DNA of 45,137 nt, taken from a virus. Position 1 is the stretch's first letter. Each line of letters begins with the position of its first letter. Position numbers and translations under genes: made by a program. The stretch is taken from positions 1-45,137 of the IMG/VR virus record IMGVR_UViG_3300020233_000075, one strand, 5' to 3'. The notes beneath the pieces were generated by a model. It saw only the letters and a program-made list of their open reading frames with translations. It did not search any database and was not told where the DNA came from. Positions 1 through 45,137 of this stretch are shown here, piece after piece.

Positions 1-206
1 TACGGGATCGGCTCGGGCTCCGGTTCAGGCTCGACCCACTGGTGCTCGTCTATGTCCCAACGGGCCACCCGCACATCGGCAGTTCCGCAGACCGGATACT
101 GCTGCTGGTAGTCATCCAACCACTTGCGGGCTTCTGCAAGGCCAAAATCCCTGACCTGCATCAGCCCCGTGTCGAAGTCCACCACATGCCAGTTGTTGTC
201 ACTCAT
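1..206 (-). CDS. Small hypothetical protein, 3' end outside window
   Basis: The gene starts with ATG at 206 and is still open at base 1, giving 68 visible codons. The start overlaps the stop of the upstream gene by eight bases (ATGAGTGA), and an AAGGGA Shine-Dalgarno lies eight bases upstream. The protein begins MSDNNWHVVDFDTG, is rich in Trp, Asp and Gln, and the visible part ends in a Glu-Pro repeat (EPEPEPEP). No family is recognised. It is the most downstream member visible in the left small-gene array. Confidence 0.75.
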   Translation of the reverse strand, partial: MSDNNWHVVDFDTGLMQVRDFGLAEARKWLDDYQQQYPVCGTADVRVARWDIDEHQWVEPEPEPEPIP

Positions 207-441
207 TACTTGTCCCTTGGGTAAACATAGGTGGGCTGATGGTGTCAATCCGAGCGAGTACAGTGGAACGGTACCGTTCCACCACAAAGTCGTAGCCCGG
301 GGTGAGGAAGGGGACGGCTTCGGCAGCCATTATGGCGCGCACGACCCCTAGTGTGTCTGCTTGCCCGGCGAGCCAACCTTCCTGGTAGGTGGGGAGGTTC
401 GCCCACACGGTGTCGCTCATGTCGTGAGGTTGCTCACTCAT
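199..441 (-). CDS. Small hypothetical protein (80 aa)
   Basis: The start chosen is the ATG at 441, which overlaps the stop of the upstream gene by eight bases and has GGTGGTGG upstream. A second in-frame ATG at 420 is possible. The protein starts MSEQPHDMSDTVW and carries an acidic-aromatic stretch (YDFVVERYRS). No domain is recognised. The junction upstream is a shortened form of the array's standard element, lacking one codon, so the upstream protein ends GGGDE instead of GGDDE. Confidence 0.7.
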   Translation of the reverse strand: MSEQPHDMSDTVWANLPTYQEGWLAGQADTLGVVRAIMAAEAVPFLTPGYDFVVERYRSTVLARIDTISPPMFTQGTSNE

Positions 442-661
442 CGCCACCACCGGGACCACTTCCGGCGTTGAGTGAGCATCCGGGGTTGCCACTGGGGTTG
501 CGGACCAGCGGAGCGGTGGGGTCGGCGACGGAAGCGACGAGGGCATGGAGGAATGCGCCCTCTCGGTCGGCCTGGACCTGCTCGGTCAAACGCCATCGGA
601 GGTCGCGGAGCCTGCGTCGAGGGGGGCGCTCGTGTCGGCTCATCGCTGCTTCGTCACTCAT
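434..661 (-). CDS. Small basic hypothetical protein (75 aa)
   Basis: The ATG at 661 overlaps the upstream stop by eight bases. The N-terminal half is strongly basic (RHERPPRRRLRDLRWRL) and is followed by a helical stretch and a Gly/Pro-rich tail ending GGGDE. The basic region would suit nucleic-acid binding, but that is only inference. No family is recognised. Confidence 0.7.
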   Translation of the reverse strand: MSDEAAMSRHERPPRRRLRDLRWRLTEQVQADREGAFLHALVASVADPTAPLVRNPSGNPGCSLNAGSGPGGGDE

Positions 662-887
662 CGTCGCCACTTCCGGTGTCGAGTGCAGGTCGTCGGACCC
701 AAGCGGCGAGCACGTCGTCGGCTTGGCTCGGGTGGACCCCGCATTGTGCGAACCGCAGTGCAAGGTCGACGGCTTCGGTCAGGGTGACGCCGTAGGCGGC
801 GAGGCGCTGCTGCTCGGTTTGTCGCCTAGTCCACGCGTCCAAGGCTGCAACGTGGGAGTCGATCACCTTGGTCAGCGCGTCACGCAT
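654..887 (-). CDS. Small hypothetical helical protein (77 aa)
   Basis: The start ATG at 887 lies eight bases inside the end of the upstream gene (ATGCGTGA) with GGAGGTGG as Shine-Dalgarno. The sequence begins MRDALTKVIDSHVAALDAW and looks mostly alpha-helical, ending in GSGDDE, which is encoded by the next gene's ribosome-binding site. No recognised domain. Confidence 0.75.
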   Translation of the reverse strand: MRDALTKVIDSHVAALDAWTRRQTEQQRLAAYGVTLTEAVDLALRFAQCGVHPSQADDVLAAWVRRPALDTGSGDDE

Positions 888-1056
888 CGTCGCCACCTCC
901 CGCAGTTGCGGCGATCCACTCGGATACGTCTGCAAAGCAGGTGAGGCAGAAATGCGCCTTGGTTACCTGCTCGTCCACATCTGGTGGTCCAAACAACAGA
1001 CCGCCCGGGTCATCAAGCCCCGAGAAGCATCGGGCACACCGCACGTCAAGAGACAT
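880..1056 (-). CDS. Small zinc-ribbon-like protein (58 aa)
   Basis: The protein has two CxxC pairs (CARC near residue 7 and CLTC near residue 38), the spacing of a small zinc ribbon, so it probably binds one zinc ion. Its C-terminus is AGGGDDA, encoded by the GGAGGTGG site of the following gene. Its own start, ATG at 1056, overlaps the upstream gene by 11 bases, a small departure from the usual eight. Function unknown. Confidence 0.72.
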   Translation of the reverse strand: MSLDVRCARCFSGLDDPGGLLFGPPDVDEQVTKAHFCLTCFADVSEWIAATAGGGDDA

Positions 1057-1366
1057 CGTCGCCCCACTCGATAAGCCAGCCGTCACGGAAGTTGCCTACC
1101 GAGTCCAACCTCTTGCCACGCTCGGGGTCGGCGGTGAGGGTGATCCTGATGATGCCAGAGCCGCCGCATGTGTCACACGATTCGTTCTCTGGCGGGACAC
1201 TGACCGGCTCCACGTACTGCCACCCACTGCCACCACAGTCCGGGCACGGCGCTTCGATCATGTCACCAGTGCGGGCAGGGCTGTTGATGCGGCAGGGCTG
1301 AACGCTTGTCCTGCCACGGCACCACCCGCACACCATCGGCTGCTCGGGGACCACTGCGCTAGGCAT
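1046..1366 (-). CDS. Cysteine-rich protein with DnaJ-type CxxCxG motifs (106 aa)
   Basis: Three cysteine knuckles are visible: CGWCRG, CPDCGGSG and CDTCGGSG. The last two match the CxxCxGxG repeat of the DnaJ central zinc-finger domain, which binds zinc and contacts unfolded protein. There is no J domain, so this is a stand-alone knuckle protein. Start ATG at 1366 (MPSAVVPEQP) follows GGAGGTGG. The 24 bases around this start match those around the start at 43567 in the other array, which suggests a shared origin. Confidence 0.78.
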   Translation of the reverse strand: MPSAVVPEQPMVCGWCRGRTSVQPCRINSPARTGDMIEAPCPDCGGSGWQYVEPVSVPPENESCDTCGGSGIIRITLTADPERGKRLDSVGNFRDGWLIEWGDDVS

Positions 1367-1628
1367 CGTCGCCACCTCCTGCGATCGCTTCGAGTGCGAG
1401 CCGGATCGCCTCGTTCCAATCCGGGTCGTCAAGGCTCTCAACGATGGTTCTGCACCTCGCCCGCTCCTCTGCGACACCTTCCGTGTGGGCGTCGTGCAGC
1501 GTCTGGCCGTACACAATGCCCCGCAGACGCTCGATCTCGACGGCTGCTGCGAACATCACGGCTGTGGCGACGATGTCGCAACGGGCAAGCATGTCCTCGT
1601 CTCCAAGCCTTTCTACGAGTTCACGCAT
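1359..1628 (-). CDS. Small coiled-coil protein of the AERAR family (89 aa)
   Basis: The protein has a helix containing VEIERLRGIV and then HTEGVAEERARCRTIVESL, a motif that recurs in five other small proteins of the two arrays. Two adjacent ATGs exist (1631 and 1628). The ATG at 1628 is chosen because it keeps the eight-base overlap and the usual distance to the GGGGG site. The C-terminus AGGGDDA is produced by the next gene's ribosome-binding site. Function unknown. Confidence 0.77.
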   Translation of the reverse strand: MRELVERLGDEDMLARCDIVATAVMFAAAVEIERLRGIVYGQTLHDAHTEGVAEERARCRTIVESLDDPDWNEAIRLALEAIAGGGDDA

Positions 1629-1947
1629 CATCGCCCCCTGCGGCTTCGATGGCGTCGGCAAGAACGTCAATCCTGTACGCCTGCTCACCAGACGCTTTCA
1701 GGTCGGCTCTCTGCCGAAGCCACGCCACGATCCTCACCCGTTCCGAAGCGATGCCCTGGGCGTAGGCGGTGTCTAGCTGTATCACTCGTTCGAGCTGAGC
1801 GCACCGCCTTGCCATTACATCTGCTTCGGCTTGCAGCCGTTCGATCTCGACGGCGGCTCGTACGACCGCTTGCGCCGTGTGGACCAGCCCGTCATCGGAG
1901 CACTCTGCTGCGATCTCTCGTAATGACTCCACCATCTCGTCACCCAT
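1621..1947 (-). CDS. Coiled-coil protein of the AERAR family (108 aa)
   Basis: It begins MGDEMVESLREIAAE and contains two heptad-like segments: VEIERLQAEADVMARRCAQL, then AYAQGIASERVRIVAWLRQR. The same block in the same order is found in the genes at 43072 and 44051, so these are paralogues from opposite ends of the window. The ATG at 1947 overlaps the upstream stop by eight bases (ATGGGTGA). It ends AAGGDDA. Function unknown; a helical, possibly oligomeric protein is the reasonable reading. Confidence 0.8.
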   Translation of the reverse strand: MGDEMVESLREIAAECSDDGLVHTAQAVVRAAVEIERLQAEADVMARRCAQLERVIQLDTAYAQGIASERVRIVAWLRQRADLKASGEQAYRIDVLADAIEAAGGDDA

Positions 1948-2146
1948 CGGTGGCTTCCCCTCGGTCAGCCCGGATCTCATCACAGAAGCGGATCTCACCC
2001 TCGTCGGGATCTGTGCAATCGCCGCACCGACAGCATGTTCTGCCGTCCCCCCAGCACGCACAATGACCCACGGTGGTCTCGTCGTAGCAGGGGATCAGAC
2101 CCTTGCCGTCGCACCACCGGCACGTTGTCCACACCTGCTCACTCAT
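1940..2146 (-). CDS. Cysteine-rich zinc-binding protein (68 aa)
   Basis: The protein contains about ten cysteines, including CRWCDGKGLIPC and CCRCGDC. The first resembles the CxxCxGxG knuckle of DnaJ zinc fingers and is also like CRWCDGTG near the end of the gene at 41725. Start ATG at 2146 has an exact copy of the array's junction element over it. Likely a small zinc-knuckle protein; function unknown. Confidence 0.77.
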   Translation of the reverse strand: MSEQVWTTCRWCDGKGLIPCYDETTVGHCACWGDGRTCCRCGDCTDPDEGEIRFCDEIRADRGEATDG

Positions 2147-2420
2147 CGTCGCCACCTACGATCGCTGACCGTGCCTGCCACACGTCATCAGCAGAGAACT
2201 GCCCGTTTGTCACCCAAGCCTCAACGATGTAGAAGCACGCGTCCTCACCGTTTCCGGGGTCCGCGTTGCCGACGGGTAACGCCGCGAACGGGGCGAGTGC
2301 AGTCCGCAACCGCTCAAGTTCGGCGGCGAGGTCACTGAGCAGCGCGACGATGTGGCCTGTGCCGACACCTCGTGACTGGTGTGCGATCTCGTCAACGACA
2401 CGTTGCTGGATGTCACTCAT
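2139..2420 (-). CDS. Small hypothetical protein (93 aa)
   Basis: It starts MSDIQQRVVDEIAHQSRG at the ATG at 2420, which overlaps by four bases (ATGA) the stop of a 17-codon reading frame. A central amphipathic helix (LSDLAAELERLRTAL) precedes a more globular C-terminal half ending in VGGDDE. The middle resembles short phage proteins of unknown role that carry an ELERLR helix, but no named family is recognised. Confidence 0.77.
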   Translation of the reverse strand: MSDIQQRVVDEIAHQSRGVGTGHIVALLSDLAAELERLRTALAPFAALPVGNADPGNGEDACFYIVEAWVTNGQFSADDVWQARSAIVGGDDE

Positions 2421-2470
2421 GTCGCTGCCCCATTGCACCTGTGTGGTGTCCGTTCATCAATATCATTCAT
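2417..2470 (-). CDS. Micro-ORF (17 aa), translationally coupled on both sides
   Basis: ATG at 2470 is preceded by GGAGGAT at good spacing and overlaps the upstream stop by eight bases (ATGAATGA). The frame ends with a TGA that overlaps the next gene's start by four bases (ATGA). The peptide is MNDIDERTPHRCNGAAT. Its architecture copies that of the full genes in the array, so ribosomes very likely pass through it. It may be a remnant of a decayed gene or a coupling spacer. Confidence 0.5.
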   Translation of the reverse strand: MNDIDERTPHRCNGAAT

Positions 2471-2666
2471 GTTCATCCTCCATAAGGCGTTCCCACCTGT
2501 CGTCAGCCCCGGATGCTTCGGCCCTCATTGCCAGTCTCCAACACCACATACCTGCCCATACGGCAATGGCAGCGGGAAAGGATCGTATCACACCGAAAAC
2601 AAGTAGGGCGCTACCGACGAACCAAGCGAACACGGCTACAATCAGCCACTTCATCTCATTGCTCAT
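2463..2666 (-). CDS. Small membrane protein (67 aa)
   Basis: Two hydrophobic segments are visible, about residues 6-27 (WLIVAVFAWFVGSALLVFGV) and 29-46, followed by a charged C-terminal tail ending LMEDEHE. This is a two-pass inner-membrane topology. A strong GGAGGAGG site lies upstream of the ATG at 2666, and the start overlaps the previous gene by 11 bases. Function unknown. It is far from the lysis genes, so holin is not the preferred reading. Confidence 0.75.
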   Translation of the reverse strand: MSNEMKWLIVAVFAWFVGSALLVFGVIRSFPAAIAVWAGMWCWRLAMRAEASGADDRWERLMEDEHE

Positions 2667-2928
2667 ACGTAGCCTCCTCCGGTGCAGGGCCTAGCGATGC
2701 ACAGTCCATGCCACCGGTCCCCTCGCCGTGCGGCACGAACCTGTCAGGGATCTCATCCCCAATCCATTCGAAGAACTCCCTTGACTCATCGCAGGTGCCA
2801 TGGAAATGCAAGGTGACCACCCACATCTGCCGCGCGTCTACCCCACTCGCGTCCAGAGAGCAGCCTAGGCTGCCCGCAGGCGCCTGCTCACTCACGGACG
2901 GGTCATCGGGCACGGGGAGATTCTCCAT
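2656..2928 (-). CDS. Hypothetical protein (90 aa)
   Basis: The start is placed at the ATG at 2928 (MENLPVPDDPS); an in-frame TTG at 2937 would add three residues. The sequence is acidic with a cluster of aromatic residues in the centre (WVVTLHFHGTCDESREFFEW), typical of a small globular fold. No family is recognised. It is the first gene of the left array whose upstream junction lacks the conserved element. Confidence 0.65.
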   Translation of the reverse strand: MENLPVPDDPSVSEQAPAGSLGCSLDASGVDARQMWVVTLHFHGTCDESREFFEWIGDEIPDRFVPHGEGTGGMDCASLGPAPEEATYEQ

Positions 2929-2958
2929 GCCCTGCAACCTAACAGACAGGGGTGACAG

Positions 2959-3459
2959 TCAAGCCCGGGTGAGTGCCCTCACGTTCGCAGCGATCGTCTG
3001 GAAAGCGTTCATGCGACTCTCGATCGAACGCATAGCTTTCGCGGATGAATCCTTAGCCGCGACCCGAATCTCATACTCCTCATACATGGTTCCCCCTGCA
3101 TCATGGTCATCTTGACAAGGGCACCTTGGGGAACCACAAACCATCTCTTTCGAAAATGCTTCACGCGTATCCCTGGCCCCCTTGTCCCCTGACCGAACAA
3201 TCTGTGTGATGCACCGATCCCGATGATTCTTCCACCTAGCCTCGGCGCGTGCCGCCTGATCAGCTAAATGGACATGAGTCTCAGTTAGGTTCGCCAACTC
3301 GTCGTCGGCACGCATGATGCGCTCTTCGACCTCTGCCATAGTGACAGGAGGCTGATATGGTAACCCATCATTCGCCTCAACCGTCTGTGATGCACCGTGT
3401 TGGGTATCTGCGTCTGCAACGCTGTACCCATCACCCCATTGCAGTAATGCATGTGTCAT
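2959..3459 (-). CDS. Helical hypothetical protein (166 aa)
   Basis: ATG at 3459 overlaps the upstream stop by four bases (ATGA). From about residue 40 the protein is predicted from composition to be helical and charged (MAEVEERIMRADDELANL, then AARAEARWKNHRDRC). A short Cys segment (CGSPRCPC) interrupts it before a second helical region. No family is recognised. A structural or DNA-associated role cannot be told apart from sequence alone. Confidence 0.75.
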   Translation of the reverse strand: MTHALLQWGDGYSVADADTQHGASQTVEANDGLPYQPPVTMAEVEERIMRADDELANLTETHVHLADQAARAEARWKNHRDRCITQIVRSGDKGARDTREAFSKEMVCGSPRCPCQDDHDAGGTMYEEYEIRVAAKDSSAKAMRSIESRMNAFQTIAANVRALTRA

Positions 3460-3683
3460 AGAGCACGGATACTAGCAGCAGATGAGTCCCCACAGTCAAA
3501 CGCAAGCCGCGTTCCTGCCGATGGTGTGATCTCTGTCGGGTTTCGTAGACTAGCGGGCACTCTAACCCCAGGTTCTGTCACGTAACGGTACGTTGCTCCG
3601 CAATACCAGCAATAATCCCCACTAGCGATGCTGCTCCAACCAACGGGCTGATGATCCCGGTCGCACCATCTGTTACACGACAT
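3456..3683 (-). CDS. Small zinc-finger-like protein (75 aa)
   Basis: The protein starts MSCNRWCDRDH and has a second pair CWYC near residue 25, giving a CxxxC plus CxxC pattern compatible with a small zinc site. It lies just downstream of the endolysin gene on the same strand. No clear Shine-Dalgarno precedes the ATG at 3683, so reinitiation after the endolysin stop is possible. Function unknown. Confidence 0.65.
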   Translation of the reverse strand: MSCNRWCDRDHQPVGWSSIASGDYCWYCGATYRYVTEPGVRVPASLRNPTEITPSAGTRLAFDCGDSSAASIRAL

Positions 3684-3705
3684 GTAGAAAGACTATGTCC
3701 TGGAT

Positions 3706-4830
3706 TTATTCGGTGGCCACCTGCGCCAACAACTCTGCAACCTGCCTGATCTTAGATAGATCCCCAGCCAAGTCGACCTGTACCGCCTGAACCGCACGCT
3801 GCACAGCCGCCTCGATCGAACCGTTGATGAAATCTGCATCTGTTTCAGACACGGCAGCAGCGATACGTGCCACATCTGCATCACTGATATCTACACCAGC
3901 CATCTCTACGTTCTGTGCATGCAACTCAACGGAGACGTTGGGGCTGTTCTCTGTGATCTCATGCATGCGTTTAAATGCGACTGCACCGTCGAAATCTAAG
4001 ACACGTAGCCCAAGTGAATCGATGCCGTACCAGGGGGCAGTGGTCCCCTGCACACGGTAGATCACACCGGTCTTCTGATTTGCAAGTCCGAAGGACATCA
4101 ATCCAAGGGTTTTGACATCGATGTGATCGATAATCCTGTCTGCTTCTGACACTGTAATCTCCTGTGTAGGTGGGGTTGGTGGGGGAACAGGTACTGGCGA
4201 TGGGGGAGTCTCCCCTAAAGCCTCCTTAACTGCTGAGAGCACTAAACCAAGATTCAGTTTGCCTGCATCCCAGTGAGAGTTCGCTATTACCCGTTGATGC
4301 GATGTAACCCACTTGCAACCATACCATGTTCCCTGGTCGAATCGGATCGGGCTGCTAACAGTAGCAAGCACGATGCCTTCATTGGCGCCGTAGGTGCGTT
4401 CTACATATTCGAGGTCAAGGTCACCCCCGACGCTACGAATGAACCTTACCACAGGGGCAACCATCTCTGCCCCGATCCATTCGACATCAGCCCTAGACCA
4501 GCTCTGTGTTTCTGCTGCACGACCCGCTATTTCACATTGTATTGCCCTTGCATGGTTCGTCTCTGGGGCACCCCTGGGACGCCGAAGGGAACGCGCTACC
4601 TTGTCTAACGGGACTGTCTGTAACCTCCACCGCTTGCCTGCACGTGGGTCAATCCACAGGTGCGGGGCACTCGGGTGGCCCTTAGCCAAAGACCTGAATG
4701 ATGCAAGATTAGGAGAGGCCCCTTCGATGGTGTGCAGTACAATCCTCCACGGCAAATCACTGCGACGATAGCTGTTCCCGCGTGGGGTCTTGCCACTGAT
4801 TTGTTCGTACCCTGGGAGTAAAGCGCTCAT
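3706..4830 (-). CDS. Endolysin, N-acetylmuramoyl-L-alanine amidase (Amidase_2 type)
   Basis: Residues 25-200 match the Amidase_2/peptidoglycan-recognition fold: IVLHTIEG with H33, HLWIDP at 57-62, and SHWDAGKL with H186 and K191, the usual zinc and catalytic positions. The enzyme would cut the amide between muramic acid and the stem peptide at lysis. A Pro-rich linker (about 208-223) leads to a C-terminal part of about 150 residues with no recognised cell-wall-binding motif. GAGGG lies five bases before the ATG at 4830. It follows the holin-like and PAS-membrane genes, as a lysis cassette would. Confidence 0.88.
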   Translation of the reverse strand: MSALLPGYEQISGKTPRGNSYRRSDLPWRIVLHTIEGASPNLASFRSLAKGHPSAPHLWIDPRAGKRWRLQTVPLDKVARSLRRPRGAPETNHARAIQCEIAGRAAETQSWSRADVEWIGAEMVAPVVRFIRSVGGDLDLEYVERTYGANEGIVLATVSSPIRFDQGTWYGCKWVTSHQRVIANSHWDAGKLNLGLVLSAVKEALGETPPSPVPVPPPTPPTQEITVSEADRIIDHIDVKTLGLMSFGLANQKTGVIYRVQGTTAPWYGIDSLGLRVLDFDGAVAFKRMHEITENSPNVSVELHAQNVEMAGVDISDADVARIAAAVSETDADFINGSIEAAVQRAVQAVQVDLAGDLSKIRQVAELLAQVATE

Positions 4831-4846
4831 GTGCCCTCACATGCTG

Positions 4847-5047
4847 CTAGTTGACAACGGTTAACCAACCGGCGTTTATGATTGTATCGAGTTGTGATCC
4901 ACTGGCCCAAATGATGTCACCAGATTTCCGATGTGAAATTGCGATAGTTGTAGTCACCTGTATGGGGGCACGTCCGTCGTCTTCACCGAAAAAGATAGGG
5001 TCGTCTACCGTTTCCCCAGACTTTTTCTTTCCGCACCCACATCCCAT
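4847..5047 (-). CDS. Small GCxCGKKK protein, copy 2 (66 aa)
   Basis: The start is placed at ATG 5047 (MGCGCGKKKSGE); an in-frame GTG at 5053 adds two residues. The N-terminus GCGCGKKK repeats the GCNCGKKK start of the gene just upstream. The remaining part (IQVTTTIAISHRKSGDIIWASGSQLDTII) looks like a small beta-rich domain. Such CxC-lysine N-termini occur in small phage proteins near lysis or tail genes, but the function is unknown to me. Confidence 0.68.
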   Translation of the reverse strand: MGCGCGKKKSGETVDDPIFFGEDDGRAPIQVTTTIAISHRKSGDIIWASGSQLDTIINAGWLTVVN

Positions 5048-5067
5048 ATGCACCCATTCTCAGGTTT

Positions 5068-5208
5068 CTAGTTTCCTACTGACTTAGTTCCTACAGGCCG
5101 AGGGTTTCTCATAGAGCGTCTCGCCCCCGGACGCACCCTCTTCACCACAGGTGATACCCCCTTGGCAGACAGGGCGTCACGTTTCTTCTTACCGCAATTG
5201 CAGCCCAC
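5068..5208 (-). CDS. Small GCxCGKKK protein, copy 1 (46 aa)
   Basis: This short gene uses a GTG start at 5208, five bases after the upstream stop codon's last base, with a GAG upstream. The product begins VGCNCGKKKRDALSAK and is very basic (about 13 Lys/Arg of 46). The N-terminal motif is shared with the following gene, which supports both being real and suggests a duplication. No domain is recognised. Confidence 0.6.
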   Translation of the reverse strand: MGCNCGKKKRDALSAKGVSPVVKRVRPGARRSMRNPRPVGTKSVGN

Positions 5209-5210
5209 TG

Positions 5211-5468
5211 TTACTCGCTGTTCTTGTTGGATTGGCGACGCCGGGATGGAGCCTTTTCATCTGTAGGGGCATCATCAGGAGTGTCGTCGCTAGGGGCAGA
5301 TTCGGAAGGCGAGTCATCCGTTTCCTTTACAGGTGCAGGGGCAGGCTTAGCGGCACCGTCTACAGGCAACGCGTAGCCACCCACCACCAGACTGTCGTCA
5401 TCATCAAGTTCGATAACAGCCCCTGCCTTCTTCCCTGCAAGGTTTATGGTAAGCCGATATTGGCTCAT
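5211..5468 (-). CDS. Small acidic-tail protein (85 aa)
   Basis: The first 37 residues look like a compact beta domain (MSQYRLTINLAGKKAGAV, then LDDDDSLVVGGYALPV). The rest is a disordered Pro/Ala/Asp/Ser-rich tail that ends with a basic stretch (SRRRQSNKNSE). GGGAG precedes the ATG at 5468 by six bases. Position between the holin-like gene and the endolysin suggests a lysis or virion-associated role, unproven. Confidence 0.72.
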   Translation of the reverse strand: MSQYRLTINLAGKKAGAVIELDDDDSLVVGGYALPVDGAAKPAPAPVKETDDSPSESAPSDDTPDDAPTDEKAPSRRRQSNKNSE

Positions 5469-5470
5469 GC

Positions 5471-5716
5471 CTATTCTCCCTTAAGTCCATACACGGGCTC
5501 TACAGCTTTTCCAAGCAGCTTGCCCAATTCAGGTCTGCTCTGCTCAATCTTACGAACCACTGCGTAGTAAACACTTCCCGCTACCAATGTGGCGATAGGG
5601 GTGACAGCGTCAGAGCCAAGATCGAACCCCCACTTAGCCGCCACAGCAATAACGGTGCCTACAACGAAAGGCACCACTGTGCGGACAATCGAGGTTCCAT
5701 AATCACTCAAGTTCAT
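5471..5716 (-). CDS. Holin-like two-pass membrane protein (81 aa)
   Basis: Two hydrophobic segments are seen at about residues 13-29 (PFVVGTVIAVAAKWGF) and 38-54 (VTPIATLVAGSVYYAVV), followed by a charged tail. Size and topology fit small actinophage holins, which form the membrane lesion that releases the endolysin. The start overlaps the stop of the PAS-membrane gene by four bases (ATGA), so the two are translationally coupled. Family assignment is by topology and neighbourhood, not by a signature. Confidence 0.65.
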   Translation of the reverse strand: MNLSDYGTSIVRTVVPFVVGTVIAVAAKWGFDLGSDAVTPIATLVAGSVYYAVVRKIEQSRPELGKLLGKAVEPVYGLKGE

Positions 5717-6531
5717 AACTCCTCCAGGAGTTCGACATCAGGGCCTACATCCATCATGGTATCACCATCAGGGAGCAGGTCAAGGGTTCCAACCCACCCT
5801 ACAACATTTCCTGACCCATCATGCAACGGAGACGCAGAACCCCTAACGTTTGCCACCGCAGAAGTGTTGACATTGCGCAGCCGATAAATGGCGGTGAAGT
5901 CCTTATGCTCATCTACAGCCTTTCCCCAAGTCCTAAAAACCCGGTCCCTGTCTACGGGGTGCAGAGACTCTGCCCACCCTTCCCCCTGCGCTTCCTCTAT
6001 AGGGAGCCCTGTCAAACGTGTCCATGCAGGGTTGACATAGGTGCACCAGCCACTATCGTCTGTTTCGAACACCGGCATATCTAATGCACGGTAGATTTGG
6101 CGTATGCGTCCTGTTGCCCCAACAGCTTCTTGTAACACAGATTCTGACATCTCGGAAAGTTTGATGATCTGTAGGTCCACCCCACCGAAGCGTTCCTCTA
6201 AACAGCTATGGATATCGTCCACTCTGGCAATCACTTGATCTTGGCGTGTCCACGCCGCCACTGATCCGTTAGCCAAAATCTCCTGGTTTGCTTTCAGTCC
6301 GTCGAGGCGGTCAACGACTGATGACCCCCCATTAGGTTTGCTTACCTTGTCATCTACGACAGCGCCCACAACCCGCTCACCCCACTCCGTGACAGGCAAG
6401 GCGACTAGACGACGCCATAGCCACTTTGCCGGACGAGTCCTGCTAAGCCCACCTATGGCAGCAACCACTGCTGCAACCCAAATAGTTTGTTCACCAATCT
6501 GTCGCAGCAATGCAACTAACGCCAAAGTCAT
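5713..6531 (-). CDS. Membrane protein with C-terminal PAS domain (272 aa)
   Basis: A single N-terminal membrane segment (about 13-29, IWVAAVVAAIGGL) is followed by a helical linker (about 70-145), consistent with a coiled-coil or signalling helix, and a PAS domain at about 148-252. PAS hallmarks are visible: MPVFETDDSGWCTYVNPAWTR, LTGLPIEEAQGEGWAESLHP and the closing strands around NVVGWVGTLDLL. No kinase, GGDEF or DNA-binding output domain follows. PAS domains sense ligands, redox state, oxygen or light. It is coupled by ATGA overlap to the holin-like gene, so it may act in lysis control; that is inference. Confidence 0.82.
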   Translation of the reverse strand: MTLALVALLRQIGEQTIWVAAVVAAIGGLSRTRPAKWLWRRLVALPVTEWGERVVGAVVDDKVSKPNGGSSVVDRLDGLKANQEILANGSVAAWTRQDQVIARVDDIHSCLEERFGGVDLQIIKLSEMSESVLQEAVGATGRIRQIYRALDMPVFETDDSGWCTYVNPAWTRLTGLPIEEAQGEGWAESLHPVDRDRVFRTWGKAVDEHKDFTAIYRLRNVNTSAVANVRGSASPLHDGSGNVVGWVGTLDLLPDGDTMMDVGPDVELLEEL

Positions 6532-6557
6532 GATTGACAGCCCACATAGGTCAGTTG

Positions 6558-6884
6558 CTACGGACCGGGGACATACCCGGTTAGGAATGTGGCGGTATCT
6601 GCGCTAGCTCCTATGGCGATAAGGTCAGCATGGGCTGCTACAGCATCGGCAGTATAGGCAGCCCTGTCGGCTGCCATAACCGCGTCGATGCTTGCACTGC
6701 GGTCAGGTGCAGTATCGCGTCTTGCCATGATGGCGTCATATTCTGCTTCTGTTATCTCAACGAAGTCATTTTGCATAACCCCTGAAACCCCGACAACGTC
6801 CCCATCTGCATTTGTAACTGTTTCCTCAACCCCTACAGTATTAGGGTCTCCAGGATACTGCCACCATCGCTTAGTCGTTGCCAT
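6558..6884 (-). CDS. Hypothetical virion-associated protein (108 aa)
   Basis: The start is ATG 6884, which overlaps the stop of the upstream gene by one base (TGATG). The product begins MATTKRWWQYPGDPNTVG and has an Ala/Asp-rich helical second half. The segment FVEITEAEYDAIMARRD resembles the short EITEAEYDA helices common in small tail-fibre-associated phage proteins. It is placed at the end of the tail-gene block. Confidence 0.7.
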   Translation of the reverse strand: MATTKRWWQYPGDPNTVGVEETVTNADGDVVGVSGVMQNDFVEITEAEYDAIMARRDTAPDRSASIDAVMAADRAAYTADAVAAHADLIAIGASADTATFLTGYVPGP

Positions 6885-7690
6885 CAGACCGTCCTCGCAA
6901 TAATGAATGTGTTGAAGCCGCCACCGACAAGAAAGGCTTGTCCAACGCGTGCAGTGGCAGAACCAGCCCCCATTTCCCCGCGCCAAGCCACACGGAAACG
7001 CGTTGTGGCGTCAGGGGCAAGGTAAGCAGAAAGTGTTACCCCGGAACCGTTAGGGCGAACAAACCGCAGATTGAATCCGTCGTTGCTCTCGTCATCGAGC
7101 AGGTTCCCCACCTCGTTGGTGCCTGCAAATGGGACAGCGAACCCTAGAAACCCATCACCCGGGTAGGGGGCCGGGTCATCCCAAATGTTCCCCACGAAAG
7201 AAGTCTTTAAAGTAACCCCAGAATCCATGACAGCCTGTGTGGGGCCAAGCTGAATCACATACTCAACCAGCATCGGGCGAGAAGACGAAGGGTTAGATAG
7301 AAGGATCTCTACTGGGGTAGACAACCCGAAGGGTGCCCCACTGTCGTTCCATGGGTTGGGACCTGGGAACGACCCTGTATCTATCCCCCATGAGAACACA
7401 AATCCGGTAGGGAGCCCCCCTGTAGCACCTATAAGCGATGACACTCCCCTTACGGTGCGCGCTGTCGCGTTAGGGAAAGCAAACAAATCGCCTGTAACCT
7501 GGTCACAGTTAAGCCCATTGGTGTTAGTTATGTCTGCAACAGGGAACTCGTCATCGATCGTCCCGTCATACGGCCACTGCTGTGGGACAGCAGGAAGATT
7601 CTGTCTATGGGTGCGCGCCCCCTTGACCTCCAGCTCCCCTGTAACAACATTGATCTCAAATCCGCAGCCTATACACGGTTCAGCAGTCAT
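6884..7690 (-). CDS. Probable minor tail / receptor-binding protein (268 aa)
   Basis: The ATG at 7690 (MTAEPCIGCGFEINVVTGEL) lies two bases after the upstream stop; an in-frame TTG at 7705 is less likely. The sequence is Gly/Pro/Thr-rich and beta-like throughout, with few charged helices, as in tail-tip adhesins. Position after the tape measure and the two large tail proteins supports a distal-tail location. No named domain is recognised. Confidence 0.68.
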   Translation of the reverse strand: MTAEPCIGCGFEINVVTGELEVKGARTHRQNLPAVPQQWPYDGTIDDEFPVADITNTNGLNCDQVTGDLFAFPNATARTVRGVSSLIGATGGLPTGFVFSWGIDTGSFPGPNPWNDSGAPFGLSTPVEILLSNPSSSRPMLVEYVIQLGPTQAVMDSGVTLKTSFVGNIWDDPAPYPGDGFLGFAVPFAGTNEVGNLLDDESNDGFNLRFVRPNGSGVTLSAYLAPDATTRFRVAWRGEMGAGSATARVGQAFLVGGGFNTFIIARTV

Positions 7691-7692
7691 GG

Positions 7693-8085
7693 CTATGGTG
7701 TCCAAACTAGATCTAGTGAAGCGATCTGCTGTTGCACAAGCATCAAACTTGCTATCGCAGCAACAGGGTCGTCATCAGGGTACAGGACAGGGGCTAAAAC
7801 AGGGTCGTTCGCAACAGTGTCGAGGCGTGTCTGTGCATCAACAAGGTTGTCCCGATGCGCCTGGAAAAATGTATCTGTTGCAGTCACAATATCTACAGGT
7901 GGGGCCTGTTGGGCAGTAAGGTCTGTGACGCGTTGCTGCGCATCAATGATTGATTGATCTGCAACAGTCGTGTCTGCTGCGGCGTCAATCAGTAGAAGTA
8001 GCTGCTTATACCACTGTGCAGATATAACTGATTGGTTCGCCTCTCTATGTGCGTCATCAACAGTTTTACTCACCGTTATTGGCAT
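7693..8085 (-). CDS. Helical hypothetical tail-region protein (130 aa)
   Basis: The product (MPITVSKTVDDAHREANQ) appears largely helical with repeated Asp/Gln/Ala stretches (AQQRVTDLTAQQAPP). Its start lies 20 bases inside the 3' end of the upstream gene. Composition and length parallel the 158-residue protein at 31452, also located beside a beta-rich fibre-like protein. These could be chaperone or trimerisation partners, which is a guess. Confidence 0.65.
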   Translation of the reverse strand: MPITVSKTVDDAHREANQSVISAQWYKQLLLLIDAAADTTVADQSIIDAQQRVTDLTAQQAPPVDIVTATDTFFQAHRDNLVDAQTRLDTVANDPVLAPVLYPDDDPVAAIASLMLVQQQIASLDLVWTP

Positions 8086-8884
8086 TAGGGCTCAACCTCG
8101 TGATGCTAAGAAATCTTGGGAACCCCGGACCTCCAGGGCCTATTGGATGCGGGGCAGTTGGGCCGAAAGAGTCAGTAATGTTAAAGTACCCTTCGACTAT
8201 ATCCCCATCAGACAATTCGATCTGGCACGTACAGTTCATGATCTTAGATGTTGGGAAAACACGCTCCTGCCTTTGACTAGCGACAACAACCCCGTTGACA
8301 CGAATCTGTACCCCCACAGTAGTGCTCAAATTGCTCCCAGAAGGGTCATCCCGCTCTTGCATGGAAATGAGGTGCCAACCCGCCAACCCTACAGGCACCA
8401 CGAACCTCATTGATCCTGTTGATATGTCTAGATACAAACACGGATCGGTGAACCCTATGAGTGTGTCATACAACACTGGCACTACCGATGGGATACCTGC
8501 CCCAGCAGACGGAGGAACGATTTGCAACGCAAGCATCTCGATCGACGCACGGCACATTACTGCCAGACTTGCTGCTGGCACATAGGAGCCGTTGCCCCTA
8601 CACTCAAGGGTGTTCCCTATATCGGGTGAAATGATAGGGTCTGCTGTAAGAGGATCTACGACCGTGCCTGACCCACCCAGGTCGATGCAGTTAGTGTCCA
8701 GGACCGTTACAGAGGATTCAGTGAAAAGCCCGGCGGGACGACACTCGATCTGGTTATCTAGGTCTGGGTCTATCTCCACGTTTATTTGGAACGGAGACGC
8801 GACACTACCTGACCCGGCGAAGGTCGTACAGTCCCCATCTATGAACGTGCATAAACAATCTTGTGCACAGCCACATCTTGCCAT
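8066..8884 (-). CDS. Probable minor tail protein with C1q-like C-terminal domain (272 aa)
   Basis: A Cys-rich N-terminus (MARCGCAQDCLCTFIDGDC) is followed by two similar segments of the form NCIDLGGSGTVVDPL / DCTTFAGSGSVASPF, then a C-terminal jelly-roll-like region (GWHLISMQERDD, VQIRVNGVVVASQR, DIVEGYFNITDS). The last part resembles C1q/TNF-like beta sandwiches seen in phage receptor-binding proteins. The N-terminal CxGFxGxGSPxxPL pattern is shared with the protein at 33432. Confidence 0.68.
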   Translation of the reverse strand: MARCGCAQDCLCTFIDGDCTTFAGSGSVASPFQINVEIDPDLDNQIECRPAGLFTESSVTVLDTNCIDLGGSGTVVDPLTADPIISPDIGNTLECRGNGSYVPAASLAVMCRASIEMLALQIVPPSAGAGIPSVVPVLYDTLIGFTDPCLYLDISTGSMRFVVPVGLAGWHLISMQERDDPSGSNLSTTVGVQIRVNGVVVASQRQERVFPTSKIMNCTCQIELSDGDIVEGYFNITDSFGPTAPHPIGPGGPGFPRFLSITRLSPNANNGE

Positions 8885-8885
8885 G

Positions 8886-8936
8886 TCAACACACTACCTT
8901 TATAGCGGAACCACCAAGTATAAACATGTTCTGCAT
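8886..8936 (-). CDS. Micro-ORF (16 aa) upstream of minor tail gene
   Basis: An ATG at 8936 has a strong AGGAG six bases upstream, and the frame (MQNMFILGGSAIKVVC) stops one base before the next gene's ATG at 8884. The following gene has no equally good ribosome-binding site of its own, so this short frame may deliver ribosomes to it by reinitiation. It lies in the only sizeable gap in this part of the tail block. Confidence 0.4.
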   Translation of the reverse strand: MQNMFILGGSAIKVVC

Positions 8937-8973
8937 CACGTCTCCTGTAGCCTAGGGTAGCGCACGGAGCCCG

Positions 8974-9165
8974 TCACGTCTTGGTCCCAATCTCAGGGCC
9001 TACAGACCCTGTGGGAACATATAGGTACCTTAGGCCGTCATCCACTTCGACTAGGACGAAACCGCGGTCGGGAGGATTTGAGCCTGCCTGTTCAATGCGT
9101 CGTAGACGGCGGTCTAGGTCGCGGACCCACGCCACCATCCCTTTTTCGTCTTTACGGTAAGACAT
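8974..9165 (-). CDS. Small tail-block protein (63 aa)
   Basis: The product begins MSYRKDEKGMVAWVRDLDRR with a basic helix (LRRIEQAGSN) and ends with a beta segment (FVLVEVDDGLRYLYVPTGS). It fits the short proteins often found between a Gp37-like tail protein and receptor-binding proteins in actinophages. AAAGGAAA lies before the ATG at 9165. Confidence 0.68.
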   Translation of the reverse strand: MSYRKDEKGMVAWVRDLDRRLRRIEQAGSNPPDRGFVLVEVDDGLRYLYVPTGSVGPEIGTKT

Positions 9166-9173
9166 AATTTCCT

Positions 9174-10280
9174 TTACAGGCCTATGGATTCTGCATCCCG
9201 GACATCTAAAGACTCTACCTCGACTGTCCCCAATGGCTGTAGCGACACCATAACATTCCCATTGAAGTTGACTTCCACACGGTCCAAACGGAAATCTCTA
9301 ACTAGTTTGCGGCACGTGGCTTGCGAATCAAGACGTACCCTTATCCCTGGGATCAGTTCTGCGACAGTGATCGGGGCAGTGGTCTTTAAAGCACCACTAC
9401 GTGTTGTAGTAATGAAAGTGGGGTCGCGTAGATACTCCACTCTTGATTGGGCGGCGTCGTCTACTGACGCCTGATCCTCAATGTCTGGTTCTTCGAACAC
9501 ACGTACAATTTCCCCTGCGAACAAAGCGAAATCGTTGTCACGTGCTACCCCTGTCACCCCTTTGCCTTTAACCACCACAACTGTTGCTTTGTCGTTCCCA
9601 CGTTCCTCAATCGTGGGGGGGGCAGTGAAATGTTCATCTAGGAGAGTTACGTATGGGGCCACCGGGATCTCTTGTGGCCCGACTAGGATCGTTCTGCTGT
9701 ATGCAGTCCAATCCACCCCTGTGTTCCCTAACTCCTCTAGGTGGTCACGGGCATAGTCGTATTGGGAACCATCGATGTTGCGGTCCCCGTATATCCCACT
9801 TGGGGTAGGGGAAAGGATGATGTTGGGGGAAGTGTCGCTTGACATTGCGTTGTCAGATACTGCAACGAAAATGTCTGTGAGATCTTTCCTAGTGAAGTTC
9901 ATTGACCCTACGACACGTCGATCCCACCATGAAGACAAATCCGATGCGGTGATAGACACCTTTCCGTGTTGGAAAATCGCGTTTGTTACAGGACCTACCC
10001 ATGCGTCACGTCCGTCACGGTAAACAAGGATTTCTGTTGCCCACGTATAGACATCTGCAAGTGCCTCGCAGCACGAAACATCCAGACCGCCCCCTACAGT
10101 TGCGGTGAGGGACAGCTCACTTGTGTCATCAAGACGACGGTCAAATCTCCCCTCGTCAGGGTTGATTTCAGCTATAACATTCTGTCCCCCACGGGTTAGC
10201 AACACTACACGCAGGTCGTCGCCACTCCCCAAGATCGCACCCGGCTTACACCCTATGTCATAAGCAGTCTCATGTCCCAT
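9174..10280 (-). CDS. Minor tail protein, Siphovirus ReqiPepy6 Gp37-like (368 aa)
   Basis: The arrangement LRVVLLTRGGQNVIAEINPDEGRFDRRLDD, TWATEILVYRDGRDAWVGPV, ITASDLSSWWDRR and, near the end, IRVRLDS...LVRDFRLDRVEVNFNG matches Gp37-like tail-tip proteins of actinophages, which belong with the baseplate hub group. Length is normal for the family. It sits between the 929-residue tail protein and small tail genes, the expected position. It should be part of the tail-tip complex. Confidence 0.8.
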   Translation of the reverse strand: MGHETAYDIGCKPGAILGSGDDLRVVLLTRGGQNVIAEINPDEGRFDRRLDDTSELSLTATVGGGLDVSCCEALADVYTWATEILVYRDGRDAWVGPVTNAIFQHGKVSITASDLSSWWDRRVVGSMNFTRKDLTDIFVAVSDNAMSSDTSPNIILSPTPSGIYGDRNIDGSQYDYARDHLEELGNTGVDWTAYSRTILVGPQEIPVAPYVTLLDEHFTAPPTIEERGNDKATVVVVKGKGVTGVARDNDFALFAGEIVRVFEEPDIEDQASVDDAAQSRVEYLRDPTFITTTRSGALKTTAPITVAELIPGIRVRLDSQATCRKLVRDFRLDRVEVNFNGNVMVSLQPLGTVEVESLDVRDAESIGL

Positions 10281-10283
10281 GAG

Positions 10284-13073
10284 TCACCACCCTGACGCAA
10301 GGTATCGGTTTACGAACCCTATGCTAACTCTGGCGTCATCCGCGACAGTCACACAGTCTGCTGCTACGACTATGCAAAGTTCAGCGCACTGGGAAATATC
10401 GAACCAATCGAATGGGCGTCCGTCAGCGGATTCTATGTACCGTAACCCGTTGACGCTCCTTCCCCCTGCAAAGGTGACCTCAGCAACCCGGATACGTGAA
10501 TCTATCGTTATGGTGGAACCTACCGGCAACTGTGGAATCAGTAGCGTTGAGCATGGTTCACGGCAACGCCAGAACTCGTCGTTAGGATCACATGGACACG
10601 GAACCCCTTGAGGCCCCCACGGGTTACGATACGCCTCTATCTTCATGTTCCGTATCTCTTTAGACCCAGCCTTAACCTCTATAAACGAGGTTGCCTCATT
10701 CCATTGAAACGGGTTCCTGTAGGTGCAGCAGGCACGGAACGTGGCCCACGGTTCACAGTAACATGACTCGAACCCTGTAAACGGATCGGGTGGGACAATC
10801 GGGAAAGCCCCGCAGTCAGGTACAAACAGGTTAGAAGGAATGCCAACCTGTTGGATGATGGGTGCCGTTTCCTGCGGGTTGGCTATAGTGATGTTGCAGT
10901 CAGCAGGTGGGAATATGCCGTCTGCCTCAACCCATGACCAACCAATCTTCGTATAGGTCCCATCGGCGTCGAGCAGAATGGGGCAGTCGTTGATCACCTC
11001 GGGGGGACATGCTGTTTCCTGAGCATTCTGCACCAGCACGTCTGCAATGAGGTAGCATGTGCAACAGTTGTTGTTGATGTCCCCATCCCATCGGATAGGT
11101 TCCCACGTCTTAGTATCATTCTTGGCGTCATATACGATACGCACTAAACATGTTTCGCGGCCCTCTATACACGTCTCACAAACTTCGTAACAATCACAGT
11201 TGTTGTTGACAAGGTCCCCGCTCCAATTCACTGGCTCCCATGTCATCACCCCGGTGCACTCGTTGTATATCAACCGTATCTGGCATGGGCGAAGATCCTC
11301 CGGGACACACCCGTTGGGGGGATCTGGGCAGGTACAGTCGCCACCGTTAGTGATGTTTATGGTGCAGCAATCTGGTGGGAAGTTACCGTCGACAGGTGAC
11401 CATCCGGACACAGTCCACGTGCCGTCACCCACTAAGGTAACGTCACAATCGTCACCTGTTCCGCTACCGGGTTGACACGTCTGAGTCTGCTGTTCGTCAC
11501 ATGTCCCAAGGGGATCATTGATTTGCAAAGTGCAGAACTCTGGGACGAACCCTTGGGTAGGATCAAAGTTGACTGCATCCCATGAAAGGTCAGCGTTCAA
11601 ATCAATCAGACACGGGTCACCTGACACCGCAAGGTCTGTTGGGGTCTCCGTCGATGGGTCAAAGGTCTCGGGCTGTGGAACCATCAGACAGTCGTCAGGA
11701 GGGAACCCTAACTCGCTAAGATCCCACCCGTCGGTGCACCAGGTTCCATCATGGCGAACCAGCACCTGACATTCAGGGCGCGCCACCTGACGTTCTATCT
11801 GTTGAGTCCCAATCGTTTCACTACAATCATCACACCAGTCCAACGGGTTACAAAAGATTTCGTCACGCGGGAAAGGAGAGTCGTCGAGACACCAATCCAA
11901 ATCACCGAAAATGTATGGGAGTTCAGATGTGAGAGTGAACTGAACCCGCAGATTCACACACCCGCAGCGACTCGTGCAACAAGTACCACGCCGTTCCAAC
12001 ACCTTAGGGCCATCAGTCAACCCTGTCCGGTGAAACAACCTAGTGAACTCTAAAGGATCAGGACCCACGACCTCCGTGAGGCACCTGCCCTGTGAAAAGT
12101 TGTCAACTGTTTGCGATGCTGCTGGAACAAAGTCAATCAGCCACTGCGCAACAGTTGCATTCATCTCATCGATACGGCTCTGCACATCAGGACACGACGA
12201 CACAACAGTGCTATCCAAGTCAATAGTTACCAGAGCCCCACTGCCAGACGGGGAAGTCGCAACAGACGTCAATGACGCAAACGGGAAAACGAAAACACGT
12301 TCTATCTCCTCCCCCGCCACAGTAAAGCGATACTCCGCCAAACCCTGTGGATCAGCACCATCAAGACAAGTAGGGAGAAAACCGTCCGTATTATTCAACA
12401 CCCCATTCAAATCCGACACAACAAACGTTTGGGCCGCATCATCAACCACTATACGAAACTGTCCACCACCTAAATCGTCAACAGACACAGTAGGGTTACG
12501 GCTAGTCACAAGCTGCACCTCAGACGACTCCGCGATATGGCAAATAGCGTCATCATCCCCAGGGCAACACTTCAACATGTACAAATCACCGAGCTTGCAA
12601 TCCTCACAAGCAGCATTACCTATAAGCGCCTCCGTAAGCCACCTGAGACCATACTCCGCGGCACAACAAGTCTTGGCACGCAACCAACCCGTCACGGTGA
12701 TAGAACGAGCCCCAACCTTCAAAGGACCAAGTGATCCCCCGTTTATAGCCCCCTCACTTATGGTGCGCCGCACCGTCGAGTCGAAACCGACGATATCTTC
12801 AACGAAAAGTCCGGCGAACTCTGCGGATTCGGGTACCGCCGGGTCATACCATGGGGCGTCATCAAGTGCAGGTGACACATAGGCGCCATCTACCCCAGAT
12901 CCCTGGTCACAAAACAGTGTACGGGCCGTAACGCACCCGCAATCCGCAACAAAACTGGTAGATGGGGTCCGAAGCCCAGGGACACCGTTTAGAGGGTCCC
13001 CCCTCAAATACGAAATGACTCTCTCGTTTGACCAAATCTCTGTGTCCTGAAACCGGCCGTACCCTGTCCACAT
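10284..13073 (-). CDS. Large cysteine-rich minor tail protein with six internal repeats (929 aa)
   Basis: The ATG at 13073 overlaps the tape measure stop by one base. The N-terminal 180 residues and the C-terminal part (GSKEIRNMKIEAYRNPWG, STITIDSRIRVAEVTFAGGR) resemble distal-tail-type proteins placed directly after tape measures. Residues 435-732 hold six repeats of roughly 35-45 residues with a pattern C-x-hydrophobic, DGTW, a Trp-containing strand, FPP-x-DC and a hydrophobic end. Cysteines are very frequent (well over 50). The protein likely forms the distal tail ring with decorated outer domains. Disulfides in the assembled virion are plausible but not shown. Confidence 0.8.
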   Translation of the reverse strand: MWTGYGRFQDTEIWSNERVISYLRGDPLNGVPGLRTPSTSFVADCGCVTARTLFCDQGSGVDGAYVSPALDDAPWYDPAVPESAEFAGLFVEDIVGFDSTVRRTISEGAINGGSLGPLKVGARSITVTGWLRAKTCCAAEYGLRWLTEALIGNAACEDCKLGDLYMLKCCPGDDDAICHIAESSEVQLVTSRNPTVSVDDLGGGQFRIVVDDAAQTFVVSDLNGVLNNTDGFLPTCLDGADPQGLAEYRFTVAGEEIERVFVFPFASLTSVATSPSGSGALVTIDLDSTVVSSCPDVQSRIDEMNATVAQWLIDFVPAASQTVDNFSQGRCLTEVVGPDPLEFTRLFHRTGLTDGPKVLERRGTCCTSRCGCVNLRVQFTLTSELPYIFGDLDWCLDDSPFPRDEIFCNPLDWCDDCSETIGTQQIERQVARPECQVLVRHDGTWCTDGWDLSELGFPPDDCLMVPQPETFDPSTETPTDLAVSGDPCLIDLNADLSWDAVNFDPTQGFVPEFCTLQINDPLGTCDEQQTQTCQPGSGTGDDCDVTLVGDGTWTVSGWSPVDGNFPPDCCTINITNGGDCTCPDPPNGCVPEDLRPCQIRLIYNECTGVMTWEPVNWSGDLVNNNCDCYEVCETCIEGRETCLVRIVYDAKNDTKTWEPIRWDGDINNNCCTCYLIADVLVQNAQETACPPEVINDCPILLDADGTYTKIGWSWVEADGIFPPADCNITIANPQETAPIIQQVGIPSNLFVPDCGAFPIVPPDPFTGFESCYCEPWATFRACCTYRNPFQWNEATSFIEVKAGSKEIRNMKIEAYRNPWGPQGVPCPCDPNDEFWRCREPCSTLLIPQLPVGSTITIDSRIRVAEVTFAGGRSVNGLRYIESADGRPFDWFDISQCAELCIVVAADCVTVADDARVSIGFVNRYLASGW
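10878..11771 (-). repeat. Six tandem Cys/Trp-rich protein repeats inside the 929-aa tail protein
   Basis: Approximate residue ranges are 435-465, 488-520, 543-576, 597-632, 642-680 and 697-732. Units 1, 3 and 6 share DGTW/DGTY, a GW pair, FPPDC/FPPADC and a following hydrophobic strand. Units 4 and 5 are the closest pair (TWEPVNWSGDLVNNNC against TWEPIRWDGDINNNCC). The pattern implies stepwise duplication of one small fold. Confidence 0.75.
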
Positions 13074-16000
13074 CAGCGACGCACCCGCGCCGTTGCCAAG
13101 TCCCGTGCAGCAATTTCAGCCTTCACTTGATCTATCCCCACCCCAACTATGTTATAGGTGTTTCCTGGGCCGCCCCCTAACGGGCCGCCACCTGTGCTCC
13201 CCAACACGTTACTACGTGCACCTGCCGCGGACACAGGGGCAGGGGTATCACGTGTCGCACGTGCCAACGTGTCAAACAAACCAGACTGCAAAGCAAGCGC
13301 CATAGCACGCTCAGGGCTATCCAGCGGAATGACCACCTCGTCACCTGCTTCACCAAGCTCCGCGACTATACGGCTGCGGATAACTGCACCGTCTGCCAAC
13401 GCAACATGCACATGGTCACGGTGATCCTGCCACGTGATAGACCCCACCTCCCCGAAGCCCCCACCCCCAGGGCCAGAATAGATACGGCGCACCATGCCTG
13501 CCACAGGAGCAAAAGCGTTGTAAATGTTCAACAGCTGTTGGCTATCGACACTGGGGGTTAGCCCCGTAACGTCCGCGGCACGACCCACGTTGTGTAGCGA
13601 CGGTCTCTGTGTGCCACGAATCAACGAGTTTCGGATTGTAGACGTCACCCGGAACGGGGTGCCGGTTGCCCTGAGATATGTCAATAGTGCAGGGAAACTA
13701 TTACGCTGCCCCTGCATTTCCTGTATGAACTGCATCTCCCGTGACAAATCATCTTTGCCGGGGCCTCCCCTATAGACAGAACCGACTGGCCATGCTGACA
13801 CAGTCCCAAACTTTTGAATGAAAATCTTATCGATCATGGTGTTAGCTGCACTCAGAAACTCGAATGCTGCTTGCGCTGTCTCTTTCGCCGCCTGTTCCAT
13901 TATCCCGGCGCCAAGGTTACTCACTGCGCTGCGAGCAAACATTGTGTCTATCGAACTTGCAGTAATCGCGAACACTGCGTCGATCGCTGACTGGGAAATA
14001 GAGTTGACAGAATCCCCGATACCAGATGTGTTCGCTACCGCGGCAAGCATCCCATCAAAAGCAGGGTCGCCGATCTCATCCCTAGGGTCTAACGTGTCCT
14101 CAGGACCCAAACGGCCTAGACGTAGTGCCTCAAACTGGTCACGCCCTATTCTGCTCATCGCATCAAGAGGAAGAACCCCCTCCCCGGGTTGCAGACGTGC
14201 AACAACTTCCCCGCTCTGCGGGGACCCAATCTGCGATGTTGCCATACCGGGCTGGTTGACAATGCCACCCGTGTGGAAACTAGGGAGAACCATATCCAAA
14301 CCGAGGGTGCTCGATGCTGCATTAACTGTTGTTTTGAAAGGACCCCAGAACAGGGTTCTGAATATTGCAACCTGTTTAGCAACAGATGCTGTCGTTGCCG
14401 TCACTGCCCCTGCAACCACTCCAGACATTTGTTCCGCCCCCCGCCCAAGCTCATCAATCGTCTTACCCATGTCCCTGTTGCTCTGCGCAACAGCATCTGC
14501 TGTGGTCTGTGCCGCAGTGGTAATAAGGTCATAATCGGTTACAAGCTCGTCGAGCCTCATCCCGTTAACGCTAGCATCGCTGGGAGTCATTAGATTCGCG
14601 ATGGCAGGAAGCCCAGAATTGGCAATCAAACCGAGAACCTTGCTCCTTTCAACAGGGTCAAGTATTCCTTCAATGACGCTCTGAACAGACGGATCTAGTT
14701 CAGACAAGTCTATCCCCTCAGCAAACGCTTCTGCCCATATGGCAGCAGCCTCTTTACCCTTGGTCGCCATAACGGTATCAAGCTGATCGAGCACAGTAGA
14801 AGAGTCGATTGTGGTGCCTTCAAGATTGATCACGCCAAGCTCCTCCCCGATCTTAGCTACTTCAGTCTTCAATGCTTCTGAGTCCAATTCTGATGCAAGT
14901 GCAGCAAGCCTAGGGGTAAGGGGAATGGTGATTGTCTCACCCCGCATGAAAGCATCAATCACTTCCTGAATCTGTCCTACGCTAAGACCAGCAGTGATAT
15001 CCTCGAAATTCGCATCCAAATCTACAGTTGACGGGATTGTGATAGCAGGAACCTCAATTTGACCCTCTTCCAGATCAATAGTATCTAGCAACAGGCCCCC
15101 GGGGAGATTCGACAACAAGAAATCAGGGTCTTTGATAGATTCGAGGTCAACAGCAATAGTTGTCCCCTCAACAACGCTAAGCCCATCGGCAAAGGCCAGT
15201 GCCGTGTCACGTCTAACTACCCGCTTAAATTCGGGGCTGAACTCCCCAGTGGGAATAAACTGTCCCGTTACCCCAAGATCGGCAAAGAACGCTTTCCTTG
15301 ACTCGAACTGTTCCTCAAAGAACTGTCTCTGCTGCTCAGCAGCGTCATCCACCTGACCGGTTTCGAGAAGCAACTCTACGGGGAACTGAAACTCGGTGCC
15401 CTCAGTAAGAATCTTGACTAGCCCAGGGATCAGTTCATCTGCGACATCTTGTTCGTGTAGCGCATCCGCGATTCCCGTCTTAAGATTATCGTAGGCCTCT
15501 GTCGCAACATCTATACTCCCAGAGGCATCAACCATACTGGCCACAAGACTCTCGTCTATCTCCTTCCCTATCGACTCAACAAAATCCCTGAACTTTTTCG
15601 CTTCAGGTGAGGCCGCTCCCAAGAGTTCCGCAAAGTTAGGGAATCCCTTGTCGCCTTTAAACCCAGCGATCCCACTTTGAACATCCGCCAAAGTATCGAG
15701 TGCTTTACGTGAAGCCTCAATAGGGTCTTTATCCAACAAACCTAACGACTCTGCTGCCCCGTCGATAGCCTCTGAAACATCCCTATATTGCTGCGTAAGG
15801 TTTTTGGTTACCTCCAGCAACTCCTCTTCTGCGGCAGCAGCCCTTTCCAACGCAGGTTTCGCAAATTCTGCTGCAAGCCGGGCGTTACTCATCTCTACCC
15901 CGAATTCTTGCAGCTGAAGTAAAGTGTTAGCCAACGCCAGATTAGCCTTTTTACTATCCTCCCCGAAAAGTTCGAAGATGGGGATTTCACCCAAATCCTT

Positions 16001-19000
16001 TGTAAGCAACGCATTCAAACTTTCGAGCTTGCCTGTAGCTTGTTCTGTGGATGTCACCAACTTTAAGAAAACTTTACTTTGATCTACTGTCCCATCTTCA
16101 CTCTTCTTGAATGCGATGCTTAGGTTGACTGCGCCGTCGTCGAGGAGAAGCAGTTCTTCAAATAGTCGCGCTGCGCTCGCTGCCGTCGCATCAAATGCCA
16201 GATCTATCTGCGCCTCGGGGATTCTCGCACCCCCGCGCCCACCACCCGCATACAGCCTCTGTTTTACATCTACCCTATCAATTAGATCATCGAATACGTC
16301 CCCTAGTTTCCCTGCTTCCTTTGCCCCTGCGATGCGAAGTTTGAACATGTTTGTAATGATGTTGTCGAACACATCTTCAAACGCGCCGTCACTTTTAACG
16401 GCAGCATCAACCAGTTCAGTTAGGCTAGCCCCAAATTGTGTTGCTGCAATGTCTAACGTGTCCACCTGCTGCAAAAGTTTTGCAGTTGATACAAGCCCGC
16501 CCTTAGTCAAAGAGTTGAACGCAGACCCGAATGCGTCGAAAGCCTCCCTAAAGGTGATCATCCCGTCGCTATACGCTGACTGTAGAGTCCCTGTGGCGTC
16601 AATCAGTTTGAACGTCTCCTTCCTAGTGTTGAACAACTGTGTGGCAAGTGCGCCGAACACGGTTATGACCGTTGTGATTATGCCAACAACTGCTCCCCCT
16701 ATTGCGAAAGCGAACGCAATGTTTGTTATAGCTGAACCTAAAGCAGTTAGTTTCCCTTCAAGGTTGGTGGATTCTGCGATCATTTTCCCTAATGAGAAAC
16801 CTGCAATCGCTGTCGTCAACCCTATGAGGGCTTTGCGTCCCACCTGGGCTGATTGCATGGCCCTCGACAACTTGTTTACACCTATCGACATGCGTAGCAG
16901 CCCCGTGGATGCGAGGCGTGCCCCTGCCCCTATACGGTTGAATACGCCACCCAACACAGACATCTTCGCAGCGCCAACAACTGCCTTGTCGGAGAGGTTC
17001 CCCATCTTTATGGAAGTGGTTAATAGCGCCGTTGTGGTAGCCTGCAAGGGGGCTAGTAACGCTCCTTTGATGCGTCCCCCTAGTGTTGTGGTAGCAACAG
17101 CAAACTCGAATGCTTTAACCTTCAATATGACGAAAGCTGCCCCTACCGCCACCAAAACTGCTGCAAAGTTTCTACCCAATAGGGTGGTAAGGGGTTTGAT
17201 GAAATCGGCTATGGCCCCTAAAGCATCCAGGAATGAACCCAAGGCTTCCACAGCTGTAGTGCCTACAGATTTCACGAAGTCACTGGTGATGAAATCATTG
17301 GTTGTTTCTATGAAACCTTCAATGAGAGGTAGCAGCGCTTCGAAGATGGAGACAGCGTCTTTACCTGCGTCGACAATAAAGTCAAATGCACCGCTGGCCC
17401 CCGACGAACCTGTGGTGACTATAAACTCTTTGACCTTCACAGCCATATCCGCGATGAACTGTATAACCTTGCGGATCGCCCCGTTGCTGATCAGAACCTG
17501 TAGACCTCTGTTGAAGCCTTCGATGACCCCTGCCAGACGGTCCCCGACGGCTTCCGCTAACTCATCTATCCCACCTGTTGTGTCCCCAAGGATCGTTCCG
17601 AACAGAGCCAAAACGGGTTTGATGAACAGTTTGATGATGTCGAAGGTAGATCCAAGTGCGTTTCTAAGTTCCTCAGAACTTGACACCATACGTTGGAAGA
17701 ATGTGATCAGCCCAAATATGGCTAACCCGAAAAGTTTCGTGGGGGTGAGCAACAAAGTCAGTCCCCCAATGAGTAGCCCTATGATTTTGCTTAGAAAGAA
17801 GAACCCTGGGCCGAGGGCTGCAAGTGACGCCGCGACCTTAACTATTTGGCTCGTAAGCTTTTGGTTGGCTTCCACGAAGTCTGTTACGACGTTTATTCCG
17901 TCAGCGATCCTGCGGATACCTACACTTAACGCCCCTGCGAATGTGAGCCCAACTTCGATAGCTAAACCTTCTGTCGCAGACTTGAGTAGTAGGTAGGCTC
18001 CCCGCAAGCCTTCCAACTGCTTTTCCTGGATCTGTGCTGCCCGCCCAGCAGAGTTAAGGTTTTGGTTAGTGAGTTCGTCAAGGCTCTGTGCCCCCTGGGA
18101 AATAAGTGCCAGCATCCCGGGTCCTGCACGCTGCGCAAATATCTTCATGGCCTGCGCAGCGGTAACCGCGTTGACACGAGAGTCTGACATTACCTTATTG
18201 AAGCTTTTCAGGATACCGTTAGTGTCAAAGACGTCCACCCCTATATCTTTGAATGCTTGCGCGTTGTCCTCAAGGAACCGGTTCGAATCAAGTCCCGTTA
18301 TCGTTTCGAATACGCCAGCAACATTCCCCCCTTTCTCAGCGACCTCCCCCAATATGTCGTTAAGGTCACGTATGTCGCCGCGGCTTCCACGCACCTCTAT
18401 GCCGAAGTCACGCATCTTCCCTTCGAACTGTCCAACAATGTCCACCAACGGCAACATGTTGTCAGACGCATCGAATACCACTATGCCCAACTCGTCGATA
18501 ACCTCTTTCGCTTGTGCCGAAGGGTTGATCAGCTTAGAGATGATGCCTCGAAGCGACGTACCTGCAATAGAGTTGCCCGATACAACCGCGTGCCCGTTGC
18601 GGCGAACAATCAGAAGATGGTTGGGGACATCTGCACAAAACACTTCATCGTCGTAATCTACCCATCGCTCTGCACGCACGTCCACGACGGGGGGAACAGG
18701 AATGTATAGTAGGTCAGCAGAATCCTTGTCACCGCTCCCTGAGGCGGCATAGCTGAGATAGTTGACGTCCATTCCCATCACGTCGCCTGCATAGACGCTA
18801 CCCCATTTGCTTGACCCCTGCTCCTTTACCCACATACGGTGATTTGGGGTGACCATAAGATCCACGTTGCTGTCTGCAACGTGATACATGCGACCCTTGT
18901 AGTCATACCTGATTAAGGCATTAGGTTTACAGTATTCAACCTGATGTGTTTCAGGGTTCACAGTCGCGAATTCTGTGTTATAGCTGACGTCCTGCCAACG

Positions 19001-19810
19001 CACAAACCCGTTACGAGTCAACACCTGTGTATCGCGGTCGTAACAAGCTTTCAAACCTGCGTTTGACAGAACCCCTAGTGCAGCAGTTGTCTCTTCGAAC
19101 GTCAACCCGGCGGCAGCAGCAACAGGAGCCACGAACTTGAAGCTGGCCGCCAACTGTGTGAGGTCAGTGTTGGAGTTGGTGAACGTCTGCGTCAACACAT
19201 CTGCGACACGCCCAGCGTCCCTAGCCTCCAAGTTGAAAGCCCGGATGGCGATGGATGTGATGTCTGCGGCTTCTGCTAGCTCTACCTGCCCTGCCGATGC
19301 CAAAGACAGCGTGCTGGCTGTAGCCGCCAGAATCTCTTCTGTGTCGAACCCTGCCAAAGCGAAGCTCTGCATAGCTTCGCTAGCCTCTACAGCAGTGAAC
19401 TCTGTGGTACGGCCAAGCATACGTGCAGTTTCACTCAACTCGGTCATACGCCGCGTTATCTGCGCAAGGTTGTCCCCAACCCCCGTAGTCAAAGCTTCTA
19501 CACGCAGCATCCCTGCTTCGAATTCTGTGGTGAGTTTGATAACCCCACCCAGGGCGATGCCTAACGGGATCGTAAAGTTGCGTGCAAAGAACCGTCCGAG
19601 TGACTGAACCCCCGTTTTGACACGGTTCAGGCTAGCAAGCCCCGCAGAGAACGCCCCTGTAATCTGGCGTCTAACGTTGAATGCAAGATCACGAAATGGA
19701 CGCGACGCCCCCTGGGCTGCACTCTTAGCCTCGCGGCGAACTTTCCCAGCGAACCCCGTGGTGCTAGGAAGAATTCTGATTACCGCTGCGCCAATTACTG
19801 CGCTGGCCAT
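13073..19810 (-). CDS. Tape measure protein with intein and C-terminal peptidase-M15-like segment (2245 aa precursor)
   Basis: Residues 90-255 and 414-470 carry the TP901-type tape measure signature (FEAGMLRVEALT, TEFTAVEASEAMQ, AALGVLSNAGLKA, then SIAGTSLRGIISKL), interrupted by an intein at 256-413. Several hydrophobic segments (about 640-700 and elsewhere) suit membrane passage during DNA injection. Near the C-terminus SLHNVGRAADVTG (H2073, D2080) and HRDHVHVA (H2133, H2135) form a peptidase M15-like zinc site, probably for local peptidoglycan cutting. The spliced protein of about 2087 residues would set a tail length near 300 nm if the usual 0.15 nm per residue holds. Confidence 0.93.
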   Translation of the reverse strand: MASAVIGAAVIRILPSTTGFAGKVRREAKSAAQGASRPFRDLAFNVRRQITGAFSAGLASLNRVKTGVQSLGRFFARNFTIPLGIALGGVIKLTTEFEAGMLRVEALTTGVGDNLAQITRRMTELSETARMLGRTTEFTAVEASEAMQSFALAGFDTEEILAATASTLSLASAGQVELAEAADITSIAIRAFNLEARDAGRVADVLTQTFTNSNTDLTQLAASFKFVAPVAAAAGLTFEETTAALGVLSNAGLKACYDRDTQVLTRNGFVRWQDVSYNTEFATVNPETHQVEYCKPNALIRYDYKGRMYHVADSNVDLMVTPNHRMWVKEQGSSKWGSVYAGDVMGMDVNYLSYAASGSGDKDSADLLYIPVPPVVDVRAERWVDYDDEVFCADVPNHLLIVRRNGHAVVSGNSIAGTSLRGIISKLINPSAQAKEVIDELGIVVFDASDNMLPLVDIVGQFEGKMRDFGIEVRGSRGDIRDLNDILGEVAEKGGNVAGVFETITGLDSNRFLEDNAQAFKDIGVDVFDTNGILKSFNKVMSDSRVNAVTAAQAMKIFAQRAGPGMLALISQGAQSLDELTNQNLNSAGRAAQIQEKQLEGLRGAYLLLKSATEGLAIEVGLTFAGALSVGIRRIADGINVVTDFVEANQKLTSQIVKVAASLAALGPGFFFLSKIIGLLIGGLTLLLTPTKLFGLAIFGLITFFQRMVSSSEELRNALGSTFDIIKLFIKPVLALFGTILGDTTGGIDELAEAVGDRLAGVIEGFNRGLQVLISNGAIRKVIQFIADMAVKVKEFIVTTGSSGASGAFDFIVDAGKDAVSIFEALLPLIEGFIETTNDFITSDFVKSVGTTAVEALGSFLDALGAIADFIKPLTTLLGRNFAAVLVAVGAAFVILKVKAFEFAVATTTLGGRIKGALLAPLQATTTALLTTSIKMGNLSDKAVVGAAKMSVLGGVFNRIGAGARLASTGLLRMSIGVNKLSRAMQSAQVGRKALIGLTTAIAGFSLGKMIAESTNLEGKLTALGSAITNIAFAFAIGGAVVGIITTVITVFGALATQLFNTRKETFKLIDATGTLQSAYSDGMITFREAFDAFGSAFNSLTKGGLVSTAKLLQQVDTLDIAATQFGASLTELVDAAVKSDGAFEDVFDNIITNMFKLRIAGAKEAGKLGDVFDDLIDRVDVKQRLYAGGGRGGARIPEAQIDLAFDATAASAARLFEELLLLDDGAVNLSIAFKKSEDGTVDQSKVFLKLVTSTEQATGKLESLNALLTKDLGEIPIFELFGEDSKKANLALANTLLQLQEFGVEMSNARLAAEFAKPALERAAAAEEELLEVTKNLTQQYRDVSEAIDGAAESLGLLDKDPIEASRKALDTLADVQSGIAGFKGDKGFPNFAELLGAASPEAKKFRDFVESIGKEIDESLVASMVDASGSIDVATEAYDNLKTGIADALHEQDVADELIPGLVKILTEGTEFQFPVELLLETGQVDDAAEQQRQFFEEQFESRKAFFADLGVTGQFIPTGEFSPEFKRVVRRDTALAFADGLSVVEGTTIAVDLESIKDPDFLLSNLPGGLLLDTIDLEEGQIEVPAITIPSTVDLDANFEDITAGLSVGQIQEVIDAFMRGETITIPLTPRLAALASELDSEALKTEVAKIGEELGVINLEGTTIDSSTVLDQLDTVMATKGKEAAAIWAEAFAEGIDLSELDPSVQSVIEGILDPVERSKVLGLIANSGLPAIANLMTPSDASVNGMRLDELVTDYDLITTAAQTTADAVAQSNRDMGKTIDELGRGAEQMSGVVAGAVTATTASVAKQVAIFRTLFWGPFKTTVNAASSTLGLDMVLPSFHTGGIVNQPGMATSQIGSPQSGEVVARLQPGEGVLPLDAMSRIGRDQFEALRLGRLGPEDTLDPRDEIGDPAFDGMLAAVANTSGIGDSVNSISQSAIDAVFAITASSIDTMFARSAVSNLGAGIMEQAAKETAQAAFEFLSAANTMIDKIFIQKFGTVSAWPVGSVYRGGPGKDDLSREMQFIQEMQGQRNSFPALLTYLRATGTPFRVTSTIRNSLIRGTQRPSLHNVGRAADVTGLTPSVDSQQLLNIYNAFAPVAGMVRRIYSGPGGGGFGEVGSITWQDHRDHVHVALADGAVIRSRIVAELGEAGDEVVIPLDSPERAMALALQSGLFDTLARATRDTPAPVSAAGARSNVLGSTGGGPLGGGPGNTYNIVGVGIDQVKAEIAARDLATARVRR
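13391..13723 (-). other. Peptidase M15-like domain in tape measure C-terminus
   Basis: Residues about 2030-2140 contain FRVTSTIRN, SLHNVGRAADVTG and DHRDHVHVA, matching the H...D...H zinc-ligand arrangement of D,D-carboxypeptidase/VanY-type M15 enzymes. The usual downstream Glu/Asp base is not certain from reading. Enzymatic domains in tape measures normally open the cell wall during DNA entry. Confidence 0.7.
18572..19045 (-). mobile_element. Mini-intein in tape measure protein (158 aa)
   Basis: The insert starts with Cys256 (CYDRDTQVLTRNGFV, block A) and ends at Asn413, with Ser414 as the +1 residue. Block B is VTPNHRMWV (T and H at intein positions 66 and 69). Block F is DDEVFCADVPNHLLIV and block G is AVVSGN. 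The penultimate residue is Gly rather than the usual His. At 158 residues there is no room for a homing endonuclease. It splits the highly conserved tape-measure stretch NAGLKA/SIAGTSLRG. Confidence 0.92.
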
Positions 19811-19816
19811 GTGCTG

Positions 19817-20157
19817 CTACAACTCCGCGTTATCGATCGTATGAACATCTGCCAGAGGATTGGGGTCATCATCCCACCAGGAAGGGGCTTCTTGTCCCTG
19901 TAGGCTCTCTGGAAGATCTGGGTCATCTACAATGATGCCACCTCCGGACCCTAAACGTCCGGCAAACAGTGCATCGATCTTTTTGCGGCCTTTCGCGTCG
20001 GCGCCTTCGACAAGCATCGCGTACACGAAACTCATGAGTTCCTGGATGGTTAAGTCAACCATCCTTCTACCATATGGGACCAGTCGACCATCTATTTCAC
20101 GTGCTCTGCTGACGGCAAAGACTGCAACGCTTAAGACCGCTAGGTAGGGCGGTTCCC
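19817..20157 (-). CDS. Tail assembly chaperone, T part, made by -1 frameshift
   Basis: In the -1 frame relative to G, the sequence runs YLAVLSVAVFAVSRAREIDG, then RLVPYGRRMVDLTIQELMSF and the rest to the stop at 19817, which is just before the tape measure start. The first in-frame ATG (20062) has no properly spaced Shine-Dalgarno and lies inside this conserved stretch. The T part is therefore expressed as a G-T fusion. G and GT chaperones coat the tape measure before tail-tube assembly. The start given is the probable slip region, not a start codon. Confidence 0.78.
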
Positions 20158-20544
20158 GGAGACCATTGAGATGAGATTCTCCACAATTTTGTTGAGTTCG
20201 TTGATCAAGATGGGTGGGTCTGCGTTACGCAGGTAATCGTCGAACTCTTCTTGATCTTCACCCCAAATAGCAGATTTGAGGAAACCGTGGATGGCCCGGA
20301 TCTGTTCGATGTCCCCTGACTTAGGATCGGAGGCAAGTCCGATGTCGAGCAGGACGATACCTGGCAGTTCATTCACCGCACGAAACTCCCGTTCACGGAC
20401 AGTGAAGGTTTGCCAAGGGGCATCCGCTTCTGCTTTCAACCCTTCGTAGTCTCCACCGATTGTTTCCATCACCTCCGGGGGGCCTCCCTGGGATGGAACC
20501 TGTTGCGCTGACGTAACTGTTTGCACGCCACTGGGGTCACTCAT
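20140..20544 (-). CDS. Tail assembly chaperone, G part (134 aa)
   Basis: ATG at 20544 follows AAAGGA; an in-frame TTG at 20547 is one codon earlier. The protein has a disordered N-terminus, then a compact domain (WQTFTVREREFRAVNELPGI, then IRAIHGFLKSAIWGEDQEEF) typical of chaperones encoded just upstream of the tape measure. It ends VSGNRPT at 20140, inside the open -1 frame that encodes T. Confidence 0.8.
   Translation of the reverse strand: MSDPSGVQTVTSAQQVPSQGGPPEVMETIGGDYEGLKAEADAPWQTFTVREREFRAVNELPGIVLLDIGLASDPKSGDIEQIRAIHGFLKSAIWGEDQEEFDDYLRNADPPILINELNKIVENLISMVSGNRPT
20144..20157 (-). promoter_or_regulatory. Programmed -1 frameshift region for G-T chaperone
   Basis: In the G frame the codons are GGG AAC CGC CCT ACC TAG. 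In the T frame they are GAA CCG CCC TAC CTA. A tRNA-Pro on CCT can slip back to CCC with good pairing, giving NRP followed by YLAV. No canonical XXXYYYZ heptamer with two perfect re-pairings is present, so the exact slip codon is not settled. Confidence 0.5.
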
Positions 20545-20592
20545 CAACTTTTCCTTTCAGTACCTTTAGGGGTCAAGGCTACACGCTTTCTA

Positions 20593-21105
20593 CTACAAAG
20601 GGCTACCCGAGTCAAACGTTGCAGACAAGATAGTTACCCGCGGATCTAGGATAAGTGACCGGATCATAGCATCCCAAAAGAACGGATTAGGAGAATTCCC
20701 AGGACTATTAACAGATTTGGAGTATCTGATAACCCCACCGCTGGTAGGGTATCGCAGTAACTTCTTTCGCTTTGGCCTTATGACGCGCGCCCGGGTTCCA
20801 TAGTGGACAGCCAAAGCATATTTAACGTTGACTGCTATCTTCACCTGTATGCCCTGGAGGGTGGGTTTAACGGAAATTATTCCTATGCTGCTGCGCAGAA
20901 CCCCTGAGCGGGACGCCTCTTCGGAGCTGCGTGAGATACGGACAGGGGCAATCGATTTAGCGTACGCTACCGCGATAGTGGCAACAGATGTGATGAATCG
21001 CCCCACTACCCCCGATGGGGTGTTGAGTAGCACGTTTAGGGCGATAGGGTCAAGGACAACGTTGACGCTGACCCCCCTGGTGGCGGAACCGATTACGTCT
21101 GGCAT
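20593..21105 (-). CDS. HK97-gp10-like head-tail/tail terminator-region protein (170 aa)
   Basis: ATG at 21105 (MPDVIGSATRGVSV) overlaps the upstream stop by one base (TAATG). The motif order IAPVRISRSSEEA, SGVLRSSIGI, VKYALAVHYGTRARVIRPKR and KLLRYPTSGG is that of the HK97 gp10 family, which sits at the head-tail connection or tail end. It lies between the intein-bearing connector and the chaperones, the standard order. Confidence 0.85.
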   Translation of the reverse strand: MPDVIGSATRGVSVNVVLDPIALNVLLNTPSGVVGRFITSVATIAVAYAKSIAPVRISRSSEEASRSGVLRSSIGIISVKPTLQGIQVKIAVNVKYALAVHYGTRARVIRPKRKKLLRYPTSGGVIRYSKSVNSPGNSPNPFFWDAMIRSLILDPRVTILSATFDSGSPL

Positions 21106-22601
21106 TAGCAGCAGTTGGGGAGTTCTATAGACATGTCCCAGTACAGCCCTGCGCAGCCCCCTTGTGGACATTTAGGTACCATTTCACCCCAGCCCACGTC
21201 GATGCAGCCTGTTTGTTCCCCGTTGATGGACCAAAAGTTCCCTTGGCTGTATTCGCTGAGGACGCAGCACCACAGTACCCACATGTCCACCATCAGTTGT
21301 TCAGATGCTGTCTGCATTTCAGATTTTGGTGGGAGGGCAGCCGTGTCCCCTGCCTGTGTGGGGGCAGGCCAACATTCTCGCATCAATTTAAGACGAATGT
21401 CCAGACGCCCTGTGATGTCGTTGCATCTGCCTGTGGCTCTGTTGAAGTCCCCTATCTCGTCTGAGAAACCAATAGTAGGTTTGATTCCTACAGGGTAGAC
21501 TGCAAGGTAGTCACAGTTTCCTGTTAAGACACCCCCATCCAACACGAAAGCTCGTGTCCCAGGGACTGACGCACAGAACACTTCCTCAACACGGGTTGTG
21601 TCGCTAACATCGACTATGCGCCAACGGGGGGTAATGGCTTTCTGCTCCCTAACCCGGGATCTGTGATCGCTGCGCACCAGTAGGTCTTTCCGCAGCGTCG
21701 ACGCGTTGAGGGATACCGAAAATATTTGTGTGTGGGTGTCCTTGGTGTTCAGGTAGCCTTCCATTGCAACTGTTGACGTCCCTATCCCTAACCTGTAACA
21801 GATCTCGCGAACACGATTGAGGTGCCCACGATTGGACGATAGGAGCCTCACAGCGCCGTTCCTGTGACTTACGAGCCCATCGGCAGCGATATACCCTGCG
21901 AGCCACCCAGCGAGCCACGGAAGCTCATAGGAGGGGCTAGGGGCGGCTTTCCAATCTAAGGGGAGGCGCGGAGGTGTGGTCCCATCGTCAGACAGTCCCC
22001 CATCTGTCTCGCTGCCGTCTTGTTCGAACCATTCTGCTAGCGATGCGGTTACCCCGTTAACAGTGATTTCCACATCCCATGATTCTGTAATACCTTCCCC
22101 GAATACGATTCCTGCACACACGGCATCAGGGTCCATGCTCCCCTCGTACACTTCACCTGTTTCGCTGGCAAGCACATCCCCAAGTTGCAGTTGCGCGGTT
22201 GTTGCTTCAACAAGGGAACGGGCTTCGCTGTGCGATACGCGGCTGTCGAGTAGCCAACGGTGATCGCCTGTAGCGAAAATCTCCATGGTCTCGTTGGAAC
22301 GCGCAAGCACGACTTTATGGAGGCGCTGCGCCCCGAAACTGTGGACAGGGGCCTTCACCCACTGCCCGTCTGTTGTCATCAACTCAACAACCTGTCCTGC
22401 CAGCGACCCTATGGGGTGGACCCCTTCGGACGTCACGATTTGTGTTTCCGCGGCGAAGCAGCAGTCATCCGGGGGTTCGCACCAATAGGTGAAGCAGTCC
22501 TTGGGTGCGCCGAGAGTGGTGTTATCTAGACAGGAGCATGCCGCATCCAAAAGCTCCTGTAGGAGGTCTGCGATAACCGTTACATTATCTGGAGGGGGCA
22601 T
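21105..22601 (-). CDS. Head-tail connector/tail completion protein interrupted by an intein (498 aa precursor)
   Basis: The extein is residues 1-47 plus 363-498 from the ATG at 22601 (a TTG at 22607 is possible). The joined protein of about 183 residues reads YWCEPPDDC then CDYLAVYPVGIKPT, NRATGRCNDITGRLDIRLKL and VDMWVLWCCVLSEY. Its position between the adaptor and the gp10-like gene, size and Cys-rich character fit the small connector proteins of actinophages. The intein uses Cys363 as +1 residue. The mature protein needs splicing to be functional. Confidence 0.8.
   Translation of the reverse strand: MPPPDNVTVIADLLQELLDAACSCLDNTTLGAPKDCFTYWCEPPDDCCFAAETQIVTSEGVHPIGSLAGQVVELMTTDGQWVKAPVHSFGAQRLHKVVLARSNETMEIFATGDHRWLLDSRVSHSEARSLVEATTAQLQLGDVLASETGEVYEGSMDPDAVCAGIVFGEGITESWDVEITVNGVTASLAEWFEQDGSETDGGLSDDGTTPPRLPLDWKAAPSPSYELPWLAGWLAGYIAADGLVSHRNGAVRLLSSNRGHLNRVREICYRLGIGTSTVAMEGYLNTKDTHTQIFSVSLNASTLRKDLLVRSDHRSRVREQKAITPRWRIVDVSDTTRVEEVFCASVPGTRAFVLDGGVLTGNCDYLAVYPVGIKPTIGFSDEIGDFNRATGRCNDITGRLDIRLKLMRECWPAPTQAGDTAALPPKSEMQTASEQLMVDMWVLWCCVLSEYSQGNFWSINGEQTGCIDVGWGEMVPKCPQGGCAGLYWDMSIELPNCC
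21516..22460 (-). mobile_element. Intein with LAGLIDADG homing endonuclease (315 aa)
   Basis: It starts at Cys48 (CFAAETQIVTSEGVHPIG, block A), has block B ATGDHRWLL, two LAGLIDADG-type motifs (CAGIVFGEGI and WLAGYIAADG), block F VEEVFCASVPG and ends LDGGVLTGN before Cys363. The two endonuclease motifs imply a potentially active homing enzyme that copies the intein into empty alleles. The penultimate residue is Gly, not His, as in the tape measure intein, and the C-terminal VFCA-x-VP segments of the two inteins are alike. Confidence 0.93.
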
Positions 22602-22603
22602 AG

Positions 22604-23839
22604 TCAACTAGTCCATGTTTTTCCGCCGCCGCCAATTCCACCTGGGCGGTCTGGACGGTACATTCGTGCCCTGCGTTGAATGCGGTGCGGATTAACTGTT
22701 TGCAGGAACAGGTCCACCTCGTAGATCCCCACTTTACCTTGATCTAAGAAGTCGAGTGGATCTGCGAATGCCATATCTATGCCTTCACGTGACAATTCTT
22801 TGAGGCGTTGCGGAAGTATACATCCATCGGCCCCACAGTTGTCTAATGCTATCTGGCAAGCGAATTTCGCTGCGGCGATACGTCCATCGGCCGGGACGGG
22901 TTTGCCATACAGGTAGGTGATGCACCATGACCCGATAGGGGTGCGGACCCCCACTTGGGTTTGGAGCTGCACGACTGTAGATGCCCCTCCGGTAAGTGAA
23001 ACATCTGCAACAGCCACCACGGGCGCTGACGTGAGTTCAACCGCGGTGAACTCGACCACATATGGGGTTGTTCCCCCTACGTCACCAGGGCCACCTGTGA
23101 CGGCCACGGAGCCTACCCCAACGTTGCTGAGTGACTCTAGGGCGCTTTGGACTGCTGCTGCGGTGTCTGTAGCGTTCAGGACAGCAGTCTCTGTTGTCGA
23201 GGTCAGGTTGGCTGGCGGTCCAACTGTAGCGGTAACTTCTATAGACCACTGTCCGCCTGTTGCGTCAACAGTGATCTGCTGTATCTCATTTACGTTTTGG
23301 ACGCATTCGCCTAAGAAGTTGTTGCTACACGGCCACGTTCCCCCATCAATGCGGCACACGCGACGATACGCTTGGATACGATATGCGGACGGGTCTAGTA
23401 CCTCTCCGTCTATCAGTATCTCAACAATGTCGTTGACCGTAGAGGCAAGATCCACGCATGGGATATCGCATTTGTTTGAGCAGCATGAACCACTCAGGTT
23501 GATTATCCCAAAATCAGGATCTCCACTAGTCGCTATCAGGTGTCCGTCGCTGCCCGCAAGGGATGACCCCCGGAACCTAACCCACCAGTCCGATGGGACA
23601 AGGTTCCAGAACTGTTCAGACCCGTCGTTGCAGCACCCGGAGTTGTTTCCCATGCACGGCTGCCATGTCCGCTCACAAACACCCGGGAACTGACGCCCCG
23701 AGAGGCGGTAAAGGATCGCGGAAGCAAAAGCAATAGCATCAGTCAAATCGTAGGCGGGGTCTAGCCCTGGGCAGCACGCAAGGACAGCATCAGAGTCAGT
23801 CCACGGATCGCAGGGGACCTGAACAGGGGGAGAAGCCAT
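22604..23839 (-). CDS. Head-to-tail adaptor with an inserted repeat domain (411 aa)
   Basis: Residues 1-180 read like actinophage head-tail adaptors (SDAVLACCPGLDPAYDLTDA, ILYRLSGRQFPGVCERTWQP), and the fold resumes at about 300 (GSWCITYLYGKPVPADGR, then FACQIALDNCGADGC and LPQRLKELSREGIDM). Between them, residues 184-298 are a separate domain also found in the genes at 27502 and 34823. Typical family members are near 200-300 residues, so the excess is the insert. G-runs directly abut the ATG at 23839, so the ribosome site is unusual. Confidence 0.82.
   Translation of the reverse strand: MASPPVQVPCDPWTDSDAVLACCPGLDPAYDLTDAIAFASAILYRLSGRQFPGVCERTWQPCMGNNSGCCNDGSEQFWNLVPSDWWVRFRGSSLAGSDGHLIATSGDPDFGIINLSGSCCSNKCDIPCVDLASTVNDIVEILIDGEVLDPSAYRIQAYRRVCRIDGGTWPCSNNFLGECVQNVNEIQQITVDATGGQWSIEVTATVGPPANLTSTTETAVLNATDTAAAVQSALESLSNVGVGSVAVTGGPGDVGGTTPYVVEFTAVELTSAPVVAVADVSLTGGASTVVQLQTQVGVRTPIGSWCITYLYGKPVPADGRIAAAKFACQIALDNCGADGCILPQRLKELSREGIDMAFADPLDFLDQGKVGIYEVDLFLQTVNPHRIQRRARMYRPDRPGGIGGGGKTWTS
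22946..23290 (-). repeat. Inserted TGGPG domain, copy 1
   Basis: This codes for about 115 residues beginning NEIQQITVDATGGQW and ending near TVVQLQTQVG, with core motifs ALESLSNVGVGSVAVTGGPG, GGTTPYVVEF and DVSLTGGASTV. It sits inside the adaptor without disturbing its flanks. Copies 2 and 3 lie at 27688-28014 and 35567-35887. Confidence 0.85.
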
Positions 23840-23961
23840 CCCCCCATGTTAGCCCGTATGCAGCGATAAGTGGTCAATACCTGCCAAGTCCCATCTAAGA
23901 TGCAGTGTCCTGCTCCCCACCCACATCGGTAGATTTTGCCCCTAGGCATGATTGTTGCCGT

Positions 23962-24264
23962 TTACAACAGCCCCTCTTCGTGGGAGAGGATGTCTCCCAG
24001 GGTAGCCAGTGACCCGAAGTGGCTCCACTCGGATTCTGGGCTCCACACTTCTGTTCTCCACCCAGATTCTGGCCTGTGTATCATGCGGAACCTGATGTCG
24101 TCGATTTCTGTGTGCCACGTCAGCCCGTGCTTAGTGAACTTGATGTCCCCGGGTTCAACGACCCGTTCCAAAACACGGGCCAGGATCATTTGGAGTTGAG
24201 CGGTTATCTCGTCTTGCCCTCGTTTGAATGAATCGATGGCTATGTCCCGTAAAGATTCTACCAT
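23962..24264 (-). CDS. Hypothetical protein (100 aa)
   Basis: It starts MVESLRDIAIDSFKRGQDEI, similar to the MVESLREIAAE start of the array protein at 1621, and continues with an aromatic, beta-like half (TWHTEIDDIRFRMIHRPESG). Located between the adaptor and the metallopeptidase. Function unknown. The 122 bases between it and the adaptor contain no convincing gene. Confidence 0.65.
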   Translation of the reverse strand: MVESLRDIAIDSFKRGQDEITAQLQMILARVLERVVEPGDIKFTKHGLTWHTEIDDIRFRMIHRPESGWRTEVWSPESEWSHFGSLATLGDILSHEEGLL

Positions 24265-24276
24265 GGCGCCACCATA

Positions 24277-25113
24277 TCATGTAGGGGTGGCACGCCATCC
24301 GTCCCCGTTGCGGTTCTCTAGTTGCATGACGACGCCGCTACCCATGGATGCTATAGCGGCACTGATCGCCTGCACGTGGCTTCCGAGGGCATCTGACACT
24401 GCCTCTGGGGCGTATTGCTCAGGGGTGTCTATCCACCTACAGTCTTTGACGAACGTGGAGTAGTCGGCCCCCAGCAGTTGTGCTGCCTCCTTCTTCGTAC
24501 ACGCCATAAGGATGAATTCGTTGCCGGTAGGCACCCTATAGGGGCGCCCCCACCCCTTCTGGGTGGAGCGCTCAACATGGTGGATTATGCGTGGCACCTG
24601 AGCATCTTTCCGAGCAGCACGTGCAGCAGCCAACCTTTGCGTCGCTGCAACCTTTTGCTCATCTGTGAGGGGGACACGTTTCTTGGGTTTCGCGAACCGG
24701 ACGCCACTGCTACGAAACGATCCTTTCATCATGTCCGCTTCTGGCTTCCCCATCGAATAGCGAACTAGTTCTATCAGATTAGATGCAAACTGCCAGCCGT
24801 GAAACGCGGGCCTCATGCCGTACTGCACGTCAGTGACGATGTGCGCCACCTCATGTAGGACAACTTCTTCATACCGTGCCCATTTGGGCATGGTGATGTA
24901 CCTGTTGGCGGGGGATGCCCCTGCCCGTCGCCTACCACGACCATCCCGAACTTGTATGTCTGTGACGTCAGGCCAACGCCGTTTAAACCATGCACGCTTG
25001 ACCAGTTCGTCCACGTACCGTTGCATATCCGCAACCCCTACAAGATCTCTTCCATGGACTACGGATTCTGCCTTGTAAAGCTTCGATCGTTGCGTGTCGC
25101 GTTCTCTGTTCAT
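24277..25113 (-). CDS. Putative zinc metallopeptidase, TIGR04338-like (278 aa)
   Basis: The N-terminus RDTQRSKLYKAES and the core MPKWARYEEVVLHEVAHIV with HEVAH (H87, E88, H91) and a third likely ligand H105 in FHGWQF match the actinobacterial TIGR04338 putative metallohydrolase family. Residues 125-278 are an extra region with a basic helix (QRLAAARAARKDAQ) and a segment with helix-turn-helix-like character (CTKKEAAQLLGADYSTFVKD), unassigned. It sits among virion genes, between the likely major tail protein and the adaptor. Substrate unknown. Confidence 0.8.
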   Translation of the reverse strand: MNRERDTQRSKLYKAESVVHGRDLVGVADMQRYVDELVKRAWFKRRWPDVTDIQVRDGRGRRRAGASPANRYITMPKWARYEEVVLHEVAHIVTDVQYGMRPAFHGWQFASNLIELVRYSMGKPEADMMKGSFRSSGVRFAKPKKRVPLTDEQKVAATQRLAAARAARKDAQVPRIIHHVERSTQKGWGRPYRVPTGNEFILMACTKKEAAQLLGADYSTFVKDCRWIDTPEQYAPEAVSDALGSHVQAISAAIASMGSGVVMQLENRNGDGWRATPT

Positions 25114-25125
25114 GTTGATCCCCTT

Positions 25126-25575
25126 TCATAGCTGACAAGGGAATCTTACCACATGGGGGTGACATCGTTTCTGCGTGGGGGATGGCGCATCGGGCAACAC
25201 CCACAGTTCGTCATGCGTTAACCGGTCCACCGCCCGTAAAGCCCTGCCAACGGTACGACTATCCAAACCCATCCCGAGAAGGCCACCAACCAGCACATCG
25301 AACTCTCTAACGTTTGCCCGGGCCTCCGATACGACACTCGTGAGGATATCGACGCAAACGAAATCGGATGCCACTTCCCACTCACGGCAGCCCCGCTGAG
25401 ACGAGTGGGGGCAACGAGGACCGTACCCCTCATCGTACGTGCCCTGCTCCCTGTCCGTCACAGAACTCGGGAGACGTTCCGGGTTGCTTTGGTACCTGCG
25501 CCCTGTGGTCACATGCGGACAGTAGCACCGGGGGATGACACATCCCCATGGCACCCCACCAGGGACGCCCCTCAC
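25126..25575 (-). CDS. Hypothetical protein (149 aa)
   Basis: It uses a GTG at 25575 if the full frame is real, without a clear Shine-Dalgarno; a later start is possible. The second half (FVCVDILTSVVSEARANVRE, then DSRTVGRALRAVDRLTHDEL) has good helical character and looks like a small regulatory or DNA-binding helical domain. The first half is Cys/Pro-rich and less convincing. It precedes the metallopeptidase by 12 bases. Confidence 0.55.
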   Translation of the reverse strand: MRGVPGGVPWGCVIPRCYCPHVTTGRRYQSNPERLPSSVTDREQGTYDEGYGPRCPHSSQRGCREWEVASDFVCVDILTSVVSEARANVREFDVLVGGLLGMGLDSRTVGRALRAVDRLTHDELWVLPDAPSPTQKRCHPHVVRFPCQL

Positions 25576-25616
25576 TCTAGAGGAAGAATCTGAAATTGTC
25601 TAGTAAATCTTACGAT

Positions 25617-26411
25617 TTACGCTACCGGGACATACGAACAGTCTGCGACGGGCACGGGGAGTGCGGGTACGCAGGACCATGACATTGGGCCGCCTGCCTG
25701 GATCGCGGTCTGGTCTGCGAGGGTCCATGGGTCTGGGGTGGTTACTGTTGGGGGGAGGACCGGTGGTGGTGTGCCTGTTGGGACACCTGTTGGGTCTCCT
25801 GCTCCTGGGACCCATGAGGGGAACGCGATGTCTGGGTAGCTTGGGAACCAGAGAGGGTTGTTTTCCGCGTATCCTGAGACAACGATTTCGAGGGGGCCTG
25901 TAGCGAATTCGAGGCCACCGGAGATTTCCCAGTTGATGGTGCGTGGGAGCACCCAGTGAATCCATAGGTTGGCTGTTACCCCGTCTACAGAGCACACACC
26001 CTTGTCTGCGTTTTTGGACCAGAATTCTAGGGCTAGAGAGTCAAGGCATACTGCATCCTTGGATTCGCGCATCGACAAGCCCTTTACGTTGCCTGATCCG
26101 TCAAGCAACAATGTGCCCCCTGTGAGCATCTCCACTATGTGGGGTGGGACTCCGCACAAGGTGAGTTCGAGGTCGAACCCTTTCAGGCGGTCGCAGTCCT
26201 TGTCTCGGATGCAAATGTCACCGCACGCATTCTTGGTGGTAATGTCCTCTCCTGCCTCCACATCTGGGGAAAGGGAGAGGCTCATGAACCCAGCAGTTTG
26301 AATGCGGCTGTTTGGGACCAGCGGATCTAGGGCCACGTCGCATTCGTTCTGTCGAGTGATGCGAAGGGCGCATGCTTTAATCGACTTTGGACAACAGATG
26401 GTAGTTGCCAT
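25617..26411 (-). CDS. Probable major tail protein (264 aa)
   Basis: A strong AAGGAG site and a 100-base leader precede the ATG at 26411, suggesting high expression. The sequence (MATTICCPKSIKACALRITR, GEDITTKNACGDICIRDKDC, DRLKGFDLELTLCGVPPHIV, WIHWVLPRTINWEISGGLEF) follows the layout of actinophage major tail tube proteins. A Pro/Thr-rich linker and a short tail with DPWTLADQTAI form a C-terminal extension. It lies upstream of the connectors rather than just before the chaperones, which is unusual for tube proteins. Confidence 0.68.
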   Translation of the reverse strand: MATTICCPKSIKACALRITRQNECDVALDPLVPNSRIQTAGFMSLSLSPDVEAGEDITTKNACGDICIRDKDCDRLKGFDLELTLCGVPPHIVEMLTGGTLLLDGSGNVKGLSMRESKDAVCLDSLALEFWSKNADKGVCSVDGVTANLWIHWVLPRTINWEISGGLEFATGPLEIVVSGYAENNPLWFPSYPDIAFPSWVPGAGDPTGVPTGTPPPVLPPTVTTPDPWTLADQTAIQAGGPMSWSCVPALPVPVADCSYVPVA

Positions 26412-26511
26412 TTCGGTTCTCCTTGGATGGCTCTAGGTGATCGACAACTTGTCTGTTTCGATCTAACTCAAATGTACTTCAGGGACGGTACGTGATCGTG
26501 GCTTTCACCGA
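26412..26511 (-). promoter_or_regulatory. Leader region of the probable major tail gene
   Basis: This 100-base gap is one of the longest inside an otherwise tightly packed block and ends in the strong AAGGAG site of the tail tube gene. An AT-rich stretch (TTGAGTTAGAT on the minus strand) could hold a -10 element, but no clear -35 pairs with it. An internal promoter or RNA leader for a highly expressed gene is plausible only. Confidence 0.3.
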
Positions 26512-26832
26512 CTATGGGTTAACGTAGCTCTCCAACACTTCACCGGAAGCATCCACCGTACGTATCTCAAGGCTCTCTGTAGCAGAGTCATGTGTGTACG
26601 CCTGCACGATGCTTTGTCCAGCGTCAACTTTCCTGGTTCCTGTACGGCCGCCTATGCTGCGGTAGAAATCGACGGGTCGATCATCGTTATTGGTGTAGGT
26701 GATCTCAACCTGCCCTACAGATGGGGTGTCAATGGCTGCGGCCACTATTGCTGATGGGGTGACAGGGAGGGTGCCTTCCGTGGGGGCTGAGCGTGCTGGG
26801 AAGCGGCGCCAGTTAGTTGTGCGAGTTGGCAT
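26512..26832 (-). CDS. Small beta-rich virion-associated protein, WRRFPAR pair member 2 (106 aa)
   Basis: The N-terminus MPTRTTNWRRFPARSA shares WRRFPAR with the gene immediately upstream. The rest is a beta-sandwich-like region (VGQVEITYTNNDDRPVDFY, then SLEIRTVDASGEVLESY). The start overlaps the upstream gene by 20 bases. Together the pair looks like a duplicated decoration or tail-decoration protein; the exact role is unknown. Confidence 0.68.
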   Translation of the reverse strand: MPTRTTNWRRFPARSAPTEGTLPVTPSAIVAAAIDTPSVGQVEITYTNNDDRPVDFYRSIGGRTGTRKVDAGQSIVQAYTHDSATESLEIRTVDASGEVLESYVNP

Positions 26833-27214
26833 TCTCTAATTCCCCTTGCGTAATGTTTGCATTGGCCAGCACTTTGCCGCCACGATCGTTATGTCTTATC
26901 TCCACAGTAGCCGACCCGGGGGTTACTGGTAAGGACGCTGAATGCCTGGTGTTCCCGTCAACTTCGATTGAAACCACAGGGTCTGTCCCCAAGACAACAA
27001 TGCGTTCAGTGTGCCCGGTGCGATTGTTTATTGTGAATGAGGCAACGCCATCCGTCACAGACAAACCTATATCAAACACCGCAGGTTTCCGTGAGTCAAC
27101 AGTGTCTCTCCCTGTAACCCCTTTCCTTGCAGGGAACCTACGCCACTCTCTAGATCCCAGCCGAGGCGTTTTGCGTCGCTCAAGAATGGATTTGATGTGA
27201 CTAGCCCTTGGCAT
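26813..27214 (-). CDS. Small beta-rich virion-associated protein, WRRFPAR pair member 1 (133 aa)
   Basis: After a basic N-terminus (MPRASHIKSILERRKTPRLG) comes SREWRRFPARKGV, then an Ig-like beta region (VASFTINNRTGHTERIVVLG, ATVEIRHNDRGGKVLANANI). The start overlaps the upstream membrane-protein gene by 14 bases. The shared WRRFPAR segment with the next gene indicates tandem duplication. Confidence 0.7.
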   Translation of the reverse strand: MPRASHIKSILERRKTPRLGSREWRRFPARKGVTGRDTVDSRKPAVFDIGLSVTDGVASFTINNRTGHTERIVVLGTDPVVSIEVDGNTRHSASLPVTPGSATVEIRHNDRGGKVLANANITQGELENANSHN

Positions 27215-27509
27215 TCTTCTGCTCCCTACGTAACTTTATCCACAGCCAGACACGGCTGCTTGGGCCGAAGAAGTGTGGGATGAGCCAAGTGAACAATGCG
27301 ACTAGCCCCCCGCTCACCATAGCTAAAGCGAACCAACTGTATCCTGCAACATATTGAACCTGCTCAGTGAAAGTATCGCCCCCCGTGCTGTTCACTAATG
27401 CAGGGACCTCAATGGCAAAGAAGCCACCCACCAAGAGAATCAGCCAACCTAGCCACAACCATGGGTACTTGCCACGGGGCTTGTCATGTGTTACGTCCCC
27501 ATCATCCAT
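27201..27509 (-). CDS. Small two-pass membrane protein (102 aa)
   Basis: The start at ATG 27509 (MDDGDVTHDKPRGKYPW) overlaps the upstream stop by eight bases (ATGGATGA). Two hydrophobic segments follow, WLWLGWLILLVGGFFAIEV (about 17-35) and WFALAMVSGGLVALFTWLI (about 58-76), then a basic tail (WIKLRREQKNAKG). A membrane protein in the middle of virion genes is unusual. It could be a superinfection or assembly factor; no family is recognised. Confidence 0.72.
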   Translation of the reverse strand: MDDGDVTHDKPRGKYPWLWLGWLILLVGGFFAIEVPALVNSTGGDTFTEQVQYVAGYSWFALAMVSGGLVALFTWLIPHFFGPSSRVWLWIKLRREQKNAKG

Positions 27510-28398
27510 AGGTGGTAACCCACTCTGGGAAATCTTCAGGAACCCAGAATGCGGGACCCGCGCCACCGTTATGCCACATCTGGATGACAGAAGGTACCTG
27601 CACGTCCCATGGGGCAACCCCATCTAGTGCATCCCACCAGGCCTCTGGAACAATCGGAGGGGGAGATGGAACCTCAGAATAGGTGTGCCCCTGCTGCATA
27701 ACCTGCGACGTGACTGTAGCCAAGCCACCTGTAAGGGGAACGGCGATACTATCTGTAACTGTTACAGATGGGGTTACACCCAAAGATGCCACATTGAAAT
27801 CTATGTCATAGGGGGTGGTTCCACCTGCATCCCCGGGACCTCCGGTGACTACAACATTACCTACCCCAACATTGCTGAGCGCCTCTAGGGATGCCTGCAC
27901 AGTAACGGCACTATCTATTGCCCCCAGGGCAACGGTTGCCTGAGTCGTGGCGTCATCAACCATAAGATCCCACTGCCCCCCTGTCGCATCAACAGTGCAG
28001 CGCACCACATGGTTCAAATCTGTGTTCCACGCAAACACGATCGCCTGAATGGATGGGGCAGGGCGAAAACGCCCTGAGATCATAGACAGCTGGAAAAACT
28101 GTTTCAGCAGTGCTTGTGTAAGCGGGGCATCTGCTGCGTCTTGCAGTAGCAGCGTGATGATGCCACTAGAGGTCCACTCCATTTCCCCGCCTGCTAGAAC
28201 GGCCTGTACAGTCACTCCTGGGGCGTTAACGGGATCAATCTCTGTGGTGTCTGCCATGTAGGCCACAACAAAATCCGTTATATCCGATGCGTCGCCATGG
28301 TCAAGTGTTGCCCCTATAGCGGTCATAGACAAGGTTCCGTTTGAGCGTGCAACCGTACGGAAGAACGATTTATCAACCTTGTTGATCTCAATAATCAT
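27502..28398 (-). CDS. Virion protein with inserted TGGPG domain (298 aa)
   Basis: Residues 1-128 (MIIEINKVDKSFFRTVARSN, ITLLLQDAADAPLTQALLKQ) form an N-terminal domain of unknown family. Residues 129-237 are copy 2 of the domain found in the adaptor and in the 412-residue capsid-region protein. The last 60 residues are Trp/Pro-rich (PEAWWDALDGVAPWDVQVPS). ATG at 28398 overlaps the upstream stop by one base. Confidence 0.72.
   Translation of the reverse strand: MIIEINKVDKSFFRTVARSNGTLSMTAIGATLDHGDASDITDFVVAYMADTTEIDPVNAPGVTVQAVLAGGEMEWTSSGIITLLLQDAADAPLTQALLKQFFQLSMISGRFRPAPSIQAIVFAWNTDLNHVVRCTVDATGGQWDLMVDDATTQATVALGAIDSAVTVQASLEALSNVGVGNVVVTGGPGDAGGTTPYDIDFNVASLGVTPSVTVTDSIAVPLTGGLATVTSQVMQQGHTYSEVPSPPPIVPEAWWDALDGVAPWDVQVPSVIQMWHNGGAGPAFWVPEDFPEWVTTYG
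27688..28014 (-). repeat. Inserted TGGPG domain, copy 2
   Basis: The segment codes for NHVVRCTVDATGGQWDLMV through VTSQVMQQG, with LEALSNVGVGNVVVTGGPGD and GGTTPYDIDF aligned to copy 1. VDATGGQW, LSNVGVG and TGGPGD are identical or nearly so between the two copies, closer than either is to copy 3. Confidence 0.85.
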
Positions 28399-28787
28399 CA
28401 GAACACCTCGATGATCACAATGTCATTATTCCCTGCGCGGGTCTGGACCTTCTTTGATTTCCCAGGATACACAAATGTGTAAACCCCTTTAGTGACACGC
28501 TGCCCATCTAGTAGGGGACGTGCACGTAAAGGACCGCCTGTAGGGGAATTAACTTGTATAGTAACCTTTTTCGCCTCCGTGGCGGTGCTATAAGACATTT
28601 TGTTCCCCACCAGTGTAGTGATAACAGGGTCTGGGGATGCGCTCAGCGCCATCTGGGTGGCGCTCTGATCTGTGTGCTCCTGTTGCGTAAGTTCTGTAGC
28701 CCCTGCCAAAACAGAGGACAGGTCCCCTTCGCTTACAGCAAAAGATAGGATACCGTTTCCACGGTCCACTCGCCAATACCGGGGCAT
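28398..28787 (-). CDS. Hypothetical virion-region protein (129 aa)
   Basis: The product starts MPRYWRVDRGNGILSFAVSE, has a central region with Thr/Ser-rich strands (KMSYSTATEAKKVTIQVNSP) and ends in a beta hairpin (GVYTFVYPGKSKKVQ...NDIVIIEVF). It overlaps genes on both sides by a single base (TGATG at 28398 and ATG at 28787). It may be a small head or tail decoration protein; not assigned. Confidence 0.68.
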   Translation of the reverse strand: MPRYWRVDRGNGILSFAVSEGDLSSVLAGATELTQQEHTDQSATQMALSASPDPVITTLVGNKMSYSTATEAKKVTIQVNSPTGGPLRARPLLDGQRVTKGVYTFVYPGKSKKVQTRAGNNDIVIIEVF

Positions 28788-30529
28788 CAGATTTCCTCCG
28801 ACACGAAGATGTCATTCCCAGATCCTGGGACAAATGCAATAGGGGGAACACGGGTACCTGTGACTAGGTCACCCCAGTTTAGTGTCATTCCGTTTCCCCC
28901 TAGGTCAGCTAGTGCAGATCCGTTAACTGTATCCCGCAGTCCTACTGTCGATGATTGTCCTTCATGCATGGACTGCACACGACGCGCTTGTGGTGACGTC
29001 GTGAAAGTGCCACCAGAGACAAGGGTCGTCACTACAGCAGTCACCGCAAGGATTTGTTCACAATCACTGCAACAGTGTAAACAATCTCCAAATGTGACAT
29101 CCCCAACAGGGGTATACGCACTTCCGTCTACGTCTATGTCGTTGAACCCGGTGATGACCCCTGCTGCATCAACGTCGAATATGCGTTTAAACGAGAATGT
29201 TATTTCGGCCCTTGGATCTGATGCCCAATCGAACTGCACATTCCCTGACGAAATGGGTCCGAGCCCCGTAGTATACTCACTCGTTCGTATATCTATCTTA
29301 AACATTTCCCCATCGTTGAATGTGGAGAAGAAGAATCCGTCTACCAGCACCCCTGCCCCAGAGAAACCTGATCCGTTATCAGGAACTGTTGTGATTAAGT
29401 ATCCTGAGGCGTCTGCAAGTGACTCGAAGCGGGTTAAAGCCCCTGAAGCCAGAATGTATAGGCGGCCGCATTCATCGAATGCCATATCTCCTGCGCCCAC
29501 AGGCAAATTGAATGACGTGGCCTGCGTTGCTACCAATGTAGACCTATTGATTAGATAGGCAGGAAGTCCAGAAGACCCCCCGACATACCATCCTTTAGTC
29601 TTAGGGTCGTATGCCCCGTAGTTGAAGTTCCCGACAGGTACCCCTGTAGTAATCCCCGGGTTTGTGACAGCCAAGGTGAAGGGATCGATAGTGAAAACGT
29701 TCCCTAACCCGCCTCCTGTAGCCACACGCCCGTATAGGAGTCTTTCATCTGCGATATAGGCTAAAGCGTTGATAGGCAAAGCGGACACAGACGCGATCAG
29801 TGGGGTGAATGTCCCGTCGGCTAAGTTGACCGTCCCAAATCTGCTTGAGCCTGCGTTATTCTCAGTAGCCCAGAAAGTGTTTTGGGTGACCAGGTCACAC
29901 ATCGGGCAGGGGAGTATCGTTGGCAAACCTGAACCTGATCCGCCTCCCGTGCAGCGGGTAACGGGTCCTACCGCTACATATGGGGTAGTCCCGTCGAGTG
30001 TTGTGTCTGTTGCGGAAGTGAAAGATCCGTCAACCCCGTATTGGAGTGCACGCAGGAACGATAGGTCAGCGGCCCCTGTGTCACATAGGATTTCGACCTC
30101 TACCTCTTGCCCCGAACAGGGGACAACTGTACGTCCGCCTAATGCAATGGGGGCACCCGTCTCTGCATTGCGAAAATCGGGTCCCTGTAGGATAGCCCCA
30201 CTGGTGACAGACACCCGTGTGTAACGTGATGCTACGGACCCATCTGACAGACATACGATCTGCTCAAATGGGAGTCCGTCGATTGATGCGTCGCTACCAC
30301 AGTTCGTTATAGATCCAATGGGAACATAGGGAGTTGTCCCATCAAGTTCTGTATCTGTGACTGTGACTATACCTAGGTCGTTGATTGAGTAGCGTCGCAA
30401 AAATTCTTGTGTGGTGTCACAGAGAACTAGGACTTCGTCATCGTCTCGGATGTTGCCAACTGTGACTGCGACGGGGGCACCATCAATGCCTTGCACCTCG
30501 CTCCGTCCGCTATGTGCACCTGTGCTCAT
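28787..30529 (-). CDS. Large modular virion protein with beta-propeller and LDG repeats (580 aa)
   Basis: Three copies of an LCD...FLR...DTxLDGTTPYVP repeat are at about 32-77, 143-193 and, diverged, 441-483. Residues 215-440 form a repetitive beta region with propeller-like strands (NALAYIADERLLYGRV, NYGAYDPKTKGWYVGG, DMAFDECGRLYILASG), resembling the DUF6923-type propeller seen in secreted proteins. The C-terminus contains a Cys cluster CLHCCSDC. Such architecture suits a surface-exposed fibre or decoration protein. The ligand is unknown. Confidence 0.72.
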   Translation of the reverse strand: MSTGAHSGRSEVQGIDGAPVAVTVGNIRDDDEVLVLCDTTQEFLRRYSINDLGIVTVTDTELDGTTPYVPIGSITNCGSDASIDGLPFEQIVCLSDGSVASRYTRVSVTSGAILQGPDFRNAETGAPIALGGRTVVPCSGQEVEVEILCDTGAADLSFLRALQYGVDGSFTSATDTTLDGTTPYVAVGPVTRCTGGGSGSGLPTILPCPMCDLVTQNTFWATENNAGSSRFGTVNLADGTFTPLIASVSALPINALAYIADERLLYGRVATGGGLGNVFTIDPFTLAVTNPGITTGVPVGNFNYGAYDPKTKGWYVGGSSGLPAYLINRSTLVATQATSFNLPVGAGDMAFDECGRLYILASGALTRFESLADASGYLITTVPDNGSGFSGAGVLVDGFFFSTFNDGEMFKIDIRTSEYTTGLGPISSGNVQFDWASDPRAEITFSFKRIFDVDAAGVITGFNDIDVDGSAYTPVGDVTFGDCLHCCSDCEQILAVTAVVTTLVSGGTFTTSPQARRVQSMHEGQSSTVGLRDTVNGSALADLGGNGMTLNWGDLVTGTRVPPIAFVPGSGNDIFVSEEI

Positions 30530-31413
30530 TATGCAACCTCTGTCCAGATGATTGCCACGTCACCGGCGGCAGCGCTAATCGCGACGCTAAGGGTTGACTG
30601 AATCCCTGAATCTAAAGCTTCTGCCGCCCACTCATAGGTAGAGAAATTTGAAGCAGGGGAGGTGACGTTCCCGAAAGCATCAGTAACTGTAACACCTGTA
30701 CGGTCATTCACTAGGAACGTTACTGCCTGGACACGGCCCACGGTGTCAACCCCTATCGCCCACGACGATCCTGCCCCAGAGATCCTATCGTAACCTGCAC
30801 GGATAGATTCCCCATCTACTGTGGTCTCAACAGTTGTTGCACACAGGACAGCAGTCCCAATCAGGACATAGGGGGTTACCCCATCCAACTCGAAATCAGA
30901 AACGGCAGTATTGACCCCATCCACATATGTGTAGACACGAATAAACGGCTCCGATGGATCAAACCCGTCATCGCACAAGCACTTGACTTCGACATCTACA
31001 TCGGATTCCGGACAAGGAATAACCACCCCGACAGGAACTACCAGAGCCCCTGTAAGGGGATCACGCCAGAACGGTCCTGCAACTAAATCCCCTGTCTGAG
31101 GGTTATAGATTGTTATACGGACCAAAGGGGAAGGGGCGGCGTCGAAGCACACTAGTTCAGCGTCAACCACATTGGTTGGAGCAACATTTATGTCACCAGA
31201 ACATACACCGACATCACCTATGACAACGTACGGGGTGAAACCATCTAACTCTGTGTCGATCGTGGCGGTGACAAAACCTGAATCGCAGTCGACCAGGTAA
31301 CAGCGCAAAAACGAGGTGGCAGGCCCTGTCCCATTATCGCATAGGACTTCCCACTTAAACCGGGCGCATTCTGATGTGCCGCATCCCCCTAGTGGGATTG
31401 GTGCTCCTGTCAT
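30529..31413 (-). CDS. Virion protein with two LDG repeats (294 aa)
   Basis: Repeat copies lie at about residues 19-71 (WEVLCDNG, FLRCYLVDC, DTELDGFTPYVVIGDVGVC) and 139-191 (VEVKCLCDDG, FIRVYTYVDG, FELDGVTPYVLIG). Between them is ITIYNPQTGDLVAGPFWRDP, which parallels a block between repeats 1 and 2 of the 580-residue neighbour. The C-terminal third is a beta domain (VGRVQAVTFLVNDRTGVTVT). Probably a sister of the 580-residue protein without the propeller. Confidence 0.72.
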   Translation of the reverse strand: MTGAPIPLGGCGTSECARFKWEVLCDNGTGPATSFLRCYLVDCDSGFVTATIDTELDGFTPYVVIGDVGVCSGDINVAPTNVVDAELVCFDAAPSPLVRITIYNPQTGDLVAGPFWRDPLTGALVVPVGVVIPCPESDVDVEVKCLCDDGFDPSEPFIRVYTYVDGVNTAVSDFELDGVTPYVLIGTAVLCATTVETTVDGESIRAGYDRISGAGSSWAIGVDTVGRVQAVTFLVNDRTGVTVTDAFGNVTSPASNFSTYEWAAEALDSGIQSTLSVAISAAAGDVAIIWTEVA

Positions 31414-31451
31414 GGTTCCATCTTAGATGCCTGAGTCGATACAGTGTTGGA

Positions 31452-31928
31452 TCAGATGACCCAATTGTCGATTACGAACACTTCACGTTCAGCACGGTCA
31501 CATATCAATTGCAAAGCGTCCTGTTGCTGTTGTGGCAACCCAGGGGTGTTGAGCAGCATCCACTCTGCATCATGGTAATCTGTCTCTGCCTTAGCACGGT
31601 TGGTGTCAAGCAGTGGCTGCATCACAACTGATACATCTGTGAGGGTAATGGACACAATCCGATCCCTGATCACCTTGGCTTGAGTGATGGGACCGTCGCG
31701 GGCATCCCTTTGTTCTGCCATTAACGCTGCATCAGGATCTACCCCATTGGGGAGAACAGAAGTAGCGTGCTCATTGTAGAACGCTTGTTTCAGCTCCAAC
31801 AACTTTACGCTGCGCTCAGCGGAAAAGGCATCGTTATCATCCAATAGGGACGCATCCCCCAAGCCAGTCGCTTTGGTAAGGGCCACTGCACGTTCAGCGG
31901 GGTTCAGGTAACTGTAGGTCATACCCAT
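31452..31928 (-). CDS. Helical hypothetical protein (158 aa)
   Basis: The product (MGMTYSYLNPAERAVALTKA) is predicted helical through most of its length, with many Asp, Ala and Gln residues and no Cys until near the end. It lies between two beta-rich fibre-like proteins, like the helical protein at 7693. A chaperone or linker role is possible but unproven. Confidence 0.65.
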   Translation of the reverse strand: MGMTYSYLNPAERAVALTKATGLGDASLLDDNDAFSAERSVKLLELKQAFYNEHATSVLPNGVDPDAALMAEQRDARDGPITQAKVIRDRIVSITLTDVSVVMQPLLDTNRAKAETDYHDAEWMLLNTPGLPQQQQDALQLICDRAEREVFVIDNWVI

Positions 31929-31930
31929 TG

Positions 31931-33076
31931 TTACACCGCCAATCCTTGCCCCTTGAGGGCAACATCTGCGCTAGCAAGCCAGGCATCAAGACCTGCAATC
32001 CCTGTTGGGGCAGGCAGAGGGGCCAATACGGGGGCTGCCACTGGGGCTGCCCCACGGAACCCTACAGCATCTACAGGACCTGTCCCATGAGCGAACGTGC
32101 GTGGAGTCCCGACAGTAGCAGAACCGCCTGCGCACACAAACGATTCTGTATCGGTTACCACTGAACCTATGCCTGCTGCTGCAACAGAATCGTTAGCGCG
32201 GACACGGTGACCGTGCCCTGCAACAATCGCGGCATCTGCAACAGATGTGAGTGTAGCCACAATACGGTTATCGTCTCCTGCGAAAATTCCGGACCGCAAC
32301 GATGCGATGCCACCACCAGGAGCGGTGACACGGCTACTGCCTGTAGCCACAGTGGCACTCGACCCTGCATTGTCAAGCAGACTCCCTGAGCCACCCCCAA
32401 TAAAGTTGGAACCGTTCTTGACCCCTGTCGTTTCACGGACAATATGGGAGAACCCGCCTGCCACAACACTACGGTTTGTATCTAGAATCGTGTTTACCTG
32501 GCCCGCAATGATAGCGTTTGAAAAGTTCGTATCGAAAACCCCTACCAACAAACTATTACCTGACCCGCCTCCGATAAACCCTGTGTCATCAAAATCTGTA
32601 CCTGTGCCTGTGATCATGTTCCCGAAGCCGCCTGCCACTACGGCCCCCACAGATGCGACATCATTTCCGATTCCTGCAATGATGCAGCCCGCGAACCCTG
32701 TTACTGTGTTGTTGGTGCCTGCGAGAACTGCGCTCTCTCCGAAGTCGGGGCCGAATATTGACGCCACAGTATTGCCCGTTCCCCCACCGATGAACCCTCC
32801 GGCAGCAGAGATGCTCCCTCCGCCCCCCGCAACAATACCTGAGCGGTCCGATACGACAGAGTGCCCTACCCCACCTAGGATCGTAGAATAGTCACCTGCG
32901 ACAACGGCAGTAGGGTCACCTTGGTTATTGGCGAACAGCCCTGACGTGGCAGGAAGCCCCACCGCCCAATTGGTACGTACCGTATCTGACTGTACTGTGG
33001 CGTCGGGGGCGAACACCAGCGCATCAGAATCATCGGTAGGTAGGATACGGATTCTACAGCAGGAAGCGTTACCCAT
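31931..33076 (-). CDS. Gly/Asn repeat protein, YadA-head-like beta roll (381 aa)
   Basis: Residues 55-310 are a run of short repeats of the form S-x-VAGG-x-GN with spacers (VVAGDYSTILGGVGHSV, GFIGGGTGNTVAS, SVVAGGFSHIV, IFAGDDNRIV), resembling the stacked left-handed beta roll of YadA-type adhesin heads and some phage fibres. The N-terminus MGNASCCRIRILPTDDSD is shared in form with the protein at 33432. The C-terminus is Ala/Pro-rich. Probably a trimeric fibre or decoration spike. Confidence 0.72.
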   Translation of the reverse strand: MGNASCCRIRILPTDDSDALVFAPDATVQSDTVRTNWAVGLPATSGLFANNQGDPTAVVAGDYSTILGGVGHSVVSDRSGIVAGGGGSISAAGGFIGGGTGNTVASIFGPDFGESAVLAGTNNTVTGFAGCIIAGIGNDVASVGAVVAGGFGNMITGTGTDFDDTGFIGGGSGNSLLVGVFDTNFSNAIIAGQVNTILDTNRSVVAGGFSHIVRETTGVKNGSNFIGGGSGSLLDNAGSSATVATGSSRVTAPGGGIASLRSGIFAGDDNRIVATLTSVADAAIVAGHGHRVRANDSVAAAGIGSVVTDTESFVCAGGSATVGTPRTFAHGTGPVDAVGFRGAAPVAAPVLAPLPAPTGIAGLDAWLASADVALKGQGLAV

Positions 33077-33432
33077 CAGGGGTTACCTCCGGACACTATC
33101 GCAGCCTCGTCACCCGTCAAGGGTAGCCCGCCAATAAGTTTGGTGCGTGCAGCATCCTTTAACGTCTGTTCAGATACAATCTGTGCGTCGAGCCACGCCT
33201 GCCCACCAACAGCCCTATTGGCCCATTCTGTCAAGTATGTGGCTTCTAACGCATCATGTTCAACCTTCGTTATAGCCACGGCCCCTGTAGGGCTAGTGTT
33301 CTGTGTGCCGTGCACCTGCCCGTTAGTGGCCCAAGTCGAATCGTGACCAAATGCTCCACCGTCGAACGGGTCGCCGTTAAGCACTTTCCAATAGGTGCGG
33401 GACTCTACAGACCCTGGGGGGTAAACGTTCAT
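33076..33432 (-). CDS. Hypothetical protein (118 aa)
   Basis: The start is placed at ATG 33432, which overlaps the upstream stop by one base; a GTG three bases earlier is in frame. It begins MNVYPPGSVESRTYWKVLNG and has a helical C-terminal half with AITKVEHDALEATYLTEWAN, a pattern of small phage fibre-associated proteins. It is similar in size and layout to the protein at 6558. Confidence 0.68.
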   Translation of the reverse strand: MNVYPPGSVESRTYWKVLNGDPFDGGAFGHDSTWATNGQVHGTQNTSPTGAVAITKVEHDALEATYLTEWANRAVGGQAWLDAQIVSEQTLKDAARTKLIGGLPLTGDEAAIVSGGNP

Positions 33433-34142
33433 CACAAAGTCCCCCCGAATAAAGCAATATCTATACCCGAGCCGAACACAGATGACACAACTGAGGATGC
33501 TCCACTAGACCCGAACAGGGCAACTGTGCTAGCAACACACACGTCTAAGGCAGTGAAGGGAGATAGAAGTGAGCTGTCTATACGCACAGTTGGCTCAAAG
33601 GTGAAGGATATGGTTGATGTCCCCGCGTTCACGTACCCATCTGTATCAATAGTGAAGAATGGGGCACCAATAGGATCTGGGCACCCCGACGTGAACCCGT
33701 AAGAGAAACCTGCGCCAGGTTCCAAAGTCACGATAAGGACAGGATGTGTCGTAACAATCTGTGCGACAAAGAACTGGCCTGCAACAGATGGATTAGGCAT
33801 CGACACAGACAACGCAGAACCCCACGCAACGTTACCTGCTGGCCCCCCCGGGAAAGGCCCAGGAGGAGTGTCTACGATGATAGGGGGAAGGGAACCTATA
33901 GGGAGACTCCCCCCACCGCCCCCAACGAAACCATAAGGACCGGTTTCGAATCCGGACCCCGGGACACAAGCTACCCCGTTGTCAACGGGAAACCCGGCAC
34001 CGAACAAAGGGTGCGGAATCGACGCAGGGATAACGGGGGTGGCGACAAGCGGGTCCAGAGGGCTACCCACCCCACTGAACCCTATACAGTCAGTATCAGA
34101 TGTGGCAACAGGTACCCGGATGCGGCAACAACTACCAGCCAT
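33432..34142 (-). CDS. Beta-rich virion protein with CCRIR N-terminus (236 aa)
   Basis: It starts MAGSCCRIRVPVATSDTDCI, then GFSGVGSPLDPLVATPVIPA; the first motif recurs in the gene at 31931 and the second in the gene at 8066. The C-terminal half is a beta sandwich (ALSVSMPNPSVAGQFFVAQI, STISFTFEPTVRIDSS) that looks like a receptor-binding or decoration domain. The start overlaps the upstream stop by one base. Confidence 0.7.
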   Translation of the reverse strand: MAGSCCRIRVPVATSDTDCIGFSGVGSPLDPLVATPVIPASIPHPLFGAGFPVDNGVACVPGSGFETGPYGFVGGGGGSLPIGSLPPIIVDTPPGPFPGGPAGNVAWGSALSVSMPNPSVAGQFFVAQIVTTHPVLIVTLEPGAGFSYGFTSGCPDPIGAPFFTIDTDGYVNAGTSTISFTFEPTVRIDSSLLSPFTALDVCVASTVALFGSSGASSVVSSVFGSGIDIALFGGTL

Positions 34143-34819
34143 CACACCACGACCTCATAGAATACAGTAACAATGTCACCTGCATCTACCCCATCGACAG
34201 TAAAGGGCAGGTTCAGAGGGTCAGAACCATTTCCCCATGACTCTTCGTCACCCACAAACATGGGGGTAGTGTTAACCACATTGTCTGTAACCGTTACTGA
34301 CCCTGCAACCCCTACCACACGCACCTTGATAGTGAATCGGAGAACATTCGCTGGGAGAGCCCACGTGAATACCCCAGTGAAATGCTCCCGCCGGGAAGAT
34401 ATAGACGCCGGGAGACAATCGATACAGTCACAATCAAAATCGACGGGGCCGATCGGAACGTAAGGGGTGACTCCATCAGCCTCTGTGTCAAACGATGAGG
34501 CGATTGTACCATCAGAGTTACGGATCTCGATACGCAGAAACTTGTTTTGGAACCCAGGGGCACCAGACCCAAGGTCACATAACTCTCTTACCGCTACAGT
34601 CCCAGCTGTATCGGCACAGGTTACAACATCCCCAACGGGAACATACGCGGTGATCCCATCCAACAGAGTGTCGACGATGCCGATAACTGTGCCTGTATCA
34701 CAGTTAATTTGGTAGCGCCGCAGAAACGACTGATTATCGTCACAAAGAACTTGGAAACGAATAGGTTGACAATTGTCACCAGGGTCACCCGGGAGACACT
34801 CTGGGATTGGAGCTGCCAT
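34142..34819 (-). CDS. Virion protein with two LDG repeats (225 aa)
   Basis: Repeat copies are at about 22-68 (FQVLCDDNQSFLRRYQINCD, LLDGITAYVPVGDVVTC) and 77-130 (VRELCDLG, FLRIEIRNSDGTI, TEADGVTPYVPIG). The last 90 residues form a separate beta domain (FTWALPANVLRFTIKVRVVG). It follows the capsid and 412-residue genes, a position compatible with capsid decoration. Confidence 0.72.
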   Translation of the reverse strand: MAAPIPECLPGDPGDNCQPIRFQVLCDDNQSFLRRYQINCDTGTVIGIVDTLLDGITAYVPVGDVVTCADTAGTVAVRELCDLGSGAPGFQNKFLRIEIRNSDGTIASSFDTEADGVTPYVPIGPVDFDCDCIDCLPASISSRREHFTGVFTWALPANVLRFTIKVRVVGVAGSVTVTDNVVNTTPMFVGDEESWGNGSDPLNLPFTVDGVDAGDIVTVFYEVVV

Positions 34820-34822
34820 GAG

Positions 34823-36061
34823 TCAGAAGCCCTGGCACAAGTCAACCAAAATCGCGAAGCGACAACACAAGTCGTCAGTGACAGCTGCCGTGCATTCCCC
34901 GCGATAAATCACAGTGTTGGTAGCCCTATCGAGTGCCTCCTCTATAGTCCCAGGCACCAGCTCAGACTCACCTATACGAACCTGCACAGGACCTGTAGCA
35001 TATGCCCACACCTCGTTTGTTCCGGGAGGGGGCTGGCCGATAGGTCCTGTTCCAGGGTACCCGGAGCCTGACACCACCACATCGCAGCGGGCGGGGGTAA
35101 GTAGAACACGGTCGCCTGTAATGAAATCGGCTAGATCCCCAAGTTCCCCCGAAATAGGCACAGACGCGATAGCAGTCAAGTTCAACCAACGCTCAACCAA
35201 TGCAGGAGTAGCATGGATATATCCACGAGACCCTGTCCCACAGTTAGCAAGAGCCTGCGCGAACAAGATTAAAGCTATCCCAGGGGAAACAGCCACAGGG
35301 GCAGCGAAACCGCCAGGGTTAAGAATGTGATCGTCGTCGTTAGGGGTAGCACGAACCAAACTTGGGTTAGAAGGATTCTTACCCCCCGTCCAATACTCTG
35401 CCTCAACAGCCTTCGATTTCCCAAGTTCTAGCTGCTCCAATGCACGACGCTCATACTCTGTCGCCTGCCACCCCCAAGATGAACACCTGTAGGGCACCTC
35501 AACTTGGAACGGGTCATAGAAAACGTCTTCGGTAGGGTCGACATACACAGATTTCTGGACTTGGAGTCCAGACTCCTGAATGACAGTTGCAGCCACACCT
35601 GCGCCACCACCGGCAAGGTCAATATCCGCTGCAACAATATCTGGGACGTTCGTTTCACCCAACGCGCCTGTAAAGGTAACGACATACGGGGTGGTTCCAC
35701 CACTGTCACCTGGACCGCCTGATACAACTACATCCCCAGGGGCTATGTCAGGGACAGATACAAGGCCTTCCAATGCAACCTGCACATCGAAAGCAGCAAT
35801 GTCAAATGTCAAAGCAGCAGTCGTGTCACCCCCAAATGTGAGATTCCATGTCCCCGAGGTGGCATCAACAACTATCTGCTGTACCTCACTTGTCACCCCG
35901 CACGGATTGAACACATCGGATTCGATGCAATTCTCAGGTTGGAAAACGAACCCAGACTCCCACCGTGTCTTATCACTGACAGTAATAGCAGATCGCAGCA
36001 GATCATGGCACGGAGGAATGCTCTTGGGTGGCTGTACAACTGCTTCTGGTGCGACTGGCAT
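34823..36061 (-). CDS. Capsid-region virion protein with inserted TGGPG domain (412 aa)
   Basis: A strong AAAGGAAGG site precedes the ATG at 36061. Residues 1-58 and 166-412 look like one protein (LLRSAITVSDKTRWESGFVF, FQVEVPYRCSSWGWQATEYE, LEQLELGKSKAVEAEYWTGG, GYIHATPALVERWLNLTAIA), while 59-165 are copy 3 of the domain at 22946 and 27688. It directly follows the major capsid gene. Likely a second head protein; the exact class is not recognised. Confidence 0.72.
   Translation of the reverse strand: MPVAPEAVVQPPKSIPPCHDLLRSAITVSDKTRWESGFVFQPENCIESDVFNPCGVTSEVQQIVVDATSGTWNLTFGGDTTAALTFDIAAFDVQVALEGLVSVPDIAPGDVVVSGGPGDSGGTTPYVVTFTGALGETNVPDIVAADIDLAGGGAGVAATVIQESGLQVQKSVYVDPTEDVFYDPFQVEVPYRCSSWGWQATEYERRALEQLELGKSKAVEAEYWTGGKNPSNPSLVRATPNDDDHILNPGGFAAPVAVSPGIALILFAQALANCGTGSRGYIHATPALVERWLNLTAIASVPISGELGDLADFITGDRVLLTPARCDVVVSGSGYPGTGPIGQPPPGTNEVWAYATGPVQVRIGESELVPGTIEEALDRATNTVIYRGECTAAVTDDLCCRFAILVDLCQGF
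35567..35887 (-). repeat. Inserted TGGPG domain, copy 3
   Basis: It codes for SEVQQIVVDATSGTWNLTF through ATVIQESG. Aligned marks are VQQIVVDAT, VQVALEGL, GDVVVSGGPGDSGGTTPYVV and ADIDLAGGGAGV. It is the most diverged of the three copies. Flanking host-protein sequence continues on both sides, so it is an insertion, not a terminal fusion. Confidence 0.82.
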
Positions 36062-36103
36062 AGAACCCTTCCTTTACGGGCAAAGCATAGGCGCCTAGCG
36101 CCA

Positions 36104-36135
36104 GGGCTTGGTGGAATAGTAGCCCCACCAAGCCC
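36104..36135 (-). terminator. Perfect 11-bp hairpin between capsid gene and next gene
   Basis: GGGCTTGGTGG at 36104-36114 pairs with CCACCAAGCCC at 36125-36135 around a 10-base loop. A smaller GGCGC/GCGCC hairpin follows at 36090-36102. There is no T-run, so it is not a standard intrinsic terminator. It could stabilise the capsid mRNA or partly attenuate read-through. Confidence 0.6.
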
Positions 36136-36167
36136 AAGCATCCAAACGAATGCGCTATGACAGTTTC

Positions 36168-37907
36168 CTAGGCGCAAACAAACGGAGCCAAAGGTTCCGG
36201 AGCAGTACCATCGGGACACAAGGTGTGCTCAAGTCTGATCGACTCAAGCCCAACGAAACAAACCTGGAGCCATTCCTCAGAGAACATCTCAAGGTCATTT
36301 GTTCCGTTAAGGGAACTGTCTCGGATCATACCCACATCCAAGGTTCCGCCATCAAGCCGAACGAAGGTGCCCGGAGCGAAGATGTACGAAACGACAGTGG
36401 TTGGGAAGCTGTTGAGCACCCCTGCCGCCTGCGCAGCGTTGAACTCTTGCCCCGCTCCTGTAGCGGAGTCGTAGTAGAAACACACGTTCAGGTTCAAGGT
36501 GGCGAAAGCACACTGAACAGTACGCACAGGGTCCTCACAGATCTGAGCCAAACCTAGAGAATGATCGTTGACCAAGTCAACGTACACAAACTCTGCGATC
36601 CAGGAAGGGAGGAACAGTTCGAGTACCGCATCCGCAGCCATGTGGTGGCGACGCCGGTAGTTTGCAGTAGCGATAGCGATGTTGTTGATCAACGACCGCA
36701 CAGCGCCATAGGTGGAACCTGCGGTAACCGCAGTCGATGCATTGTCAATCGCATCAAGGTAGAAGATCTCCTTGGTCTCAGTGAAGATAACAGCCAAGTC
36801 CTGAAGGAATGACTCTACCTGCTCTGGGAATGTGCGGAAGTTCAAGTTACCGAACCGCACACACTGAGAGACTACATCGACACGACACTCCTCAACGGGA
36901 GGACAGGCAACTGCCACACATGGCTTGGGGGCCGTTGGTGGGTATCCTGATGCGTCCTCTACCTCTGTGGTAACACGCACACCAGCGGCGGCGTCACGGA
37001 AGTCAGGAGGGGAGATGAAACGGATGCCCCCACGCGGAACCTGCACTGTTGGCAAGCAAGACTCGACAGGGTTCATGGCTTCTGCCAAGCGGAAGAAGTC
37101 ATAGTCAGGCTCTAGGGGAGCACAGTTACCACCAGATGCGACAAGGGCGTTAACCTCTGCGCGTGCCTGGGCGTGACGACTGCGTACAGCGTCAAGAATC
37201 GCGAAGTTCTCCTCGTAACCGGTACCGAGCACATATGGGTGCTCGACAGTGGCGGAAGCAAGGGTGATCTTCTCGAATGTTCCTGTTGGGACACTGGCTG
37301 TGTGGCGCTTGCGGTCAACCAACAGTTCCGCGAGTGCGGAAATGTCGATGGTCTGACCATCGCTGAGGCCATTGTCGTTCACGCGGCTGCGGAATCCTGC
37401 TGCTAGAGCATCTTCCTCAACAGCGATAGGTTCAACGGCAGCGGGGCGACTCTGCTTCAGGGCGGAGACAACGGGGTGGCGTGATTCGATGACGGGCTCC
37501 ACAAGGGCAACATCATCAGTGATGTCGTCGGTAGAAGCTTCCAAGGTGACTTCAACAGAAGCCTCAATGTTGTCATCTACGACAGGCTCATCATCAGAGG
37601 TGCCTTCATCAGCACCATCCAAATCAGCTTCTTCGACGTCTGCGTCATCTTCGCCTTCTGGGGCAAACCTCTGGAGGACTGCACCCACACGCTCTTCGCG
37701 TTCCGCAGCAGCAGATTCACGTGTCGTCAGCTCGTCGTTGACGCGGTCGAATTCTGAAACAAGGCGCTCAAGTTCTGAGAGCTTCGAATCATCTTTCTTG
37801 GCCTCTTCGGCTAGAGCCTCGACCTGCTCTTGGATCTGAAGTCCAAGTTGGGTAAGTTCATCTTCCGTAAGACCTGTAAGGTCTTCCGGTACCTGGATTG
37901 GGTCCAC
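36168..37907 (-). CDS. Major capsid protein with N-terminal scaffold-like region (579 aa)
   Basis: The GTG at 37907 has AGGAGAAA at good spacing. Residues 1-80 are a coiled coil (LTEDELTQLGLQIQEQVEAL, LSELERLVSEFDRVNDELTT) and 84-130 a very acidic linker, resembling the scaffolding delta region of HK97-type capsid proteins. The capsid core runs from about 165 to the end (MNPVESCLPTVQVPRGGIRF, FTETKEIFYLDAIDNASTAV, AVRSLINNIAIATANYRRRH, FLPSWIAEFVYVDLVND). No maturation protease gene is visible in the window. It is separated from neighbours by structured gaps. Confidence 0.85.
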   Translation of the reverse strand: MDPIQVPEDLTGLTEDELTQLGLQIQEQVEALAEEAKKDDSKLSELERLVSEFDRVNDELTTRESAAAEREERVGAVLQRFAPEGEDDADVEEADLDGADEGTSDDEPVVDDNIEASVEVTLEASTDDITDDVALVEPVIESRHPVVSALKQSRPAAVEPIAVEEDALAAGFRSRVNDNGLSDGQTIDISALAELLVDRKRHTASVPTGTFEKITLASATVEHPYVLGTGYEENFAILDAVRSRHAQARAEVNALVASGGNCAPLEPDYDFFRLAEAMNPVESCLPTVQVPRGGIRFISPPDFRDAAAGVRVTTEVEDASGYPPTAPKPCVAVACPPVEECRVDVVSQCVRFGNLNFRTFPEQVESFLQDLAVIFTETKEIFYLDAIDNASTAVTAGSTYGAVRSLINNIAIATANYRRRHHMAADAVLELFLPSWIAEFVYVDLVNDHSLGLAQICEDPVRTVQCAFATLNLNVCFYYDSATGAGQEFNAAQAAGVLNSFPTTVVSYIFAPGTFVRLDGGTLDVGMIRDSSLNGTNDLEMFSEEWLQVCFVGLESIRLEHTLCPDGTAPEPLAPFVCA

Positions 37908-38066
37908 GATCTTTTCTCCTCGTGATCATGTTGAGAATGGTTGCTTGACCCGCAAGCCCGACTATGCCGGTCTGCTTGCTGTTGACTTCGTCAACAGCCG
38001 GTATCTCCCTAGCGGGGACACCTCCCACTATAAACACTCGCATATAGCGAAGTGTGGCAATCCGAA
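37908..38066 (-). promoter_or_regulatory. Structured 5' leader of the major capsid gene
   Basis: This 159-base gap contains a perfect 9-bp hairpin at 37978-37998 (GCTGTTGAC, loop GAA in the transcribed strand, GTCAACAGC). Upstream of it is an AT-rich stretch (TATATG and TATAGT) that could supply a promoter -10, though no good -35 lies at 16-18 bases. A regulated or stabilised leader for the most abundant virion protein is likely, mechanism unknown. Confidence 0.45.
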
Positions 38067-38270
38067 TTATCTTGCCCAGGATAGCAACGATGTGGGGTAA
38101 CGGTGATGCTGCCACTTGGCTGCTACAGCAGTGATAGTTTCTCGCCAATCATCCGATTGCGATTGGCGTAACATGCGTTCGCATTCGTTGACGCATTCAG
38201 ATCCGAACACCTCGCGAATCTGATTTAGTTCATACGCCAGATCCAATGCATCGTTAATCCATCTAGTCAT
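38067..38270 (-). CDS. Small helical hypothetical protein (67 aa)
   Basis: The start ATG at 38270 (MTRWINDALDLAYELNQIRE) is preceded by an excellent GGAGGTATC site. The product is helical and charged with two Cys (GSECVNECERML). It is transcribed just ahead of the capsid leader. No family is recognised. Confidence 0.72.
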   Translation of the reverse strand: MTRWINDALDLAYELNQIREVFGSECVNECERMLRQSQSDDWRETITAVAAKWQHHRYPTSLLSWAR

Positions 38271-38341
38271 ACTGATACCTCCTATAGGGGGCCACCTATA
38301 TGATACATCAACACAGCTGCTAGCAGCAAGCAAAACGACGG

Positions 38342-38905
38342 CTAAGCATTATCTTCGACTTTAGTAACTGTTACATCTGCATCACCCAACGGAACCCCAC
38401 CATCAACATCATCATCTAACCCCCCGACATTGCTCAGTGGAATGTGCTCTGGGATAGATGCCTCCGCAGGTTCCATTACCGGTTCATCTTCCGTAACTGT
38501 CCGCTGCGCCCCAGGATGCGGAGCAGGACGTTTACGCACATCAGGTTGCATCGGAAGTTCCCCAGGGGACAGATTAGAATTGTCCATACCAGGCTGCGGC
38601 ATTTCACGCAACAGACGGTTATGGACAACCGTTCCATCCTCACCAGACACAGCACAATAGACAGCTAGGGCGCCACCAACCCAATGGGTACGCCTATCGT
38701 TGAGGACAAGATCAACGTCCTGTAGCCCATCCAACCACTTTTGACGCCCCTCGCATACCCTATCCCAAGCAACCGCAAGCCCCATCTCCGAACGCTGCGG
38801 CAACTCCCCCTGAGAACCAGCACCAGACGTTTCCAAAGGAACATCGCTGTGCCGACGCGTGCAACCCTGGTCTTTCCCCGTATCAATATGAATTCGCAAT
38901 CGCAT
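38342..38905 (-). CDS. Hypothetical protein with acidic C-terminus (187 aa)
   Basis: It begins MRLRIHIDTGKDQGCTRRHS, has a globular centre (LAVAWDRVCEGRQKWLDGLQ, THWVGGALAVYCAVSGEDG) and a long Pro/Glu/Asp-rich tail. The Shine-Dalgarno is weak. The place just before the capsid gene would suit a protease or scaffold, but no catalytic motif is visible, so no function is assigned. Confidence 0.65.
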   Translation of the reverse strand: MRLRIHIDTGKDQGCTRRHSDVPLETSGAGSQGELPQRSEMGLAVAWDRVCEGRQKWLDGLQDVDLVLNDRRTHWVGGALAVYCAVSGEDGTVVHNRLLREMPQPGMDNSNLSPGELPMQPDVRKRPAPHPGAQRTVTEDEPVMEPAEASIPEHIPLSNVGGLDDDVDGGVPLGDADVTVTKVEDNA

Positions 38906-39005
38906 ATAGCGATTCTACCTACAAGAGTTACAGCAGATGCAAAAAATTCAAACCACGTAAACAGATGCCGCAACAGCAACAATCCTAGGGGCCTGCTAAA
39001 GTCCC

Positions 39006-39239
39006 CTACTTGTTTTCGCCTAGCATCCCCCCCGGGTCCCACACGTGAACAGTATGTCCACTATCATCAACGATCCGACCTGCTTTCATAGCCATTGAAA
39101 TCCCGTTGGGGATCAAAGATACACCTGCTACAAACCCTGCCGACTCCCAGAACACAGTGCCTTCCCTGTCAAATGCTTGGTACGTCCCACACTTCCGGGT
39201 GACGACCGTCATTTCCTTTTTCTCTGCCTTACGCGCCAT
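39006..39239 (-). CDS. Small hypothetical protein (77 aa)
   Basis: ATG at 39239 has GGGGAG eight bases upstream. The product starts MARKAEKKEMTVVTRKCGTY and has a beta-like core (TVFWESAGFVAGVSLIPNGI). Just after its stop is a TAGGGG/CCCCTA inverted repeat (about 38982-39004) that may act as a weak transcript end. Function unknown. Confidence 0.65.
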   Translation of the reverse strand: MARKAEKKEMTVVTRKCGTYQAFDREGTVFWESAGFVAGVSLIPNGISMAMKAGRIVDDSGHTVHVWDPGGMLGENK

Positions 39240-39284
39240 AGTTGGCTCCCCTACAACTTCCCACCATGAGGAAATTTGATCTAG

Positions 39285-39476
39285 ATGATGCTCAAGAAAC
39301 TCTTGCAAGACTTTGCCTCTGATATAGAACGTATCGCACAACAGGACAAACCGTCTCCCATTGAACTGTTGTTCATCGCGAACGCACTCAACAATCTAGC
39401 GCAAGCAGCCGGAGAAGAAAAGTTTGTACCCACACAACACGAACGCGCGTCAACTCCCATCACCTGCCCCAAGTAG
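39285..39476 (+). CDS. Small plus-strand protein (63 aa)
   Basis: This is one of only two genes on the plus strand. It starts MMLKKLLQDFASDIERIAQQ (ATG at 39285 or 39288) and continues SPIELLFIANALNNLAQAAG, a well-formed amphipathic helix pair. The opposite-strand frame here is Cys/Ser-rich and not protein-like. The Shine-Dalgarno (GAGG) is rather distant. It diverges from the gene at 39239 across only 45 bases. Confidence 0.62.
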   Translation: MMLKKLLQDFASDIERIAQQDKPSPIELLFIANALNNLAQAAGEEKFVPTQHERASTPITCPK

Positions 39477-39501
39477 ACATCCAACGGAAACTATAGCCAA
39501 A

Positions 39502-39535
39502 GGGGAGATTAGCCCCCAGGGGGCAACTCATCCCC
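39502..39535. terminator. Possible bidirectional hairpin between convergent genes
   Basis: The gap between the plus-strand gene and the lysozyme gene contains the near-palindrome GCCCCCAGGGGGC (39512-39524), flanked by GGGGA (39502-39506) and TCCCC (39531-39535), which can extend the stem. Convergent genes meet here, so a shared terminator would be sensible. No T-run is present on either strand. Confidence 0.4.
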
Positions 39536-40247
39536 AGCAGGAGCGTGACGCATTCCACGGGCTAGTGCCACCCTGTGCGATCATCTGTGCAGAAACCCGG
39601 GCGTTCGCTGATGGGCTGCTCCATGAGCCATAGTCATATCCTAAACGGGCAGCGCGCCCAGACCAAAACCGTGGGAGATGCTGAAACAGCCCTAATGCTC
39701 CACTAGACCGGTTCACAGCCTGGGGGTTAAGTGTCGACTCACACCTAGCGATCCTAACCAGTAGATTTCCTGAAACTCCGAACTCTGCTGCTGCGGCCCT
39801 AATGGTGCTCTCCACTGATCCCGTTGGTGCAGTGGGGGTAGCAGGTACTGTCGTGGGGGGGTGCGTAGTGGGTGGTGTAGTGACACGTTTAGGTGGTGGC
39901 GGTGGGGCGAAGTACGCTGTACATGGGCGCCCGTCCCCGTTGGTGTCGATACCAGAAGTATCTGTCTCGGGGGGGCTAGCATCCATCCACTTTTGTGCGT
40001 CCGCTTGACTCTGCCAGGTTGCACAACCGGGGGCGGTTATGGCAACGGGGACTGTTGTCGTTGCCTCTGTGGTGCTAGGGATAGGTTCCGTTGTCGTTGG
40101 GACGCTGTCTACGTATGTGGCTGACGTGGGTGCTGGTTCTGTGACAACAGGAGGGGAAGCAACATCAGGGTTCTTGGGAATCTGAACAAAAACGAAGATA
40201 ACGACAGGAAGCGCGCCTATAAGGGCGAACTTGGTGTAGTGTTTCAT
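39528..40247 (-). CDS. Membrane-anchored or secreted lysozyme with excalibur-like domain (239 aa)
   Basis: A signal or anchor segment (about 6-23, KFALIGALPVVIFVFVQI) is followed by a Thr/Pro-rich linker. Residues 75-109 resemble an excalibur calcium-binding motif (CATWQSQADAQKW ... DTNGDGRPC), then a second Pro/Thr linker. A transglycosylase/SLT-like domain fills 145-239 (RIARCESTLNPQAVN with E170, SSGALGLFQHLPRFW). Wall-attached muralytic enzymes of this layout are typical of actinobacteria. It may help release or superinfection control, or be a morphogenesis enzyme. It lies apart from the main lysis region. Confidence 0.8.
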   Translation of the reverse strand: MKHYTKFALIGALPVVIFVFVQIPKNPDVASPPVVTEPAPTSATYVDSVPTTTEPIPSTTEATTTVPVAITAPGCATWQSQADAQKWMDASPPETDTSGIDTNGDGRPCTAYFAPPPPPKRVTTPPTTHPPTTVPATPTAPTGSVESTIRAAAAEFGVSGNLLVRIARCESTLNPQAVNRSSGALGLFQHLPRFWSGRAARLGYDYGSWSSPSANARVSAQMIAQGGTSPWNASRSCWG

Positions 40248-40268
40248 GTGTCATTCCTTGGCAGGGGA

Positions 40269-40315
40269 TGTAGAGCGCTCCACCGTGTATGCGGTGGAGC
40301 GTATCTAACTCTACA
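40269..40315. promoter_or_regulatory. Long imperfect hairpin/inverted repeat in a divergent intergenic region
   Basis: CGCTCCACC (40276-40284) pairs with GGTGGAGCG (40293-40301) around an 8-base loop. Outside it TGTAGAG (40269-40275) pairs with CTCTACA (40309-40315), with a one-sided 7-base bulge. It lies between the start of the lysozyme gene (minus) and that of a plus-strand gene. On the minus strand a TTGCGT / TAGAGT pair at 18-base spacing just upstream could be a promoter. It may be an operator or a 5' RNA structure. Confidence 0.5.
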
Positions 40316-40422
40316 CGACATACGCGCGCGAACGCAACGCAACTGTAACACTTTGGGCGACATGCCCCTCCCCCTAGCAGAAACAGCCCCGGACAGATAC
40401 GGGAAAACATGCCACAGGAAAA

Positions 40423-40638
40423 ATGGACAACGCTGATGAAACACTCAAACTCGGGGAGGTCGTCACCGTTCCTTATGGACTCGCTGCCATACACGGCACT
40501 GTCGTTGAGCTGTACTGCATCACCCCCCGTGCCCACGTGGTCGTGGAACCAACACCGACGATCAGCGGACATGTCGTGGACCAACCCACCACAGTAAGTC
40601 TGCCTTTAGACAGTGTGCGTCGAGCTGCGGGCGTCTAG
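40423..40638 (+). CDS. Small plus-strand protein (71 aa)
   Basis: ATG at 40423 follows CAGGAAAA. The product (MDNADETLKLGEVVTVPYGL, then IHGTVVELYCITPRAHVVVE) looks like a small beta-barrel of the kind found as hypothetical proteins in actinophages. It converges with the right array. The 36 bases between them show no clear terminator. Function unknown. Confidence 0.72.
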   Translation: MDNADETLKLGEVVTVPYGLAAIHGTVVELYCITPRAHVVVEPTPTISGHVVDQPTTVSLPLDSVRRAAGV

Positions 40639-40674
40639 ACATTCCCGAGCCCCCCTGTAACCTAAAAGCCCCTG

Positions 40675-40932
40675 CTAGCCAGCGGCACGTTGCTCCCTCG
40701 CACGTTGCACCTGCACCTGTGCGACCGCCTCACCGTGCCTGCCAGCAATGTCGGAGATGGCGTCGATCGCTTCCTCCCACCGATCCACAAGGTCGCACAG
40801 CGCCTCGATCTCGTAGGCGCCCTCGTCGAGCAGAATGTCGATGTTGTGGGGACCGAGTTCATCGTCGGTTCGCCACGCGTCCGCTGCCCGGCGTAGTTTG
40901 TTCGGCAACTCAGGGTCGGTTATGTCACTCAC
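40675..40932 (-). CDS. Small acidic helical protein (85 aa)
   Basis: The start is a GTG at 40932 (VSDITDPELPNKLRRAADAW, Met in the protein) overlapping the upstream stop by eight bases (GTGAGTGA) after GGGGGA. It is an acidic helical protein (LLDEGAYEIEALCDLVDRWE) with a more basic last helix (VQVQRAREQRAAG). This is the final gene of the right array, and its junction retains only part of the conserved element. Confidence 0.72.
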   Translation of the reverse strand: MSDITDPELPNKLRRAADAWRTDDELGPHNIDILLDEGAYEIEALCDLVDRWEEAIDAISDIAGRHGEAVAQVQVQRAREQRAAG

Positions 40933-41140
40933 GGTGTGTCCCCCAATCATCTGCTTCCATAACTTGTCGAGCAGACACAGATGCGCCATCCCTCGTGCCA
41001 TGGGTTGACAGCACACAGCCATCCACGAGTACGCACCAAGCACCTCTCGCATTTTTGCCGATCGTTATAGGTGATTTGTGCATCATGCCTCCTGCGAGGA
41101 TCGCCTCGTTGCGGAGCGTCTCGGGGGTCACGTCACTCAT
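40925..41140 (-). CDS. Small hypothetical protein (71 aa)
   Basis: It begins MSDVTPETLRNEAILAGGMM at the ATG at 41140, on an exact copy of the junction element. The middle (PITIGKNARGAWCVLVDGCV) appears beta-rich. It ends GTHRE, without the GGDDE tail, because the following start uses a different leader. No family is recognised. Confidence 0.73.
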   Translation of the reverse strand: MSDVTPETLRNEAILAGGMMHKSPITIGKNARGAWCVLVDGCVLSTHGTRDGASVSARQVMEADDWGTHRE

Positions 41141-41354
41141 CGTCGCCACCACCGGCGCCTGGACGGAGACTAACCCACGGGCCGTCATCAAGACGCACCT
41201 CGTAGCCGTCATCACGCATAGCTACCGACAGTTGGCACCCATCGGAGGTCTCAAAGCCAACGCCGAGAAACACATCCCGTAACGTAACGTCCATCACTTC
41301 GGTGTCGATGACGGCCTTGTACGGGCCATCCGGCTCACTCAATGTGATTATCAT
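41133..41354 (-). CDS. Small beta-rich protein (73 aa)
   Basis: ATG at 41354 is preceded by AGGAGAAG and overlaps the stop of a 15-codon frame by four bases (ATGA). The sequence MIITLSEPDGPYKAVIDTEV, then YEVRLDDGPWVSLRPGAGGG, has an alternating pattern typical of a small beta sheet. It ends GGGDDE. Function unknown. Confidence 0.75.
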   Translation of the reverse strand: MIITLSEPDGPYKAVIDTEVMDVTLRDVFLGVGFETSDGCQLSVAMRDDGYEVRLDDGPWVSLRPGAGGGDDE

Positions 41355-41398
41355 GTTGTCTTCTCCTGCTGTGGTTCTTGCTCGCCGTAGTCACTCAT
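41351..41398 (-). CDS. Micro-ORF (15 aa), translationally coupled on both sides
   Basis: ATG at 41398 sits on an exact copy of the junction element and overlaps the previous gene's stop by eight bases. The peptide MSDYGEQEPQQEKTT ends with TGA overlapping the next start by four bases. AGGAGAAG inside it is the next gene's Shine-Dalgarno. It mirrors the 17-residue frame at 2417-2470 in the left array and may be an empty or decayed cassette. Confidence 0.5.
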   Translation of the reverse strand: MSDYGEQEPQQEKTT

Positions 41399-41732
41399 CG
41401 TCGCCACCTGCTGCTTCGATGGCTGCGATTGCCTTATCCACGAACACCTCTATGTCGTCATCCCCGAACCCCTGCGCCTCATTGATCTCACCCAACGCCA
41501 CGCCGAGCCGCCACCCAACCTGATGGAGCCGCATCGAGTGGGTCCTAAACCTGTCACGCTCGGCACGCAGCCGATCGATCTCGTCATCCTGACGCAACAC
41601 AATGAGTGCGGTCTGCGCCTCCACACATGGCACCGTCGCCGCACACACACGACAGACCCCCTTACCGCACTCGTGTGTGTGCCGTCGTGCGATGTCGAGT
41701 GCCTGTTCCCTGATCTCGTCATCCTCACTCAT
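41391..41732 (-). CDS. Cys-containing coiled-coil protein (113 aa)
   Basis: Starting MSEDDEIREQALDIARRHTH at ATG 41732, it has a possible zinc site (HTHECGKGVCRVCAATVPC) and then a coiled coil (LRQDDEIDRLRAERDRFRTH). The C-terminal helix ends IEAAGGDDE. The RLRAERDRF helix is of the same type as the AERAR family, but the family's GVAAERAR core is missing. Function unknown. Confidence 0.76.
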   Translation of the reverse strand: MSEDDEIREQALDIARRHTHECGKGVCRVCAATVPCVEAQTALIVLRQDDEIDRLRAERDRFRTHSMRLHQVGWRLGVALGEINEAQGFGDDDIEVFVDKAIAAIEAAGGDDE

Positions 41733-42207
41733 CGCCGCCACCTCCGGCTTCGCGCCATTCCGTGCGCACACCAGTCCCGTCACACCACCGGCACACCTCG
41801 TCTGTGGTGACCACGTGCCACCCCTCATTCAACATGCGGACCCGTTTCGCCAACCCGTCCGGATCGTCCGTCTCCACGAGTGTCACGCCTGCCATCCAAT
41901 CCTCCGGTTCCTCAACCCATGCGTCTGTCCACACGTGCAGCCGATCCGAACCCCTGCCCCCGTCGGTGACACGGAAGTACCATGCGTCGCCTTCGTGGAT
42001 CGACGTGGCATACGAGATCACGTACACGCCCGGACCCATGCCGTTCATACGCTCCAATGCTTTCGCCCCCGCGTCGACACGTACAATGTCGCCTTCCGCC
42101 CACGGCGCTGGGAGTGTGCCTTCACCCCAGTTGTTCGTCGGCCGGTGCCCTGACCCGTTCTGCGTCAGATCGTGGCGTAGCCGCTTCGTGAATGTCCTGT
42201 CACTCAT
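41725..42207 (-). CDS. Hypothetical protein with C-terminal Cys knuckle (160 aa)
   Basis: ATG at 42207 (MSDRTFTKRLRHDLTQNGSG) is on an exact junction element. The middle is a globular beta-rich region (GDIVRVDAGAKALERMNG, VISYATSIHEGDAWYFRV) and the end has CRWCDGTG followed by EAGGGGDE. The knuckle is close to that in the 68-residue protein at 1940, linking the two arrays. Function unknown. Confidence 0.76.
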   Translation of the reverse strand: MSDRTFTKRLRHDLTQNGSGHRPTNNWGEGTLPAPWAEGDIVRVDAGAKALERMNGMGPGVYVISYATSIHEGDAWYFRVTDGGRGSDRLHVWTDAWVEEPEDWMAGVTLVETDDPDGLAKRVRMLNEGWHVVTTDEVCRWCDGTGVRTEWREAGGGGDE

Positions 42208-42763
42208 CGTCGCCACCTGTGACATTTGCGATGAACGTCTCATCTGGTCTCCACAACCCCTGGCGGCCCCTCGCAGGCACCGGTTCTGCGAGAGGCCGGA
42301 CGTTGTCAAGAATCCATGCGTATCGGCCCGGTGTGAAGCCGCCGAGCGGCAACTGGTCGGATACGTCTCCGACCGGCGTGTATCTGAGGGAGTCATCGCC
42401 GTTGACCATGACTACACGTCCACCGTCGTCGTTGCCGCCAGAATCCCACCGGTCCACAATGGGTACGCAGTCGGTGAGGTCGGCGACCGCGACGATCGCA
42501 CCCAACGGCAGAGGCGTCGTCTCCCACACACGGCCCTCCCCGGAAGGCGACCCGTCATCCACGGACCGTTCCATCCTCACACCTAACGCAAGGTCGCTCG
42601 GAATGTGCCACGGGCCGACGCTGACCGGCTTGGCTTTCCCTGCGTGGATCAGCAGTTGGCCTCGCCACTTCGTTGCCCACGACCTCGTCTCGATCGTCTT
42701 GACCCCCGATGCGATGAGGGTGGCCCACGGTTGCCGGATCGTCAACGCACGCACGTCACTCAT
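42200..42763 (-). CDS. ASCH-domain protein (187 aa)
   Basis: The N-terminus ALTIRQPWATLIASGVKTIE, then RSWATKWRGQLLIHAGKAKP and AIVAVADLTDCVPI, is the ASCH fold, related to PUA and thought to bind RNA or modified nucleic acid. A full-length domain is present, with an insert between the RG-x-LLIHA strand and the GAIVAVA strand. ATG at 42763 is on an exact junction element. It is the only member of the right array with a clear named domain. Confidence 0.88.
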   Translation of the reverse strand: MSDVRALTIRQPWATLIASGVKTIETRSWATKWRGQLLIHAGKAKPVSVGPWHIPSDLALGVRMERSVDDGSPSGEGRVWETTPLPLGAIVAVADLTDCVPIVDRWDSGGNDDGGRVVMVNGDDSLRYTPVGDVSDQLPLGGFTPGRYAWILDNVRPLAEPVPARGRQGLWRPDETFIANVTGGDDE

Positions 42764-43079
42764 CGTCGCCACCACCGGCCAACACTGCGGAGAGGCGGTC
42801 GGACTTTCGAGCGCTAGAGAGCAAATCAACCAAGCGGTGGACGATGGCGTGGTACATCGCATCGCTGTGGAACAGACCCACATCCACCCGGAGGGTGTAA
42901 GCCCGCACGACCTTCAAGCCTCCGACACTGATGAACTGTGGCTCCCCGATTTGTTCGACACGCAGTCGAGCCACCTCGCCTTGCAGCCGTTCGATCTCTG
43001 CGAGCAGACTCTCTCGCTCACAGACCACGATCGGGTTCATGCCGTTCGGTGCCTGGGCGCAATGCCACGACTCACTCAT
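42756..43079 (-). CDS. Coiled-coil hypothetical protein (107 aa)
   Basis: Starts MSESWHCAQAPNGMNPIVVC. A coiled coil follows (LLAEIERLQGEVARLRVEQI), then a compact domain (KVVRAYTLRVDVGLFHSDAM) and AGGGDDE. EIERLQ is shared at protein and DNA level with the genes at 1621 and 44051. Function unknown. Confidence 0.76.
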   Translation of the reverse strand: MSESWHCAQAPNGMNPIVVCERESLLAEIERLQGEVARLRVEQIGEPQFISVGGLKVVRAYTLRVDVGLFHSDAMYHAIVHRLVDLLSSARKSDRLSAVLAGGGDDE

Positions 43080-43416
43080 CGTCGCCACCTCCGGGGCTGT
43101 CGAAGAAATCGGCAAGAGAAGCGAGACTCCGCGCCACCTCTTGCGACTCTGTCAAAACTCCCAAACGCAGCCACGCCACGATGCGTGCCCGCTCCACTGC
43201 GATGCCTCCGGCGTAGGCGTTGCCTGGGAGCAACGCTTGCTCTAGACGGGCACACTGCTTCGCCATCGCGTCATGCTCAGCCTGTAGCCGTCCGATCTCG
43301 GCTGTCTGCTCCGCCACGGCAGCCTGTGCCTGCATCGCAATAGCGAACCACTCGACAGACACCTCAATTGTCGGCTCGCATGGCACAGGCTGCGGGTCGC
43401 GCAGCACTTCATCCAT
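43072..43416 (-). CDS. Coiled-coil protein of the AERAR family (114 aa)
   Basis: The ATG at 43416 (MDEVLRDPQPVPCEPTIEVS) overlaps the upstream stop by eight bases (ATGGATGA). Residues about 35-90 hold IGRLQAEHDAMAKQCARLEQ, then NAYAGGIAVERARIVAWLRL, collinear with the left-array protein at 1621. It ends SPGGGDDE. A paralogue pair separated by about 41 kb. Confidence 0.8.
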   Translation of the reverse strand: MDEVLRDPQPVPCEPTIEVSVEWFAIAMQAQAAVAEQTAEIGRLQAEHDAMAKQCARLEQALLPGNAYAGGIAVERARIVAWLRLGVLTESQEVARSLASLADFFDSPGGGDDE

Positions 43417-43567
43417 CGTCGGTCCTCGCAGGGATCACAACAACCCGTGTGCCATCACCCTGGCACCCACGACACTGCTGGTTGTAGCCGCCGCTCCGAC
43501 AGATGAGAGCAGACACCTGACATGGCACGAGAAGGAACTCTTGCGGGGTCGCTACTGTGCTAGGCAT
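43409..43567 (-). CDS. Very small Cys-rich protein (52 aa)
   Basis: The start ATGCCTAGC at 43567 and the 20 or so bases around it match those at 1366. The product MPSTVATPQEFLLVPCQVSA has a knuckle CRGCQGDG near residue 33, like a single DnaJ-type CxxCxG unit. It could be a reduced relative of the 106-residue protein at 1046, which starts in the same way. Confidence 0.68.
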   Translation of the reverse strand: MPSTVATPQEFLLVPCQVSALICRSGGYNQQCRGCQGDGTRVVVIPARTDDG

Positions 43568-43787
43568 CGTCGCCACCTCCTGCCAACGCTGCCTCAACCA
43601 TTTCCGTCACATCCTGTGAGTGGTACAGCATGTCTGTTCCGATCTCATCGACCAAGGCTGTGAGCGCCGCCCGCAGTTGTTCAATCTCGTCTGCTGCTTC
43701 CATCACCCGGTCGCCATCGTACGGGTCGCGACGGAGGTCGTGGAGGTCCTCTGCGATCTCCCGCAAGATCTCTCCCTCGTCACTCAT
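43560..43787 (-). CDS. Small helical protein (75 aa)
   Basis: It starts MSDEGEILREIAEDLHDLRR on an exact junction element and is almost entirely charged helix (MEAADEIEQLRAALTALVDE). It ends AGGGDDA. The EIEQLR segment aligns with the EIERLR helix of the AERAR family, though the second motif is absent. Function unknown. Confidence 0.76.
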   Translation of the reverse strand: MSDEGEILREIAEDLHDLRRDPYDGDRVMEAADEIEQLRAALTALVDEIGTDMLYHSQDVTEMVEAALAGGGDDA

Positions 43788-44058
43788 CGTCGCCACCTCC
43801 GCTCAATGCTGTGAAAAACGCCAGCACCAACGGCTCCGCGTCCTCCCATTCGGGGGTGGTGTCATAGTCATGCCACACCGGGTCCCACGCCAATATGAAC
43901 GCTGCTCTGCACAAAACGTGTGACGTCCACGTCCAGATATCCCCACCTTCGACACGGGTTTGCCACACGTAGCGGTCACCGACAGCGACAGTGCCTCCAC
44001 AGATATGACACCGATACGTCTTGCGTGCTGGGCGTGTGCCACACAACGCGTCACTCAT
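43780..44058 (-). CDS. Small zinc-ribbon-like protein (92 aa)
   Basis: It starts MSDALCGTRPARKTYRCHIC with CHICGG and later VLCRAAF, a pattern of a small treble-clef or ribbon zinc site. The rest is Trp-rich (YVWQTRVEGGDIWTWTSHVL). It ends SGGGDDE. It may bind nucleic acid or protein. No family is recognised. Confidence 0.75.
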   Translation of the reverse strand: MSDALCGTRPARKTYRCHICGGTVAVGDRYVWQTRVEGGDIWTWTSHVLCRAAFILAWDPVWHDYDTTPEWEDAEPLVLAFFTALSGGGDDE

Positions 44059-44371
44059 CGTCGCCACCTTCGGCTTCGATACGGCGCAAGATGAGATTGA
44101 GGTTGGCGTTATGAGGTCCAAAGTGGGATATGCCTAAGTCAGTAACAATGCCCACGCATCGTGCCCGCTCTGCGGCGACACCCTGCTCAAAGCCGTTGGA
44201 TGGGAGCAGCGCCCGCTCTAGGCGAGCGATCCGCTTCGCCAGCACTATCGACTCGGCCCGTAGCCGTTCGATCTCGGCTTCGGCTGCCCGGCACCGCTCC
44301 CCGAGAGCAATCGTGTCGGTGTCGATCAGCACGTCGATGTCGTCATAACCACTGTCACTGTAGTCACTCAT
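44051..44371 (-). CDS. Coiled-coil protein of the AERAR family (106 aa)
   Basis: ATG at 44371 (MSDYSDSGYDDIDVLIDTDT) is on a near-exact junction element (GGTGACGACGATGAGTGA). An acidic N-terminus leads to AEAEIERLRAESIVLAKRIA, RLERALLPSNGFEQGVAAER and ARCVGIVTDL. It is the best example of the full family motif and matches the genes at 1621 and 43072. It ends EAEGGDDE. Confidence 0.8.
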   Translation of the reverse strand: MSDYSDSGYDDIDVLIDTDTIALGERCRAAEAEIERLRAESIVLAKRIARLERALLPSNGFEQGVAAERARCVGIVTDLGISHFGPHNANLNLILRRIEAEGGDDE

Positions 44372-44699
44372 CGTCGTCACCTCCGGCGATACGCAGCACG
44401 TTGTCGCATGTCGAGCGAGCAGTCCTCGCCGCTTTTGCGTCAGGCGACGACCCGCTATCGGGGAACACATCGAGTGGATACCAACTCCGTACCCCCTTGA
44501 CGGCGGACTGCCACCTCGCCCGCTCCGCAGCAACACCTTCGGCGTAGGCGTCATGTTGCATCCTGCCATCCACGGCCGCCCGTAAACGCAACAACTCCCC
44601 CGCCACCTCGGCTTTCGCCTTCTGGTAGTACCACTCATACTCCGGATCGGCGCGTTTCGCTGCGAGATGCCGCTCAGCACCCGTGGGGGTGTCACTCAT
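44364..44699 (-). CDS. Helical protein of the AERAR family (111 aa)
   Basis: Starts MSDTPTGAERHLAAKRADPE. Residues about 25-70 include YYQKAKAEVAGELLRLRAAV and HDAYAEGVAAERARWQSAV, the core family motif. The start overlaps the upstream stop by four bases. It ends AGGDDDE. Function unknown. Confidence 0.77.
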   Translation of the reverse strand: MSDTPTGAERHLAAKRADPEYEWYYQKAKAEVAGELLRLRAAVDGRMQHDAYAEGVAAERARWQSAVKGVRSWYPLDVFPDSGSSPDAKAARTARSTCDNVLRIAGGDDDE

Positions 44700-44938
44700 G
44701 TCGTTGCATCTGGGCAGGGCATCATGGCCTCGATTACTCGCAGACTGTTGATAGCGTTATGCCATGCAGCGCGGCACGCGTCGCTGGTGACGCTAGGCGG
44801 TGGGTCATAGGACGCAGACATGATGCGTTCCCACCGTGCCCGTTCAGCGGCGACACCGGCATTAAACACTGCGTCGGTGTGGTCATCCTTCACGTCACAC
44901 GCGATATCAAGTTCCCGATATAGCTCATTGTTGCTCAC
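44696..44938 (-). CDS. Helical protein of the AERAR family (80 aa)
   Basis: Uses a GTG at 44938 (Met-SNNELYRELDIACDVKDD), four bases overlapping the upstream stop, after GTGGCGAC, a remnant of the junction element. It carries DAVFNAGVAAERARWERIM and ends MMPCPDATT. It is the shortest family member. Function unknown. Confidence 0.74.
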   Translation of the reverse strand: MSNNELYRELDIACDVKDDHTDAVFNAGVAAERARWERIMSASYDPPPSVTSDACRAAWHNAINSLRVIEAMMPCPDATT

Positions 44939-45137
44939 GTCGCCACGTCCTTGTCATCAGGATGCACTTTGCCGATCACGGTTGCCCACGGCCAGGTCAA
45001 CAGGTCGTAGTGCGCTTGCGTGAACCCGTCGGCGGAGATGAGATCACGGACGACAAGCGCCCAGGCTGCGTCCCAGGCTGCGTCCCAGGCTGCGGCCCTG
45101 GCTGCGGCCCTGGCTGCGTCCCAGGCTGCGGCCCTGG
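44935..45137 (-). CDS. Ala-Trp/Arg repeat protein, 5' end outside window
   Basis: The last 67 codons of a gene whose start is off the right edge. The visible N-terminal part is a run of four-residue units AWDA and ARAA, followed by WALVVRDLISADGFTQAHYD and LLTWPWATVIGKV. Such Ala-Trp-Ala repeat proteins with a similar C-terminal segment are common small actinophage proteins and should be long helices. Function unknown. Confidence 0.8.
   Translation of the reverse strand, partial: RAAAWDAARAAARAAAWDAAWDAAWALVVRDLISADGFTQAHYDLLTWPWATVIGKVHPDDKDVAT
45061..45137. repeat. 12-bp tandem repeat at the window edge
   Basis: About six 12-base units alternate between GCTGCGTCCCAG and GCTGCGGCCCTG on the plus strand and encode the AWDA and ARAA units. 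The window stops inside the array, so the true copy number is unknown. Such repeats vary in number by slippage and often end assemblies. Confidence 0.9.

Follow-up and report, generated by a model that had tools for sequence, protein, structure and literature searches.

The window analysed here, the whole of a 45,137-bp linear IMG/VR virus record (IMGVR_UViG_3300020233_000075), encodes a 272-amino acid PAS protein with a predicted membrane helix, and the gene of this protein overlaps that of a small holin-like protein with two transmembrane segments (2-TM). The gene pair is real, conserved and unusual, and from the sequence a sensing role is a candidate only. It is proposed, as a possibility that we hold to be evenly balanced, that the PAS protein, anchored in the membrane and facing the cytoplasm, is the one-helix partner of the two-helix holin-like protein, and that the state of its PAS domain would shift the moment of lysis. 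Two relatives of the PAS protein were found by pattern scans of IMG/VR, which detect close kin only: L010 on IMGVR_UViG_3300031565_000146 (38 kb), with 59% identity over the aligned parts, and L012 on IMGVR_UViG_3300025310_000004 (171 kb), with 54% identity over the aligned parts. The features of the window that matter for the argument are the following.

5713..6531, minus strand: PAS protein gene, an open reading frame with an ATG start, 272 amino acids
6451..6519, minus strand: marginal N-terminal membrane helix, residues ~5-27, from hydropathy and charge, predicted N-out/C-in
5776..6099, minus strand: PAS domain, residues ~145-252, from Pfam, NCBIfam, AF2 and Foldseek against the PDB
5713..5724, minus strand: ATGA start/stop overlap and GGAGGA ribosome site inside the PAS gene, both also present in L010 and L012
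5471..5716, minus strand: 2-TM holin-like protein, 81 amino acids, phrog_10742 family (1.2e-15)
5211..5468, minus strand: small conserved gene, 85 amino acids, with syntenic homologs in L010 and L012
4847..5053, minus strand: small conserved gene, 68 amino acids, MGCGCxK near its start, with syntenic homologs in L010 and L012
3706..4830, minus strand: amidase-type endolysin (phrog_880 endolysin, 4.9e-4), position unconserved

The 272-amino acid protein matches PAS_3 (PF08447; 3.5e-14, 53.3 bits against a gathering threshold of 25.6) and PAS (PF00989; 3.6e-13, 49.9 bits against a gathering threshold of 22.6) in Pfam, and the NCBIfam model sensory_box (TIGR00229) scores above its cut-off in this protein and in both L010 and L012. 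AF2 gave a pLDDT of 33 from the single sequence; the model used instead was built on an alignment of 10 sequences (seven PAS domains from bacteria besides the three phage proteins) and shows a PAS fold at residues ~145-252 with a pLDDT of ~87-95 (about 93). Foldseek comparison of this PAS model with the PDB returned mostly PAS/LOV domains (best E ~1e-7), the top match being the FAD PAS of NifL. The PAS domain claimed by the sequence-only reading is thus borne out by family scores above the cut-offs, a confidently predicted fold and structural matches, and structure prediction, which that reading had named as a check, returned the PAS fold. Alignments show the domain to have retained the core motifs seen in the PAS domains of bacterial sensors; the PAS domains nearest to it belong to bacterial sensor kinases and related signalling proteins.

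The protein is laid out as the membrane helix (residues ~5-27), a basic patch (31-41), a linker with an NGGSS motif (67-71), a long helix (93-149), the PAS domain (~145-252) and a variable C-terminal tail. A phrog_9869 match to the NGGSS motif is weak, spans 19-24 residues only and was set aside. In the AF2 model a single continuous helix of ~57 residues (93-149) leads into the PAS domain, which agrees with the signalling-helix-like linker described earlier. No kinase, HD, GGDEF or DNA-binding domain was found in the 272-amino acid protein, again as had been read from the sequence, and since the tail that follows the PAS domain is not conserved among the window, L010 and L012 proteins, no output domain is concealed there. 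The single membrane segment of the earlier account is recovered as one N-terminal helix, though it is marginal by hydropathy: the best 19-residue Kyte-Doolittle window scores 1.35 in the window protein, <1.2 in L010 and 1.42 in L012. The charge around this helix in the three proteins is 0, -1 and -1 before it and +3, +3 and +4 after it, a bias that predicts an N-out/C-in topology with a cytoplasmic PAS domain.

The ATGA overlap between the PAS gene and 5471-5716 is exact, with GGAGGA just upstream, and the same overlap of PAS and 2-TM genes, again with GGAGGA inside the PAS gene, is found in L010 and L012, so that the coupling first seen in the window holds in both relatives. The 2-TM protein is a member of phrog_10742, a family whose function is unassigned in PHROG. 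In the Streptomyces phages VWB and Hiyaa the endolysin has a homolog of this protein directly downstream, and because the family adjoins endolysins there the label "holin-like" is fair; from these relatives we infer that the 2-TM neighbour is a lysis protein. In Streptomyces phage KimJongPhill a short coil-plus-membrane-helix protein comes next after the 2-TM homolog, and the endolysin is ~1.5 kb off on the other strand. No PAS protein was seen beside the phrog_10742 proteins of VWB, Hiyaa and KimJongPhill. In Pfam no curated holin family matches the 2-TM proteins above its cut-off; Phage_holin_10 gives sub-cut-off matches (0.0018 and 0.01) in the L010 and L012 2-TM proteins only.

All three phages share one gene order, stretching from the large minor tail gene as far as the homolog of 2959-3459 (BLAST of neighbours), and with identities of 59% (L010) and 54% (L012) the PAS gene is at or near the top of its block for conservation. 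Along the protein, identity is 66% in the PAS segment and 48-58% outside it. Synonymous sites between the window and its relatives are saturated or nearly so, and dN/dS was taken from the L010-L012 pair, in which a dN of 0.19 and a dS of 0.97 give a ratio of about 0.2; the PAS gene is under purifying selection. Because two other phages keep the pairing, under purifying selection, it is more than chance; as the three phages are related, a single evolutionary event may account for it.

In isolate phages (tblastn, 50,697 records) the full protein was not found, the PAS part gave only a chance match (E=9) and the N-terminal part only chance-level Bacillus matches. Scans with the N-terminal part only and with the PAS alignment return just the L010 and L012 phages, and no version with another C-terminal domain was seen at the sensitivity of the pattern scans, which reach close kin only. 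A genome scan gave no prophage copy, its matches being the PAS parts of bacterial proteins, and the N-terminal part was not found in plasmids. Another candidate, L011, found on a viral-classed contig, is a multi-PAS kinase of bacterial type; it has no whole-protein kinship and was rejected as a relative.

The late genes lie on the minus strand, running from the putative capsid gene (~36 kb) through the tape measure and minor tail genes to the PAS gene and the 2-TM gene, and continuing with the two small genes and the amidase gene (3706-4830). The PAS and 2-TM genes stand where the tail operon ends, and their products are probably late. The amidase has weak tblastn matches to Streptomyces and Brevibacterium endolysins, and its reading frame opens ~0.64 kb downstream of the point where the holin-like gene stops, the two small genes filling the gap. 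The spacing of about 0.6 kb noted earlier is therefore correct for the window, but it does not extend to the relatives, in which the amidase homologs (40-41% identity; G001:3989-4636, plus strand, and G002:149063-149704, minus strand) are 16-20 kb from the PAS gene, on the opposite strand and near the terminase. The window amidase is inserted between genes that are adjacent to each other in the relatives. Since this arrangement is kept in neither relative, the adjacency is unusable as evidence for a lysis cassette and was rejected as such.

Far away from the lysis genes, the window also encodes, at 39528-40247, a protein that has a signal-like N-terminus and a Transglycosylase SLT domain (3e-9). 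The large minor tail proteins of the relatives (L010:23-3865 and L012:1704-5750) have 4-5 S-layer homology (SLH) domains; these are absent from the window homolog (10284-13073) and are possibly a swapped cell-wall-binding module. The tape measure gene (13073-19810) contains a probable intein, an intein-like insertion read by eye (CYDRDTQVLTRNG...VVSGNS), and 21105-22607 has a probable intein with a LAGLIDADG_3 domain (2.7e-7). A repeated gene-start module (reverse of CGTCACTCATCGTCGCCACC) occurs in 5 copies at 431-1655 and in 10 at 41131-44395, many small genes sharing a near-identical upstream site and VATMSD-like first codons. The end of the contig (45047-45130) is a run of 12-bp repeats, where the assembly likely broke off; with one relative at 171 kb, the record probably represents only part of a larger genome.

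Among arrangements studied by experiment, the nearest is the LysF1a/LysF1b pair of mycobacteriophages Girr and NormanBulbieJr, in which LysF1a, with two transmembrane domains (2-TMD), and LysF1b, with one (1-TMD), are both required for efficient lysis (PMC13056207). LysF1b is oriented N-out/C-in with basic residues after its TMD, the lysF1a and lysF1b genes overlap by ATGA, LysF1a/LysF1b deletions change the timing of lysis by delaying or crippling it, and a LysF1b-like protein is said to be present in about 80% of M. smegmatis phages (PMC13056207). The window pair likewise joins a small 2-TMD protein to a 1-TMD protein through an ATGA overlap near the tail genes, and the charge bias of the PAS protein, with basic residues after the helix, fits LysF1b, although its hydropathy is marginal. 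It differs in that the gene order is reversed and in that a PAS domain is added to the 1-TMD protein, whereas LysF1b (~124 amino acids) has a charged helix and no PAS domain. BLASTP of the window pair against gp31 and gp32 of the F1-cluster phage Fruitloop gave no similarity, so the resemblance is one of shared build and not of family membership; Fruitloop gp32 matches DUF2746 (3.1e-13), which the PAS proteins do not. Fruitloop gp32 (L034:8911-9285) is placed in phrog_404, labelled minor tail protein, a label that may mislead; it comes right after the annotated holin gene, in the place that LysF1b takes. By analogy with the LysF1 pair, a lysis role for the window gene pair is probable.

In the mechanism that we propose, the PAS domain would dimerise the PAS protein, and its state would depend on a small molecule that it binds, on a redox change or on a host protein. 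Nothing follows the PAS domain, so a signal would have to go back along the helix towards the membrane or be handed on by direct contact with the partner; the long N-terminal helix would relay the state both to the membrane segment and to the holin-like protein, and this relay would shift the moment of lysis. Several observations speak against a lysis partner: the membrane helix is weakly hydrophobic, the 2-TM protein matches no curated holin family above cut-off, BLASTP finds no similarity to LysF1a/LysF1b beyond chance, the relatives have their amidase elsewhere, and the three phages are kin and perhaps reflect one evolutionary event.

LOV photoreceptors are recognised by a GxNCRFLQ-type flavin cysteine on E-alpha, and heme PAS domains of the FixL/DosP type by a conserved His on F-alpha. 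When the three phage proteins are aligned, the stretch equivalent to the LOV motif reads GEGWAESLHP/GEGWAEALYP, with no Cys, and there is no invariant His in DRxRVFxxWxxAV. LOV-type light sensing by the PAS protein is unlikely because the cysteine motif is missing, light being one of the cues suggested by the sequence-only reading, and FixL/DosP-type heme sensing is unlikely because the conserved F-alpha histidine is missing. The input may be a NifL-type flavin, another small ligand, redox, or plain protein binding without a ligand. If it is the last, the same lysis complex would form with the PAS domain as a ligand-free dimerisation or docking module that clusters the helices and aids oligomerisation of the holin-like protein, an explanation that we find unlikely on balance but a serious contender. 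PAS domains are common dimerisation units. The lack of a conserved heme or LOV cofactor motif is in keeping with such a module, as is the fact that LysF1b-like partners function with just a charged helical cytoplasmic domain (PMC13056207); yet the domain keeps the sensor-type core motifs and no other part of the protein is as well conserved, which is more than a bare dimeriser might need.

It is improbable that the protein serves host signalling instead of lysis, the membrane-bound PAS domain docking on a PAS-containing sensor kinase or chemoreceptor of the host and rewiring it during infection; the kinship of the domain with PAS domains of bacterial sensor kinases and signalling proteins and the want of an output domain of its own would suit that role, but the end of a late tail block, with a holin-like overlap in all three phages, is an odd site for a takeover gene. 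Slightly less probable still is a virion or tail-associated protein, for although the PAS gene directly follows the tail genes in all three phages, the protein has a predicted membrane helix and a predicted cytoplasmic PAS domain, its gene overlaps a membrane-protein gene, and it shows no similarity to tail families.

Returning to the PAS protein as a lysis partner, the RI antiholin of T4 is a phage-coded sensor that acts in lysis inhibition: it binds the T holin and delays lysis on cue (PMC8385771, PMC11413866); unlike the PAS protein it acts on the periplasmic side and has no PAS domain, and no homology is claimed. VqmA of vibriophage VP882 is a phage-coded PAS-family receptor tied to the lysis choice (PMC8284805, PMC10426928), but it is a DNA-binding quorum-sensing receptor on the lysis-lysogeny switch and not a membrane partner of a holin. 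By Foldseek, the models of two "PAS domain" proteins of uncultured Caudovirales (A0A6J5QVN9 and A0A6J5NY05, ~200 amino acids) align with that of the window PAS protein over nearly their full length. Foldseek against predicted viral proteins also matched R9ZZL0 of Cellulophaga phage phi19:1 and S0A2B2 of phi18:3, assigned by protein length to gp108 and gp090, respectively. These two and their homolog phi38:2 gp11 (phrog_31932/phrog_10199; loci L036:5703-6425, L037:39102-39620 and L039:3411-4046) combine an N-terminal or near-N-terminal hydrophobic helix with a PAS-like predicted fold and lie in lysis regions: phi19:1 gp108 overlaps a 3-TM gene whose similarity to holins is weak and has a lysozyme ~1.5 kb away, phi18:3 gp090 has an endolysin ~0.6 kb away, and phi38:2 gp11 overlaps a peptidase-type endolysin gene. 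They have no Pfam PAS match, and hhalign found no sequence homology to the window PAS protein; homology was rejected, leaving a resemblance of predicted folds, and the Cellulophaga proteins may be a lead for convergent use, not evidence for the window PAS family. More tentatively, and with rather more doubt than belief, we suggest a PAS-gated lysis clock that would sense how the host cytoplasm stands in metabolism or redox and would itself hold back or release the holin-like partner, membrane-anchored PAS-like proteins of lysis regions having possibly arisen more than once, in these phages and in the Cellulophaga phages.

No coupling between a holin and a PAS protein of a phage is described in the literature searched. 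How phages set the moment of lysis and adjust it to the state of the host is a long-standing question for which few molecular sensors are known (T4 RI, in superinfection). If the wiring of a PAS domain to a holin-like protein is true, it would be a cytoplasmic, possibly metabolic, input into lysis, and the gene pair suggests that three related viruses may tune the moment at which the host bursts to an intracellular signal.
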